A stretch of DNA of 64,000 nucleotides. It comes from Sparassis latifolia (lineage: Eukaryota > Basidiomycota > Agaricomycetes > Polyporales > Sparassidaceae). The stretch is taken from contig CM031560.1 of NCBI GenBank assembly GCA_018466975.1, forward strand, positions 2,666,001 through 2,730,000. Direction: 5' to 3'. Made by a program: the position numbers and the translations under genes. Shown piece after piece: positions 1-64,000 of the stretch. The first letter of the stretch is position 1; the number at the start of each line of letters is the position of its first letter. A model generated the notes under the pieces. That model did not search any database and had not been told where the DNA came from. It worked only from the letters and a program-made list of their open reading frames with translations.

Positions 1-2105
1 ACCCATATCAAGGAATTCGTCGAAACTTGTCAGTCGATCCTGCGGAAAGAGCATATCTCGAAACTCACCATGATCCCGAAAACGCGATTCGCGGAGGCAA
101 CGATGGCGTTGCCCGTGCCCCTGTCTTTCGTGGGAAAGAGCTCTGGAGACACTGCATACAGTACGCCGTACATCACATTGCTCGTGAAAGTGTATCCGCA
201 ATTCCAGCCAAGCAGTGCGTTCGACGTGCGTGCGGTCGTGCTCGCGAAGAGGAACACACCCGTGATAACTGCAGGTGGGTGAACGTATGAGGTTTGAGAA
301 AACCGAATACAGTAGAACAAATTATAACCAAACACACCTGTTGATATTGCCAAAGTCCCCTTACGACCAAGGTATGGAATCTCAACCATCCAGCCTGCGA
401 GAAGAGCACCCGGCACACCGATCACGCTTAAAATAACTTGCTAGATGAAGGAAGATTTATCAGTTGAATTGGACAGACATCTGGTAGCCAACGACTCACA
501 TTGCGATATGTAATATATACCGAACCATCTCCGAAGTCAGCACCTCGAGAGGCAAGGCTACAAACAGACCGATCATCTCAGCAAGTTGGCATCCTATATA
601 AGACCGCGTGCTTACAAGTATGTCACGAATCCGTTGTATCTGTTGAGTAAAAGGTTCACATTTGCTACGTCATCCCGTATAGGTTTCACTCACAAGGGGA
701 AAGCAAGTCCAATAAGAGCTAGAACGACGGTGAGCTTGGCAGACGATCATGATACGAGCTTAGGCGCACCCCAAATGATAATGAGCAAGGAAGTTGAATA
801 TGCAAGCTTCCTCGTCGCAAATAACGACTTCACATGCGATCCGCTGAACTTTCTCATCCTCCTAATCACAGCCGCACGCGCACTCGTATCCATCTCCGCC
901 TCCCTTCCAGGCTCCTTGACCGTCTCGCCGGCCTCTGTAAGCATCTCAAGTATCAGCGAAGAAGTGCGGCCGTTGTACTTCGCAATGCGCTGCACGACCT
1001 CCACTGCCTCAGCATCGTGACCACGGCCCATTAAATATTTAGGGGACTCGTATAGGTGGAAGACGAAGAAGCGCAGGAAGAAGAAAAGCATCATGAGCCC
1101 GCCCATCGTGTAGAGGAAGTAGCGCCACCCCTGGTTTGACGACCGCGGGCAGTGTGCTGCGGATGCGCAGGAGTAATTCGCGATCAGCGGCCAAGCAATC
1201 TTCATATAGCGGGTCAGTTAGAGCTTATCGACAACGAGGAGCAGGCATACTAAGCTGCCAATGAGCTGGCCGAATGCCCACCAGATGGAAAGGATGGTCA
1301 GTAGATATTGGTGAGATGCCGGTACAAATTCTGTGCAGATATGTAGATGTGATCGCCGATCAATCGCGTGCAGATCTCACTCACCCAAAAACACAGCAGA
1401 ATCCACAGGGAGGTTTCCGCCGACACCGACACTCCAAACTGCTGCGAGTGAGCAGAGAGCTACAGAATTGGGAGAACCGCCTGCCGCGATCGCAAATACA
1501 CCAGTCATGCCCAGTGTGATATTAAAGCACCAGCTGAACATAGGTCAATAACGACTCCTGCATTTCGGAGAAAGTACAGACGCACCGCCGGCCCCAGACG
1601 TCCGACGCAACTCCCCAAAATGCAGCACCTACAAGGAGACCGATATTCTGCCCGAGCTTGAGGAAAGGACCTTGGAAGTTGAACTCGTTCACCACTGGCG
1701 ATAAAATTAGCCCAGTGACAATCTGAAAGAGAACGATCAACGCTGCATAGCAGATCTGTAATCGTGCATATCGTACAGGCCATAGATTATCGCTGAGCAG
1801 ATATGAGAGCGATTTCTCTGCAGTCAACTACAGTACTCACGAGAACCATCCGAATCCTGCTACGACGAACAAGTACCACTGTGCGTTTGAAACTGATAGT
1901 TAAAAGACGGTGCAAATCGGTGAGTAAAACGCACTTGATACTTTCCCATTCCAATCTCCTCAAAGGCATCGTTCAAGATTCTTGCCTTTGCCTGGTAGAC
2001 GGGATCTACACCCGACTCGCCCTCATCGTACACATCATGCGTCTCTGCACGCACGGCTGCCTCGACATCGGGCTTTTTCTCGTCGTACTGTTTTGTCGTC
2101 GACAT
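1..2105 (-). CDS. MFS transporter (SV2/SVOP-like sugar-transporter family), 3' end beyond the window
   Basis: Membrane carrier of the major facilitator superfamily, probably for a sugar or other small organic solute; the substrate cannot be read. The start ATG at 2105 opens a hydrophilic N-terminus (MSTTKQYDEKKPD) typical of cytosolic tails in this family. Exons separated by short GT...AG introns then give hydrophobic helices. They include the stretch ending GVASDVWGRR, the conserved loop 2-3 motif with paired arginines, and the segment ESPKYLMGRGHDAEAVEVVQ, typical of the central cytosolic loop of SVOP-like transporters. Further helices contain SPELFPTKDRGTGNA, close to the family's PESR-type motif. 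An intron donor lies near position 70, so the last exon is outside the window. Its start faces PAF1 across about 530 bases. The family call is firm, the substrate is not known. Confidence 0.85.
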
Positions 2106-2636
2106 GGCGTATCGTCACCGTGGCTAAGGTAAGTGCAGGAGGACGGTAGCCTTAGGCGAGAGACGCCTGAATTGATAAGGTGCAAGCGCCGTTGGCAATT
2201 GCGAAATCGGTGATGGCTGTCAAGAAGTTCCACGTCCACATGTACCGTGTTCCAGTTCATTAGAAGGTGAGTCTGGGCGGTCGGATCTATTCTGTGAACC
2301 AAGAGAGCGCCATGACCGTGTATCGTAAATCATCTTGTAGGCAAGAGTTTGTTTTAAACAACGATATACCAGGCAGCCAGCAGACAGATACGGTGCAGTA
2401 CTGACAGGCTCCGGACAGACGCGCATTCGGCAAAATGTGACCTTACAGATCACGTGGCCATGCTACGAAGCCGCTCGTAGAATTAATTAACCTCTTCTCC
2501 AGATATTCTAGCTGGTCTACTGGATGCACTGGACCTGTGTATACCCTTCGGTGGAGCAAGCCAAGTCAACCGAAATCATCTACCAAACCTCACACTTTGT
2601 GCCGAAGTACGTAGAACTCCGGGACGCTGACTCGCA
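2106..2636. promoter_or_regulatory. Divergent intergenic region between the MFS gene and PAF1
   Basis: These 531 bases separate two genes that start in opposite directions and should hold both promoters. I see no convincing TATA box, operator or RNA gene. The open frames here are short and unlike any protein I recognise. Confidence 0.4.
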
Positions 2637-4261
2637 ATGAGTTTCAAGAAGAGGTGAGAGCTGTGTATTAATGCGTAGGACAGTCTGACGAATGCTATTC
2701 TCAGCAAGCTCGACCTCCTCGTTCGCGTCCGCTATTCCAACCCCCTTCCTGCACCGCCATGTCCTCCCAAACTACTCGACATCCCTACCGACCCCATGCG
2801 CTATGCGCGACCCGAATTTTTGGACGACATCGCGAGCGATATGCCACTCCCAATGATTGTGGACGGAGACCTCGGGATGCCGCTTGACTTGTCGCAATGG
2901 GAGTGTCTCTGGGGCGAGAACGGTGATATGTCAGGTGCGCATTCCATCGGTTTTCAATCACCTCTTTCTCTTACAGTGCCGGGGTTTATTTGCAGAGGTT
3001 AACCCGGACCCGGAAGATGTGCCACCATTAGACCCGAAGGACCAATTCTTGCTTGCAGACCCGGGATCATCGTCAGGCACATTCATGAACCACGGCTTCC
3101 CCAGCTCAGGCTCAGGCTCACTAACGCCATCATCCTCCATGCCGCAAGTCGCATGGCTCCGCAAAACCGAATACATCAGTCGCGAGGGCGTCTCGCGCTC
3201 CTCTCTGTCACAAGACATGTACGTCATTTCTATTTCCCAAGAGCTATACCTGAGCGCGTGTCGCAGCAAAAACACCAACGACACGCCCATCGACGTGTCG
3301 CGCGGGGCGCAGATCCGCGACATCGAGGCGTCGTTTACAGCCACGGAGGAGTTCGACCTCGCCACGCTCAAGCACCCGAACAAACCGGACGTCACTGCTG
3401 TCGAGTCCTATGAAGTCTTCCCCGATGCAGAGATATGGGCAAATGCGTACGACCTGTTCAGGTTCTCGGAACGGCCAGGGGAGCGGCCACCAGACGTGCG
3501 TTACGTTAATACTTAGGCCTCGTCTCTTATCTCAGCCTTTGCTGTCTAGGTCGACGATCCACGTCTGGATTGTGCGATTCTGCGTCCTATGGAATCAGAT
3601 GGGGACCATTTCCTCGCGTTCTATCTTACAAAAGAGGACGAAGCGGCAATCGAGTTCAAGCGGGAACGACTGGCACGCTCGCCAGACGCGCCAGAAGAAG
3701 ATGAGGTGCGTTCAAGCATGTTGTGCGAGCGTCATCGCCCTCATGACTTTGCAGCCGACACCGTTCCACTTTGTGCGTGACTACGAGACGGTGAAGGTCG
3801 AGCAGGAGGTTCCCAACGAATTCCTGCTCATGTTAGATGACGGTGACGCGAAAGAGGAATACGCGGACGTGGATACGAAATCAAAAGAGCGGCGCGCGAA
3901 GGGCGCTTACTACAAGAACATCGAGCGGAAGATGCTGCTCAAGAAGAAACGTGTAAACGTTAGTTACTCCTTCTCCGTCTTACTTTACAGGGTTTCCTGA
4001 TTTGATCTCATCTTGCCTCAGTCGTATGAAGCGTACCTTGACAAGTGGGACGTCGTTAAGGTGACACACGCACCAATGAGCAAAGAAGAGCTTGATGAGC
4101 GAGAAGACGCGCTCGCGGAAGTCATGGACCCGATGTACTTACTCTCGCGCGGCGACGCGGACGCGGAGGGCGAAGTGGAAGATGAGGGCGTCGCAGAGAT
4201 GAGCAGACATGCCCATGGCGACGAAAACACCGACGCGGTGGATGTATTCGGCGAGGACTAA
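2637..4261 (+). CDS. PAF1: RNA polymerase II-associated factor 1 (PAF1 complex subunit)
   Basis: Core subunit of the PAF1 complex, which travels with RNA polymerase II and supports elongation and co-transcriptional histone modification in the nucleus. The start ATG at 2637 encodes MSFKK, with an intron beginning right after it. The next exon reads KLDLLVRVRYSNPLPAPP, the conserved PAF1 N-terminus, followed by PPKLLDIPTDP. Later exons give DPKDQFLLADP, the conserved WLRKTEYISREG block, and DIEASFTATEEFDL. The C-terminal part contains PFHFVRDYETVK, KNIERKMLLKK and an acidic tail (DADAEGEVEDEG), as in the family. At least five short introns interrupt it. The stop at 4259-4261 gives a protein of ordinary length for fungal PAF1. 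It is followed about 550 bases later by the AVL9 gene in the same direction. Confidence 0.93.
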
Positions 4262-4805
4262 GGTGGTCTCTGGTCACTTGGTGGGTCAGACGACGTGTAC
4301 TGCGAGGTGTATTTTGTACGGGTTTGCATAGTGTTTTGATCGTATGCTATGTTTCTCCTTCCGATCTTCGGGTTTCATGTCGTCCTCTCAGAGTCAATAT
4401 CAATGTCGACACAGCGGGAACACTTGATGGTTCCTCGAGAGGAGTCAGGACCGGAGGTATATTCACGTGACAGCATTTCAGGGAGACGACTTTGGGGGAG
4501 CTCGCAATATATGCGAAAGTGCGAAGGCCACCTTCAGCATTTCAGTCTAAGTTGCTGCTCAACTAGCTGCCACTCCTTTTTGTTCGTTTTTCGTCTGGGT
4601 TGGAAGACCTAAGTGAGTAGGTTCGTGTGGCACGTTGAGAAAGACTCAAGGTTCGAAGCAGCACAGGCGTAACGCCTGGCGTCTACCGTAACGGAGTAGA
4701 CCGTCGACACAGCCAAGCTTGATTGATTCGGGACTGCTGGAAGCTGGACGGTATGTAGGTTTTTTTTTGTTGCCTGGCATCGCCAGTCTCACGCGACCAT
4801 CAGAA

Positions 4806-7800
4806 ATGCCTTCGCCATTTGATGAATCTCCATCTTCTCTCGCACTCAATTCGCACTTCCTTGAGAACGATCACGACCACCCCTCTTCCTCTTTTGACGA
4901 GCCCTCCTCCGACGGTGACACCGCATCACAGCGTTCGATTACGCTGTCTTCCGCCCCGCCTTCCCCACGCTCCGCTGCGCCCGCCCTTGCGGACCTCGCC
5001 GAGGTGCAGCCCCCGCCTACAACTATCACGCCCGTCACGCTTGTCCGCCAGAACCTCTCATTCAGCAAACGCAACACGATGGATACGGACGTCAGTTCCG
5101 ACGTGGACCCGGACGACCGCAGCTTCTTCACGCGCCGCCTGGACGAGGGCGAGTCACCCATATCAAGTATCGCGCCGTCCGTGAGTGAGAACGAGAAGAT
5201 TGGGCCTCTACGGACGCCCTCGTCAGCGGGTATCCTGTCGAGGAGCGATGCAGATAGTATCCTTTCTGCTGGCTCGGAGTCGACGTCATATTCGAGGAAG
5301 GCGCGCCCAGAGTCATTGATCGTTCAGCCTTCGAAGGGTCCGTTGGTACTCGGGATTGCGCTCGTAGACTTCGACCATCTGGTGAGTGTCTTGCGACGTG
5401 TCTTTGTTTCCCCCTGAATAGCCTATCAGGTTGGGCCGAAGATCGAGTTTTCACGGGGAAGCATATTCAATGACGAGGAGATCGTGAAGATTATGCCATT
5501 TCTCGCTTTGCCCGATGGGGCACATATGGTGCGTTATGCTTCTAAATTTCTGGCTCAGACAGTGACATTGCTCGTAGTCGACTGAGGATTATTCGTACTT
5601 TCACCTTGTTCCCTCGTCACCAAATCCGAAGACGATATTCGGTATTTCGTGAGCATGATTGCTACCCTCTGTCCGGATTTTTGTACTAACGGTGCGTAGC
5701 TGTAATCGACAGATTCAGACGTCGGAGTTACTCGTGAAGGACGCGGACGTGACACGGTCGACGGTGCAGAAGGCGGTAGTGGTGTTAGCGTCAGAACCTG
5801 TGTTCGGTCTCATTCGGTGCGTGCAATCCATCCTAGCGCCTACTGTCAGCGTTAAGCTATTTACAGAGACCGTCTTGGTGTAATAACACGCGCACTCTTT
5901 GCACAGCGTGATTTCTCGGAAACAAGTATCCTCGATGCGTTCTACACGTCGCTGGAGCACTCCCTCCGCACTCAGCTTACGGAGAGCGGGCTGTACATGG
6001 GTATGCATCTTTCCCTGTTGCTATCACCTTCCATGGTGCTGATGTCGATGCAGGAACTAGCTTGTGAGTAACTTAGCCCCTCGATCTATGTTCGTTGTGT
6101 TGATGGATGCAGACGAGAGTTAGTCCACACCTTCCGACAACGGACGTTGGTCCTTTTGAAAGCGCTGATGCTCCAAAAGAAGGTTTGTTTTTGTCGTTCT
6201 CTGTACTACCCGCCGGTGCCTGATGGTGACACAGATCATGTTTTTCGGCCATCCAGTGGAGAAGTTGTGCACGCACCAATACTCGCTCGTCACACTTGTT
6301 CCTGGTAAGTGTGATCTATATTGTGTGTCTCGCGACGCGTGCTGAAGTGTGCGGTCTTTAGGTCTGCTGCAAAATCTTGTAGATTGCGGCTCCCCGCCGC
6401 TCGCGACCCGTGCACAGACTCTTTCTCGTCCTACATCTCTGCGCACGTCGGACCCAAAAAGTATGATGGCATATGTTGGGCTGCCGCTCGACCTCTTCGG
6501 CAAAGTGCGTTATCCGACAGTGATGTGCCGTTTGGCAAGGCGTGAAGCTGACAGCTCCTTTGATACTTTGCAGGACGCCTTCTTCCAGCCGTATCTTCCT
6601 CTGCAACAGCTCGACATGCTAAGGGACACGGAGAGCTGGTTGTGCGGGAGCACGAACTCGATCGTCGCGCAACAGAAGGCGGTGGATATCCTCGTGAACG
6701 TGAGCACCTCTGTACCTGGGACCGGTCCCAGGGAAGATACTCGGGTGTGGCGGGGGTGCTGATGTTGCTGCTGATTGTTAGATAGAAAACGGAACGATGG
6801 AGTTTCATGATCCGAAATTGGAGCGCTCTGCTGGACTCACTCCTGCTGACAGGAAGTGGATGGACGATATCGTGCGGGATGTTAACGAGACTTATGATGA
6901 GGACCCGTCAAGACCATTGGGCATGCAGTGTGTATTATTCTACCTGCATTGCGCTGTTGATTACTGAGGGCCCCCCAGTTTCAAGGGCAGCGATGATTAT
7001 CTGCGGCAGAAGGCAGGTATTGATCCACAGATCGTGGGCTCAGGTTCTGATAGGATCATATTTTCCACAGTTTGACGAGTACATCAACGGTGCACTTGCC
7101 TCGGTCAAGTATTCTGCGTTCTTGGCGAAGGGGAGGAGTGCTGGCGTCATAATCAGCGATGGCTCAGGTACGACAGATTTCAAACGTCTTGAGCATGGGC
7201 TAATACAAGTGTATGTAGTAGACCCGAACTCAGTACAGGACTTCAATGCACTATGGATACAGGAGTTCAAGAAGACCAACGCGTACGAGGTGTGGGAGCG
7301 TGTCACGGATCCCCTCTTGTTTGATATCGTTGAAGCACGGTGTGTAACGCCTACACTACATGTTCATTTCACCATTCTCAGTGGCCCCCTCAGGCATCCA
7401 TGTAGCGACAAGCCGTCCGTTGTAGCCGACCTTGGCCTTCGTCTCTCTGAAGGTATCCAGGAGCTGAAGATCGAGCAGCAACTAGCACCCACGCGTGAAG
7501 CCATTTCACGCACGTTTACAGCTGCGGTGGAGGGGGTTCGCGGTCGCTGGCTCCCGCGCAACCCGAGCTCCAGCACGAGCGTCAGTGCTGCTACCGCCTC
7601 ATCTCCATCTGCCACATCCACGAATACTTCAACTAGCACATCTAGCAGTATCGTCGAGGTGAGCAAGACGGATGCGCAACCCGACAGTACGCCGGGTTCT
7701 CGGCGAGGTTCGGTTGATCGTCGCGCCTCAGAGACTCTCCCAAACGGTCTGCGCCCGCTGAGCATGACAGCCAATCGTACGCCCCCACCTCCTCCCCCGC

Positions 7801-8207
7801 CAGAGCCTAGCCGGTTCAGCGGCTGGGTTGGGTCGTTGTTCTCGCCGCGCTCGTCGCGGATGTCGACGGCCTCGGCGCAGTCGACGCCTGCGGCTATGCG
7901 CAGGGGAAGCAATTCAACACTGGCAGAATCGCGGAATGCGTCCCGCGGTCCGTCGCCGTTACCTGCGATGCTGGCGAGCAGCAGTGCAGAGAGCGCCGCA
8001 TCGCATAAGGAGGAAGTGGTGGACGAGCACATCGAGCCCAAGAATTTAGACGAGGTTTATGGTGCGGGTAGAACGCACAAGGCAACTTCCCAGCCTGTAG
8101 ATGCAGTCGGGGAGGCGCATGGTGGCGGGGAAACCCACCCTGTTGTGGGCGACCACCATGACGAGGGTGATGATGACGCGCCAGCAGGCACTGGCGTAGC
8201 GCTATGA
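4806..8207 (+). CDS. AVL9: AVL9-family late secretory pathway protein (DENN-related)
   Basis: AVL9 proteins act in exit of secretory cargo from the Golgi; the N-terminal half is related to DENN domains, which regulate Rab GTPases. After a low-complexity Ser/Pro N-terminus, the exons give VLGIALVDFDHLVGPKIEFS, then STEDYSYFHLVPS and RDFSETSILDAFYTSLEHS. The block LRELVHTFRQRTLVLLKALM then leads into KIMFFGHPVEKLCTHQYSL, the most recognisable AVL9 stretch. The C-terminal third is disordered, Ser/Thr-rich, with a run TPPPPPPPEPSRFSGW. About ten short introns are present. I chose ATG 4806 (MPSPFDESP) because it begins the typical disordered head; an in-frame ATG at 4719 would add 29 unlikely residues. 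Stop at 8205-8207. Confidence 0.87.
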
Positions 8208-8624
8208 GTCTTTCAGCGATAATTGGAGATTTGTGGACGCCTCACATCGCACTTCGTCGTATTATTATCTTGTTCAGTCGTTTCTCATCACTGCATGCGC
8301 TCTAGTCATGAACAGCACAGCCCGTCTCTCGGATGTATCCCTTATAATATTCGTCGATCCTTAAATCAATGCTACTGCGTGCAGCGTATAATTTCAAGTT
8401 CGAGCTGTTCGCAGAACATCCTTATCTTGAATTCTTAATGTACATGACACATCGGTGCAGTTCCACAGTGAGAAGCTCCCTTCTCAATCCTCCACAGTAC
8501 TAGCTAGTGTCTCTAGGTGCTATCGCTGCTAGTCCAATTTACCTCCAACCATGACATTCTTCAAAAATTTTGTAGTATGGGTCAACCCTTCATCTCGAGG
8601 CAAGTCCTTGAAGCTGGCAAAAAC
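8208..8624. other. Intergenic, convergent 3' ends
   Basis: About 420 bases between the AVL9 stop and the minus-strand stop at 8625. The two genes converge, so this should be 3' untranslated sequence. I see nothing else in it. Confidence 0.5.
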
Positions 8625-10678
8625 TTAGTGCAATGAACCCTTCTCCTGCATGACGCTCTCGTTCTCTGCAGCAGGATAGGAGACTAAAAGTTGCATCACG
8701 GGCAAAGAGGAGTTGTCCAGAGCCCTTCTCATTTCTGGGAGAAGCTGTGGTCGGGACTCGCTGGAATAATGTTCCCCATGCTGTGTAAAGAACATGTCGA
8801 CAACTTTATCGAGCACACTGGCAATAGCCTCACACTAGGGGCAAAAGTGGATGTTCTGCCTTGGAACAGTGTCTGAACATCCAAGGAACAGATTACGTTT
8901 TTGGACATGTCACATGTTCTGAACATGGTAAGGAACATCTAATATGTCTCGCACAATGTTCCATTGGAGAGCACGCTGGAGACATGTTGCATGTACCATT
9001 CTGGAACATATAATATGTCTCACACAATGTCTCATTGGAGAATGTCCTGCAGACTTGCTGCATGTTTCATTCTGGAACATTTATCATTTTGCTACTATAT
9101 TCTGGGCTTGTCTCTTGGTGCAATATGCTCTGTATAATAAGGATTTCCCATGGCCAAACACATTACATTTCTGGCCGCCGTTAATCTTCAGAACATTGTG
9201 AGAAGATGTTAAGTGCTACTCCAAACATACAAGATGTCCTGGGCACCAAGAACATTTGCAGTACATGTAAAATTTTAGTATGATTTTAGTATGTATCATA
9301 CATGTACTGCAGAGGTTTTTGGTACCCAGGACATCTTGTATGTTTGGAGTAAACATAACATCTTCTCACAATGTTCTGAAGATTAACGGCGAGAAATGTA
9401 ATGTGTTTGGCCATGAAAATCCTTATTATACAGAGCATATTGCACCAAGACAAGCCCAGAATATAGTAGCAAAATGATAAATGTTCAGAATGAAACATGC
9501 AGCAAGTCTGCAGGACATTCTCCAATGAGACATTGTGTGAACATATTATATGTTCCAGAATGGTACATGCAACATGTCTCAGCGTGCTCTCCAATGGAAC
9601 ATTGTGCGAGACATATTAGATGTTCCTTACCATGTTCAGAATATGTGACATGTCCAAAACGTAATCTGTTCCTGAATGTTCAGACACTGTTCAAAGGCAG
9701 AACATCCACTTTTGCCTCCAGTGTCACCTTGTTCACATACAGCTTAGACGGGCTTGCGGACTTCAGCGTCTGTTTGGTTTGCCTGGAGTCGAGAGAGAGA
9801 CATTTCGTTTGGACAAGAACCCAAATAAGTTGGTCACCGCATTTGACGAGGAACATGATATCGGGGCCCATATATCTATCCGGGAAGCAAAATATACCCT
9901 GCATGCTGTCAAGCCACCTTATGACATCCTCCGGTGCGTGTGCTTCGAAACTTAGTACCGGAGTTGCGCCTTGAGGGGCAGTGAGGATTTTGCCTTCAAC
10001 AGTCCGGCTTGTGATAGAAACCAGATGGGCCGGATGTGATTATCAGCCAGGGTTGTCCGTGACCGTTATACATGGTAAAGGCATCGCTCAACGACCTGAT
10101 TCCATCAAGAACATGCAAGAGTGCGGCCATTGTCACGGTCTCCATAGCAAGACCATGCACAGATGCGCTATCAAGGCTCGGTATGCATTCCGCGATATTC
10201 GTCATAGATCTTGAAGGATGGTTCTCGAAGTATTGAAGCGCAGCCGCTACCATGAAAGGTTCATCTATCTGTTGAGGTAGACTGGATTTTGTAGAGATTG
10301 AGGCTGGCAGTTCCCGGCATTACACGAGTGACACCGAGATTGACAGCTTGAGCACACTTCTCGCGGATGATGTATGGCTTGCTTCGAAGCACCCAACCCA
10401 TCACGGATAGGAAAATTTCGTTTTCGGCACCGTGATACCGGACTTGTGATAGCTTCTTGAAGTTTATTGGGGCAAAGGTCATTGGGATCATTGGGATCAT
10501 GTGAATGATTGGTTCCTCCGAAGAGTATATTGCTCCATCAGTGGCCTCAAAACTGCCGGTCATTTCGTGAATGAGAATATCCAACATTCGATAAGCAGAT
10601 TTGTCTCTCATCTGTCTTAGCAGCATGGTATACACGACAGTTGAGTATGTCGGAGATGAGCACATGTGACTGGCGCAA
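8625..10678 (-). pseudogene. 3' part of a P-loop NTPase / nuclease-like gene, split by transposons
   Basis: Last of three separated pieces of one minus-strand gene whose ATG is at 32360. Exons here encode a helical region (VHGLAMETVTMAALLHVLDG), then DSMQGIFCFPDRYMGPDIMF and GDQLIWVLVQTKCLS. The pattern of a GPD motif followed by a strand with Q-x-K resembles the core of PD-(D/E)XK nucleases; this is my inference from the motif, not a family match. The last exon (HGEHYSSESRPQLLPEMRR) ends at 8625. A GT donor after KLYVNK and an AG about 54 bases on define an intron; the 891-bp foldback element sits inside it. Upstream, the reading continues across the LINE into 28.3 kb. The family appears to be a multicopy basidiomycete gene family without a known function. 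Confidence 0.6.
8833..9723. mobile_element. CACTA-like non-autonomous foldback element (891 bp)
   Basis: The element is almost entirely an inverted repeat: arm 8833-9267, a spacer of about 33 bases, arm 9301-9723. The outer ends read CACTAGGGGCAAAAGTGG and, on the other strand, CACTGGAGGCAAAAGTGG. Direct TCA triplets at 8830-8832 and 9724-9726 form a 3-bp target duplication. CACT(A/G) ends plus 3-bp duplications are the established marks of the CACTA superfamily. There is no coding potential of its own. Each arm also contains an internal repeat of roughly 75 bases (CATTCTGGAACAT units). It lies in an intron of the minus-strand pseudogene, so splicing might have tolerated it. Confidence 0.85.
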
Positions 10679-10691
10679 CTATTACTGACTT

Positions 10692-11254
10692 TTTTAATTT
10701 TTTTAATTTTAAATCCCATTTATTGTCCTCGAGGGCGAAGCCCTATGGTAGACAATAACTACTGTATCTAGCTTGTATCTCGAGCGGATGCGGGAGATGA
10801 ATAAAACAAATGCCTGCACGAGTGCAGGACTTTTAGATAGTGGTGTAACTGTGGGGGATAATGTGAGTGAAAGGGGAATTGCTGTAAAGGTGTAAAGGTG
10901 TAGGTAAGGAGCAGCCCCATGCGCATGCATTCTGTACTCTGGTGAGTGAATGCTAGAGACTGAGATCTAAACCTGCTGCCCTTCTGGATAGTAGAAGCCT
11001 ACTCCCGAGTGTGTCCTCTTGCCGCAGTCAGGGATCCGGACGGTGGTCCCCCACCGGCCGTCAAAACTCCCCCGATCTCTCAGGTGGTGATACACTGCTA
11101 AGGTGTCCATGTTGTACAGTAAGAAAGATAAGAATCAAGGCCTGGGTGCGACAGAAGAGGGGAGAGGGTTGGTGGTGCCTGTAGTGCAACCGAACTGGTC
11201 TGTGAATAGAGGGGAAGCATCAGTGGACGATAAAGTGCAGCAGGAGGGACTTCT
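10692..11254 (-). mobile_element. LINE 3' untranslated region and tail (3' half of a split LINE)
   Basis: Minus-strand continuation of the LINE fragment at 27603-28277; the two halves were separated by the Plavaka insertion just downstream of the LINE stop codon. The 3' end on the minus strand is an A-rich tail built of AATTAAAA units (10692-10713). It is followed by the 13-bp sequence AAGTCAGTAATAG (10679-10691 in plus coordinates, reverse complement), which is repeated exactly at 28278-28290, on the other side of the whole structure. That identifies the target duplication. No protein is encoded in this half. Confidence 0.85.
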
Positions 11255-11256
11255 CT

Positions 11257-11293
11257 CATCAGGAAAACCTCAACTTTACTTACAACAGCTTAA
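11257..11293 (+). repeat. Left terminal inverted repeat of the Plavaka element
   Basis: Starts CATCAGGAAAACCT and pairs with the reverse complement of 27564-27600; about five mismatches in 37 positions. Flanked by CT on the outside, as is the right end. Confidence 0.88.
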
Positions 11294-12067
11294 TCGTCTT
11301 GATCACGTAATCAAGAACCTTAAGTACAATAAGCTGATCTCTGTACTTGACTGGCTTGATTGCCGCTTGACCAGCTTACGACCAAAGAAGAGCCAGGTAA
11401 TAAGCTGAGAAGATCGCAGAAGTTGACTGACTTGATTTTACTTGACCGACTTAATCTCGCTTGGCCAGCTTGAGAAAGCAACATCACAAGCACACTAAGT
11501 CAATGAAGTCAACTAGTATTCAATGGCTATATCAAGTAACTTAAGCAAATCGGCATGTAAGGAGAGTCAGATAAGAAGCTGGGCAGCCGGCAGAAGTCAG
11601 AACAGCGACAAAAGCAAGTAAGGGAGATCCCAAAAACAAGTAGGTATCATGTAGCTAGGCATAGCAAGCTACAAAGAATGTACTAGGTGATAGCAAGACA
11701 GAAGGACAGGCATGGTAAGCTAAAAAGAGTGAAGCGAGAGTAAGACTGGTGCGGAATTAAGAACATGTATAAAAAAGCAAGATTACTATAAAACGAGTTT
11801 AATGAGTGAATGCGACTGTATAAATGCAAAGACTAAGGACTGGCAAGCGAGCAAGCAAGCAATGATGACTGTACCAAAGAAGATGCAATAACTGACTTGC
11901 AGTTAAGACGACGATCAGATGGTGCTCAATGACAAAACAAAGCGATCCAATGACTAAACTTCAAGTCACTGAGGCTGTGAGGTAGCGATGTGCATATAAA
12001 CTGAAACAGACTGTTGCAAATGATGTCAGTTCAACAGACAAATGACAAAGAAAAGACGTGCCTTCAA
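11294..12067. repeat. Left subterminal region with CTTGAC / AGCTTA motifs
   Basis: About 770 bases without a credible gene. Short related units recur near the end, for example CTTGACTGGCTTGATTGCCG near 11348 and CTTGACCGACTTAATCTCG near 11441, together with CCAGCTTA and CAGCTTAA variants. Subterminal arrays of short motifs are the usual transposase-binding sites of CACTA-like elements; the role here is inferred. Confidence 0.5.
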
Positions 12068-14316
12068 TTAAGAATCATAGTCATCCTCAGAATCAGCATC
12101 GACAAGGTTCGCACGCTCGTCATTAGAATCCTCCTCATCTGATACTTCAATGACGTCCTGCATGTTTGATTTGTAGATCTTCTTTGCTTCAGTGACAATC
12201 CTGTCAACTTTGTGATCCAATAGATTTACAGCAGAGCTAACATATTGCCAGCTTTTCTTGCCAAAGCTTGCATCCGAGAACACATATTTGTTCTTGTCTT
12301 CCTTTCTGCTTTGAGGGTTAATGAACTTGACCGTTACTACCTTCCCCTCTTGCATCAGTAATACTCCTGTCCTTCACAAAGTGAACGCTCGCTCAAGCTA
12401 TCAATAATTAAGGTTAGATAGACACTACCATAAAACAGCAGATTACACGCACCGCAGCTGCAGCTAACCCAATTGCACCATAAGGCTTAGCACATCCTCC
12501 CATCTCGATAGTGTACAGAGCAGGAACATTGATCGCTCCTTCAGTTGACTTGTAATAGTAGGCAAGTGTTCGTAAGACCAGGGGCAAACGAAAGAGACCT
12601 CTGAAAGTCTTGTTTTAAATGAGTAAGTATTCAGTAAATACCAGCTGACAATATGACGATCACACATCGATTCATCTGGACCATCAACATCCTTCCACAC
12701 AAATCGCTGTTTACGGAGAATCATCTTTGCAAAGCTCACACGTTGTCCAGTCATCTCAAAATCTTCATCAGAGCCGAACAAATCTCTGACGACTGTGAGT
12801 GCAGTAGAACCAAAGCCATTACGCCATTCGCAGAGCCTCTGATTGGCCTAAATTGGTGAAGAGGGCAGCAGTGTTTGAGCATACAGTGAGATGTACAATC
12901 ACAGAGACTTACAAGTTTACAGATGAAATCTTCATGAATAACCTTGTGCATGATCTTTGGTTTAGTAAAAACTGCATCCCAAATGCATTGCAACACTTCG
13001 ACAGCCTTCTCATCGCTGATCAACCAGAGATCCAGTGTAGTACCAATATATTGCTCCAAGGTCGGAATGAACACCTGCCGCCAGAGCTTCAAAGTGCCAG
13101 GCAGTAAATTGGCATTGGTCGCACTAGTTGACTTTGGCTTCTTGGACTTGACAAGTGCACCATCGTCCTTCTCGTTGTTGACCTCGATCTCCGTGTCTTC
13201 AATTTTAACCATACTCTACAAAAGTTGCTCAGTATCGTCTCAATATTGTACAGGCTGCTTACATTACTGGTCAAGCGTATTCCTCCCTTTACAGGACTGG
13301 AAAGGGCTGCAATTCGTTCAAGTTCGTTGTCGTCATCACTGGAGATCTCACCGCCAACTTCGATTTCAATGAAGTTAATCTTGTCTGATTTTGATTCTAA
13401 CTTTTTGACAGTCTGCGACACCTTGGTGAAATTGGACATCTGAGTCTTGGCTGTTTTGGATGAGGCAGCAAGGGACTGTGAAGTGCCAGAAGTGGATGAT
13501 GGACGAGCCTTAGAAGGAAGATTCCAAGTGGGTACATTTGTTGCCCAGTTCTTGATCGTTCCAGAGAGGTTGCCGGCATCCTTCTTATCCCTGCAGGTAT
13601 AGTAGAAGAGGGTGGTTTCATCGAGTGTGAGTAATGGCTGCATGAAGGGACAATTTGAGTACCACTTACCTTTGTGCAGGCACTTTGGCTTCCTTATAGC
13701 TACCAGCCTTCCCAGCACATGCTCAGGCGTCTTCTCTCTTGACTGTACCCTCATCCTCAGATGACTCAACAACAACAGGCTCTTTCATTCACTTGTTAGT
13801 CTCCTTCGCATTCTGTTTGTGAGCGGCATCTATGGCTTTTCTGGTGGACTGCTTCTTCGGCTTCTTCTTCGGGCGCTCATTCTCCATCTCGATATCTGTA
13901 AGTTCAGAGCCTTCAGCATCGGATGCATCTCCTACCGCTTCTTGTTCAGCTTGTTCAATCTGCTGAAGACGGTTGTCTGCATCATGGTGACCATCCTCCA
14001 TTACATCAAGGGAAGCATAGGTGCATCAGAGAGATTGAGGGTCTGAAGCCCGAGGACGTTTCACAGGCTGCTGAGATGACTGTGTGACACATCCAGTCTC
14101 AATTTTGGCTGTGTCATTGGCCAATCTGTCCTCCAGATCAGCAATCTTCTTCAACTTCTTGACCTTGGCTAGCTGCGTCTCCTCCTTGGCCTTTTCTTCT
14201 GCCCTTTTGGCCTCTTTTACCTCTGCCTGGGTGCGTCTTTTTACCCTTAGATCAAGTTGACCAGGATGTTTATCGACATTTGTCGCACGAATAACAGGAC
14301 AAGACATAGTAGGCAT
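12068..14316 (-). CDS. Uncharacterised basidiomycete-type protein carried inside the Plavaka element
   Basis: No function can be assigned. Read on the minus strand from ATG 14316, a basic coiled head (NVDKHPGQLDLRVKRRT, then Lys/Glu-rich AEEKAKEETQLAKVKK) precedes a region rich in Lys and Asp (ENERPKKKPKKQSTRK), probably nuclear. Next comes a serine-rich linker, then a folded part with LPGTLKLWRQVFIPTLEQYI, EVLQCIWDAVF and CEWRNGFGSTALTVVRDLF. The last exons give LRTLAYYYKSTEGAINVP and a C-terminus rich in Asp/Ser ending at 12068. Exons are joined by short introns and no obvious break was seen. Proteins of this architecture occur, to my recollection, as multicopy unknowns in Agaricomycetes. 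It is oriented the same way as the neighbouring GDH2 gene and against the transposase. Confidence 0.6.
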
Positions 14317-15444
14317 TGAGGAGTGACCTGGAAAAGGGTGACAGCAGAAATATAGTTGGTTTTAACAGTTGTTGCCAGGGTGCTCAGCATCTAACGGCAG
14401 TGAATTTTGACCATTCAGGAGGGTGCCCATCTCGATATATTACAGGCAATATTACTTGAATTAAATGTATTTTCTGACTGTCCTTCGGCACAGTCTAAGT
14501 CCATGTCACATATCGCAGAGAGCAGCAGACAGGAAGAAGTTCGGTTGGTGTCTCAACAACTTTTCCCTCACCATCATGGTCGGGTTGGGTCATGTCATAG
14601 TCACAAACCACATCCACGGTAGAGATAAGTGCCCACACGCATTCTCAAACAGCCAGTGACCAGTGACCAGTGGAGTTCAGGACTCAAACCACTGCAAATC
14701 CACTTTGCTAGGTGAGTCGTGCTCTGAGTGTGTGTGCTAACTGGTCTACTATGATGATCCTCAGTATGGCATCTTTGGGTGCATCACCTGTCTTGTATAA
14801 TATACCACAGAATTATTTGACGAGAATGGGCTGAAGACCTTCTCGACACTTTCTGCGAGACATAGGCATGTCTGTGCCCATTTCATAGGGCAAAAGAGCA
14901 GACTTGTTTGTGACGAAGTTAGGGAGAACTTGTGTGAGATGATGCGGTTCTGCAGACAAATGTCCCCTAGGTACCGATAGTATCACACAGTTTGGTACAT
15001 AGTAGGTTGTACCTATTCCCATCGTTATATCCAGATCATATCTCTAATACATTCAGCAGAGATGATTAATGCCACAACCATTGCACTCTACCTATGGCTT
15101 TTGGAAAGCCATCGCTGCTGAGTCGGAGAGCCGCTGAAAGCTAATGAATCATGCCTGATGCCTTTGGAATCGATAAGCACAATTCTTCTACCCTACATGT
15201 CACATTTCCAACATATGTGGTGCGAAGAAAGCAGGTGCGTGTTGTTCAAGTTCAGAGTGAGACTAAGTAGTGTTGAATGGACTTGCCATCTCTCGCACCA
15301 CTGCAAAGCTTGAGCCATTGTCACCTCTAAGCAATCAATACTTTTTCCTATACGATATGAATGCACAATGAAGACAACTGTGTGGTTGGATGACAAGGTC
15401 CATTGATGACGGATAATGCAAGGATGACGATGATGTGATGCGTT
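14317..15444. other. Gene-free stretch inside the Plavaka element
   Basis: About 1.1 kb between the unknown gene and the GDH2 stop. Only short unrelated open frames are present. I see no repeat, RNA gene or terminal sequence that would mark a nested element. Confidence 0.4.
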
Positions 15445-18400
15445 CTAAGCTGCAAGATCACGGACGAAGTGGAAGAAGTCTACAGAAGAGTCGTTGATGC
15501 CATACTTATAGATCTGCGCATAATCGAACATGATGGTCAGTTTGACTGATGCAACAAGTGGCACAAGGAAGGAACACACACGAAATGTGATGCCATCCAG
15601 CTCGAGAACAACGCACATTGGTATGGTTTACTACGGTTTGAAAAGCCTGTTCAGCACGGTATCGAGCCCAACTTGGTCGACGAGCATCTTGGGAATCGCT
15701 TGGCTCATGATGCCCTGTCAGCACGCAGGATCTTCGTACAGGTCCGAACCCTCCAACTCGGTCTGCAGGTCATTGAGCATGATTGACAGCTCGTCCGAGA
15801 TGAACGTGCATGCCTTCACACCCTGTGCATGCACGTGCTCCTGCCAGAGGCACTGGAACTCCGCCACAGCATTCTCAGTGACCCTCGCTTGAAATGGCTT
15901 CCCGTTCTTGAAGATCATTAGGTCGACGTATTCTTGTGTTGAGAGCATGAGCCCAGCGAGTACCTCCAGCGATGAGCTCGTGACACCACCTGAAGGGGCA
16001 ACATGAGGGCTTTGATGGTGTGCATATAATGTGCTTGATCCTACTTTGTTGGTACTAGAGTCCTTGAACAGTACAACTTTCTGCTTCTCAAGGTAAAGAC
16101 GCGCTTGCTGTGTCAGGAACAGATTCGCACCCTTGATGATGTACTTGAAGTGCGGCTTGCCCTCCGAGTCCACCAGAGCGGCAACATTCGATATATTGAC
16201 AGCCTCGGGTCTAGAGTATCCGCATAAGCATGCAAAAACCCACGTAACTAAGTTGAAATACTGACCGTCCACCGCAAGGCACAAACAAGCCGGCCTTGAA
16301 CCGCAAATGCGCGCCATTCCTGAAATCAGTACCGTCCAGAATGACTTCTCCAGCTGCGCCATCCGTCAGTACGCACTCGCGCGAATTTACCGGTCAATAC
16401 CAACTCACATGGCAGTTTGAGGTCCTGGTCCTCCACGTGCACCAAATATCTGTCCTTGCTGAGCTTGGACTTGTCGAAGTGGGTGACAGGGACGTGCAGC
16501 TTCGCCAGTCGGATGAGCTTCTCACGGTCGATACCGGTGGGGTCAGCAAGGATGCCACTACCGTCAATGACAGCGATGGTCTTGTCGGAGCTGAGAAGGA
16601 TCTCATCTACACGAATGCATGAGTAATTCACGAAATCATACGGAGTCACAACGGGGCATATACTCACTTGAGCCAAGATCACCATCTGCCGCAACACATA
16701 AGACCCGATCAGCAATCACGATCAAATGACACGAGCCTCAAACTAATGCACCAGGTCCGCCAGTCTGCACTTTCGTGATATCCTTCTCCCTAAGCCCGAG
16801 CTGCTTGTAGATCTCGAGCACATACTGCTGAATTGAGAGTGACATCATACCGAACTGGTCGTGTGGGATGCCGCCGAGCGTCTCTGTGCTCTTGCCCATC
16901 GTGAATGACTTCCACCAGGTCTCCGCACCGCGGGCGCGTGTGTGCACTTCCAGAGAGCTTGCATCAGGATAGAGTACAGGAATAGAGAGTTCAGGGATAC
17001 TCACGAGCTGCCCAATCCATCATGTCCGCAGTACCCTCTATCACCGCCATAGTGAGTATGAAATGGTCCGAAGGAGGCGACGGGCACGCACCATCCGGAC
17101 CGAAGAACAGCAGCTTCGGCTTGCCATACAGATTGATCAGATGTTCCTTGATCCCAGGGCTTTGTCCAGGGATCAGCAGGTCGATGACAGCGTGCATCCA
17201 AGGATTAGTCTCAGCAACATTAACGACCGCTAGAGTGCCAACTTACGTCCACGTATTTCTCGAAGCACAATCTTGGGCTTGAACCCAATCTGCGAAGCAG
17301 GACAAGCGGCTGTCAGTGCCTGAATGGCAAGTGTGAAATGGAAGAAAGGAAGATGAAATGTACAAAGGTAGGATCATGCCCTTAGCACCGTCTTCTGGGA
17401 TGTCCTTGTTCTTTAGGGACTGCGTCGATGCTAGGTCATAGTTCTCATCGAACCTGCCAAACACCGCATCAGAATCAGTGGACCCTGCAGAGCATATGAT
17501 GCATACAGCATTCTCTGGTTAATAGAGTAGTTCCTATCACAGACATCGGTAAGACAGACGAAGTGAAAGCAGGTATGCGAGACACTCACTCACTATTCCT
17601 CGACATAACAATCCTGATACCTCCCCGCGCGACGTCCCTGAACCTGATGTGGAAGCCATGGAATTCACCGCCTACACCCATATCACGCGACCAATCAAAA
17701 ACACTCCCAGCTGCACAGATCAAAGTCCTCACCAATGATGAAGAACATGCCAAACGGTTTCTTCGGGTACTCCACCTCAGGCAGGAAGTCTGGCGTGAGG
17801 TGGAACGACAGTGCGACCTTAGTCGGCTGGTAAAAGTTGGTCTTAAGGACGTGCCTATCCAGTCACCCGTGTCAGCCTAGCATAGCACACGTTGTACATA
17901 TGGGAGTTGAACACACTTGTTAAAGATCAAGAAGCTCTCAAGGACCTGCAGCTCATGCTTGTTGTGCACAGTTTTCCTGATCTTGTCATAGAGGTCCTCA
18001 TCGGACAGTGGGACTTGGGTCTGGAGATGCTGGTATGACAGCATAGGCCTGCCACAGCATTCGCGTCAGACATAAGGTGCAGCATACACTAGCTGGGAAT
18101 GCACATCAACTACGATGCCTCGTCCGCCACGGGGTAGTGCACCATCGAAGTTAACATACAGTAAGTTAATCTGCCCACACGACCATAATGAATTGCAGCA
18201 GCACATGAACTAGCACAACATGACGTACGAGGTCAGCATGTGCATGGATGACCTGCGCGATGCTTTCTCGCATGAAGGTCTCCTCCCTGAAGCGGTGTTT
18301 GATGTTGTTCAGCACTTCCGCATGTGACGGGTTCGACTCGTCGAGAATATTCTTCAATGCGAGGTACGCCGGCCCAAGATGGTTGCAGAAGTGCTGCGCG

Positions 18401-19575
18401 AACACCCAACCGCAGTCTGTGTCCCAGACGCGATGCGACTCAGATATAATGACGTCATCTAAGAGTGAGACACAAAAGTGATGTACAAGCATAAGTCGCC
18501 TCCTGCACGGCATGCCCGCTGTTCTGGCGGGCTCTGCGGAGAAGAAGGGGTTGTCGGGCAGGCAATATAACAGCGAGGCCTCCTTCATCACTTGGAATAT
18601 GGAATGCTCGATTGGGGGAGCATTCAGCACGCTCGGGAGAGGGTTAAGATACAAGGATATAATCGTGATGCCATTCGAGAATTGCTCTGCGTGAATCATG
18701 AACTGTGAGTGCGCAAAGACGGAACATGCTTGAGCTACATACCGACATATTTGCGCGCGGAATAGAGGGCATAAAAGTGGTACAGATTTGAGAGGGCACT
18801 GAAGAACTTGCTCGTGCTGCCCATCTTATACCCGATGACGAGCCTGCGCTCACAGCTGCCCTCCACCTCGATGACCTCGATGACAGGCCCGTAACGCATC
18901 TCCACATTCCACATCACATTCTGGTAGATTTCCAGCGTGTTCTCGCTGGCCTTCTCGAGGAACACTGGGTCAGAGATGGTGCAGATGTCCATTTTACTGC
19001 AACACCAGCCATATTTAGTTCGATTAGAGTCTGATTCATACGAGAGAGAGCTACGCACCCATCTGTATACATCAAAGAAGGTGGACTGGTGGGGAAGTTG
19101 CACTTGGTAATGAAGTAGCAGCACAGCTGTTGCGATGCGGTAGCAGATACAAGGCCCTGCGAGCGATACGTCTCGAGCCTGTATGCCTTACTCGGGGTGG
19201 AGTTGTCGAGATACAATGCGTTGATCCTATTCTCACACGATGCGCCAGGGCTCTCGGTCACAGTCTTACCGGGTGAGCTAGTGTAGATGGATGTCACGCC
19301 ATTGTCGTTCTCGTTGATCTTCTCGAGGGAGTCGATCTCTTGTTCAGCACCAGCACCATACTCACCAGGTTGGGGTCCAGGGAGCCAGTGTGGTACAACT
19401 CCCTATGCTTTGCAATATAGCTGTCCTCAATGACCAGCGGCGTGGGTGCGGCCATCAGTTCAGGCTCAGACTTGGGCTCGAGCACAGTCATCAGCTCTGT
19501 GTGCACAATGAGTGTGTTAGGAGATGGGGAGCAAGGAGGGTGAGGCGAGAGAGGACAAGTCGCCACACGCCACAA
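15445..19575 (-). CDS. GDH2: NAD-dependent glutamate dehydrogenase, captured inside the transposon, N-terminus shortened
   Basis: Large fungal NAD-specific enzyme (EC 1.4.1.2) that deaminates glutamate to 2-oxoglutarate and ammonium. Minus-strand exons give, in order, TSSPGKTVTESPGASCENRI, DSTPSKAYR-type NSTPSKAYRLETYRS, and AQHFCNHLGPAYLALKNIL. They continue with VLKTNFYQPTKVALSFHLTP, GEFHGFHIRFRDVARGGIRI, ENYDLASTQSLKNKDIPE and FFGPDGACPSPP-containing sequence next to EGTADMMDWAA. An 18-base mini-exon near 16670 restores the nucleotide-binding motif TGGPDGDLGSNEILLSS when its two introns are removed. Then come HLRFKAGLFVPCGGRPEAVN and, at the end, VDFFHFVRDLAA. The C-terminus (15445-15720) is diverged. 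The usual N-terminal ~80-100 residues are not seen, and the exact start is uncertain. It is normally a core single-copy host gene, yet here it lies between transposon ends. Confidence 0.85.
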
Positions 19576-19592
19576 CTTCCCAAAGTGGCTGC

Positions 19593-19635
19593 CTCAAGGG
19601 AATTTTTCTGGCGGTTCCAGAAAAATTCCCTTGAG
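19593..19635. repeat. Perfect 19-bp inverted repeat in the divergent promoter
   Basis: Arm CTCAAGGGAATTTTTCTGG (19593-19611), loop CGGTT, and its exact complement at 19617-19635. It lies between the 5' end of GDH2 (minus) and the ATG of the dioxygenase gene (plus, 19646). It could be a protein-binding site for the two facing promoters, a small insertion scar or a cruciform; the sequence alone does not decide. Confidence 0.8.
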
Positions 19636-19645
19636 AGCACTACTC

Positions 19646-22600
19646 ATGTCTTTGCTCGGCCTCTCTGAGGCTGACCTGCTGGTTCTCATCGACTTCATCC
19701 GCTCTCGGGCTAACCTCCCTCCACAAATTACCTCTATTCTATCTAAGCTTAACCCAGCTGCCTCTCTGGAGCTTCCAGTCGTCCAGTGGCATATCTGTCT
19801 CCTTCGCTGATGCCAATGCTGACCCCCACTCATGCTAGACCTCATCTTCAAGGCTCAGTTGAGTACATTCCCCCTTTCTTGGGTTGTCTCTTCCTAACAC
19901 ATTTTGTACTATCAAGATATGCACTTCTCTGAGATTACCTTCGATCCTCGAAGACCTCGCTGCAGCTGGCCACTCTGAGGACAATGCTACCTTTGAGTAC
20001 CTCCACCTCCAGCATATGCATGGACCCCCTCCAGGTTCTCTGGGTTCTTCACTCACCTCATCTCCTGGAAGTCTGTATGAAAATCAGAATGCCAATGCCG
20101 ACTGGCCTGTTGAGGACGAGAATGAGGTTGAGGACGAGGGCGAGGAGAATATGGAGGACAAGAGTGAGGAGAATATGGAGGACGAGGGTGAGGAGAATAT
20201 GGAGGAGGAGACATCGGATGAGGAGCCTCTCATAGACTTGGTGCATCATCTTGGTGGAGGCAACTGTGTTCGAGGGGGAAAGAAAGCAGGCAAGGTGCAT
20301 GGAATGGCGTTGATAGAGAACGATCCTGCAGAGGAGGATCAACGCATGGAGATTTTTGAGGATGCGAATGTCGAGCAGGGTGATAGTCCATTCAACGAGA
20401 GTGACTGGACAGGTCTCCCGGCAGGAACACCAGCACGGTGGACTGTTGCTGACATTCCTGCTGTTCTGGAGGTGGGCCTGGCAAGGCTGCTACCCACTAT
20501 GTTGCATTGCTTGCTGAGGGCACATCAAGCAATGTTGAAGGCCCAGAGGTTGCCATGTAAGTGTCAATTTGGTGCATACATTGTGATTGAGTTGACGGCA
20601 GCTTGTAGTTGGGTTGGTGCCATGAAGGATCTTGTCGAAGGTCATATGTGGGAGCATCTAGATAGCGCCTTCGACACTAATGCATTGAGGGCACTCGTCT
20701 ACCACGTACATCGAGCTGAACATGTGCTGTTGGGCACAGAAGTTGTGGCAATGTTTGCGAAGGTCCAATTGGCCATAAAGATAGAAATGTGAGCATTTCG
20801 TCTTCAATTCACCACCATAGTACTTAAAACTATTCATAGCACCCTTCAGAGAGACAATGCTGGCCTGAAGAAGGGGAAGAAGAGGGAAGGGGAAAAAGAG
20901 AGAAGGGGAAGAAGAGGGAAGGGGAAGAAGAGGGAAGGGGAAGAAGAGGAAGAAGCTTTCAGACCTTTACAAAAAGCACATCACCACAATGGAGAATGCC
21001 CCGCAAGAGAAGATGTTCCGCAGGTGGGTAGCAATTGGTCAGAGATTTGCAGCTCTTGCTGCAGCAGGTGAGTCCATTTAGTATCTCTCTGCTACACATC
21101 TCAAGGTGCTTTCTTTTCTCAGGTTCTGTATATCTCCTTATCATCATTGCTGCTCGTGGTCATTACAAAATGATCGGGTCGCTGCAACAGCCCACCATCT
21201 GGGTGATGTGTAATACGTTACGGTGGCCGAATCCAGGTAACCAATTCAGTAAGTGTGACGAAATGCACTGAAGCTGAACGTCAACCAGATACGCTTATTG
21301 GACAGCACATTCTGAGTCAACTTATCCCCCTTATTGACTATGTCTGCCAAGCTATTCCTCTGAGTATAGACACCATCTTTCCACCGTCCTGGCTTCAGGA
21401 AGTTGGACTAACACAGCACATTAACTGTCAAGATTTTGATCTAACAGTCACTTTCTTTGACACGTTTACATATAAGTAAGCCTTGTCTTTTGTATCTACC
21501 ATGGTCGATTCTAAGACATGATCTCACATTAGATGTTTTCGATCTGTTGATTGTCATCGCCCTTCATGGGCACCTTGTCTGATCTCTGAAGATATCATGG
21601 AGATGGATGAAGGCCCTACATCCATGTATCTGATGACTAGAAATCTCCTGTTTGCGGCATCTAGCACAGCTTCAACACGTCTACCTTCTCCGATAATTGA
21701 TGCAAAAGGTGAACTAACTGGTGATGCAGTGGATCTGCAGGATACTAGGCTTGATAGAGATCCCTTTCCTGATGCTCCATCATTCCGCTCTGAGCAGTTC
21801 TACACTCCAGATGCAAGTTCTCCACAGTATCTGGTCCTTGATACCAATTTTGACCTGGATACTCCAATGAACAAGGCTTGTCCTTATCCCAAGAAGAAGA
21901 AGGAGACTAGCAAGTGGATTAGGTGGTCTGACCAGCAGCGCAAGTATGCGGAGAATGCCTATAATGCGACAACTCTTGCAGACTTTGAAACAAAGGTATG
22001 TTCGTTATATCTCTCCATATATATCTATTAATCTTCTCTTGCACAGGTCAAGCACCATTACTCTTTTGATGGTGTGAAGGTCACGAACTCCTATATTTGT
22101 CTAGACTGCTCAGCCTTTGCGGGGTACGTTGCTTACTATTATCTAAATTACTGTTTCTAAATATCTTGCAGGAAAGAAATTCAACTTAATTGCAAAGATG
22201 GAGAGCTGCTTGCCTTTGTTGCAGCAGATATGTCACAAGCGATGAGAGAAGGACTGGAGCGAGGTCTTCGTTCAATCTTATTCAGTGGTGGGCTATCGGA
22301 GTATCAGCTGCAAGACGTGGACACTGCTGCCAGTCCTGGTCAGCACAAGTTTCCTTGCATTCATTTCTCCCGCTATGCACGTAATATTGTTCGGGTGCAT
22401 TATCTTGCATCTCTACTTCATACAATATACTGAATTATCTTTAGGGTGATGATGCTCCTGACGATGTCCATCCACTATTTCTCTACAAGGCCAAGGTTGT
22501 TTGTGGGTATATGAATCATCATCAGATGATACCTTATGTTTGGAAGGAGTTTTTTGATCATGAGCAGGAGTACGATGCTTTGTACAATGTCTTTGAAGAA

Positions 22601-23070
22601 TTCTTTCAATGGATTGCTGATAAGGTGAGTTTTCTGAGTTTGCTATTATAAAAGTAATTGCCTTATCGGAAGTGCAGCTCCGTCAATGTCTTCCTGACAT
22701 TTACGATGCTATCGAGATATCTGCGGATGCCCTTCCTGCACGTGAGGCCTCACCATGCCATCCCTTCACTAGCCTGGTTCTTAACATTAACGTTATTATG
22801 CACGCACATCAAGATGTCAAAGATCTCAAGGCGTGCTTGATGCTTGTTCTTGGACGACATGATGGTGGTGATTTATGCTTTGTTGAACCTGGTATTGTTC
22901 TTCCTCTGCAAAGCGGTGACTCAGTTGTTTTTTATTCTCTTAAGCTTACTCACTTTAACCTGCACTATTGCGGTGAGAGAGCCTCTCTTGTGTTACATTC
23001 AGACAGAGACAGTGAAGATTGGGATAAAGATCAGAAGGGTTGGCAGCATAGCACGTTTATGAATTCTTAG
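19646..23070 (+). CDS. TET/JBP-like 2OG-Fe(II) dioxygenase (predicted 5-methylpyrimidine oxidase) of the transposon
   Basis: Predicted nuclear oxidase of methylated pyrimidines. The C-terminal exons hold the double-stranded beta-helix core: NVIMHAHQDVKDLKACLMLV supplies the HxD metal ligands (HQD). GGDLCFVEPGIVLPLQSGDS and THFNLHYCGERASLVLHSD supply the distal histidine and the 2-oxoglutarate-binding arginine, so the catalytic set looks complete. Upstream exons give RWVAIGQRFAALAAAGSVYL and a long middle region with HHYSFDGVKVTNSYICLDC. The head contains MSLLGLSEADLLVLIDFIRS, an acidic repeat (EEN-MED units) and a Lys/Arg/Glu-rich tract. I read it as one gene with about ten introns; the part before 20792 could be a separate gene. 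TET/JBP genes linked to transposons are known from basidiomycetes, mostly with KDZ elements. Here the gene sits in tandem with a Plavaka transposase, 134 bases upstream. Confidence 0.78.
20129..20216 (+). repeat. Acidic coding minisatellite
   Basis: Three to four imperfect 27-base units (GAGGAGAATATGGAGGAC core) encode repeated Glu/Asp/Met residues in the N-terminal part of the dioxygenase gene. The unit length is a multiple of three, so the frame is preserved. Confidence 0.75.
20868..20953 (+). repeat. Purine-rich repeat AAGGGGAAGAAGAGGG
   Basis: About five copies of a 16-18-base all-purine unit on the plus strand. In the frame used by the following exon it encodes Lys, Arg, Gly and Glu, so it may be a basic nuclear-targeting tract or lie in an intron. 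Confidence 0.7.
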
Positions 23071-23203
23071 TAGCTTGCATATGTTCTTAGATTTGGCAGA
23101 CGAATTATGACTATTTTCCTGGTCTGGTACTGTAAGTTATGCTGCCGCGTCTCGTCTTATCTTTGCAAAGTCCCACTTCAGTCTGTGCATAATATTGCAC
23201 TCG

Positions 23204-26200
23204 ATGCCTGTCCATCTAACTCCTCGACCCCAACACATTCCGAGTTTCCTTCACTACCCTTGCAAGGTTTCTGGCTGCAATCGATGGTTTAAGAACAAGG
23301 GTGGACTTACGAAACACACTCGGTCCACTCATGCTCACACTCCTCCTGCACAGAGGCAAACAAACACTATTTATCAGGCACAATATGCAACGTCTTCTCA
23401 TGGCAATGCTCATGATGATCAGGAAGCTGAAACTGATTCAGAAGACGAGTCTAGTGATACACAGTCTGAAGATGACAATTCTGCATCTGCACGCTCAAGT
23501 TCTTCGAATCGTGCACCATCATGGTCTCCAGTATATTCAGATGGTGCTAATGTCTTGTCCATTTCTGAATTGGATATTGACCCGGAGGATGGAAGTGACT
23601 TCGATGGTGAATTCAATGCCAAGGACTACACTAGAGTGGATCCAGATCCAATTGGTGTGACAAGAGAATATCATCCCTACATTAATAGTAAGTTCGTCTG
23701 CTTGCATGCAAATTTCACTAAGTCCTCCTATGTCTGACAGGAAGGCCATGTGATGAAAATGGGATCTATCTTCCAAATGGTACACCTCCCCCACCTCCCC
23801 CTGCTCCAGAACCAGACGATTGGTTCCCTTACCCCGATCGAGTAGCCTTTGAAACGGCTGAATTCCTTTACAAATGAGATCAAATGTCAGCAGATAAGAT
23901 CGACACACTTCTTCAGTTGTGGGCTGCCAGTCTAGTACAACATCAGGACCATCCACTGTTTGCAGATCACGAAGAGCTATACAGTATAATAGATTCAACA
24001 TTACTTGATGAGGTCAGGTGAGAATCATTCAATTTGCAGTATGAAGGCGAGCTTCCCGAGAGAAATGTTCCCTCATGGATGACGGCAAAGTACGAGGTCC
24101 ATTTTCAAAATCCACGAGAAGTATTTCGCAACCAAATGGCAAATGTTGATTTTGATGGTGAGATCGACTATGGACCACTACGGGAGTTTGAGAATGGCAA
24201 ACGTCACCTGAAAGACTTTATGTCTGGAGATTGAGCCTGGAGGCAAGCAGTGAGCTTATTCTGTTTGTTTTTATCTTTGTAACTAATGTCAGTCAATCTT
24301 AGGACCTCATTGCACAGGATCCAAGTACGCATGGTGCAGCCTTCATTCCTGTCATTCTTAGCAGTGACAAAACTACTGTCTCTGTTGCTACTGGACAAAA
24401 TGAGTATTATCCACTGTATGGATCCATTGGAGGTGTACACAATAATGTACGTCGTGCACATCGCAATGCTGTAGCACTGTTGGGCTTTCTTGCCATTCCG
24501 AAGAGTGAGTTACGATCTAAGTGTCGATTCTAATGGTGGCACATGAGCTGATCACTTGAATGGTAATAGCTGATAAGGAGTTCTCCGAGGATGCAACGTT
24601 TCACAAGTTTTGCTGACAGTTGTTTTATAGTTCATTGTCAAGAATCTTACAGCCATTGAAGCCTGGAATGACAACGTCAGAGGTTACACTATGTGCAGAT
24701 GGCCACTATCGGCGGGTCGTGTATGGTCTCGGTCCCTATATCGCAGACTATCCAGAACAAGCTCTGCTTGCATGTGTTATCTCTGGCTGGTGTCCAAAGT
24801 TAGCCATTCCATTACTTACTTTTCACTTCACTGACAGTTTTTCTAGGTGCACCGCTCCAAGAAATGATCTTGACGGTCCCGGCTATGGGTTGCATTGCCA
24901 TGAACATACTGAACTGCTAGTACGAGAACTAGAACTTGGTGTGTTATGGGATGAATATGGTCTCGTTGGAGATATAGTGGTGAGTCTAGCCTTAGATTCA
25001 ATGCGCTGTCATTTCAATTTTACCACTTTCATAGCTGACTTTCTTTCACTATTACAGCCATTTACAAATGATTTTCCTCGAGCCGACATTCATAAACTCC
25101 TCTCTCTGGATCTTCTTCATCAGATCATTAAGGGAACATTTAAGGATCACCTTGTTAGCTGGGTGGAGGACTACATCCATCTAACCTATGACAAGAAGGA
25201 AGTGAAGAGAATTATGGCAGATATTGATCAACGGTGAGTTTTTATGAAGTCTAACTGTTTCATCATATAAAGCTTGCCTCCCATTATAGCATTGCAGCTG
25301 TACCTGCATTCTCTGGTCTACGGCAATTCCCTGAGGGCTGTGGATTCAAGCAATGGACAGGAGATGATTCAAAAGCATTAATGAAGGTTCGTTCTTGCTA
25401 GTACTAAATAAATGGTTTCACCAAATGTATATATATATATATGTACTAGGTTTATCTTCCTGCAATCATCGACTACGTTCCTCAGGACATGGTCCGTGCC
25501 ATCCGTGCCTTTCTTGAGTTCTGTTATCTCGCAAGGTGCAACATCCACACAGAGCGGACACTTGAAGCACTTCAGGATGCTCTTGATCGCTTTCACCATT
25601 ATCGAAAAATCTTTGAGACTTCTGGTGTTCGACCTGATGGCATTTCACTCCCTCGGCAGCATTCTCTTTGCCATTATAAATTCTCAATTTGGGAATTTGG
25701 CGCTCCGAATGGTTTGTGCTCGTTAATCACTGAATCAAAGCATATCAAAGCTGTCAAGGAGCCTTGGCGACGATCAAGCAGATACAAGGCTCTTGGGCAA
25801 ATGTTGCGGACAAACCAGAGAATCGACAAGCTTGCGGCTGCTCGCATTGACTTCACAAATCGTGGGATGCTGAATGGCTCGTGTCTTTCAGAGGCATTAC
25901 AGAAGCTAGGTAAGCCTATTTATGTCTCTGTCATCAGTTTATTGAGTTATCAACAGTTGCTGTAGATGACAGTCTCAGCGAGAAAGAAGATGTTGAAGCA
26001 AATGCCGATCATCTCACAATAAAGCCATCAAATTGTGATGAGCAAAATGATGATGGCGCTGTTTCTGGACCAACAATTCTTGCATACGTTGACTTGGCTG
26101 CCACTATTCGTGAGCAGCGATTAACTTCATTCTGCCATATAGTTCTGCTGACCAATTTATAACAGAGCGGCAACATGCCAGAAGCTTTGCTGAACTTGCT

Positions 26201-26827
26201 AAGGAGATCAATCAACTGAAACTTCCTGAGCTCATTCGACAGTTTCTTTATGATCAGTTGAATCCAGATAATCCCCGACCTGCATCTGACATTGATATCA
26301 ATGAATGTCCCACACTCAAGGGAAAGATCTCTATGCACTACTCTGCCGCTGCGACATATTATGCTCCTAGTGATCCATGTGGTGTCGGCGGGATGCATTG
26401 TGAGCATATTCGAGCAAACCCAGTATGGCGTGGACTTGCTCCACGTTTTGATTGTGCCCTCGTCAACTGTGACTCGACTCAGGATGGCATGCTGGGAATC
26501 GAGGTTGTTCACATCCATTTATTCTTCTCTTTCAAGCACGAAGGTCGCCAATATTCCTGTGCCCTTGTCCATTGGTTCCAACGAATCGACGACCAGCCAA
26601 ATGAAGATGTCAGCATGTGGGTTGTTCAGCCAGAAATGGATGTGCAACACATACCTTTTATGTCCGTAATCCATCTCGACTTTATAATACGTGCCACACA
26701 CTTGATCCCTGTGTATGGCGATGCACGTATATTACGAGATATCACAGATGAGAACTCCCTGGATGCATTTCAGGCTTTCTATGTCAACAAGTTTGCTGAC
26801 CACCATGCATTCGAAATCCTGTCATGA
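23204..26827 (+). pseudogene. Plavaka transposase with four in-frame TGA codons
   Basis: DDE-type transposase of the Plavaka class. The N-terminus has a C2H2 finger (CKVSGCNRWFKNKGGLTKH, C-x4-C-x12-H-x4-H) and an acidic linker. It is followed by the family blocks PLFADHEELYSIIDSTLL, VPSWMTAKYEVHFQNPREV, FIPVILSSDKTTVSVATGQN and SSLSRILQPLKPGMTTSEVT. Next are GPYIADYPEQALLACVISGW, TNDFPRADIHKLLSLDLLHQ, EPWRRSSRYKALGQML and a C-terminal all-beta part ending SLDAFQAFYVNKFADHHAF. In-frame TGA codons interrupt it at 23875, 24019, 24232 and 24614. At each place the family has Arg or Trp, so each is a single C-to-T or G-to-A change. Otherwise the gene is complete, with introns, from ATG 23204 to TGA 26827. 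It may still be transposed in trans. Confidence 0.88.
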
Positions 26828-27269
26828 TTTGATTCAACATGTGTAGAGAAGGAAGCATATTGGAAGGCCCGCTCTCCTTCAAGTGCGTCATCCCATTCAT
26901 TTGAGATTTTAATTTGAAGCCTGAGTCACATCAGTCTTATGCGGTGAGCACTAATCTCTTATCTCATCACACAAACAAGTCATTAACAGTGTTATAGATC
27001 TCCTCCAGGGCTTCAGCAACCTCATCAATGGGAATGTACTTCCACTACCATACTATAAATACGAATGCAGCATCATGTGCATACAGGCTTATTTCAGTCA
27101 CACTAGCGTAGCAGAAAACTTTTGCCAGGCATTGAATGGCTCTCAGCTTCCCTTCATAGGAAAGGGCAAGCTCAATCCAATGACAATACACTTTGGTTCA
27201 CTTAGTGTCCTTGTTCTGCGCAACTCCTTTAATGACTTATGTTACTTACCAAGTATATACATTAGTTGA
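26828..27269. other. 3' flank of the transposase
   Basis: About 440 bases without a supportable gene between the transposase stop and the subterminal repeats. Only short unrelated frames are present. Confidence 0.4.
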
Positions 27270-27545
27270 CTTATCGAACTTGACATGCGTGCTCAACTGC
27301 CTTATCTAGTGGCTTAACATCATAATTACTATTTTTACTTACTAATACAGACTAAGTAAAGCCAAGAAAGGTCTCAAAATATAATTTAACACTTGATTTC
27401 CTTATCGGACTTGACATGCATGCTCAACTGCCTTATCTGGTAGCTTAATGTCATAATTACTATTTCTACTTACTAATATAGACTAAGTAGAGCCAAGAAA
27501 GGTCTCAAAATGTAATTTAATGCTTGTTTCCCTTATCGGAGTTGA
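27270..27545 (+). repeat. Right subterminal tandem repeat, 131-bp unit
   Basis: Two adjacent copies (27270-27400 and 27401-27531) and the start of a third, each opening with CTTATCG(A/G)ACTTGACATGC and differing mainly by transitions. They end about 20 bases before the right terminal repeat. The position suggests transposase-binding sites. The left end has only short related motifs. Confidence 0.85.
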
Positions 27546-27563
27546 CCCCCTTAGATAAGATGC

Positions 27564-27600
27564 TTAAGCTGATCAAAGTAAATTTAAGGTTTTCCTGATG
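27564..27600 (-). repeat. Right terminal inverted repeat of the Plavaka element
   Basis: Reverse complement begins CATCAGGAAAACCT and matches the left end over 37 bases with about five differences. The base pair outside is CT, as on the left. Confidence 0.88.
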
Positions 27601-27602
27601 CT

Positions 27603-28277
27603 GTCAGGTGTGTGGGGCTTGTGTGTGGCTTCTCTTGTCAAAGTGGTCTAAATGGCCATATGTGGCGGTGAACCTGCCAGTGGCGTGGATGTAACAAAAA
27701 AGGAGATGAGTGGTGTGTGAGCTCGAGAGGAGTTTGGACAGCAATGTGGCTATGCAGCTGAGCTCCTGAGTAAGGACATGGCGGTGCGGGTGGTAGGCTG
27801 GGCAGCTGAGGAGGAAGTGCTGTACTGATTCTACATGAGACTTGCAAGCTGGGCAGAGTTTCATTGAGGAGCACTTGATGCAGTGCAGGTGTGCATTGAG
27901 CAGTGCATGCCTGCTATGACCAAGTAAGTACAGAGAGGCCATCGGTCCACCAATTTCTAGATTAGCAGTCAAGGCATTCACAATCCCTGTATGAAGCTGT
28001 GTAAGAAGGCTGATGTGGCAGTGTGGGAGGTTGGCGACGAGTTTTTTGAACTTTGTGGAGGGGAGGGAGGGGTCTATACGTGCGAAGGCATGTCCACGCT
28101 CAGAGTTCATCTATTGTGTCGCTGCTCTGTCTTTCAGGTGCTTCAGGTGGCATTCTCGCAGCTTGGAGGTGCTGAGGGGGAATCACGTAGGCTCTTGGAA
28201 AGCATGGCATCGAGGGTGGCCTCTCCATGGGCCACTTTCTTGGCTTCTTTGTCAGCTTGTTCATTACCCTCAATGTC
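27603..28277 (-). mobile_element. LINE fragment: end of RNase H and C-terminal zinc-knuckle region
   Basis: 5'-truncated non-LTR retrotransposon on the minus strand. It begins with GNEQADKEAKKVAHGE, the end of an RNase H domain. After a broken stretch comes FARIDPSLPSTKFKKLVANL, then LTQLHTG, and LCPACKSHVESVQHFLLSCP, the C-terminal Cys/His motif of I/Tad-type fungal LINEs. The stop codon TGA at 27604-27606 lies two bases before the Plavaka element, and the 3' untranslated part resumes at 11254. Its 5' edge at 28277 adjoins the 13-bp target duplication 28278-28290. Total length without the insertion is about 1.24 kb. It carries in-frame stops and is dead. Confidence 0.85.
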
Positions 28278-28592
28278 CTATTACTGACTTACCTTCCACG
28301 AAGCCAGCGTCAAGCACACTTCAGTATCTGCTTTTGAGTATCAGTCAATGAACTGCAGCCCGGCCAGACTCTTTGGGCAATATACTGTCCCTGCATTTCC
28401 TTATTGTCAAATGATCCCGTATTGCTAAAAACCTCAGGGTAGAATACCAGCTTTCCTACAGCGGACCTAATTGACTCTCTGATAAGATTGAATGACAGTC
28501 CTGTTCCAGAAACAATAAGGCTGAGCTGCAGAAACTGCAGCCAAGTGCCATAAATCTCATGCAGCATGCTATATTCACCACGTTTGCTCGTG

Positions 28593-28806
28593 CATCAGGA
28601 AAACCCAACTTTCTCTTATGGACTTATTTAGACTTTTTGGGTCTGACAACCCTTATTTAAGGCTATAAGTGTTCAAATAAGTCGAATTTCAGACACTCAG
28701 GGAATATGCCTTAGGTCCTTTTTGTCCTTATGTCCTTAAATAAGGACTATAAGTCCATTTAAGTTATTTAAGTGTTCTTTTAAGGAAAAGTGGGGTTTTT
28801 CTGATG
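28593..28806 (-). mobile_element. 214-bp MITE sharing the Plavaka end sequence, copy 1
   Basis: Ends CATCAGGAAAACCC and, on the other strand, CATCAGAAAAACCCC, flanked by TG on both sides (28591-28592, 28807-28808). The interior is AT-rich and contains paired ATAAGGAC/GTCCTTAT units. It splits an exon of the pseudogene; removing it with one TG restores the frame. Same family as 31431-31644, in the opposite orientation. Confidence 0.88.
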
Positions 28807-28979
28807 TGTACAAGTAGAAAGCTGTCATTTCTCTCTCAGATGCAATCTGAGCTTCATCGAAGGTGAGAAAAAGGTTAGCTGTGTGAACATGCTTGTGCAG
28901 AGTAACTGAATACCAGAGTGTCCTTATGTTGTTTTTCAATGCAAAAGTATCATTCATGGCTGAAATTACCTGCAATAAT

Positions 28980-29560
28980 AGGGGGAGTCAAAGTTGAAGA
29001 TTCTGCACGATTCCGAGTGCAGATTCTGATGATGGTTTTGGGTCTCAGAATTGATGCAAAATCAGAATTGTACCTGAATTGTGTCGAATTATTGAATCAC
29101 CTCTGGAGGCGATTCAACGTGCCAGCATCGCCGCTCGCCAATTCTGTTAACCAACTCTTATGTAATGTTTGTTACTTCAACATACAAATCATATATAGCA
29201 TTGTAACAGATTCTATTAAGTATTTAAAAAATGTTTTCGTGATCTCAACCCCCTCTAAGTCAACACACAACTCCTGTGCTTTCCTGCCCCTCTGTAACGA
29301 GTCGGTTCTGATGACTGTTACTCATTATGGACTGCTTACTACTTATCTAAGCAAGTTGCTTTATATCCTTTACACTCACCATCTAGCTGTATCTACACTC
29401 AGTCTTAGCTACTTTTGGCTATATATTGAGTCCACTGCAGCCCTGGTGAGTCTAAGCATCTAGGCTGCTTACATCCTCTGTGGGCATTCAGCAGAGCTTG
29501 GGCAGTTTCAGCTCGGTGCCATCATGGTGTGCATCGAGGCATGATACTTTGAGACTTACT
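28980..29560. other. Unassigned AT-rich stretch
   Basis: Between exons of the pseudogene. A plus-strand frame of 181 codons (28918-29463) overlaps it but looks like nothing I recognise and is probably not coding. GTCAAAGTTGA with GATTCTG occurs here near 28986 and again near 29681, hinting at another decayed repeat. Confidence 0.35.
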
Positions 29561-29974
29561 AGTGCAGAACATAGCTTATAATTAAGAATATAACACTCTG
29601 TATTGAAGACACATAGCTCGACTTTCTAACTTGAGTATGAAGAATTGCTGTAAAATCAGCATCACTTGAAAGTGGGGTGGTCAAAGTTGATGATGATTCT
29701 GACTCAATTACAACTCGAGAATTGTCAGAGAATCTGGTAGCAGAATTGCCCACTCTGACCTTCCCTAATGAGTTAAAGATATCCTTCTGGCAGCAAACCT
29801 GGGAAGGCATAAGTTGAAGATAAACCCATCGACATCACAGTTTAGTTTTATCCTGCTGCAGCTCTGAGCATGATAAGAATAGATCTAAAATAAAAAGGCA
29901 CTTGAATAAGATGAGAAGAAACAACTGTTCAGCAATGTCATAATTCTTCTTCAGTTCCTCATTTGCAATTTTCT

Positions 29975-31968
29975 CAGCTGCTGCAACTCTACTGGAAGCC
30001 ATCATTGGTCACATCCAGGTATACATCAAGCCTACATATCGCCGTAATCGTGACAACATCCTCAAGGAGATATGAGAACATTCAGTTTCTCTGCTGTCAG
30101 TGTTGAAGTATATTCTCAGAGAACGACAATTCTCTGTAATTTGCTGCCTTGGTAAGTATGTGATGCATCCCATTACTCCAGATAAATTAATGTATTAGCG
30201 GAGGACAGGAAATTTTCGTATTGAACCAACTCCAGTATTCTCTTATACTAGTGCCACTCCTGAAGTACCAAGTGAGTGACATGATATATACTCTGATACA
30301 TGACACTGATCAAATTCAACAACTGTTCAAGGAACCCCTGAAAGATGAGCACGAAACTCACGGGCTCGCCAATGTCAATAGTTGAGATGAATGACATCTT
30401 AAACACGTTTTAACAGTGTATATTACCTCTATAAGGTCATTCATCAATGCTGAGAACTTGGAGCTCATACCCTTGCCCATTTCTGCAGATTATACACTGT
30501 TCTTTGATAGTTTGAGATCCATGGTCAAACAAGATACTGCAGTTCGGGACAGAGTTGATAAATTGTTTACTTTTTCAGGTTATCCACAGTGCAGCTCTGT
30601 CTCTTTATGTGTGCCATTATGGCCTTATTCTTAGTTAACTATTCTCACATCAGGCTCTTATTCAATACTTCTAGTGCTGGCAAGACTCAACTTCTAATTG
30701 AAGGTCTCTGCTGCTATTGGGGATTATACATTGTCTCGTGCTACAGCACATCACCTTTTGAGTTCAACGACACCAAGCTAGCATGGAATCTTCTCAAGAC
30801 ATCTCCAGATTTTACACCTGAGGTGCCTCTTAAGTCATCTCGAACCAGATTAGTTAGGTTAGTTAGTAAGGTTATCAGTTTGAGATGACTTGAGAGACAC
30901 ACCTCAGATGTAAAATATGGAGATGTCTTGAGAAGATTCCATGCTAGCTTGGTGTCGTTAGACCCAAAAGGTGATGTGCCGTAGCACGAGACAATGTATA
31001 ATCTCCAATAGCAGCAGAGACCTTCAATTAGAAGTTGAGTCTTGTCAGCACCAGAAGTATTGAATAAGAGCCTGATGTGAGAATAATTAACTAAGAATAA
31101 GGCCATGATGGCACACATAGAGAGACAGAGCTGCACTGTGGATAACCTGAAAAAGTAAACAATTTATCAACTCTGTCCCGAACTGCAGTATCTTGTTTGA
31201 CTATGGATCTCAAACCATCAAAGAACAGTGTACAATCTGCAGAAATGGGCAAGGGTATGAGCTCTAAGTTCTCAGCATTGATGAATGACCTTATGGTAGG
31301 TAATATACACTGTTAAAACATGTTTAAGATGTCATTGATCTCAACTATTAACATTGGCGAGCCCAGTGAGTTTCACGCTCATCTCTCAGGGGTTCCTTGA
31401 ACAGTTATTAAATTTGATCAGTGTCATGTACATCAGGAAAACCCCACTTTTCCTTAAAAGGGCACTTAAATAACTTAAATGGACTTATGGTCCTTATTTA
31501 AGGACATAAGGACAAAAAGGACCTAAGGCATATTCTCTGAGTGTCTGAAATTCGACTTATTTGAACACTTATAGCCTTAAATAAGGGTTGTCAGACCCAA
31601 AAAGTCTAAATAAGTCCATAAGAGAAAGTTGGGTTTTCCTGATATATCGGAGTATATATCATGTCACTCACTTGGTACTTCAGGAGTGGCACTAGTATAA
31701 GAGAATACCGGAGTTGGTTCAATACGAAAATTTCCTGTCCTCCGCTAATATGTTAATTTACCTGGAGTAATAGGATGCACTGCGTACTTACCAAGGCAGC
31801 AAATTACAGAGAATTGTCATTCTCTGAGAACATACTTCAATGCTGGCAGCAGAGAAACTCAATGTTCTCATATCTCCTTGAGGATGTTGTCATAATTACG
31901 GCGATATGCAGGCTTGATGTATACCTCGATGTGACCAAAGATGACTTCCAGTAGAGTTGCAGCAGTTG
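29975..31968. repeat. 2-kb palindrome: inverted duplication of the pseudogene 5' half
   Basis: Left arm 29975-30841 (about 867 bases) is the reverse complement of right arm 30882-31968, with a 40-base spacer. The right arm is about 214 bases longer because it contains a MITE (31431-31644) that the left arm lacks. The right arm is collinear with the gene start at 32360, so it is the original and the left arm the copy. Differences between arms are mostly transitions. Confidence 0.92.
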
Positions 31969-32360
31969 AGACGTGTAAGAGCTGCAGTGTAAGAACTGTG
32001 AACCATTTCCATAACCGCAGCATCCTAAACCTCATGCTGTTTCGCTGTGAAGGGATCATCCACGATAGTCAACCCTGCCAATGACTCCTCAGACGAAGCT
32101 TGATCTCCTGATGACATGTCATCCAAGCTCCCAACCTCAGCATTATTATTATGCAGGCTCTTGTTGAGAGCACCCGACGACGATTCTACGTTAGAAAGGC
32201 TCAGTCCAGATTCCGTGTCCAGGATCGTTTCTGCGAATATCTGCGCGTCGTCTCCTGATGCCATGCCTTCTGCTGGTCTGTCGTCCAAATTGTTGCTTGT
32301 ACCACGCGTTCTCTTTAGGGATGATGCTGCGAGCGGTGGAGAGGGCGCGGAGCGCTTCAT
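30882..32360 (-). pseudogene. 5' part of the P-loop NTPase / nuclease-like gene
   Basis: Starts at ATG 32360 with a charged, serine-rich head (MKRSAPSPPLAASSLKRTRG) that probably contains a nuclear signal, followed by an acidic linker. Later exons give LEVIFGHIEVYIKPAYRRNY and LIEGLCCYWRLYIVSCY after a degenerate Walker A: this arm reads GADKTQLL, whereas the duplicated arm reads SAGKTQLL. Both lack the full GxxxxGK[S/T] pattern, so NTP binding is doubtful. A TGA at 31817-31819 stands where the duplicated arm has CGA (30124-30126). The gene then runs into the palindrome centre and resumes at about 29.9 kb. The P-loop assignment is moderately sure; the biological role is unknown. Confidence 0.6.
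31431..31644 (+). mobile_element. 214-bp MITE sharing the Plavaka end sequence, copy 2, with empty site
   Basis: Same length and sequence family as 28593-28806, reverse orientation. It is flanked by TA (31429-31430, 31645-31646). The other palindrome arm has the unoccupied site at 30297-30298 with a single TA, so the 2-bp target duplication can be read directly. Confidence 0.9.
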
Positions 32361-32979
32361 TGTAAGATAGCGCGGGAAAGTTGAGTCGAGAAAATGACCC
32401 TTGGACCGCGAGCGTCGCGCAATAAGCATGTGATTGCCATGCGCTAGGCGCCCATTCGTGTCGTATATCCAATATTTGTGCTCGCTCTGCGTTCCTACGT
32501 TCACTGGGTACGCTCGAGGTCTCTGTGTCCATCAATCATTTTCAAATCTTTTGAAGATGAAGACCCTCCTCTCGACAACATAGACACAAACATTCCCTCC
32601 GCGTTTCATCCGTGGATGGACATTACTTTGGCCACGGACAAACGTTTTCACGTAGAACCCAACGATATTTTGTTTTCTTGCGGCCAGAGCATCGTGCTAA
32701 GGACTGCCAAGTTGTTGGTGGTAAGTTCTCAACATACTGTACTCGAAAGAGAGCGCGTGTGCGGCAGGCATGTCCGTCGACTTAAAGATGCTGCGCCCAC
32801 GAGTTTATTTGAAGACTTCAAGCATGCCTAGCGTGTGTTGGTGCTAGAGCATCTAATCCACGGAACAGCAGGTATGTATAGCTGCGCTCTCACTGACTTG
32901 ACATTCCGGCAATGCTATATAACCTCCAGGCGTAATGTAAACCTCGGTAGACCAACGTCCCACTATTCATCCTCCCATC
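32361..32979. promoter_or_regulatory. Divergent region with an unassigned short reading frame
   Basis: Space between two genes transcribed in opposite directions. A plus-strand frame around 32530-32720 reads FEDEDPPLDNIDTNIPSAFH and could be an exon of an unrecognised gene, but it has no good start and no partner exon that I can define. Confidence 0.3.
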
Positions 32980-34132
32980 ATGTCAGTCCCTACCGACTCA
33001 GTCGCTTTCTCCGAGAATCGCCGCCTGCTAGGAAAGCTCCTTGCCTACTACAGTGCCACCAGCATTGAAGAGCTCAACGCACAGGACGATCCTGAATTCT
33101 GGAGCCGGATGCTCTGGAGTATGTGGAAGTGGAATTACAAATTATGGGGCATGTATGCACAGTGCTTCGACATGACAGATCCTACCTTTCCGGTGGTTCA
33201 GCAGTGGGACGGAGAGAGGCGTTTCTTTTCCGACGGGAAGACTGGCGAAGTGATGCACGAAAAAACGTACGTGACGGTGCTGCAAGTGTCGAAGCATGCC
33301 GCTGATACAATACTGACAGCTATCGCAAGGCTGGGAGGGATGAGCCTGAACATATTATATACTCTCTTCCGAGGACTGAAAATCTCACCCGAGAAGGTCT
33401 CGCCTGCTTCCCCGAAGGAGCAATGGCCGCCAATGTCCGCGTCGCGGCCTATGCAACGACAGGTGAGTGTCTCCAGTACTGTTGGACAGGCTCTGGATTT
33501 CTGATTCCACATATTCCAGGCCATGGCACGGCCGTGCTGAAGCAGGTGTACTGGGGCACCCGCTTTTCGGCGAGACTTCTTTCCAGCCAGACGACAAGAT
33601 CCGGCTGCAAGTTAGTGTCGTGTTCAGCACACCTTCCATACCGGGCGAGAAAGGCCAGCTGAAGCAGGTCATGCTGTTCCGTGATGACGTGACTGCGAGA
33701 CCGTGGTTCTCCCAGTCACAGTATTGGCAGGGGCACTTTGATGCCGCATTCGGTTCTTCGCCATCAATTAAGAAGATGGACATTCAGCAGGCCTCCAGCG
33801 TGATCTTCCATGGGTCCTCGAAACGCGCTCGTGGCTTCAAGATCACGCCTGACATGACCAATTATGCGAGGGTCACACTCGGTGACGGGGAAATTTTCGA
33901 TATAGAGGCACTGGCCGAGGGCGGATCGGACGCGCAATTCTATGCTTTACATGACCAGGAGGGCTCGTCTGCGCTTCTGAACATTGTGCAATCCCCGGAG
34001 ATGGGAAAGGCGTTGGCTGCGAAGTGGAGAGTAATATGGAAGTTGGGAGATCGGTTGATGGTGGGGGTGTGTGCGTACGATGGGGAGACGTACAAACAGC
34101 AACCTGCAGTGTATGAATTTGCGTGTGAGTGA
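32980..34132 (+). CDS. Hypothetical protein with three exons
   Basis: Function unknown. ATG 32980 (MSVPTDSVAFSENRRLLGKL) begins exon 1, which ends at a GTACGT donor near 33266. Exon 2 contains the frame through REGLACFPEGAMAANVRVAA. Exon 3, best joined at the AG near 33546, reads GHPLFGETSFQPDDKIRLQV and runs to the stop at 34132 (QPAVYEFACE). The predicted protein is about 330 residues, rich in Trp and Tyr in exon 1 and in beta-like sequence in exon 3. There is no signal peptide or membrane segment. The second junction is uncertain because two acceptors are possible. Codon use and intron size resemble the neighbouring host genes. Confidence 0.55.
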
Positions 34133-34477
34133 TTTTCTTATTACACGCACTTCTGCAGTCGTCGTCTTTATTTGCCGGGCCGCCTTAATGGTGCACCAAT
34201 CCGCGCTAAAGGACTTTTCTCAAAGAAGGTGACACATGGCAGACGAAACTGAGTACTTACGCAAAGAACATGGGGCATCTCGATTCGCCTGAGAAAACAC
34301 TGCAGGCCAGTTGGAAGCTCTAGACTTCTCTCAGGTGGCGCGGACGTCCCGCGCGACGCGACGCGTCTGGCATCATGCGCTGAGGGCGGGATATTTGTGC
34401 CTATTTGCAGTAGGTTACCTCTACCCCTAACTTGCTCAGAATGGTGTCCTCAACTGCTTGTGAAGCTACTGTTCATC

Positions 34478-35795
34478 ATGCCACCACTTTATTCGTTGGA
34501 GGAGCTCACAGCTCTGGCTGATATGAATATTTCCGATACGGAGGAAGAAGGTATGGTTATCTCTACCGTTCAAAGGATGGAGACGTCATTCATACAGACG
34601 ACCCCATAGCACTCAAGGAGCTAGGCAACGACGCCTTTCGTGTGAGAGATTTCCGAGGGGCCATTAAGGTATCGCTTCAGTTATGCAATATGACAATACG
34701 CTGAAAAGCGAGGCAGTTGTATACTTTGGCGCTGCAGAATTTGCCTGACTCGCCGGCCAACTTAGAAGCACGGCGGATACTCCTAGCAAATCGGGGGCAG
34801 ACGTATCATCTGTTTGGGGATCTCTATACTGCGCTCAGGGATATTGACATGGCGCTGTCCCCTCGTTATACAAGGCCAGATTCACCTCGGATATTAACGA
34901 CCAAATGCCGCTTCCGCCGGGCAAAGCTCCTTTTCACGTTCGCGCGGTACGATGAAGCCAAGGTAGATTTTGACACATTTGTGAATCTCATGGATGCCTT
35001 GGACATCTCTCTGGACGATGCTGAGACGGACCTGGGCAAATCCATCGACACTGGAGTGAGTGCGCCGAAAAGCGGTCAGCGGTATAAGAACGAGCAGCTC
35101 ATGCGTGCAATCGACGTTTGTGGCCGTTTCAACCGACGTTCGTGCGGCAGGGCTAACCGTTTCTGTCTTCCTGACAGGCTCGTGGACTCGTTCTCAAACC
35201 GTTCAATCGCCTCAACTTTCCCCGTGGATCGACGGATCTCCTCTTCGGTCCGCCGGTCAGCGACGAGGATCCAATTCTTACCTTTTATACACGTCGGGGG
35301 ACGGAATTCCCCTCAGACATGACACAGGCTTCCATAGCATATCCTCTCTCGATTACTGCACCGTATTTCAAGGCGCGCCCTGATCAGGGAGACGAGCCGT
35401 ACTTAATGCACCCGGAAGATCCATATCCCGACGATGTACAGCTGTCGTGGTTCATGGACAACCTGTTCAAGAGCGCCATGGTCATGTTTCCGTCCCATCT
35501 CTTCTCGGATGCGGAGCACCGCCGCTGCGTTTATGGGGCACTCGACCACGACGACCCACGACACAGCGTCGTTATGGTGCACACGGCGCGTGGCCGCATG
35601 CTCATAGTCCCGCGTACCGCAACCCTTAAGCAGATCATCGAGGGAAGCAGATGGCCACGCGACGATCCGCTACCGTTTGAGGATAGGCGCCAGCAGCCGC
35701 GGCGAAGGGACGACCCGATAGATGGCATTGAACTTGGTCGGGGCGGCTCCATTGAGCTGTATGTCATTCCCAATGAAAAGTTGTCACACCAGTGA
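34478..35795 (+). CDS. TPR-repeat protein of unknown role
   Basis: ATG 34478 opens MPPLYSLEELTALADMNISD. After a first intron the exons give KELGNDAFRVRDFRGAIKLY, a classic first TPR helix pair. ANLEARRILLANRGQTYHLF, GDLYTALRDIDMAL and KCRFRRAKLLFTFARYDEAK make the second and third repeats, as in HSP-binding co-chaperones. The C-terminal 200 residues (DPILTFYTRRGTEFPSD to YVIPNEKLSHQ) belong to no family I recognise and contain basic RRQQPRRRDDP. Four introns are visible. An extra copy lies directly downstream at 36180-37437 in the same direction; this upstream copy is the intact one. Confidence 0.7.
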
Positions 35796-36179
35796 GTCGC
35801 TGCTCGTCGTCTATACATCGTGAGATGCATGCATCTGTTGACCCCTGCGCAAGTGTTGAATATCACGAGAAATGTTTCAAGTTCGTGAAAGTCGAGTGAG
35901 GCTTTGGCGTCACCAAAGGGAGCACACCATAATTTGCATTACCATTCCTGCTGTACGACTCTGTAGCCAGATTCAGCACGTCTCCTCACGCGATCCTTGT
36001 CCTGGGAATTTCCCACTTTCCAGCTCTCCAGAGGCATATATTCGCTGACCAGTATTGATTGAGTAGGATGCGATGGGCTCGATCAGAGAGGTAGTGTTTG
36101 CCTTTATTTGTAGGAAGTTCACCGTGACGCTGTCATTGGCGCCAACTGACCCTGCATGACCTCTAAAACCTAGTCCATC
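35796..36179. other. Spacer between tandem TPR copies
   Basis: About 380 bases with no gene. It should hold the 3' end of the intact copy and the old promoter of the decayed copy. Confidence 0.4.
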
Positions 36180-37437
36180 ATGTCGACAACGTTATCAACG
36201 GAAGAACTCGCAGCTTTGGCTGAGATGAATATTTCTGACACGGAAGAAGAAGGTATGGTTATTTCTGCCATCCGAACGATGGAAACATTATGTACGCAGA
36301 CGACCCGACGGCCCTGAAAAGGCTCGGGAACGATGCCTTCCATACGAAAGATTTTTTAAAGGCGATCAGGGTGAGGATATGGGCCTATCATCAATATTCA
36401 TCTATATTGAAAGGAGCTGCAGTTGTATACTTTAGCGCTGCAGAATTTGCCTGAGTCGGATGCTCCTGCTGTCGTATAAGCTCGGCGAACTCTCCTGGCA
36501 AACCGGGGGCAGGCGTATCATTCTCTCGGGGACATCTACACTGCGCTCAGGGATATTAACATGGCGTTGTCCCCTCGTTACACCAAGCCTGATTCGCCTA
36601 CAACACTGACGGTTAAGTGCCACTTCCGCCAGGCGAAGCTTCTCTTCTTGTTTGCGCGATACGACAGGAGCGCGTCGAACGTACTCCAATTGGAAACTGC
36701 TGAGACGGAGCTAGGGAAAGGAGATCAACAAGGGCGTTACTGCACCGAAGAGTGGAAAGCAGTACCAGAAGGAGCAGCTCATCCGCGCAGTAGACGTTGG
36801 TCGTGCCTTTTGGCTCGTCTGAGCGCTAGAACTGAGTGTTTCTCCTCACTCGCAGGCTCGCGGACTCATCGTCAGGCTCGATGATCGCCTCAATTTTCCT
36901 ATCCGCCAGAGGAGCTCTTGCAGGGCCGCTCAGCCGACATGTTGGATCCAGTTCTTACCTTGGTCAGGCGTCGGGGAACGCAAGCCCCGTCTGACATGAG
37001 GCTGGCCCCATAGCGTACCACGTCTTGATTGTTGCACCATATTTTAAGGCGCATCCCTCTCAGGGGAGTACGACGATGCGCCTATCTCGTCGTTCATAAG
37101 CAACCTCTTCAGTAGCATCATGCTCAATTTCCCGTCGAACCTTGTCTCGGACGCAGAATATCGCCAATACATGCACACGGCCCTCGCTCACGACGACCCG
37201 CGTGACAGCGTCATCATGGCGCTGAGCTCACGCGGCCGCATGCCCATCGTGCCGCGCTCTGCTACCCTTAAGCAGATCATTGCGGGGACTAGATGGCCCC
37301 GTGATGGCCCGCTGCCCTTCGAAGACAAGCGCCAGCGTCCGCGTCGGAGGGACGACCCTGTCGACGGCATCGAACTTAGCTGGGGAGGCTTCATTAACTT
37401 GTATGTCATCCCTAAGGAGAAGTTGGCGTACCAGTGA
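36180..37437 (+). pseudogene. Decayed tandem duplicate of the TPR gene
   Basis: Begins MSTTLSTEELAALAEMNISD, the counterpart of the upstream copy, and retains LLANRGQAYHSLGDIYTALR and DINMALSPRYTKPDSP. A TAA interrupts the second exon after LPESDAPAVV (36476-36478). The frame is lost within the third TPR (after RYDRSASNV), and about 20 codons are missing there. The C-terminal exon is better preserved (MLNFPSNLVSDAEYRQYMHT through YVIPKEKLAYQ). The product cannot be full length. Divergence from the intact copy is roughly one fifth at protein level by eye, so the duplication is not recent. Confidence 0.75.
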
Positions 37438-38775
37438 GTTGACGCGCACCGTCTGTGTATTGTGGTGTGCTGACCCTTGCGCAAGTGTTCAATTCATAGA
37501 GTCGGGCCACAAGCTTGTAGGTTTACAGTGAGATCCATTGGTCGATCGAAGAAAAGAATCATCGATGCTTCAAACACAGTTGTAGACATTCTGCGTCGAT
37601 GTTTGTTCCTCGGGATATCCATGTCTGACAATACTTTTATTCAAGGGGAATTGATGGTGTTGGTCTTGTATCATATTTCGCCGTATACCATGAGTATCTC
37701 GGGACGGATTGTATGAATGGAATCGACGGATTATGCGTTACAGTTGGTATCGTGATGAACAGGACAGAGAGCGCACTGAACGAGAAAGCACGATGATCTA
37801 GACCGCGAAATGAGAGTGGCGCAGAGCGAGGGTCGACGGCGAGCAACATCAGGCACTATAAAATTGCCAGTCGAATACATACACAATCAGCGCGAAGACC
37901 GAGATAGACCACGTACATATAGAGCCACCCTTTTTGTCTCCCGATCTCCTGCCCTTTTAACCGTAGCTTCAGCCTTGTCGGTACTGACGATTCAGGTGCC
38001 AGGACATGTTCATATTTTGCGTGAAGTCATAGTCGGTGATCAAGTTATAGCTAGCCCGTTCTGGTGGTGGGCAGAAGCAGGCTTCGATGCATCGTGTGCG
38101 GATACACGCAGCGCCCCGGAACCCATCTCCAAAAGTTCGTCTTGCATCCTCTGACTGCATAACACGAAATACATGGACCACATCTCCTGGTATCTTGACA
38201 ACATATCCCGTTCAACGTCGAAGATATTGCAACGCTCCGCGATGTAACTGTGGAGGTGGATCCAAGTTAGAGGAGAAGATGTCAAATAAGCAGTAAATCG
38301 GTTCAACAGAGGTATCAAGCGAACGAGCGCAACTCACGTCTGTTGGAGCAAGACTGATGTTACGGAGTGGGCTCATAGATACAGCTTCTTGTTAGCGGAA
38401 GACAGTCGTTCCCTTTAGTTATGGAGTATGTAGTCCTCATCCTGGTCCGCAGGAAAGGCGTAGGAAAGGCGTTAGGACTGCTAGTTCGGGGATCGTAAGT
38501 CTTCGAGCTAGCGCTAAGCGGGCATAATTCTCGGGACGGCAGTCGAACAATTCGTTGTGATGCGTTGCTAGGATGAACTTGAAGAAAGAAAGAGGTGCAC
38601 CGCGTGAAATCCGAGGTTTCTAAGAGCCAGAATCTTATGAAATCCTGCGCACCTCAGATTTTGAGCCCCATAGAACCTTGAGGTACCGTGGACCGTCACG
38701 TTACGAATTCGAAGGTGCCACTCTGCTTGGGCAGAACTTTACTGGCGGGCCCAATAATCTTCCTTGCGCCCTTGG
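37438..38775. other. Intergenic with one possible small minus-strand gene
   Basis: 1.3 kb with no conserved family. The only candidate is the minus-strand reading described separately at 37969-38376. Confidence 0.35.
37969..38376 (-). CDS. Possible small hypothetical gene
   Basis: A minus-strand ATG at 38376 (MSPLRNISLAPTD) is followed by a GTGAGT donor and an AG near 38258. The next exon, SYIAERCNIFDVERDMLSRY, may join by a further short intron to DARRTFGDGFRG and end with NMSWHLNRQYRQG at 37969. No family is recognised and the evidence is only that splicing would give one frame. Confidence 0.25.
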
Positions 38776-38783
38776 AGTGCGAC

Positions 38784-39134
38784 AGGACCCTGGATAATCC
38801 CCCCAAAGGTCGTCGCCAAAACCCCCCCCAATTTACAAAAATCTGTCCGGCCCATTTTTGGCCGGTTTAGGGAGTTTTTTGTCCGGAAATAGCGACATCC
38901 TCGCTCTGGGGATGTCCATTTTAGGCAATTTGTGGCTATTTTTAGCCTTTTTCGGCTTTTTCCGGCGATTTTCCGGCGATTTTTGCCCCAGAACAGTTCC
39001 ATGTCCGGATAGTACGACGGCTACATGGTCCTTAGGGGGTCCATTTGTCCGGACATGACGACGGCGTGAGGTCGATTTTCGCAAAAATCTGTCCGGATTT
39101 GGCGACGACCTTTGTGGGGATTATCCAGGGTCCT
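38784..39134. mobile_element. 351-bp MITE with 8-bp target duplication (hAT- or KDZ/Zisupton-like)
   Basis: Inverted ends AGGACCCTGGATAATCCCC extend to about 37 bp, including AAAGGTCGTCGCCAAA. The octamer AGTGCGAC stands directly outside both ends (38776-38783 and 39135-39142). The interior is rich in TCCGG/CCGGA and has a short repeat TTCCGGCGATTT. Eight-base duplications are typical of hAT elements and are also reported for Zisupton-type elements; which transposase moved it cannot be told. No coding capacity. Confidence 0.88.
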
Positions 39135-39142
39135 AGTGCGAC

Positions 39143-39617
39143 ATACCTCATTCGTGCCCACGCATGGTCTTCTAATTGAAGCATCCAGCTGACCTGACCG
39201 TGCATTCACTCAAACGCGTTGCCGTGCCCATGCTCCGCGATCGACAGTGACCAACGTTTCGTTATCAGATTTCTTGGAGCAGAGAATCATCCGCTCAGGC
39301 GATGCATACAGCCCCAACAGGCAGCTGTGCACACAGCATGCCGCCAGCCAAGTTCGCATAATTATACCAAGCCCGTTCTATGACATTCCAGGCGATCGCG
39401 AATGATCACTCCGCCGAGCTGATTTCATAGATATCACGATCGAGGAAGTGAACTGTTGCCACGCAGCAGCCTCACCTTGACCGCAGCGGTCACCGCTTCT
39501 GGTTGATCGCCAAGTACTGGAGGGTTGATATAAGACCTCACCCCACCAATTTCTTCTCGTCAACGAACCACCACCTCGTCGACAACACTACCACCGCGAG
39601 CTCATACCCGAAACAGA
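39143..39617 (+). promoter_or_regulatory. Upstream region of the DM9 gene
   Basis: About 475 bases ahead of the ATG at 39618. GATATAAG at about 39527 is a plausible TATA element 90 bases upstream of the start. Nothing else stands out. Confidence 0.4.
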
Positions 39618-41126
39618 ATGACGCAACAGTGGGAGCCAGGTACCTACTACGGCCCCGGTTCCGTCGTCGTCTACCAAGGCCGGTGTATATGTCTTCTCTC
39701 TGCGCCCACTCCCGTCTCACCGATAACACAGGAGCGAGGTACAAGATTATCCAGCCGCACACTTCTGAGGTACGTGCTACCTCCAAGTCAGCTCCAAGCT
39801 TCCCACCCGCTGGTTTCGCTGATCTCGCACTAGTCCGGCTGGGAGCCCCCCGCGACTCCCGCACTCTGGGGCCGCGAGCCTGACGGTGCCGGATATCAGG
39901 ACCAGCCGCCTCCGGCGCAGAGCCAGGGCCAGGTCGGGGGCGGAGGATACAACCCCAGCTACGTCCAACCTGGCCCCCAGCAGCCTCAGCAGCCCCAGGG
40001 TAACTATCCGCCTGAGAAGCAGTGGGATCAGCACCAGGAGCAGAAAGTCGACATCCCCCACGAGGAACGCAAGAAGAGCTGGCAAGACCTCTCTCCGGAG
40101 CGCAAGAAGCAGCTTGAGGTGCGTCCCCGTCTGCTCTGTCCCGATCTGCCTAGCGAGACTGAATGCTACCTAGCTCGGAGGCGGCCTCGTCGCCGGCCTT
40201 GCCGCGATTGGTGCTGGGTACTACGCTTACCACGAACACCAGAAGGGCGACGAGGAGGTATGCAGCGCATTTTCGTTGTTTCTCCTTGTGTTAACCTCGT
40301 CCATCAGAAAAAGGCGAACGTGTGGGCACTGCAGAACTGGCTCCAAGAGGCGAATGCACGCACGTTGGATTTCAGGCAACGGGGCCCGCGCGGTCCTGCC
40401 ACTTGGGTCTTGACCGAGGGCGTTAACATCCCACCGAACGCCATTCCCGGAGGCGAGCAGAACGGGCAGACGCTATTCATCTGTCGTGGCTTCCAAGAGG
40501 TGAGCGATGGCCGCTGCATTCTAGGCCGAGTCCCTATTGACAACTCATTTCCAGGGCGGACTTCGTATGTATAGTTGAATGGATGCAGTATTCCGTTGTT
40601 AATCTCTATGCAGAAATTGGCAAGGTGTCCGCCAACCCCGAACAAGGTGCAGTGATCGGCTATGCGCACAAGGAAATTCGCGTACGTGCTCGGCCTATTT
40701 ATCTCTGCCTTTCTCTCCTTCCTGACCTTACCTTGCATCTCAGCTCCCAAAATACGAGATCCTTGTGGGTGAGCAGCGCGCGCTACGCTGGGTCGACTTC
40801 CGTGGGCGTTTGCACCCTGAACAGCTCAACGCCCGACCCGTCGAGGGTGGACGCGAGGCGAACGGCACACCACTCTTCATCGCGAAGGCGCACTACCACA
40901 ACGCAGTCGTGCCCGGAAAAGCGAGCGAGAAGCTCAAGGGTGCGTTTTCCCGGTCTCAAGCCGTGGATGTCGTGATGCTGATTGGATCGCTTGAATCGAC
41001 AGGTGCTTTTATCCCGTTCGCGAATTCCGAGGTGACGGTCGAGGTGCGTTTCTGATCCCCTGTGAGTACTGGGTGCGCGTGCTGATGTTTTGTATCCAGG
41101 AGTACCGTGTCTTGTGCTATGCCTAG
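39618..41126 (+). CDS. CBM5/12-DM9 (DUF3421) lectin-like protein
   Basis: ATG 39618 opens MTQQWEPGTYYGPGSVVVYQ; with the next exons (ARYKIIQPHTSE, SGWEPPATPALW) this is a carbohydrate-binding module of family 5/12, with the aromatic residues that stack on chitin-like sugars. A Gln/Pro linker (PQQPQQPQGNYPPEKQWDQ) and a glycine-rich hydrophobic stretch (GGLVAGLAAIGAGYYAYHEH) follow. Two DM9-type repeats (DUF3421) follow: TWVLTEGVNIPPNAIPGGEQ, then ALRWVDFRGRLHPEQLNARP, VEGGREANGTPLFIAKAHYH and VVPGKASEKLKGAF. The C-terminus EEYRVLCYA ends at 41126. About seven introns. DM9 proteins bind mannose or related glycans in animals; the fungal role is unknown. There is no signal peptide. Confidence 0.8.
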
Positions 41127-42852
41127 GTACCAAGATGCTAGCAAAATCCACCGGACTAGATTTGAGGATGTGGATGTCTCCGATCACAATGTACAGTAAA
41201 CAGCTTGCGAACTGGAATACTCATTCTGCCCAACCACCCACTTCGACCTTCTCTTTTATTCCAAGGATTTTCCGGATTGCGAATAGCTCTGAACCATCGA
41301 CATTCGCAACAAAGAAGCGAACCATACTTCTTCCATATTCACGCTTACAAGCAAATAACTACAGTTCTAGGGCTTCTACACTCACGTCTGTAAAAACCAA
41401 ATGACTCGACGGTTCCGCATCCACGGTCTGGGTTAAGCACAGAGCGAAGACGCTCTCTAGATCGCGTCGAAGTCGCACCCAGGGGTACGCATCCGTGCAC
41501 TCACCCACTTACCCCATTCCGGGGACATGGGCTCCGGCGTGCCTCATCCCCATTGCCGACGGTACACCACCAGGACAGAACGGCACACTCTGGGTCAAAT
41601 CCGTCCGTAGACGCCTCCGTGATACCCAGCGAGATGTATCGCAACGAGGGGAACGTGCGCGTGAGAGGTTGAGACAGTTCGTGAAGAAATGCGGCATTTC
41701 CCGTGGAAAACCACCTGCTCTTGGTAAGGATGAAACGGTGCTGTATGTAGTCTCCCAAAGGCAGTTGTAGCCACTCTGCTTCAACCTTCGTGCCTCGGAT
41801 ATCCGTGTCTGACGTCTGCTATCTATAAGGGGGGTCTTACTAAGAGGTCAATTGCGGGTTGTGATTGCCGATCCGGCACGTCATGTGCTCCGCCGACGCG
41901 TCTGTAAATCGCGTCGAGCGTGTCGTGTTTCTGTCCCTTGAATGTTCCCCTTCACCTATTCTGCCACTGTATGTCAGCCCAAAGTGCATGAAGATGAGTT
42001 AATGCTTTTTCAGGGTTCGCGGCTATGTTGTATGCTCTATGATAGTCCAAGCAGCCTTAGATTTCCTGTGATTGGTTTTCTATGCAGAAATCCCTACACT
42101 TTTTGTATCACCAACTCTAGCAGACATGATCTTGCCATCACCTGTGCATTACCACATACCACCGCGCATGCCAGGTGGGGAAACTGTAGTGAAGAATGAC
42201 CGTAGAAAGTCTCCGCAGATTTGTTGGAATGGGTACATCACATGACATCACAAAGTTTTGCGACTCAGTGTTATCAAACACTAGTAAAATTGTAGCTCCG
42301 TCTAAATTGTCCGACCTCTCGACAAGGAGGCGCGTCAGAACCTAGACTAGCTGTATGTAGATGATGTCCGGGGACGCAAATTCTGGTCCTAAGGGAAGCG
42401 ATCTGTGAGTGAGAGCACGATGTGCTGCAGGAGGCTGGCTGTTCACCACCAAGCACTGGCCAACTCCAGGTCGATCGTGAATCCTATACACAATGCTAGT
42501 TTCAAGCACTTAGTTTTACTCATCAGGTTACCATGCAGGGCCCTCCAAAATGACGTGTGCTACTTGATGGAATAGATAAGGAGAGCATGACTGGCACTAT
42601 TTCCTTCTGAGACACCGAGCACAGTGCAGAAGTGCCGTTTGTCACAAAATTGTAAATGGCCTTGTAAGGCCTTGTAGCTGAAGGCGCCTTACAGGGCCAT
42701 ATAGAGAACTAGCCCGGCACTTAAGTCTGCAATGCACTGTAATGTTACTTTGCCCTGCGCACAGCCAACTGCCTCCCAACAGCCTTATCGCACCTAATGT
42801 GTACATCTGATCAGTCAAGTAATATTGATTAGATGACTAGTCAAGACTTACA
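41127..42852. other. Gene-poor stretch
   Basis: 1.7 kb. Overlapping open frames on both strands at 41495-41784 are about 90 codons long, but neither resembles a protein and no splice partner is obvious. I find no repeat ends or RNA gene. Confidence 0.35.
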
Positions 42853-43145
42853 TTAGACCGCCCCAGTAACATTGGAAGAGCACGACACGGAGGAGGGCGG
42901 TGCAGAGGAGGGCGATGCACCTCCGGTGTTGTTTATACCAAGGGCCGCACAAATGATCTCCATGGCCCACTGCACCTTCTGTGCGATAGCCTCAGTCTGA
43001 CTTACGTCGGCGCTAAGGGCCCGAATCTGGTCCTGTAAGTCACTGAGGGAGGGTGCTGAGGCCACAGAAGTGCTCTCTGCAAATAGTGTTAATGTAGATT
43101 CAAGTCAAAAATGTGCTATTATTGCTTACGACCACGATTAGCCAT
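42853..43145 (-). CDS. Small coiled-coil hypothetical protein
   Basis: ATG 43145 gives MANRGR, a GTAAGC donor follows, and after an intron of about 50 bases the exon reads SVASAPSLSDLQDQIRALSA. It ends with a Ser/Gly tail (GASPSSAPPSS) at 42853. The central part (LQDQIRALSADVSQTEAIAQ) is a short heptad-like coiled coil. About 85 residues, function unknown. The 270 bases upstream of its start region (43288-43554) are a repeat that recurs at 57501-57775, so this may be a mobile or duplicated gene family. Confidence 0.45.
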
Positions 43146-43287
43146 GAGGACTGGTTTGGATGGGGGATGGTGGTGGTATGCTCCGAACGTGAGAAGGGGC
43201 AACACTGGGAGACACCACAATATATACAGAGTATACCACAGGGCATCGCACTGCCGGTGGCAGGCGTGTAATCCCTCGCACGATGAA

Positions 43288-43554
43288 GCAACCTTTATGA
43301 CGTCCTGGGACACGGTGACCTAAAACAATTGGATATTACTGAGGCTTGTGGAGATGTTGAATGGGCACGACAGAGTTCGCGCTGGTGACTGGCAGAGGTG
43401 TCCTGCAGGCGTTTTTGAGCAAGAATTTTTATGCACATGTACAGGGGTGCTATAGCATATAAATGAGCATTTTGGAGAGGCCACAGGAGGCCCAGAATTT
43501 GAGTAGATGTGTTGCTACCAGCCAAATTACCTAACTAGATACTCATCTATCCTA
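43288..43554 (-). repeat. 270-bp dispersed repeat, copy 1
   Basis: On the minus strand it contains TAATTTGGCTGG, GCTATAGCACCCCTGTACAT and TCCCAGGACG blocks. The inverted copy is at 57501-57775, with about 80 percent match by eye. In this copy it lies just upstream of a small gene and could be its promoter. Confidence 0.75.
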
Positions 43555-43638
43555 GGCGAGGTCAGGACTGTGACTAGTCTCGTAACCAGATGTTCACATG
43601 AGCAACCTGGCAGTTACCAAATTGGGCATTTAAGATGT

Positions 43639-44456
43639 TGTTACAAAGCTCCTCTCTGAGGAAAGCGCGGACAACTTCGCCTCTACCTTTACCAATCACA
43701 TGACAATGACATCACAGAGCCTAGACTGACCATGTGACAATGACATCACTGACCACATGACCATGATGTCATCATGGTCATTGCCCTTATCTATCCGGCA
43801 CGGATCTACCAGATCATCTGATGATATGCGCCTTGTGCTCAAGGCATGTTTACCTCATGTGCAAGATCCAGACCTAGGACGCACTTCCTATCACACATGC
43901 AACAAAGGCATGTTTGCCTCACCTTTGCATTACCCTTACGATACAGATACCGAACCTCATGGGCATGGCCCTAGACCCTGATACATGCGCTAGATGCACG
44001 ATGACCTCGCTGCTGCCTTGTCTTTGCAGCACAACCTTATCTCCATATGGACAGATTGTCTCTCACACAGAGTCATAACTGACTCAGCATTCTCACGACC
44101 GTGGGACAGGTATACGAACCCTGTGCCCTTGTATTGATACCGATGGACCAATCGTAGTTCTAGTATTACAGGTAGACAGATGCCTGTACTTGTATATAAG
44201 ACCGACAGGACAAGCTGGAGTCCCCATCTTGTCCTGGTTACACATCAACCAGTTTTACCATCTACATCTGTGCGACAGATCAACCTTGGTCCGCAGACAG
44301 CAGCCAAGCGTTCATAAGACTACTCCACTGGGCCGACCTCTGGTCATCGCTATGACTGGAGGTCAGACCCCTCACGATTGACTTGGGCCCTTGCGAAGGC
44401 CTAGTCACTGACAACGACAAACCAGATGTACGGTGGCATGACTGGCCCCCGTAACA
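43639..44456 (+). mobile_element. Solo LTR of 818 bp with 5-bp target duplication
   Basis: Begins TGTTAC and ends GTAACA, with GATGT directly outside both ends (43634-43638 and 44457-44461). A TATA box (TATATAAG) lies at 44193-44200, about 260 bases from the 3' end, as expected for a plus-strand LTR promoter. No internal region or second LTR follows, so it is a product of LTR-LTR recombination. Short CATGTGAC/GTCACATG repeats occupy 43690-43785. Confidence 0.88.
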
Positions 44457-44477
44457 GATGTTGGGTCACTCCCGATA

Positions 44478-44759
44478 ACGTCTGGTGAAATTTGTATAGA
44501 GGGGGGGGGGTATGTCACATGGGCGTGACCTCAGCCAAAATTCGAAACATCCGAACCTGAGCACGGCACATTCACGGGTTACCAATGCCTAGAATAGGGT
44601 TCGGGGGGCATGTATGGTTGCATAGATGAACAATATTTATCAGCACGAGGCAGGAGATGTGCAGATACACGCGGGATGACCAGCGTGACACGCACTGCGG
44701 GGGAGCTACAGCCAGGAGAGCGTTACATACCCCCCCTCTATACAATTTTCACCAGACGT
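44478..44759. repeat. 282-bp element with 35-38-bp inverted ends containing G/C runs
   Basis: Left arm 44478-44515 starts ACGTCTGGTGAAA and ends in a run of ten Gs then TATGT. Right arm 44725-44759 is its reverse complement with a shorter run. The intervening piece, TGTCAC to GTTACA, looks like a very short LTR, with a polypurine-like run outside each end. Class unknown. Confidence 0.7.
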
Positions 44760-45023
44760 TCTGACAACCCTTCCACCTCAATTCTCAAAAAGGGTCGAAG
44801 GTCAGAACAGCTGGTTCCGAGACTAGACTGTGACCTGATAAGGCTAAATCGCGCAATTTTGTGACTCGATACTATCCTAGGCTAGCCATGGGACACGCAA
44901 GCCTAGCCCGATCGGGGCTTATCACTTACATAATGCGTGTCCCGGGACACGCACCCTGGCGCGTGCCCGCCATTGGCAGGCGGGGGGCCGTCGAGCGTGC
45001 CCCACGGCGAGCGGCAGGGGCAG

Positions 45024-46390
45024 TGACTAGATTGTTGTTCCGTCGCAAGCCGAAAAGGAGGAGTACAAGCGGAATCAAGTCCGCGTGGGGTCTGAGATGC
45101 AACGAGGGAGAAGAGTCTATTCCAGAGGTATGAGGTGGGTGGCCCAAAAGCATAGCTAGGAAAATCTCTGTAGTCGCAATGATCGCTGGACAATGCATCG
45201 GACTAAAATTGCACTGCCCTAAGGAGAACGCTAAAATGCAGAAATGCAAGACTGCCCAGAAAACGCACGAAATGCAAGACTGCCCAAAGATGCACTAACT
45301 GGATGGGATGGGAATGTGAAACGAGTCCTTTTGCAAGCATACCTTCCGGGACAGTCGGTTTTTTTTCCCCTCCTTTTTCCCTGCCATCATACTTAACTAG
45401 TCCTGACCTTTCCTGCCCTCCCGATACTGCCCGCATCTGCTTAACAATCGCTCCGCTGAATCACTGCCCATCATGCCATATCTCGCAATTCCATCCCCTC
45501 ATGCTCCTACTCATTCCGAGGGACCTTCCATCACCGAACCCGCCCGAGCACCTAATAAGGACCCGTCCGTCTCGGAGGCATCTCCCATCCATGGATGCCA
45601 GCGTCATCCTTCGCAAATACACCCTTGCAGAAGCTCTTCTTCGCATTGAGATCTTTACCGAGCCCTTCGATCTGATCCTGTGGAAAGCATGGGCAGTCCG
45701 GATGCACGTCCTGCTGGTGAGGCCCCCATGAGCATATGATCCTTTGCTGTCTGACCCTCACATGTCCCTGAGGTCCTTATGGTCCAAGCCCAGTCTGAAG
45801 CGGCCAGCGTGGAGATCATCCTACCCCTTCCGCGCGATATCCCTGTCCTGGCCCAGGTGGAAATACACCTGGCAACAGCTCGCACTGTAGAAGGTGGTCG
45901 TCAGATAATACCCTGAATTGCGTATCACCTTCCTGCGGTCATTCCTCATGGTTTGACTGCTCGCATTCTGTATGATGACCCTGCTGTCCGCGAGGACTTT
46001 GGTTTAGGCCACCCGCTGGATGGTCTCCCTGACATTGGTGTGCAGTCATCCTGTCCCTATTTTCCTGGATTCGTGTTCCTCAGCTTTTTATCGCCATCAG
46101 GAACCTTGCGCCTTCGGGTTGAGACATTGCGCAATGCGGCCCGCGAACTGTACGATGTCATGTGTGGAATCACTGGTAGATGCAAGCTGGCAGATGGTAC
46201 CTTGAGACGGTTGCAGATCACAGTCGAGGAATTGGAAGTAGCATTCGGGCTCATAGCGTTCCCTCCTCCAATAACCAGCTTTCAACTGATGTCGGACTAG
46301 GGGTCAGTTGTGTAGCACCCTGTAGTATCTCCAAAATGTGAGACTGCTTCCTGGATGTGATTCCCACCTCAGCGCGCTCTGTGTCCCTTC
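45024..46390 (-). repeat. 3' LTR of the Ty3 element
   Basis: 1367 bases, pairs with 55842-57209. Both copies contain the same plus-strand reading frame that ends at 46300. Confidence 0.9.
45473..46300 (+). other. Antisense reading frame within the 3' LTR
   Basis: ATG 45473 (MPYLAIPSPHAPTHSEGP) opens a reading that, allowing introns, ends in PAVIPHGLTARILYDDPAVR, VETLRNAARELYDVMCG and PPPITSFQLMSD at 46300. The counterpart in the other LTR (56291-57118) keeps the long last exon open, with mainly transitions between them. Function unknown; it may be a real exon set transcribed from the LTR in antisense or chance conservation between two recent LTRs. Confidence 0.4.
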
Positions 46391-46399
46391 ATCTCCTCA
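46391..46399 (-). other. Polypurine tract of the Ty3 element
   Basis: The minus strand reads TTGAGGAGA directly before the TGAAG start of the 3' LTR, as expected for the plus-strand DNA primer. Confidence 0.65.
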
Positions 46400-46754
46400 A
46401 CACTTCAAATACTGACCGTCCTCGGTCAGGGTACCTGGGCCCATACACAAGAATGATCCGCAGATACTACGCGATGCCAGACTGGGTGCGTGACATTGTC
46501 TAAGTCCGCTGCTATATGAGATCCTCTCGGTCGGCACTCTGCCACTTGATCCAGTGCTCCACGAGACTTCTTGGTTGGTGCTTCGTGGCACTGGCACTTC
46601 ATCCGGGATTCTGCAGGACTGACTCTGGTGCCTGGTCGTCCGGCGCGAGTAGATGTTTGCGCATAGCACCCGCGATCTCATGCATGGGTTCCGCGCACCC
46701 TCGGGTTGGTTGCCTGTAGTATAGTCCCTCCCTTTTTCACAATTTCTCGCTGAA

Positions 46755-47940
46755 ATGGCTGAAGTCTTCACTGCTTGTATTATCACAGAGTACGACCTCC
46801 GCGACGCCGTGGTGCAAGTCCAAGGTCATCTCGCTAAGGGAGACAGGTTCATGCAAGATGAGGTGCAGCAGGTGTGGACTCATGCGCTGTCCGATTTGGT
46901 GGTCTGTATTCCATCTTCTTTGCTGTCTGCCTTTGACCCCCTCTTTCCCATCAGGGTGTCCTGGAGGCTCGCTTCAAGACCCTCACCGATTTCGGGGAGT
47001 TGGATTTCGATCCCGAGAGATCGACGTGATTCACACAGCGTTCGTGGACGTGATCATTCACGCCCGCACGCAGTCATTTCACAGTGCCCTCCTTCCGGAG
47101 CCTTCGCAAGATGAGATCAATGCTGCCATGGAGCGGCTCGCATTGGGCCGTGATTATTTCACCGAGGTTGAGCGTCGCGCTGTGCCACCTCCATCGATCC
47201 ATATTCTCACTTGTGGCACCTGTCAGATTGTCGAGGTGGATTGTGAGTTTGGCACCTCCGCGAGGATCCTGTGCCAGATGTCAGGCACGGAGGTGCAGGT
47301 GCACGTATGTGAAGCAGAGGGCGAAATCCCAAGGTGTGTCCAAGTCGATATCTCCTTGATAACGCTCTCACTAATTCCTCCCCCACCAGCAATGTCCACT
47401 CACACTGCGGGTTCACCAGGACCGCAGATGAAGCAATCCCATGGCAAGACAGCTACCGCCTCGGGAGCCCATCGTGCGACAGAATCGTCATCTATGGAGG
47501 ATGCAGGTCCTGTCAGAGGCCGTGTCCCATATGTCGACATACCACCCATGCCTCGCCCTCACCGCGATGTGCTCATTCGCGAGTCACAGAAGGACCTACT
47601 GCAAGACCTCGAGGCTCGCATTACGAGTTTGGAGAAGGAACAAGAGTGCCTGAAGCAGGACAACAACAAGGCGACCGCCCTTCTGAACAAACTTCGTGGT
47701 GCTCCCACATCTGCCGCCGATCCTGATGACCTCACCACCTGCGTCAACAGCTTCGACACTGCATTGTATTACATCTGCCAGAAGCAGGATCGGATGGCTG
47801 CTGACTTCATGACTATGGCGAACGCACTCCATGGAGCCGGGGTGACCGCTCCACTTTGTATGCAGAACAGCCCGACTCAGATGCAGACAATGAGGTTCCG
47901 GCTGGGTCGGAAGAGAACGATGATGATGAAGAGGTGTAGA
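46755..47940 (+). CDS. Antisense protein 1 of the Ty3 element, coiled coil
   Basis: Starts MAEVFTACIITEYDLRDAVV. Exons then give VLEARFKTLTDFGELDFDPE, SDVIHTAFVDVIIHART-type sequence and INAAMERLALGRDYFTEVER. A Cys-containing block (HILTCGTCQIVEVDCEF), a Ser/Thr linker, and a coiled coil (DLLQDLEARITSLEKEQECL) end near 47940 with an acidic EEV tail. It lies on the strand opposite gag-pol, between pol and the 3' LTR. A gag-like structural role is conceivable given the coiled coil, but there is no nucleic-acid-binding motif. Some junctions are uncertain. Confidence 0.5.
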
Positions 47941-48187
47941 TACTGCGTTCACATAACGTCACTGCTTGTATTAGTATTATTCCCAGCCTCTGAGCCATGC
48001 AGATATTGTCCCCGCTCCACACTCAACAGAATTGCGAATATTTCTGGGAGGTGCGCGATCAGCGCGATGGGGCACTTCTGCCCGCGTTCTCGTGCCTATA
48101 CAGATTCCGGGCCTCCTGGGAATGTCGGCTGCATGTGTTCCTTTTCAGCCCTTCAACCTTATCTCCCAAAACTCCTTCACCCACACC

Positions 48188-49579
48188 ATGTCGGAATTCG
48201 CTGGTCTGCAAATGAAAGACTATGCAGTATTCATCATGGAGCTCGTCACAGCGATGAAGGTCCCATGCACGTGGGATCACGGATGGGCTGAGGGTCTGAA
48301 GGATCGCATTGTACGTCGCCATCCCTCTCCAGTATTCAAGGGTTAAGCTATGGTGGATTCCGGATATGCAGGAGCGCGCGCGGGCCATGCACGTGCATTT
48401 AACCACGGAGGGGTTCAAGGTCCCCCTTACACTCAAAAGCCGCACCGAAATCGAAGATGCATTGGCTGTGTACAAGTCCCTCATGGCACCCCTGCCTGCA
48501 TCATCTATGTCCAAGAAAGAGGGGAAGAAGGTAATCCGCCCGCGACCCATCGCTCCACCTGCTCCAAAGATCGCAACTTCGGGTACTCGCAGCACACAAA
48601 GTACCAAGCTCGCGATCACATCGCCCCTCCCACGGCCTGCGTTGACCATGTCCGCTTCCCAACTGACACATCTCGCTTTGAACTGCGAGATGGGAGTGCA
48701 GGTTCGATTGATCGTGGATCTGTCATTTTGTCTGCCGCCATCATCGGTATGGCTCCTGTTGCGCCATCCACGCAGAGTCGCCACCCGTCTCCACTGCCGA
48801 TCAGCTCGATCGATCATGAGGAGCATCCAGTGAAGCGTCGCGCTGCCTCTCCGCCAACCGATCCAATGATGATCGATGACCTGGCACTGATCCGCACAGC
48901 ATCGTCCATGCCTCCCCCTCAACTTCAGATGAGTGTGCCCTCGCACTCGCAATCTGTCGTGGCAGACACGATGGATGACAGGTATTCCCGTCCTGCGCTG
49001 CATGTTACCGCCACGCTTCCCAGATGCCCATCTGACCACTCCATCAGTCGCCAGATGTCTGCGCGGTCCTTGCGCATCGTGCCATCTCCCATCAAGCACA
49101 CCGGATTGCAGGGAAGTCACAGTAGTCCAAGTGTCCCTGCCATATCTCTTGACGACCCACCGCGCCATGCGACTTTCCATTTGTATTTCGCGGACATTCT
49201 CCCAGCCAACTTCCGGTCGCTGCAGCCGACCGAGCAGATCGCGACACTCGAGTCCATGCTTAGGTGTAACTAGCAATGCACACGGGCGCTTGAGGATAGC
49301 CAACATACGATGCGCTCGCAGCTCGATGCCATCATGGGTGCACTCGGCGGTGACCCCGCTCTCTTCGCCACTCGCTTCGGTGTCCTCGCCACTCGTGTCG
49401 ACATGGTTCCTGCCCATCACTGCGAGGTGACACAGGGATTGCTCGAGTTGGAGAAACACATCAGAAATTTGGAGGGGTCGGATGACAAGTTTCCCTCTGA
49501 GGAGGAAGATGAGGTTGTTCATAGCATATCGATGGGCACAGAAGGGGATGAACATATCGATTTTGATGGGGAAGATTAG
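48188..49579 (+). CDS. Antisense protein 2 of the Ty3 element
   Basis: ATG 48188 gives MSEFAGLQMKDYAVFIMELV and, after an intron near 48312, ERARAMHVHLTTEGFKVPLT. A Pro/Ser-rich middle follows (KKVIRPRPIAPPAPK, then SSIDHEEHPVKRRAASPP). The C-terminal part contains FADILPANFRSLQPTEQIAT, a TAG at 49271-49273 that breaks the frame or lies in an intron, and LDAIMGALGGDPALFATRFG. It ends with an acidic tail DEHIDFDGED at 49579. No family is recognised. It ends about 230 bases from the pol stop, so the two strands converge. Confidence 0.5.
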
Positions 49580-49806
49580 GAGATGTGAAGCGAAGGATGG
49601 GAGATGCGAAGCGAAGGGGATCATTGGTCCGGGTGTTTGCGGTAGTGTACGATAGCATTGTGGGATCCTGCGCAACTCTGTTCTGTTATTATGACTTGTA
49701 CAATATTCTTGGTGTCGGAATGCAGTATTCTCAATAGGAATGTCATGATCAATTAAACAAAGATTAAAATTTTTGTCCAAACAGCTGGAACGGGTACATG
49801 CTGACA

Positions 49807-51602
49807 TCAAACCTCGTCATCCGATCCAGCAGCGCTGTCCGTCTCATCGGCGTCAGACAACGGGGTGAAGTTGAGATCGGCACGAGATCGGTACTTGTAA
49901 GGAACAACGCGGAAAGCTGCAAAATGTAGCTGAGACACCGCACCGTCCGGTTCCGCGAGGATGTACGATCCTCCTCAGTCCGTCGAACAACTACCATGGG
50001 TCCCAAGTAACGCGGCTTCGTCTTACAGTTGAGCTCCATATTAATTCGAGAATTTCGAACCAGGACTATATCGCCCGGCTTGAAGTCGTAAGACTTGATC
50101 GTCGCATGAAACTCTTGCGCAAACTGCTCCATCAACTTGTACCTTGCTCAGATGACATGCTCGTGTACTTCCTCCAAGTCCTCTTCCCGCTTTTGTAACC
50201 GACGAGCCCGGTGTGCCAAAAGTTCAATCTGGGTCATCTGCACACCCTCATATGGAACCAGGTACATCGCTTCTGCGATGTCGAAGGGGAACAATGGTTC
50301 AGTCCCATGTGCCATGTAATATGGGGAGTATCCTGTAGATTGCTGAATCGTGACGCGCTCTGCCCAGAAAACTGTGGGCATGACTGTAGGCCACTTCCGC
50401 TCGTCTCCCAGACACGTTTTCATTGCAGCCTCTCGCACATCCAGATGTCGGCATTCCACAAGCCCATTTGCCTGGGAGTTGTATGGGGAAATTCGGATAT
50501 GATGAATCTTGTATTGCTGAGCCAAATAGTCTAGTGCCTGAATAAAAGCGAAGCCGTTATCGGTGACAATTTCCGCAACTGCCCCCCAGCAACACAGGAT
50601 TTCTTCAAAGATGAATGCGCCAAGGGTCCACCCATTCTCCTGTCAGAGCATTCGCCATTCGGGATATGATGTAAGTGAGCAGCGTGCTTGTACAATATAT
50701 CGGTACCCTCCTGCCCGTGGCATGAGCATCGTGTCCATGTGCACCTTGTGAAAGAGTGCAGAAGGAAGCACAACCATTGGTGGAATGTGCACCTTCATCA
50801 TCTGGCAGACCTGGCATTCGTGGCATGTGCCCACGTACCATCGTACATCCTGGTCTAAGAGTGGCCACCAAAAGCATTCCAGCAAGCGTGTCCGCACCGT
50901 GAAAATTCCCTTGTGGCCGAGGTCATCGTGCGCCTGTCGGATAAGCATGTAGCGTCTTCCCTCATCGACAAATAGTTTGTGCCTGCCACTCGGGTCCTTT
51001 CGCCAGAGGTTCCCATCCCTGAGGAAGAAGTCCGATGCATATCTGAGAAATTGATGGTGTTCTTTTATTGGCACACTCATAGCAACTTTGGGATCACGTA
51101 GGAAATCGCGGACTTTGAGAACACATGCATTCCTAGCCATGGCCTTTGTCGTTCGCGGAATCTCGACGTCTTCCAGGGCCGAGGTGTAGACTGCGACATC
51201 TGGTGTCCTAGCACTCAAGCCAGTCAAGACAGTCCCCGGAGCACAGGCGCGCCACCCTTCACACATTATCTCGGAATTTGCGGCATCAATAGTGAAGGCG
51301 TTAGCTTTGTCTAACCACTGCTCGAAGTCATCGTCCTCCTCGGGGTCTTCATTTGCGCGGGGGCGATGTGATAAACCGTCAGCCCCAGTGTGGCATGAAC
51401 CTGGTACGTGTACGAGGCGGAAGTCAAATAGTAGGATACCAGTGATCCAACGGTTGATTGTAGCATTGGGTTGGATGTTGGGGTTATTTAGCATTCCTTT
51501 GATGTATTTCGCGTCGACTTCTATGACCAGCTTTGCGACCCCAATGACGTAGATCCGAACCGCGTGGAGAGCGCGAAAGAGATCATACAATTTGACCTTC
51601 AC
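49807..51602 (-). pseudogene. Ty3 integrase and C-terminal region
   Basis: Inserts the DNA copy into the genome. The N-terminal zinc motif is visible (HDDLGHKGIFTVRTRLLECF, then CHECQVC). The catalytic acidic residues are in MDTMLMPRAGGY, IVTDNGFAF and NGLVECRH. The C-terminal SH3-like part reads DFKPGDIVLVRNSRINMELN and KTKPRYLGPMVVVRRTEE. There a one-base shift is needed to continue as YILAEPDGAVSQLHFAAFRV, ending at TGA 49807. Further breaks separate the segments, so the protein is not intact. I saw no chromodomain. Confidence 0.8.
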
Positions 51603-52819
51603 TTGTGAGTATCGCGACTTGCGCTCGTTCCAAGTGATGGATCCGAACGGTTTGGGCGTCGCTTCCCATCTTTGCCAAGTTGGAAAAGGACAAAACCGAC
51701 AGCAATGTTTGACGAGTCGACCGCGAGGATAACGATGCGCAACGATGCATAATCAATGGGAACCAATGCCCCACAGGACTGTACAGCCTGTTTTATCTGC
51801 GCCATGGCTGCATCCTCCTCGTCACCCCAACTGAACTCTGTCTCCTTACGCGTCAGGGTAGTCAGAGGCTGTGCCATTTTCGCATAATCTTTGATAAAGA
51901 CCCGAACAAGACCGCAGGTCCCAAGAAATCCACGGACTTCTGTGACAGTCGTACATGCCGGCCAATCGACAATCTTCTGTATACGAGATGGCAAAGGCCA
52001 CCGACCTTCATAGTTGTACAACCCACCAAGGTATTCAAGTTCCGGTCCGCAGATGTTGCATTTCTTTCCCGACAGCATCGCACCGGCCATCTCCAGACGA
52101 TGAATCACACGGTTGACGTTCTCTGCATGCTCCCAGATGAAGCGACGTATTCCGGAGTTCTGGGGGATGACTTCGTATCCTCCATCAGACGTCTCGTATC
52201 ATGTTGTCCCATTCTTTACAGGGACGTCATCGATGTAGGGAATCGTGACATGTGGTATCTCATCTTGTAAAATGAAGGTCACGTCGCCATGCATGATCTG
52301 GACTGAGTTGGTATACCCCATCAGAATGGTGGTCAGGCAGAGTGCTCCAAGCAGGCTCTGGAAGGTCGTCAGGTCACGAGAGTCCGGGTGAAGAGTCCTT
52401 TGGTCGAACACGATGAACAGGTCGAAGCTCGCATAGCAAGAGCATCCACCGAACGCCTCCGCTATATCCTCAATCTGCGACGGTGCTGCTGAATCCCAAA
52501 TCACAATGGTATTTAATGGCTGGAGATCATGTACCAAACATAGTGACTTCCCATCCTTCTTCAGGACACAGAACCAGTGTGATCAGTAGGATGAGTTCGA
52601 TGGCTCGTATACACCTGATGCGATTTTATCGCGAATGACTTGAATAACTTGCTCGCAGATTCCCGGTGGAATAGGAATGTTGCACAATGCCCAAGGGACA
52701 TGCTGCTGATAGGGAATTCGGATCGGTTCGAAATATTCGTCGCTAAATTTCCCTTTTTCAGACTCATCCCAGGTGAATGCTTGCTCATGGAGATAGAGGA
52801 TGTGATCAAACAGCTTCAC
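51600..52819 (-). pseudogene. Ty3 reverse transcriptase and RNase H
   Basis: Copies the element RNA. On the minus strand the segment begins HILYLHEQAFTWDESEKGKF and IPIPPGICEQVIQVIRDKIA, then CLVHDLQPLNTIV. The catalytic YIDDVPVKNG carries the paired aspartates. After a break, LEYLGGLYNYEGRWPLPSR and VRGFLGTCGLVRVFIKDYAK form the connection, with RNase H-like VILAVDSSNIAVGFVLFQLG following. A shift near 52580 and stops near 52200 and 51600 separate these pieces. Confidence 0.82.
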
Positions 52820-53429
52820 CTCCTCCTCCCAGAGAAACCCGTCGCTATTGATGTTAAGGTCCCACCGTCATTCCTCTGTATAACGTGATCCGCTGACAAA
52901 GTCTGGTGGGTGAAAGGGGAGTGATGGGAGGTTCTGCATGGGGTCGCGGGGAACACGTCGCATGATCCGGAACTCGTCGGCCAGTATTCCTGGAACAGGT
53001 TTGACATGCTTGTCAACCTTTTTATATCCATAACTGTGGACTACAGCCTCGTGCTCTATCTGGAATGCACCAGGGGCCACCACAGGTGTGGTCACACTGC
53101 TGGCCGCTCCGATACTGCAAAAAGATGAGGAAAGGGTATAAAGAACGCAAGGCTCTTCGATTTGCAATGAAACGATCCGAGGAAATAATTCTTCAGAGGA
53201 AGAGAGGGAGGAAACCGGAATCACAGAGGATGAGAGAGAGGGAAACGAATCTATAGAGGAAGAGAGAGAGGAGACCGCAGCCATAGAGGAAGAGAGAGGA
53301 AACCGAAGATGCTGATTCTGGAATATGGGGAACTCTACCATCCACGAGGAGACCACTCCCCGATGTGTCCTGTCATTTTAAGGGTATCGCTAGCATGCTG
53401 GTGCCTGTTCATTGTGGACCCTCCTCGGA

Positions 53430-54281
53430 TCAAGCCCGACTCCTCGAGTCTTGAAAACCCATTCCTGGAAGTGGTGTCAGCCGTGGCCTTGGGCGACGCT
53501 CGTGAGTGGGAAGCATGACTACTTGACGCGTGTTAGGGTCGCGCAGAGTAATGTGTTGCTCGCCATTGATGAAATCGAGTGTTTTGCATGCCATCAAGGT
53601 AAAGAACAGCTGGCCCAAGAGTACCTCGAATGGGGCATCATTTAGAACATGGGCCTGAAGATACAGCTCCATCTCGCCGAACCCAAATTGAATGTTAGCA
53701 AGGTGACCGAGCATCTGATTGATACCCATGTTAGCTGATTCCATGTTGAGTGTTTTCTCGGACTGCAGCGCCAACCCGATGCATTCCCAGATGTCCCATC
53801 ACATTGCGATGGTCTGTGAGCCTTGGTCAAGGATACATTCCGCTGATTCCTTGCCTTCAACCAGGGTGTCAATTGCTCGCAATGGAAGAGAATCATCAGC
53901 CACCACGAGTGGTCCGCCGCCGTCGCTCACATCCACTAAGAGAGCCTCCACAACCTCCTCGCCATCTGCAGCCTTGAAGCTTCCTGTCGTCGCTACTTGC
54001 TTCGCAGTAATCTCCTCCTTCTCAAGCTTGCGGATCTCCGGGCACAATGCCATCAGTTCCCGATGTGTAAGCGAGATGCGGACTTCATTTTGGATGCACT
54101 CGAATATATCCCGCACATTCACCTTGTCTTCCATGGGCATCTTATAGCTGTATTGCATAGTGCAGTTTCCCACAGATGGTATAGATGCCTTTGCGCCTCC
54201 TCTGGGTGCTGCAGATGGATCCGACGCCGGCTTGAGAATCGACGCGGGGACCTGGGAGGCCGGAACACTGGGAGGATGCAT
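53430..54281 (-). pseudogene. Ty3 protease region
   Basis: A retropepsin-like segment: CILDQGSQTIAMSHDIWE holds the catalytic Asp with a D-Q-G in place of the usual D-S/T-G. It is followed by MGINQMLGHLANIQFGFGEM and DAPFEVLLGQLFF, matching the family layout. The change of the catalytic triad's middle residue suggests inactivity. The preceding linker contains a Pro/Ser-rich stretch and a break. Confidence 0.7.
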
Positions 54282-54345
54282 TGCAGACTTCCCGCGGTGC
54301 TGTCATCGAACTGAACCATCTTTTTCTTCGGAGCCACGTTGGCTT

Positions 54346-55507
54346 CTAACACTGATGTCGCGGAGTCGTCAAGACATTCCTCAATGTACGCTGATGACGG
54401 TTCCTTGGGGTTAAGTGCCTCCTTCGTGATCTCCCATAGGCTGACCATATGCGGAGGCTGGTCACACCCATCCCTGGAAACATTGGGCAGAGGTGCTGCA
54501 GATGGCCTCGGACCATCGCCGAAAAGGTTCCCCGGATACATATCATGCCACGCATCAACGTGTTCTGCCATGCTACGTCCCGGTAGGTCACGAGGAATGA
54601 ACTGCCCATTCGGGAGAATGATCCTACTAAGTGCATCACGATTAATCTTCCACGCCTGATGTAGTCCTCGATGCGTGGACAGTTTCGCATGAAATGGTCG
54701 ATGGCTAGACAGAAGTTACAGGCACGCAGAGCTTGTGAAAGAGGGTTTTGTGTGACTGCCGCCTGAATGTTGGCCTGCATTACCGGTGCCTGTCCCCCTC
54801 CCGATGTTTGCATCGCTTGCTGCAACATGTTCGCTAGAAACTGCATCGCATCCATCTCGTTCCCCTCCAACTTCACCGTCCCTGTGCTCAGCTTTGACAC
54901 AGCCACAGCACTCGATGCACTCCCACTCCCACTGAGGACGTGCTGTGCTGCAGAATGGACTTCCGATATTGTGTACAGATCGTCCAGGTTCTGATCGGGA
55001 ACCTTAACCGCCAGTCGATTCTTGATAGCATGTAAGGGGGACGCTTCGAATCCCTCAAGGTACAGCTGGTCCCGCTCATAGGTCGATAGTCGACCCCTGG
55101 ACAATAAGAACAATGCGATGCAAGTAAAGTCCCGATAGTACTGTCCCTCCTCTGCGCGACTGAACACGCCTCTCGTCCATGCCACCCATACAATCTGAGT
55201 TAAGTCAGACTGTATGTGTAGTGATGGTCATCCTCCGCCCCCGAGTACAATGCAATGACCGCAGTCTTGAACTGCTCATAGGTCTCTCACTCCATCACAC
55301 CCATTCAAAGATCTGCCTTGTCCAACGAGATGTACTTGCAGGCCGCTCAGATTTTTGCATCGTCATCCAACTGTGCTCGCATTGCCAAGTCTTTGAGATC
55401 AGCAAAATATCGCATCAAGGCTCGCGGGATTCATCAAAGGTGGGTGCCATCGAGTGACCACGTGCCGGCATTGAGACTGGTCTGGGGGCAGGTTCCTGGT
55501 CTGCCAT
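54346..55507 (-). pseudogene. Ty3 gag with CCHC zinc knuckle
   Basis: Structural protein of the particle. ATG 55507 reads MADQEPAPRPVSMPARG, and after a one-base shift RYFADLKDLAMRAQLDDDAK. TGA codons follow where the frame suggests Arg or Trp: after AKI, after KADL and after GVME. The frame then continues as TYEQFKTAVIALYSGAEDDH and through FTCIALFLLSRGRLSTYERD to the zinc knuckle CNFCLAIDHFMRNC (C-x2-C-x4-H-x4-C). The pattern of stops is the same as in the Plavaka transposase. Confidence 0.82.
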
Positions 55508-55820
55508 GGCTGTTGCTTCTCGGTGTTGTGGTGATAAAGTTGGGGATGGGGATGAGATGGAATGAGTGAGATGTCCTCTGGGAGTGATGAAAGGGGAGAC
55601 AATTCACGAGATCTCAAGGAAGAGGGAATCGGAAGATGGGGGTCAACAAATGGATTCTCCAGGATCATCAAAGTCAATAGGTGGTCAGTATGCGAAATTG
55701 TCGGGAAGTGGACCCGTGAATGCTGGGGACCCTGGAGTTGGCGGCTGGGAAGCTGCCAAGGTAAGCTCCTCTTGGAGCGATCTGGAAGCAAGGCAACTGC
55801 TCCACCGTGTCGCACGAAGA

Positions 55821-55839
55821 CCCCTCGCGATGGGCTCCA
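55821..55839 (-). other. Primer-binding site of the Ty3 element
   Basis: The minus strand reads TGGAGCCCATCGCGAGGGG two bases after the CTAGTCA end of the 5' LTR. The reverse complement ends in CCA, as the 3' end of a tRNA does. I did not identify the tRNA. Confidence 0.7.
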
Positions 55840-55841
55840 GT

Positions 55842-57209
55842 TGACTAGATTGTTGTGCCATCGCAAGCCAGAAAGGAGGAGTACAAGCGGAATCAAGTCC
55901 GCGTGGGGTCTGAGATGCAACAAGGGAGAAGAGTCTATTCCAGAGGTATGAGGTGGGTGGCCTGAAAGCATAGCTAGGAAAATCTCTGTAGTCGCAATGA
56001 TCGCTGGACAATGCATCGGACTAAAATCGCACTGCCCTAAGGAGAACGCTAAAACGCAGAAATGCAAGACTGCCCAGAAAACGCACGAAATGCAAGACTG
56101 CCCAAAGATGCACTAACTGGATGGGATGGGAATGTGAAACGAGTCCTTTCGCAAGCGTACCTTCCGGGACAGTCGGTTTTTTTTTCCCTCCTTTTTCCCT
56201 GCCATCATACTTAACTAGTCCTGACCTTTCCTGCCCTCCCGATACTGCCCGCATCTGCTTAACAATCGCTCTGCTGAATCACTGCCCATCATGCCATATC
56301 TCGCAATTCCATCCCCTCATGCTCCTACTCATTTCGAGGGACCTTCCATCACCGAACCCGCCCGAGCACCTAATAAGGACCCGTCCATCTCGGAGGCACC
56401 TCCCATCCATGGATGCCAGCGTCATCCTTCACAAATACACCCTTGCAGAAGCTCTTCTTCGCATTGAGATCTTTACCGAGCCCTTCGATCTGATCCTGTG
56501 GAAAGCATGAGCAGTCCGGATGCACGTCCTGCTGGTGAGGCCCCCATGAGCATATGATCCTTCGCTGTCTGACCCTCACATGTCCCTGAGTTCCTTATGG
56601 TCCAAGCCCAGTCTGAAGCGGCCAGCGTGGAGATCATCCTACCCCTTCCATGCGATATCCCTGTCCTGGCCCAGGTGGAAATACACCTGGCAACAGCTCG
56701 CACTGTAGAAGGTGGTCGTCGGATAATACCCTGAATTGTGTATCACCTTCCTGTGGTCATTCCTCATGGTTTGACTGCCCACGTTCTGTATGACGACCCT
56801 GCTGTCCACGAGGACTTTGGTTTAGGCCACCCGCCGGATGGTCTCCCTGACATTGGTGTGCAGTCATCCTGTCCCTATTTTCCTGGAGTCGTGTTCCTCA
56901 GCTTTTTATTGCCATCAGGAACCTTGCGCCTTCGGGTTGAGACATTGCGCAATGCGGCCCGCGAACTGTATGATGTCATGTGTGGAATCACTGGTAGACG
57001 CGAGCTGGCGGATGGTACCTTGAGACAGTTGCGGATCACAGTCGAGGAATTGGAAGTAGTGTTTGGGCTCGTAGCATTCCCTCCTCCAATAACCAGCTTC
57101 CAACTGATGTCGGACTAGGGGTCAGTTGTGTAGCACCCTGTAGTATCTCCAAAATGTGAGACTGCTTCCCGGATGTGATTCCCACCTCAGCGCACTCTGT
57201 GTCTCTTCA
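55842..57209 (-). repeat. 5' LTR of the Ty3 element
   Basis: 1368 bases; minus-strand start TGAAG at 57209, end CTAGTCA at 55842. Contains the second copy of the antisense frame (56291-57118). Confidence 0.9.
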
Positions 57210-57346
57210 GCGAGCGACAGAATTGATGGCCAGAGCATGCGCGCCACCTAGCCGACGGGCAGCACGAGCCGCTCCCGCATTCTTTGGGCACTCCATCGTG
57301 TCGCTAGGCAAATAGATGTGATATGTTCCCGGAGACCTTCCATATC

Positions 57347-57469
57347 GGGCTGCGTGTCCCATGGAGCCTCAGAATCGAAATCGACATGGGACACGCAGCC
57401 CACTAGGCCGCCAGCCAAAAACTGCATGTCCCATGAAAAATAAGTTGCGATATTCTTCATGGGACATGC
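57347..57469. repeat. Two adjacent hairpins with a shared TGTCCCATG core
   Basis: First: perfect 17-bp arms GGGCTGCGTGTCCCATG at 57347-57363 and 57385-57401. Second: perfect 14-bp arms GCATGTCCCATGAA at 57424-57437 and 57456-57469. Related GGGACACGC sequences occur left of the Ty3 element near 44890 and 44940. Function unknown. Confidence 0.8.
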
Positions 57470-57500
57470 CAATTTCACCCGAGAACCGCTACGTACTCAC

Positions 57501-57775
57501 TTAGATGAGTATCTTTAGGTAATTTGGCTGGGAGCAACACATCCACTCAAATCCCGGGCCTCCTGTGCCCTCGAAAAAATCGAAAAAATGCTCATTTGTA
57601 TGCTATACCACCCCTGTACATGTACATAAAAATTCCGGCTCGAAAATGCGTCCGGGATGCTTCTGCAGCGCGAACTCTGTCGCGCCCATTCAACATCTCA
57701 GCGGGTGCCTATCTCGGCGATGTCCGATCGTTTGGGTCGCAGTTTAGGTCCCCGTGTCCCAGGACGTTCTAAAGG
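57501..57775 (+). repeat. 270-bp dispersed repeat, copy 2
   Basis: Inverted partner of 43288-43554. Here no gene follows it; the downstream sequence is AT-rich and non-coding. Confidence 0.75.
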
Positions 57776-59426
57776 TTGCACAGTTCTGCAAACTCTTTCA
57801 GTGTGCTGCTCATAGCTCCCTGACAACTTTATGAAATCCCTTGAAACTTGCAGTCTATGTACAATAATGTCCTCTACAAGGTTATCTAAGTAGGGATTAG
57901 TCTATTTAGAAACCCCCCGCAGGAAAATAAACCCACCTTCCCCTGGAACCGCTGAAGAGAAAAATGCGAAGATGGAAATACCATCAAAAAAAGATCAATT
58001 GATGCCAATGATGGCGCCAACCATTGACACCGACTACCGCTGCCCTGACAGGGCGGATCGCGGTCCGCATCGTCATTGGAGACGATGAGCAATGACCAGC
58101 CGCTGAATTTTGGTGTGTGCTATCTCTTTGGTTCTGTGTGTCAAGATGCCCACTTAATACAAAGCCTTTTCATCTCACCTTAACAACAATGGGACACCAC
58201 TACTCGACGCAATAGGCGATAAGCGGCACCCGACGAATGACATCGGAGACACCGACGCACGCCAGCGCGCGGCGAATGTGTGCACCCTCGCTGAGTTCGA
58301 CAGCGGACCCGGGAGACCGCTGGTAAACATTGACAGGTGAGCATCTTCGAATTTTTTCAGAGCCATCACGAAATTACCAAAAGCAGGGGGGGTTTCTGTG
58401 TAAACCAGGTTTCTGAATAGACTAATCCATCCAAGTAGCATGTTAAAATTCCCAGAACTTATGTTCTCGGAGACCTTCCGGTGACGAGAGTGCAAGTGTG
58501 CAGGGTAATGCAAAATCGTCACAAGCCTGTCACGATGAGCGCCCTTCGGCATGCCCGGCAAATTTGATGGCTCGGTCAACGCAGAGCGGTGTGCACAGTT
58601 CTGCAAAGCCGCTTTGGGCGACGGAGTCTGAATTTCATCACGCTGTGGCGGATGGATGTAACGCGTCTTTCTCGCAACATAGCATAGAGCAAGAACAACT
58701 TCGCATGGCGTCAATCGGGGTCACTCTGAAGGTAGCTCCATGTTAGAAAAGCTTATATTATGGGTGGAAAAATTTTAGGATGAGTACTGCAGGAAGGATC
58801 TCCATCTCAGCTGTATTCCCGGCACTTACATTGGGGTGCAAAACCATGCAATCGCTCTCCCATTTGTTTCCACATCAACAAATTATCATACACAGGGTTG
58901 AAACATGTTTAGATAGTGTCCATACAACTACTAACCAAGCCCATTAAAATATTTTTGAGAATTGGACGAGATATTCGCATTTTGCATATTGATGCGCACT
59001 TTGCAGAACTGTGCCTAGGACAGTAAGCCCCAGCAAGGAAGCGCGCATCACCGGAACTTTATTCCGCATTACGGGCCGCAGCCATTTTGAGCACATCGTC
59101 CCAGGGCGGCCAGCGGCACTGGCCTCGTACCGCGAGCTATCAGCTTGTATCATTATAAGACCTAATGTTATCAGCACTACGGCCCGACTCCATTACCTTC
59201 TGCGACATCAGTCGCCGGTGGGCTGCCCTACATAATCATCGTTGATCTTCTCGCACGCCGTCAATACCTAACCTTGACTCTGTTGTAGCAGTACGAACCC
59301 CGAGGTGAGCCTATTCTCGCGTAATCGTCGCTAAATATTTTCATCCTGCGCGAGTCGCAGGTGAGCTTGCTCGTCATGTATCACATTCTCCGTCCAATAA
59401 TTACGTCCTCGCGGAGACAAGACGCC
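57776..59426. other. Non-coding stretch with several short inverted repeats
   Basis: Contains matching inverted 21-mers at 57895-57915 and 58408-58428, enclosing about 530 bases. GCACAGTTCTGCAAA occurs at 57778-57792 and 58593-58607, with its reverse complement at 58999-59014. These may be the ends of decayed MITEs; no target duplications were found. The 179-codon minus frame at 58175-58714 does not look like a protein. Confidence 0.4.
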
Positions 59427-61147
59427 ATGACATCTGAGCCTCCTAGCACTGGCCCTGATACGCCAGCCTCCACGGAATGGCCACTGCCGGAGGGTTCGTC
59501 CCTCTCACTCTGGCTGCAGTGCGTTCGAGCAAACCCGCTCCTCGACTACCGTTCCGTCGAACCGCTCCCGACCGAGGCCGATGTTGTCATCATCGGTTCG
59601 GGGATCAGTGGCGCGCTGGTGGCGTTCGAGCTCCTCAAGAGCGCCAATCCGCCGAGTAGCATTATGATGCTCGAGGCGCGTGAGCTTTGTTCCGGCGCCA
59701 CGGGAAGGAACGCGGGGCATTGCAAGCCCGACCAGTGGCGTGGCTTCCGCAAGTACAAGTCTGTGTTCGGTGAGCAGCAGGCCCTTAAGATTCTCGCGAA
59801 CGAGCAGGAGACTTGGGAGCGCCTCGTTGCATTCATCCGCGAGGAAAAGGTTGACTGCGATCTGTGGGTCGGGGACACCCTCGACGTGGCTGTTACAACT
59901 GAGGTCGCTGAGGACATGGCCAGCGTCTGGGAGTCGTATAAGGCTGCTGGAGGGAAAGTCGACCACGTGAAATATGTCGCAGACAAGGAAGAGGCGGTCA
60001 AAGTATGTTGAATTCTCGTAGTGGGGGCGCCAACCTACCTTAACTGCACCATGCAGATATCGCGCCTGAAGTCAGCTGTCTCACTTTGGGCATGGAACGC
60101 ATCGACACTATATCCTTGGAAACTGGTTGCGTATGTGATCCAGAAGACCCTCGATCTGGGCTTGCATCTCCAGACGTGGACGCCTGCCACTTCGGTGACG
60201 GCATCGAGGAAGTCAGGGCAATGGGAGGTCAAGACAGAGCGTGGCACGATCACGACGCCGATGGTCGTACACGCAACCAACGCATATGCATCCGCGCTGC
60301 TACCCGAGTTTAAAGGCATCATCAGGCCCACCCCACACATGTACGTCTTACCTACTTTCACATTGAATCACTGAGATCGCTGACGATCGCCCATGGCAGG
60401 TGCGACAAAGTAGTTCCCCCGCGTTCCTTCTCCGGCTCGCATGCGCTGCAGAATTCGTACGGCGTCCTTTGCTCTGGCGGCTCACTATATTCGATCAACC
60501 CGCGCACGACGTCCGACGGGATTGTGCTCTTCGGTGGCAGTAACCCGAACCAGGGCGAGCTGTTCAAGTACGTCGATGAGGATCCCGAGCGCCGCAGCAT
60601 GGACGACTCCCTCTCGAACTTCGCACCCGTCACACAGGCTGTGATCGAGCTGACCCAGAAGGACTTCATCGGCTGGTGAGCCTTTTGCTTGTTATTTGCG
60701 CGTGGTCGAAGAGACGTCCGATGCAGGGGAACGAAGACCGCGCCGGGCCAAGGGTACGAGTACAGCTGGAGCGGTATCATCGGCAGAGTGTGTCTGTTTT
60801 GTTCTACGTCCCACCTCCTGTGTATAGCGCTGACTTTACGTCTCGGGTAGAGTGCTGACGGCGTACCGTTCGTTGGTGCGGTTCCCGGAAAGCCCGGGCA
60901 GTGGATAATCGGCGGACACAATGGCCACGGGATGGTGCAGTTTCTCTGATTTACGACGTGAATACGTCCCTTCCCGGCTGATTGCAGCTTTGTATAGGCG
61001 CGCATATTCACAGCGGCCCCGGGCCTTGTCAAGCTCATACAGGGTGGCATCTGGAGTGACACTGGGCTGCCCGAGTGCTTCGAGGTCACGGCAGAGCGCC
61101 TCGCTCGGCTCCACGCGCAGTCGAACTTCAACATCCCATTCGTATAG
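59427..61147 (+). CDS. FAD-dependent oxidoreductase of the DAO family
   Basis: Flavin amine/amino-acid oxidase-like enzyme. ATG 59427 (MTSEPPSTGPDTPAS) is preferred because the upstream in-frame codons begin at a GTG. The Rossmann motif is DVVIIGSGISGALVAFELL, followed by EARELCSGATGRNAGHCKPD, a block typical of this class near the flavin. Later exons give TLYPWKLVAYVIQKTLDLGL, TPMVVHATNAYASALLPEFK, GIVLFGGSNPNQGE and, at the C-terminus, IGRSADGVPFVGAVPGKPGQ. WIIGGHNGHGM with the flavin-contacting glycines follows, and the end is FNIPFV at 61147. About five introns. The substrate is unknown; fungal members of this group resemble glycine/sarcosine and gamma-glutamylputrescine oxidases. No signal peptide. 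Confidence 0.87.
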
Positions 61148-61561
61148 AGGCCATAGAGAGGTTGTGCTGGCGATGGAGAAACATATGCTAGAAGTTACCC
61201 TGGAATGTATGCGGTACTTATGGGCCTGCGCATCGGTGTCTTCCTTTTTCCATATAGGCCTGGTTGTCGATTACTGATAACGCGCCGTGCACCGAAAACG
61301 GTTTGACTTGATTCCTTTACCAGTAGTCTCGCCAGGCGCCATTTATCCTTGCTCTGATAGTCTACACCTCTATCTTCGCAGTGTGGCAAAGGAAAATAGT
61401 CTACAGGCGCGATCACGTAGCATCAAGGCCTGCTGTGCGAGCGCTCTGATCCACTTCGGCTCTTCCTTGAGCACAGCGGTGAGGATCGTTATCCATGGTA
61501 CCCGCTCGGACATTAAACATTATTCTGTTGTCAACTCAACGCGATAGGCATTTGCTGCGTA
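61148..61561. other. Intergenic
   Basis: About 410 bases with no gene or repeat that I can support. Confidence 0.4.
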
Positions 61562-62149
61562 ATGATTATGTTAGACCTCAACGACGACATCCTCCACGTA
61601 ATCGTCGCCTATCTATCCACCTTGGCGGCGCTCAAGTTGTCCGCTACGGCTCAAACGCCACAACCTATAACAACCCAACATGCGCTTTCTTTCATGCGTT
61701 TCCGCGACTCAGCGCACTTTACAGTACTTAATGAGCTCCTCAAATACATCCGTTCTGATGGTGCTTCAGGCTGGCTGGAGCATTTCGAGATTCCGGGATA
61801 TTACGGAACGGGCGCCGCCTCTGTTACACATCATCTAAGATATGTATTCCAGCAGATGCAGATCGTCTCCTTGAAATACCTCTCCACACTGATGGCCATC
61901 AGTATTTTGACCATATCCTTGGACGGTTTCACTTCGAAGAGCTATGGTTTGGCACCAATGCTGGCACAATTGCGTTGCCGACCGCGTGAGTTGATCATCT
62001 GTCGAGAATGCTCGTGGACATGTTCCGTTCATCGTGATACATTTCAATCAGCATCATGGAGGCACCCTTGCTCTCGGATAGGTTCTACGAACTGCCCGAA
62101 CCTGTGGCTTGGTGGCGGGTTATTGGAAGAGAGCACGAACGTACGCTAG
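61562..62149 (+). pseudogene. F-box-like remnant
   Basis: ATG 61562 opens MIMLDLNDDILHVIVAYLST followed by LAALKLSATAQT, an F-box-like start (Leu-x-x-Asp-x-Leu, then a helix with Leu and Ala) as in the large basidiomycete F-box families. After FMRFRDSAHFTVLNELLKYI the leucine-rich part is short. It then passes, through possible frameshifts, into LQCRPRELIICREC-like sequence and ends at 62149, far short of the usual 400-500 residues. Probably a broken copy. Confidence 0.45.
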
Positions 62150-63469
62150 AGTCGATATAAGATGAAATGGCAGAGCGGGTGAATCGGCAGATGCATTCCC
62201 CCAGCTGCGACTTTGCTACGCTCTAGAACATCGGCAGTGGGCATGTAACAATCCATGGAAGAGAATCGTTCACTGTCGCTGTGTTCTCATGTAGTGCATA
62301 TGTTGCGTTCTGTCTGATCCCTCGGTCTGGTCGAAACAAGGGACATCAATGTTATTCTGCCTCTTCGTCGTTTACCCACGGAGCCATTTGTGTATTTCGG
62401 AAGACCGCGCTGATTTCTTTGTAGCCCTTCCAGCGCAGTGGATATCGCTGCCCAATTCAGGGCCAAACTCTGCAGGCTTGACGGCCTTGGTTTGACCAAG
62501 AAGACGCCGAGCCATTGATGATCAGCTTTTTCTAATGTAGCGTACCAGGTGAGACTGAATGATGATGAAAATATCAGATACAAGACATATGTTTTCCCGA
62601 TAATCAGTCCACTGTGAGTGGTCATGTCGTTGATCCGTAATTTGTAGGTTAACCTCCGCCGTCGAGGGCGTCCTCTCGCCAGAGACAGGTGTGCGCGATA
62701 CTAGACCTTACTTCGGAAGATACTTACTGCATGTCTTAGATCTTCGCATGGCCATCAATGTTAATCACTGTCAGGAAGCTGCGAAACACATGTCCTTATC
62801 TGTTTAGGAACGAGACAGCAGCGTCATCATGATTGAGGCTCAGTGGATTAACATTATTCTAGACAGAATGCGAGGAAAACCATACAAGTGGTGAGCGCGA
62901 AGGACTCACTGATAACAAGGAACGACTGTTTTCCTTGTCTAGAGGCTGATCCATGAGCCTATCCCAGGTCTTCGATCGCAACGTGAAAATACTTACTTCG
63001 ACAACCTCTATTGAAGATTGTTTGAGAGGCGACATGCCAGATGTACGTACCTTATACATGTGATGGCATCAAGATCCACCTGATCCACCAATCATACCCG
63101 GGCCCCCCTTTCGCATAATTTTGCTGCTTCTCAGCGGTAGTCTGAGAATCCAGAGGACCGGCGGACTTATCGTCGTGTCCATTTGTTGAGCACTGCGTAC
63201 ACAGTTCTGCGGGTGGTCTATAACGACTTATCCTGCACACAGTCTGAGGAGCAAAGGGCGATATGGTGGAAGACGACGTGTTTGGAGAGATACTATCTCT
63301 CCAAATACATCAGATATGTAGCGTCGTCCAGCCGAGAGAAACACCGACCACGACGTCGACCACCGGCCACGGCCGGCCATCTGTCAATCGACTTCCCGTC
63401 TAAACATGGACACCATCCATAAACCACCCTGCTCGTCGACGTTCGCTCCCCTTCACATCTCCCGCTCCA
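62150..63469. other. Intergenic
   Basis: 1.3 kb. Short frames on both strands, none recognisable. GTGAGT/AG pairs are present, but no frame joins across them convincingly. Confidence 0.35.
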
Positions 63470-64000
63470 ATGCGTGCATCGCCTTTGATTGCGGCGGCAG
63501 CTGCCCTCGCGAGTTCTGCCAACGCCTTCCCAGGCTCCAAGTGTCACGACGAGCACGGTCTATTTCAGTACGGCCATGCGGACTGTAAGGTTACTCCGAA
63601 GGTGATCATCATCAGCATGGTACGTCGCGTCGACCCTCTACCAAAAAAAGCTCAGTTGTGAATGAAACCACAGTTCGGACCCGAGGCGGACATCTGGTAC
63701 TCAAACAACGAGGTGTATGACGTCCTGGCGCGCAACATAAGCGTACCCGGCTTATCCCCGCTTTACCCAGATGTGCACTGCACCGCGAACGCCGAGGTGT
63801 GCCAGTTGACCACTGGCGAGTCAGGTGCGTTGGTATTCCCTACCCGGCTTCCCGTTCGTTCACGAGGACTCGCTTCTCATAGAGATCAACGCCGCCGTGA
63901 CAATCTCGAGTCTCGTCGCAAGCCCGCTGTTCCACCTTACCAAGACCTACTTCATGATTGCCGGCATCGCAGGTATCAATCCGCATCAAGGAACGATCGC
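63470..64000 (+). CDS. Secreted NUP-family protein (purine nucleoside permease-like), 3' end outside
   Basis: ATG 63470 begins MRASPLIAAAAALASSANAF, a signal peptide with a hydrophobic alanine core and likely cleavage after ANA. The mature part reads KVTPKVIIISM, then, after an intron (63620-63672), FGPEADIWYSNNEVYDVLAR. NISVPGLSPLYPDVHC and EVCQLTTGESEINAAVTISS follow, and the last readable stretch is KTYFMIAGIAGINPHQGT, the conserved glycine-rich block of the NUP family. A second intron lies at about 63824-63881. NUP proteins were named from nucleoside uptake in Candida; extracellular nucleoside hydrolase or phosphorylase-like activity is also discussed. The gene continues past the window. 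Confidence 0.85.

Follow-up and report, generated by a model that had tools for sequence, protein, structure and literature searches.

A 16,344-bp interval of the Sparassis latifolia genome (Polyporales), located at positions 11257-27600 of the window (i.e., the whole 64,000-nucleotide stretch of DNA that was analysed), very probably represents a PlavakaB-type (CMCT) DNA transposon that captured genomic host DNA by transduplication. The element is seated in a LINE with a CT/CT target-site duplication (TSD) and encloses a decayed genomic fragment of the host glutamate dehydrogenase gene GDH2 (Table 1). Transduplication is a known process, but the TET-bearing PlavakaB elements apparently are a new transposon group for it, and its mechanism is what we infer below.

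Table 1. Coordinates of the PlavakaB-type element, its parts and its insertion site (positions in the window)
Feature	Position	Strand	Remarks
LINE, left side of the insertion (tested stretch)	10757..11256	-	
Target-site duplication CT, left	11255..11256		single TT at this site in the empty LINE paralogue on C11
Left terminal inverted repeat	11257..11300	+	begins CATCAGG
Left module	11257..14503		homologous to the sister element C10:5011458-5024670; 68% over 11257-11739, 76.6% over 11875-14503
Unknown gene, approximate limits	12068..14361	-	Sparassis relatives P0001 and P0002; weakly DUF6532-like
Stretch missing from the sister element	14504..14909		14769-14889 matches C11:2617860-2617980 at 84%
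Pseudogene: genomic fragment captured from host GDH2 (C9:1240499-1244958), 5'-truncated	14910..19328	-	
177 bp without match elsewhere in the genome (one DNA search)	19329..19505		
Right module	19506..27600		in two small derivatives (C3, C6), 3 bp separate the edges 19506-19851 and 27156-27600
TET/JBP-like gene, approximate (start taken from relative P0005)	19646..23070	+	catalytic HxD motif; exon 22624-23067
Plavaka transposase gene, approximate limits	23204..26827	+	premature TGA at 23875 and 24232
Subterminal direct repeat	27270..27531		2 x 131 bp, 89% identical
Right terminal inverted repeat	27557..27600	-	terminates CCTGATG
Target-site duplication CT, right	27601..27602		
LINE, right side of the insertion (tested stretch)	27603..28102	-	zf-RVT-like ORF 27607-28110

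The boundaries of the element are well defined. Its terminal inverted repeats (TIRs) pair at 37 of 44 bases, compared with 26 in the best of 200,000 random 44-mer pairs drawn from the window, and the first 14 bases of the element end recur genome-wide, with 282 occurrences at up to one mismatch versus 12 for the reversed pattern. A query of 1000 bases, in which the two flanks were joined at position 500, retrieved the empty site: C11:202613-203421 aligns without a break to positions 1-809 of the joined flanks (87%), i.e., across the junction. The initial annotation had described a 16.3-kb unit with inverted ends and CT duplications inserted into a single repeat, and all of this was borne out; the name LINE is based on zf-RVT and RNase H matches that both lie below the cut-off. 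A perfect 2-bp TSD was present in three of five two-ended elements (the window element, C6 and C6b), while those on C3 and C10 are without an intact one. That unrelated stretches were joined between the TIRs during assembly is extremely improbable, as it is contradicted by the matching TIRs, the 2-bp TSD and the continuous empty site as well as by the existence of a second element of similar design.

The termini conform to the PlavakaB pattern 5'-CATCA..TGATG-3' and the CT/CT duplication to its 2- or 3-bp TSD; Kojima 2025 (PMC12730594) gives CATCA..TGATG termini and a 2-bp TSD for PlavakaB. The Plavaka transposase recognised in the initial annotation was confirmed with PF18759 scores of 162.7 bits in one exon and 257.9 bits on the spliced model (cut-off 26.3). 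The gene is still present, but it is broken by two premature stops, whose TGA codons correspond to sense codons in the sister element.

The neighbouring oxygenase gene had been annotated as a TET/JBP-like dioxygenase, and the corresponding Pfam match is weak, since PF12851 scores 21.3 bits on the exon and 28.3 bits on the spliced model against a cut-off of 34.9. The same profile gave 35.8 bits for the relative P0007 and 26.2 bits for P0006, with no match in P0004 and P0005, and no PDB chain was matched in a profile search with the TET/JBP-like domain. The catalytic motif HAHQD is of the HxD form, not the HxE that replaces it in PE-type enzymes. Five Tet_JBP loci of the same genome were taken for comparison, one of which (L043) dropped out because the wrong ORF had been picked; identity to four strong loci amounts to 24-27% (E 0.026-0.3), versus 64% to the relative on C5. 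From its sequence, the oxygenase thus seems to lack close similarity to the AG type (Kyakuja/CcTET), to which the compared loci presumably belong. The data weakly suggest a TET/JBP-like enzyme below the Pfam cut-off; by its motif it is not of the PE type reported for other Plavaka elements. The proposed DNA-modification cargo stands insofar as a TET/JBP-like gene lies inside the element, but it is not new, because TET-bearing Plavaka elements have already been described (Kojima 2025, PMC12730594). The unknown gene of the initial annotation is likewise present and at best DUF6532-like, its relative P0001 reaching 20.3 bits against a cut-off of 24.

The glutamate dehydrogenase sequence is a fragment of the intact host gene at C9:1.24 Mb, to which it is colinear over 4,480 aligned columns including introns and 3' flank (90.5% identity). 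Compared with Sparassis latifolia GDH, intron-free exon segments of the host gene reach 95-100% identity (five tblastn pieces). GDH2 was located by protein pieces, as the PF05088 genome search missed it, probably due to its short exons, and the ten genome matches fall on two loci only, the window and C9. The initial annotation was correct about the intron-containing NAD-glutamate dehydrogenase sequence, but not about a full gene: the 5' part is missing, the edges lie within an exon and in the 3' flank, and the copy shows a 30-bp deletion, two nonsense codons and three frameshifting indels within exons, plus a fourth indel of 1 bp on the edge of an exon, leaving no complete open reading frame. 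The captured copy provides the host with no glutamate dehydrogenase. Although most exons are recognisable and the GDH Pfam domains match, a functional enzyme carried as nitrogen-metabolism cargo has next to no probability and is excluded for this copy by the truncation, frameshifts and nonsense codons, with which the neutral-looking substitution spectrum agrees.

Among 356 substitutions, C>T or G>A changes relative to the host account for 231, versus 74 reverse transitions; 153 of the 231 affect host CpG sites, and CpGs number 367 in the host gene against 227 in the copy. When coding effects are counted with the direction assumed to be from host to transposon, the CpG transitions (58 non-synonymous and 44 synonymous) are proportional to the available sites (288 and 221), and the non-CpG transitions comprise 18 coding changes, one of them nonsense, versus 20 for 581 and 475 sites, respectively, which is slightly fewer than the sites predict. 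Decay after capture would hence have proceeded without visible selection and mostly by C-to-T changes at CpG, as expected of putatively methylated DNA. The initial annotation had proposed testing whether other copies of the element also carry GDH2; a single transposon copy of the fragment was found in the genome, with no sign of amplification, and movement after capture is accordingly deduced from the empty LINE site alone.

The closest relatives of the element differ between its two ends, and the host DNA is located between the two modules. The left 100 bp match the sister element at 82 of 99 positions, compared with 71-75 of 99 for three small elements, whereas over the right 200 bp these small deletion derivatives match at 182-187 of 199 positions, compared with 133 of 199 for the sister. 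At both ends the small elements resemble one another; the Fisher values for the discordance between the ends (3.5e-7 to 5.3e-4) are computed as if sites were independent, and the small elements are related. The sister is 68-77% identical and completely lacks 14504-23160. No host gene was recognised among the listed ORFs of the small derivatives C3, C6 and C6b, which were thereby rejected as further gene carriers; C6b holds a nested 1.3-kb repeat that is present at many places in the genome. At C8:1389-1395 kb, the Plavaka gene is interrupted by a gap of 6 kb, which was also dismissed as cargo, since a 3.5-kb sample of it corresponds to a Ty1/copia-like retrotransposon.

Host DNA is found in the sister as well. 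It contains clathrin heavy-chain sequence from C11:2088766-2092357 (93-94% identity), a locus at which the coding sequence runs on beyond both sides of the shared stretch. In the sister this fragment is split by a methyltransferase-like stretch matching C4:808728-809591 (87%). In both elements a host gene fragment with a donor locus in the genome lies between the TIRs, as in transduplication and in Pack-TYPE elements. Clathrin sequence adjoins Plavaka pieces at two further candidate loci. The clathrin copies may stem from one capture or from several, since the copy at C10:3.87 Mb reaches past both borders of the clathrin block of the sister.

How was the host DNA enclosed? It is on balance probable that the window element is a hybrid, whose left module (to 14503) and right module (from 19506) stem from two subfamilies. 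A pair of adjacent elements whose terminal deletions complement each other would be mobilised as a single unit, and host DNA lying between them would thereby be enclosed, as proposed for Arabidopsis Pack-CACTA. By this analogy, the discordance of the ends and the position of the host DNA between the modules fit the hybrid-element model of plant Pack-CACTA capture. The discordance could also mean that the small elements are the recombinants, and the unknown gene and transposase shared with the sister at similar identity (77% and 73%) would be compatible with common descent of the whole element; a tandem parent pair was not seen. No insertion traces were seen by eye at the host GDH2 locus where the captured stretch begins and ends, and inspection of the seams for microhomology gave no decisive result. 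Abortive gap repair, in which host GDH2 would have been copied in from an ectopic template once one element had been excised or broken, is rather unlikely. It would account for the intact donor locus, for the colinear block with its introns and for the methyltransferase-like stretch, which, as templated filler would, splits a clathrin sequence that the host locus has in one piece. However, it predicts that both ends belong to one subfamily, whereas their nearest relatives differ and the block sits between the points at which the similarity to two relatives stops.

Considerably less probable is a separate later event, i.e., a nested element or segmental duplication that placed the GDH2 block and its neighbours between the TIRs by chance. 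In its favour, the sister lacks 14504-23160, and 14504-19505 opens with TGT, closes with CA and has CA as its flank at either end; a match of 2 bp occurs by chance once in 16 cases. But no repeats of at least 25 bp link the inner borders, the longest direct repeats within 6 bp of seven inner-border pairs measure 2-4 bp, compared with a mean of 3.5 and a maximum of 7 in 300 random pairs, and inverted matches over 20 bp reach at best 8-12 (random mean 9.8, maximum 14). The internal target duplications or terminal repeats that the initial annotation had named as signs of a later insertion are thus absent above chance level at the tested inner borders, and a nested arrival of the block was rejected. 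Its termination within an exon and in the 3' flank and the comparable host fragments of the sister point in the same direction.

Tentatively, and short of an even expectation, the hybrid origin may be generalised: the TET-bearing PlavakaB elements of Sparassis could be the fungal counterpart of Pack-CACTA, in which parts of neighbouring elements repeatedly fused around host DNA, so that different host fragments (GDH2, clathrin heavy chain, the methyltransferase-like gene and perhaps a C2H2 factor) sit at the seams between transposase-bearing and right-end modules, some with stepwise further capture and spread. The GDH2 and clathrin pieces in related elements suggest that the copying of host genes may be a recurrent activity of these elements, as it is in some plant transposons. 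If this pattern holds, the presence of a metabolic gene within a transposon does not by itself imply functional cargo, and the enclosure of host DNA by CACTA-clade elements could be studied in a mushroom genome that contains donors, products and small derivatives alike.

In plants, there is ample documentation of cut-and-paste transposons that capture genes. Among the matches listed in the open-licence literature none concerned capture by Plavaka, and the fungal cases were ascomycete hAT elements. The TET-positive PlavakaB elements of Kojima 2025 (PMC12730594), from two Agaricales species and with PE-type (HxE) enzymes, share the termini, the 2-bp TSD, the Plavaka transposase and the internal TET/JBP-like gene with the window element, which differs by its occurrence in Polyporales, its HxD motif and its captured host DNA; the word "glutamate" is absent from the main text of that paper. 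Ascomycete hAT elements transduplicate histone H3 (Manning 2013, PMC3538342; Dhillon 2019, PMC6710886), in the latter study as transcript-like copies without introns that number in the hundreds; in Pseudocercospora fijiensis the copies are decayed by RIP. Dhillon 2019 further reports the amplification of a methyltransferase gene in Zymoseptoria. Common to both systems is a fungal DNA transposon with a decayed copy of a housekeeping gene, but here it is a Plavaka element with a single genomic, intron-bearing copy. The Helitron-borne genes of Pleurotus (PMC4289320) also represent extra genes on basidiomycete DNA transposons, albeit of the rolling-circle type. Similar in architecture are the plant Pack-TYPE elements, which are described as non-autonomous (PMC13317346; for Pack-CACTA also PMC8903248) and for which a hybrid model with a seam between two element parts has been proposed in Arabidopsis Pack-CACTA (Catoni 2019, via PMC13317346). 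Both hold host fragments between the TIRs of CACTA-clade elements with a proposed seam, but the Sparassis element is a fungal Plavaka that has kept its transposase, albeit broken, together with a TET-like gene.

The window corresponds to C9:2666001-2730000 of an assembly of 41.4 Mb in 22 contigs (C3 to C11 below). The inverted ends of the element at 11257 and 27600 pair at 37/44 bases, compared with 26 in the best of 200,000 random 44-mer pairs used as a control, and CT is present next to both ends. When 500 bases per side were joined with one CT and compared with the genome, C11:202613-203421 aligned uninterrupted to positions 1-809 of the joined flanks (87%); this paralogous LINE copy represents the empty site. 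The repeat is called a LINE on the basis of weak matches to zf-RVT and RNase H. The paired ends, the CT flanks and the uninterrupted empty site thus document a single TIR-bounded insertion of 16,344 bp, confirming the initial annotation, which had described one transposon within a LINE. A genome search with the first 14 bases of the element end (≤1 mismatch) gave 282 occurrences, and the reversed control gave 12. Many of the occurrences listed, which are part of the 282, form pairs about 200 bp apart, and small MITE-like relatives are therefore abundant. Elsewhere in the window, two ORFs, nearly identical and spaced about 10.8 kb apart, lie on either side of reverse transcriptase/integrase-like ORFs; the pair probably represents the long terminal repeats of a Ty3-like retrotransposon.

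Features of the window (nucleotide positions)
Feature	Position	Strand	Basis
Left module of the element	11257-14503
GDH2 block	14910-19328
Right module of the element	19506-27600
TET/JBP-like gene	~19646-23070
ORF, probable long terminal repeat	45207-45731		by eye
Reverse transcriptase/integrase-like region	50151-52198	-	by eye
ORF, probable long terminal repeat	56025-56510		by eye

Translated GDH2 pieces gave 10 matches in the genome at two loci only, the window and C9:1241316-1244455. The GDH2 block is colinear at the DNA level with C9:1240499-1244958, with 90.5% identity across 4,480 columns that take in the introns and the 3' flank. The host gene at C9 extends further upstream and, by eye, reads as an intact protein among neighbors that look like ordinary genes; its top match is a Sparassis latifolia protein named NAD-specific glutamate dehydrogenase, to which five intron-free tblastn pieces are 95-100% identical. 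The window copy begins within an exon and lacks about the first 70 residues of the annotated S. latifolia protein; the missing part is larger if an exon further upstream, noted by eye, also belongs to the gene. Its exons contain frameshifting changes of 1, 2 and 10 bp and a 30-bp deletion, another 1 bp is missing at the edge of an exon, and nonsense codons interrupt the protein at positions 398 and 932; the copy is not the full metabolic gene that had been proposed. Near the C-terminus the host gene encodes VDEVGLDTV, in contrast to the VDQVGLDTV shared by the transposon copy and the S. latifolia record; given this common Q, another allele may survive in the captured copy.

The substitutions from host to transposon comprise 231/356 C>T or G>A changes and 74 reverse transitions. 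A host CpG is the site of 153 of the 231, and the CpG count is 367 in the host and 227 in the window copy. The codon analysis covered 918 validated codons, 903 of them compared whole and 15 set aside for gaps. CpG transitions were 58 non-synonymous and 44 synonymous, versus 288 and 221 available sites. Non-CpG transitions, for which the direction of change is assumed and to which the host lineage contributes as well, were 18 non-synonymous (one nonsense) and 20 synonymous, versus 581 and 475 sites, with coding changes slightly below chance. Overall, the copy looks like a case of neutral decay of the type that methylated cytosine gives.

The window transposase matches Pfam Plavaka; at 23875 and 24232 it has TGA in place of the sense codons of the sister element (C10:5011458-5024670). 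The TET/JBP-like gene encodes a 2OG-oxygenase core with HxD and the conserved downstream His; it scores 28.3 bits against Tet_JBP, under the cut-off of 34.9, which its relative P0007 exceeds. Compared with four strong Tet_JBP loci of the genome (five were taken, a different ORF having been picked for one), its product shows 24-27% identity (E 0.026-0.3); identity to a relative at C5:1376005-1378066 is 64%. For the genes belonging to the element itself, the closest relatives come from S. latifolia and S. crispa; together with the match of the host GDH2, this places the organism at genus level in Sparassis, order Polyporales. The C5 relative is followed by further ORFs, among which no Plavaka transposase was recognized, and no listed Plavaka-profile match lies near. 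Tet_JBP has 44 matches genome-wide, many near-equal in score, a recurrence that suggests an amplified TET-bearing transposon family.

The sister element is 13.2 kb long, lies on the opposite strand and resembles the window element at its ends, unknown gene and transposase (68-77% in local alignments). Just 30 bp separate its unknown gene from the transposase, so that it lacks a counterpart of window 14504-23160. Between transposase and right end sits a clathrin heavy-chain fragment (Pfam Clathrin, 1.5e-70) equivalent to C11:2088766-2092357 at 93-94%, introns included; it is internal, since the C11 coding sequence runs past both borders, and close to its upstream border it carries a premature stop. 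The fragment is split by 872 bp that match C4:808728-809591 (87%) and partly C3:1422378-1422894 (81%) and read as methyltransferase-like (20.7 bits, just under the Pfam cut-off of 21.2). Clathrin sequence is also located between Plavaka gene pieces at C10:3866030-3875828 and C10:4894667-4905573 (both read in part). A further clathrin match, at C8:2.03 Mb, has no Plavaka match in its vicinity. The copy at C10:4.90 Mb has the same methyltransferase junctions as the sister; the one at C10:3.87 Mb reaches past both borders of the sister's block, and because of this overrun the copies may reflect one capture or several.

Five elements (window, C10, C3, C6, C6b) were selected by similarity to the ends of the window element. 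Host-gene fragments are present in both long elements with both ends examined (window, C10), and none was recognizable in the three short ones (C3, C6, C6b). C6b (positions 1773-4930 of stretch L058) contains a nested 1.3-kb repeat with dozens of other sites, the longer matches at 75-85%. The Plavaka profile has 112 genome matches, a minority of which were inspected. A gap within the Plavaka gene at C8:1388-1395 kb was rejected as host cargo: the stretch sampled there, C8:1390001-1393500, belongs, by eye, to a Ty1/copia-like retrotransposon that interrupts the gene. At C8:416379-416826, two C2H2-finger stretches, one of them Pfam-scored (19.7 bits, under the cut-off), adjoin an 845-column right-end module that also occurs in the sister, and stop about 10 bp short of its breakpoint. 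They resemble a host transcription factor and perhaps represent another captured gene; the 7.7 kb inspected on that side of this C8 element contained no left end.

In two small derivatives, stretches resembling window 19506-19851 and 27156-27600 are separated by 3 bp, and in a third 19706 abuts 26987; given these junctions, 19506-27600 resembles an independent right module. The last 200 bp of the window element agree with the three small elements at 182-187/199 positions versus 133/199 with the sister, and the first 100 bp with the sister at 82/99 versus 71-75/99 with the small elements, which among themselves agree at 96-98/100 (left) and 181-190/200 (right). The nearest relatives of the two ends therefore differ, and host DNA falls between the end of sister similarity (14503) and the start of small-element similarity (19506). 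The sister's clathrin block starts one base past its 845-column right module, which is common with C8:416837-417680 at 92%. This anatomy fits a proposal for Pack-CACTA elements, set out in the available part of a review (PMC13317346), that neighboring elements with complementary terminal deletions are mobilized jointly, intervening DNA included. Two such neighbors would move as one and carry the host DNA between them, and we lean slightly toward this origin for the window element. The differing affinities of the ends could also arise if the small elements, rather than the window element, were the recombinants, and gap repair could have put the host DNA into the element. Direct and inverted repeats at seven inner-border pairs were at chance level only; 14504-19505 is bordered by CA on both sides, with a chance expectation of 1 in 16. 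A stretch of 121 bp (14769-14889) matches C11:2617860-2617980 (84%) and partly C11:2593286-2593372 (82%).

Fungal transduplication is described, in the available parts of the sources, for hAT elements that carry histone H3 (Manning 2013, PMC3538342; Dhillon 2019, PMC6710886), the latter reporting a transcript-like copy without introns. Among the open-licence papers listed, none reported transduplication by Plavaka or with clathrin, and none linked glutamate dehydrogenase to transposons and gene capture in fungi. According to the available part of Kojima 2025 (PMC12730594), TET-bearing Plavaka are PlavakaB elements of two Agaricales species with CATCA..TGATG termini and TSDs of 2 or 3 bp, Plavaka is listed among the carriers of PE-type enzymes with the hallmark HxE, and Kyakuja is the only TET-bearing group reported from Polyporales. 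The window element is like this PlavakaB in termini and TSD, but differs from the Plavaka described there in its host order, Polyporales instead of Agaricales, and in its enzyme, which has HxD instead of HxE.
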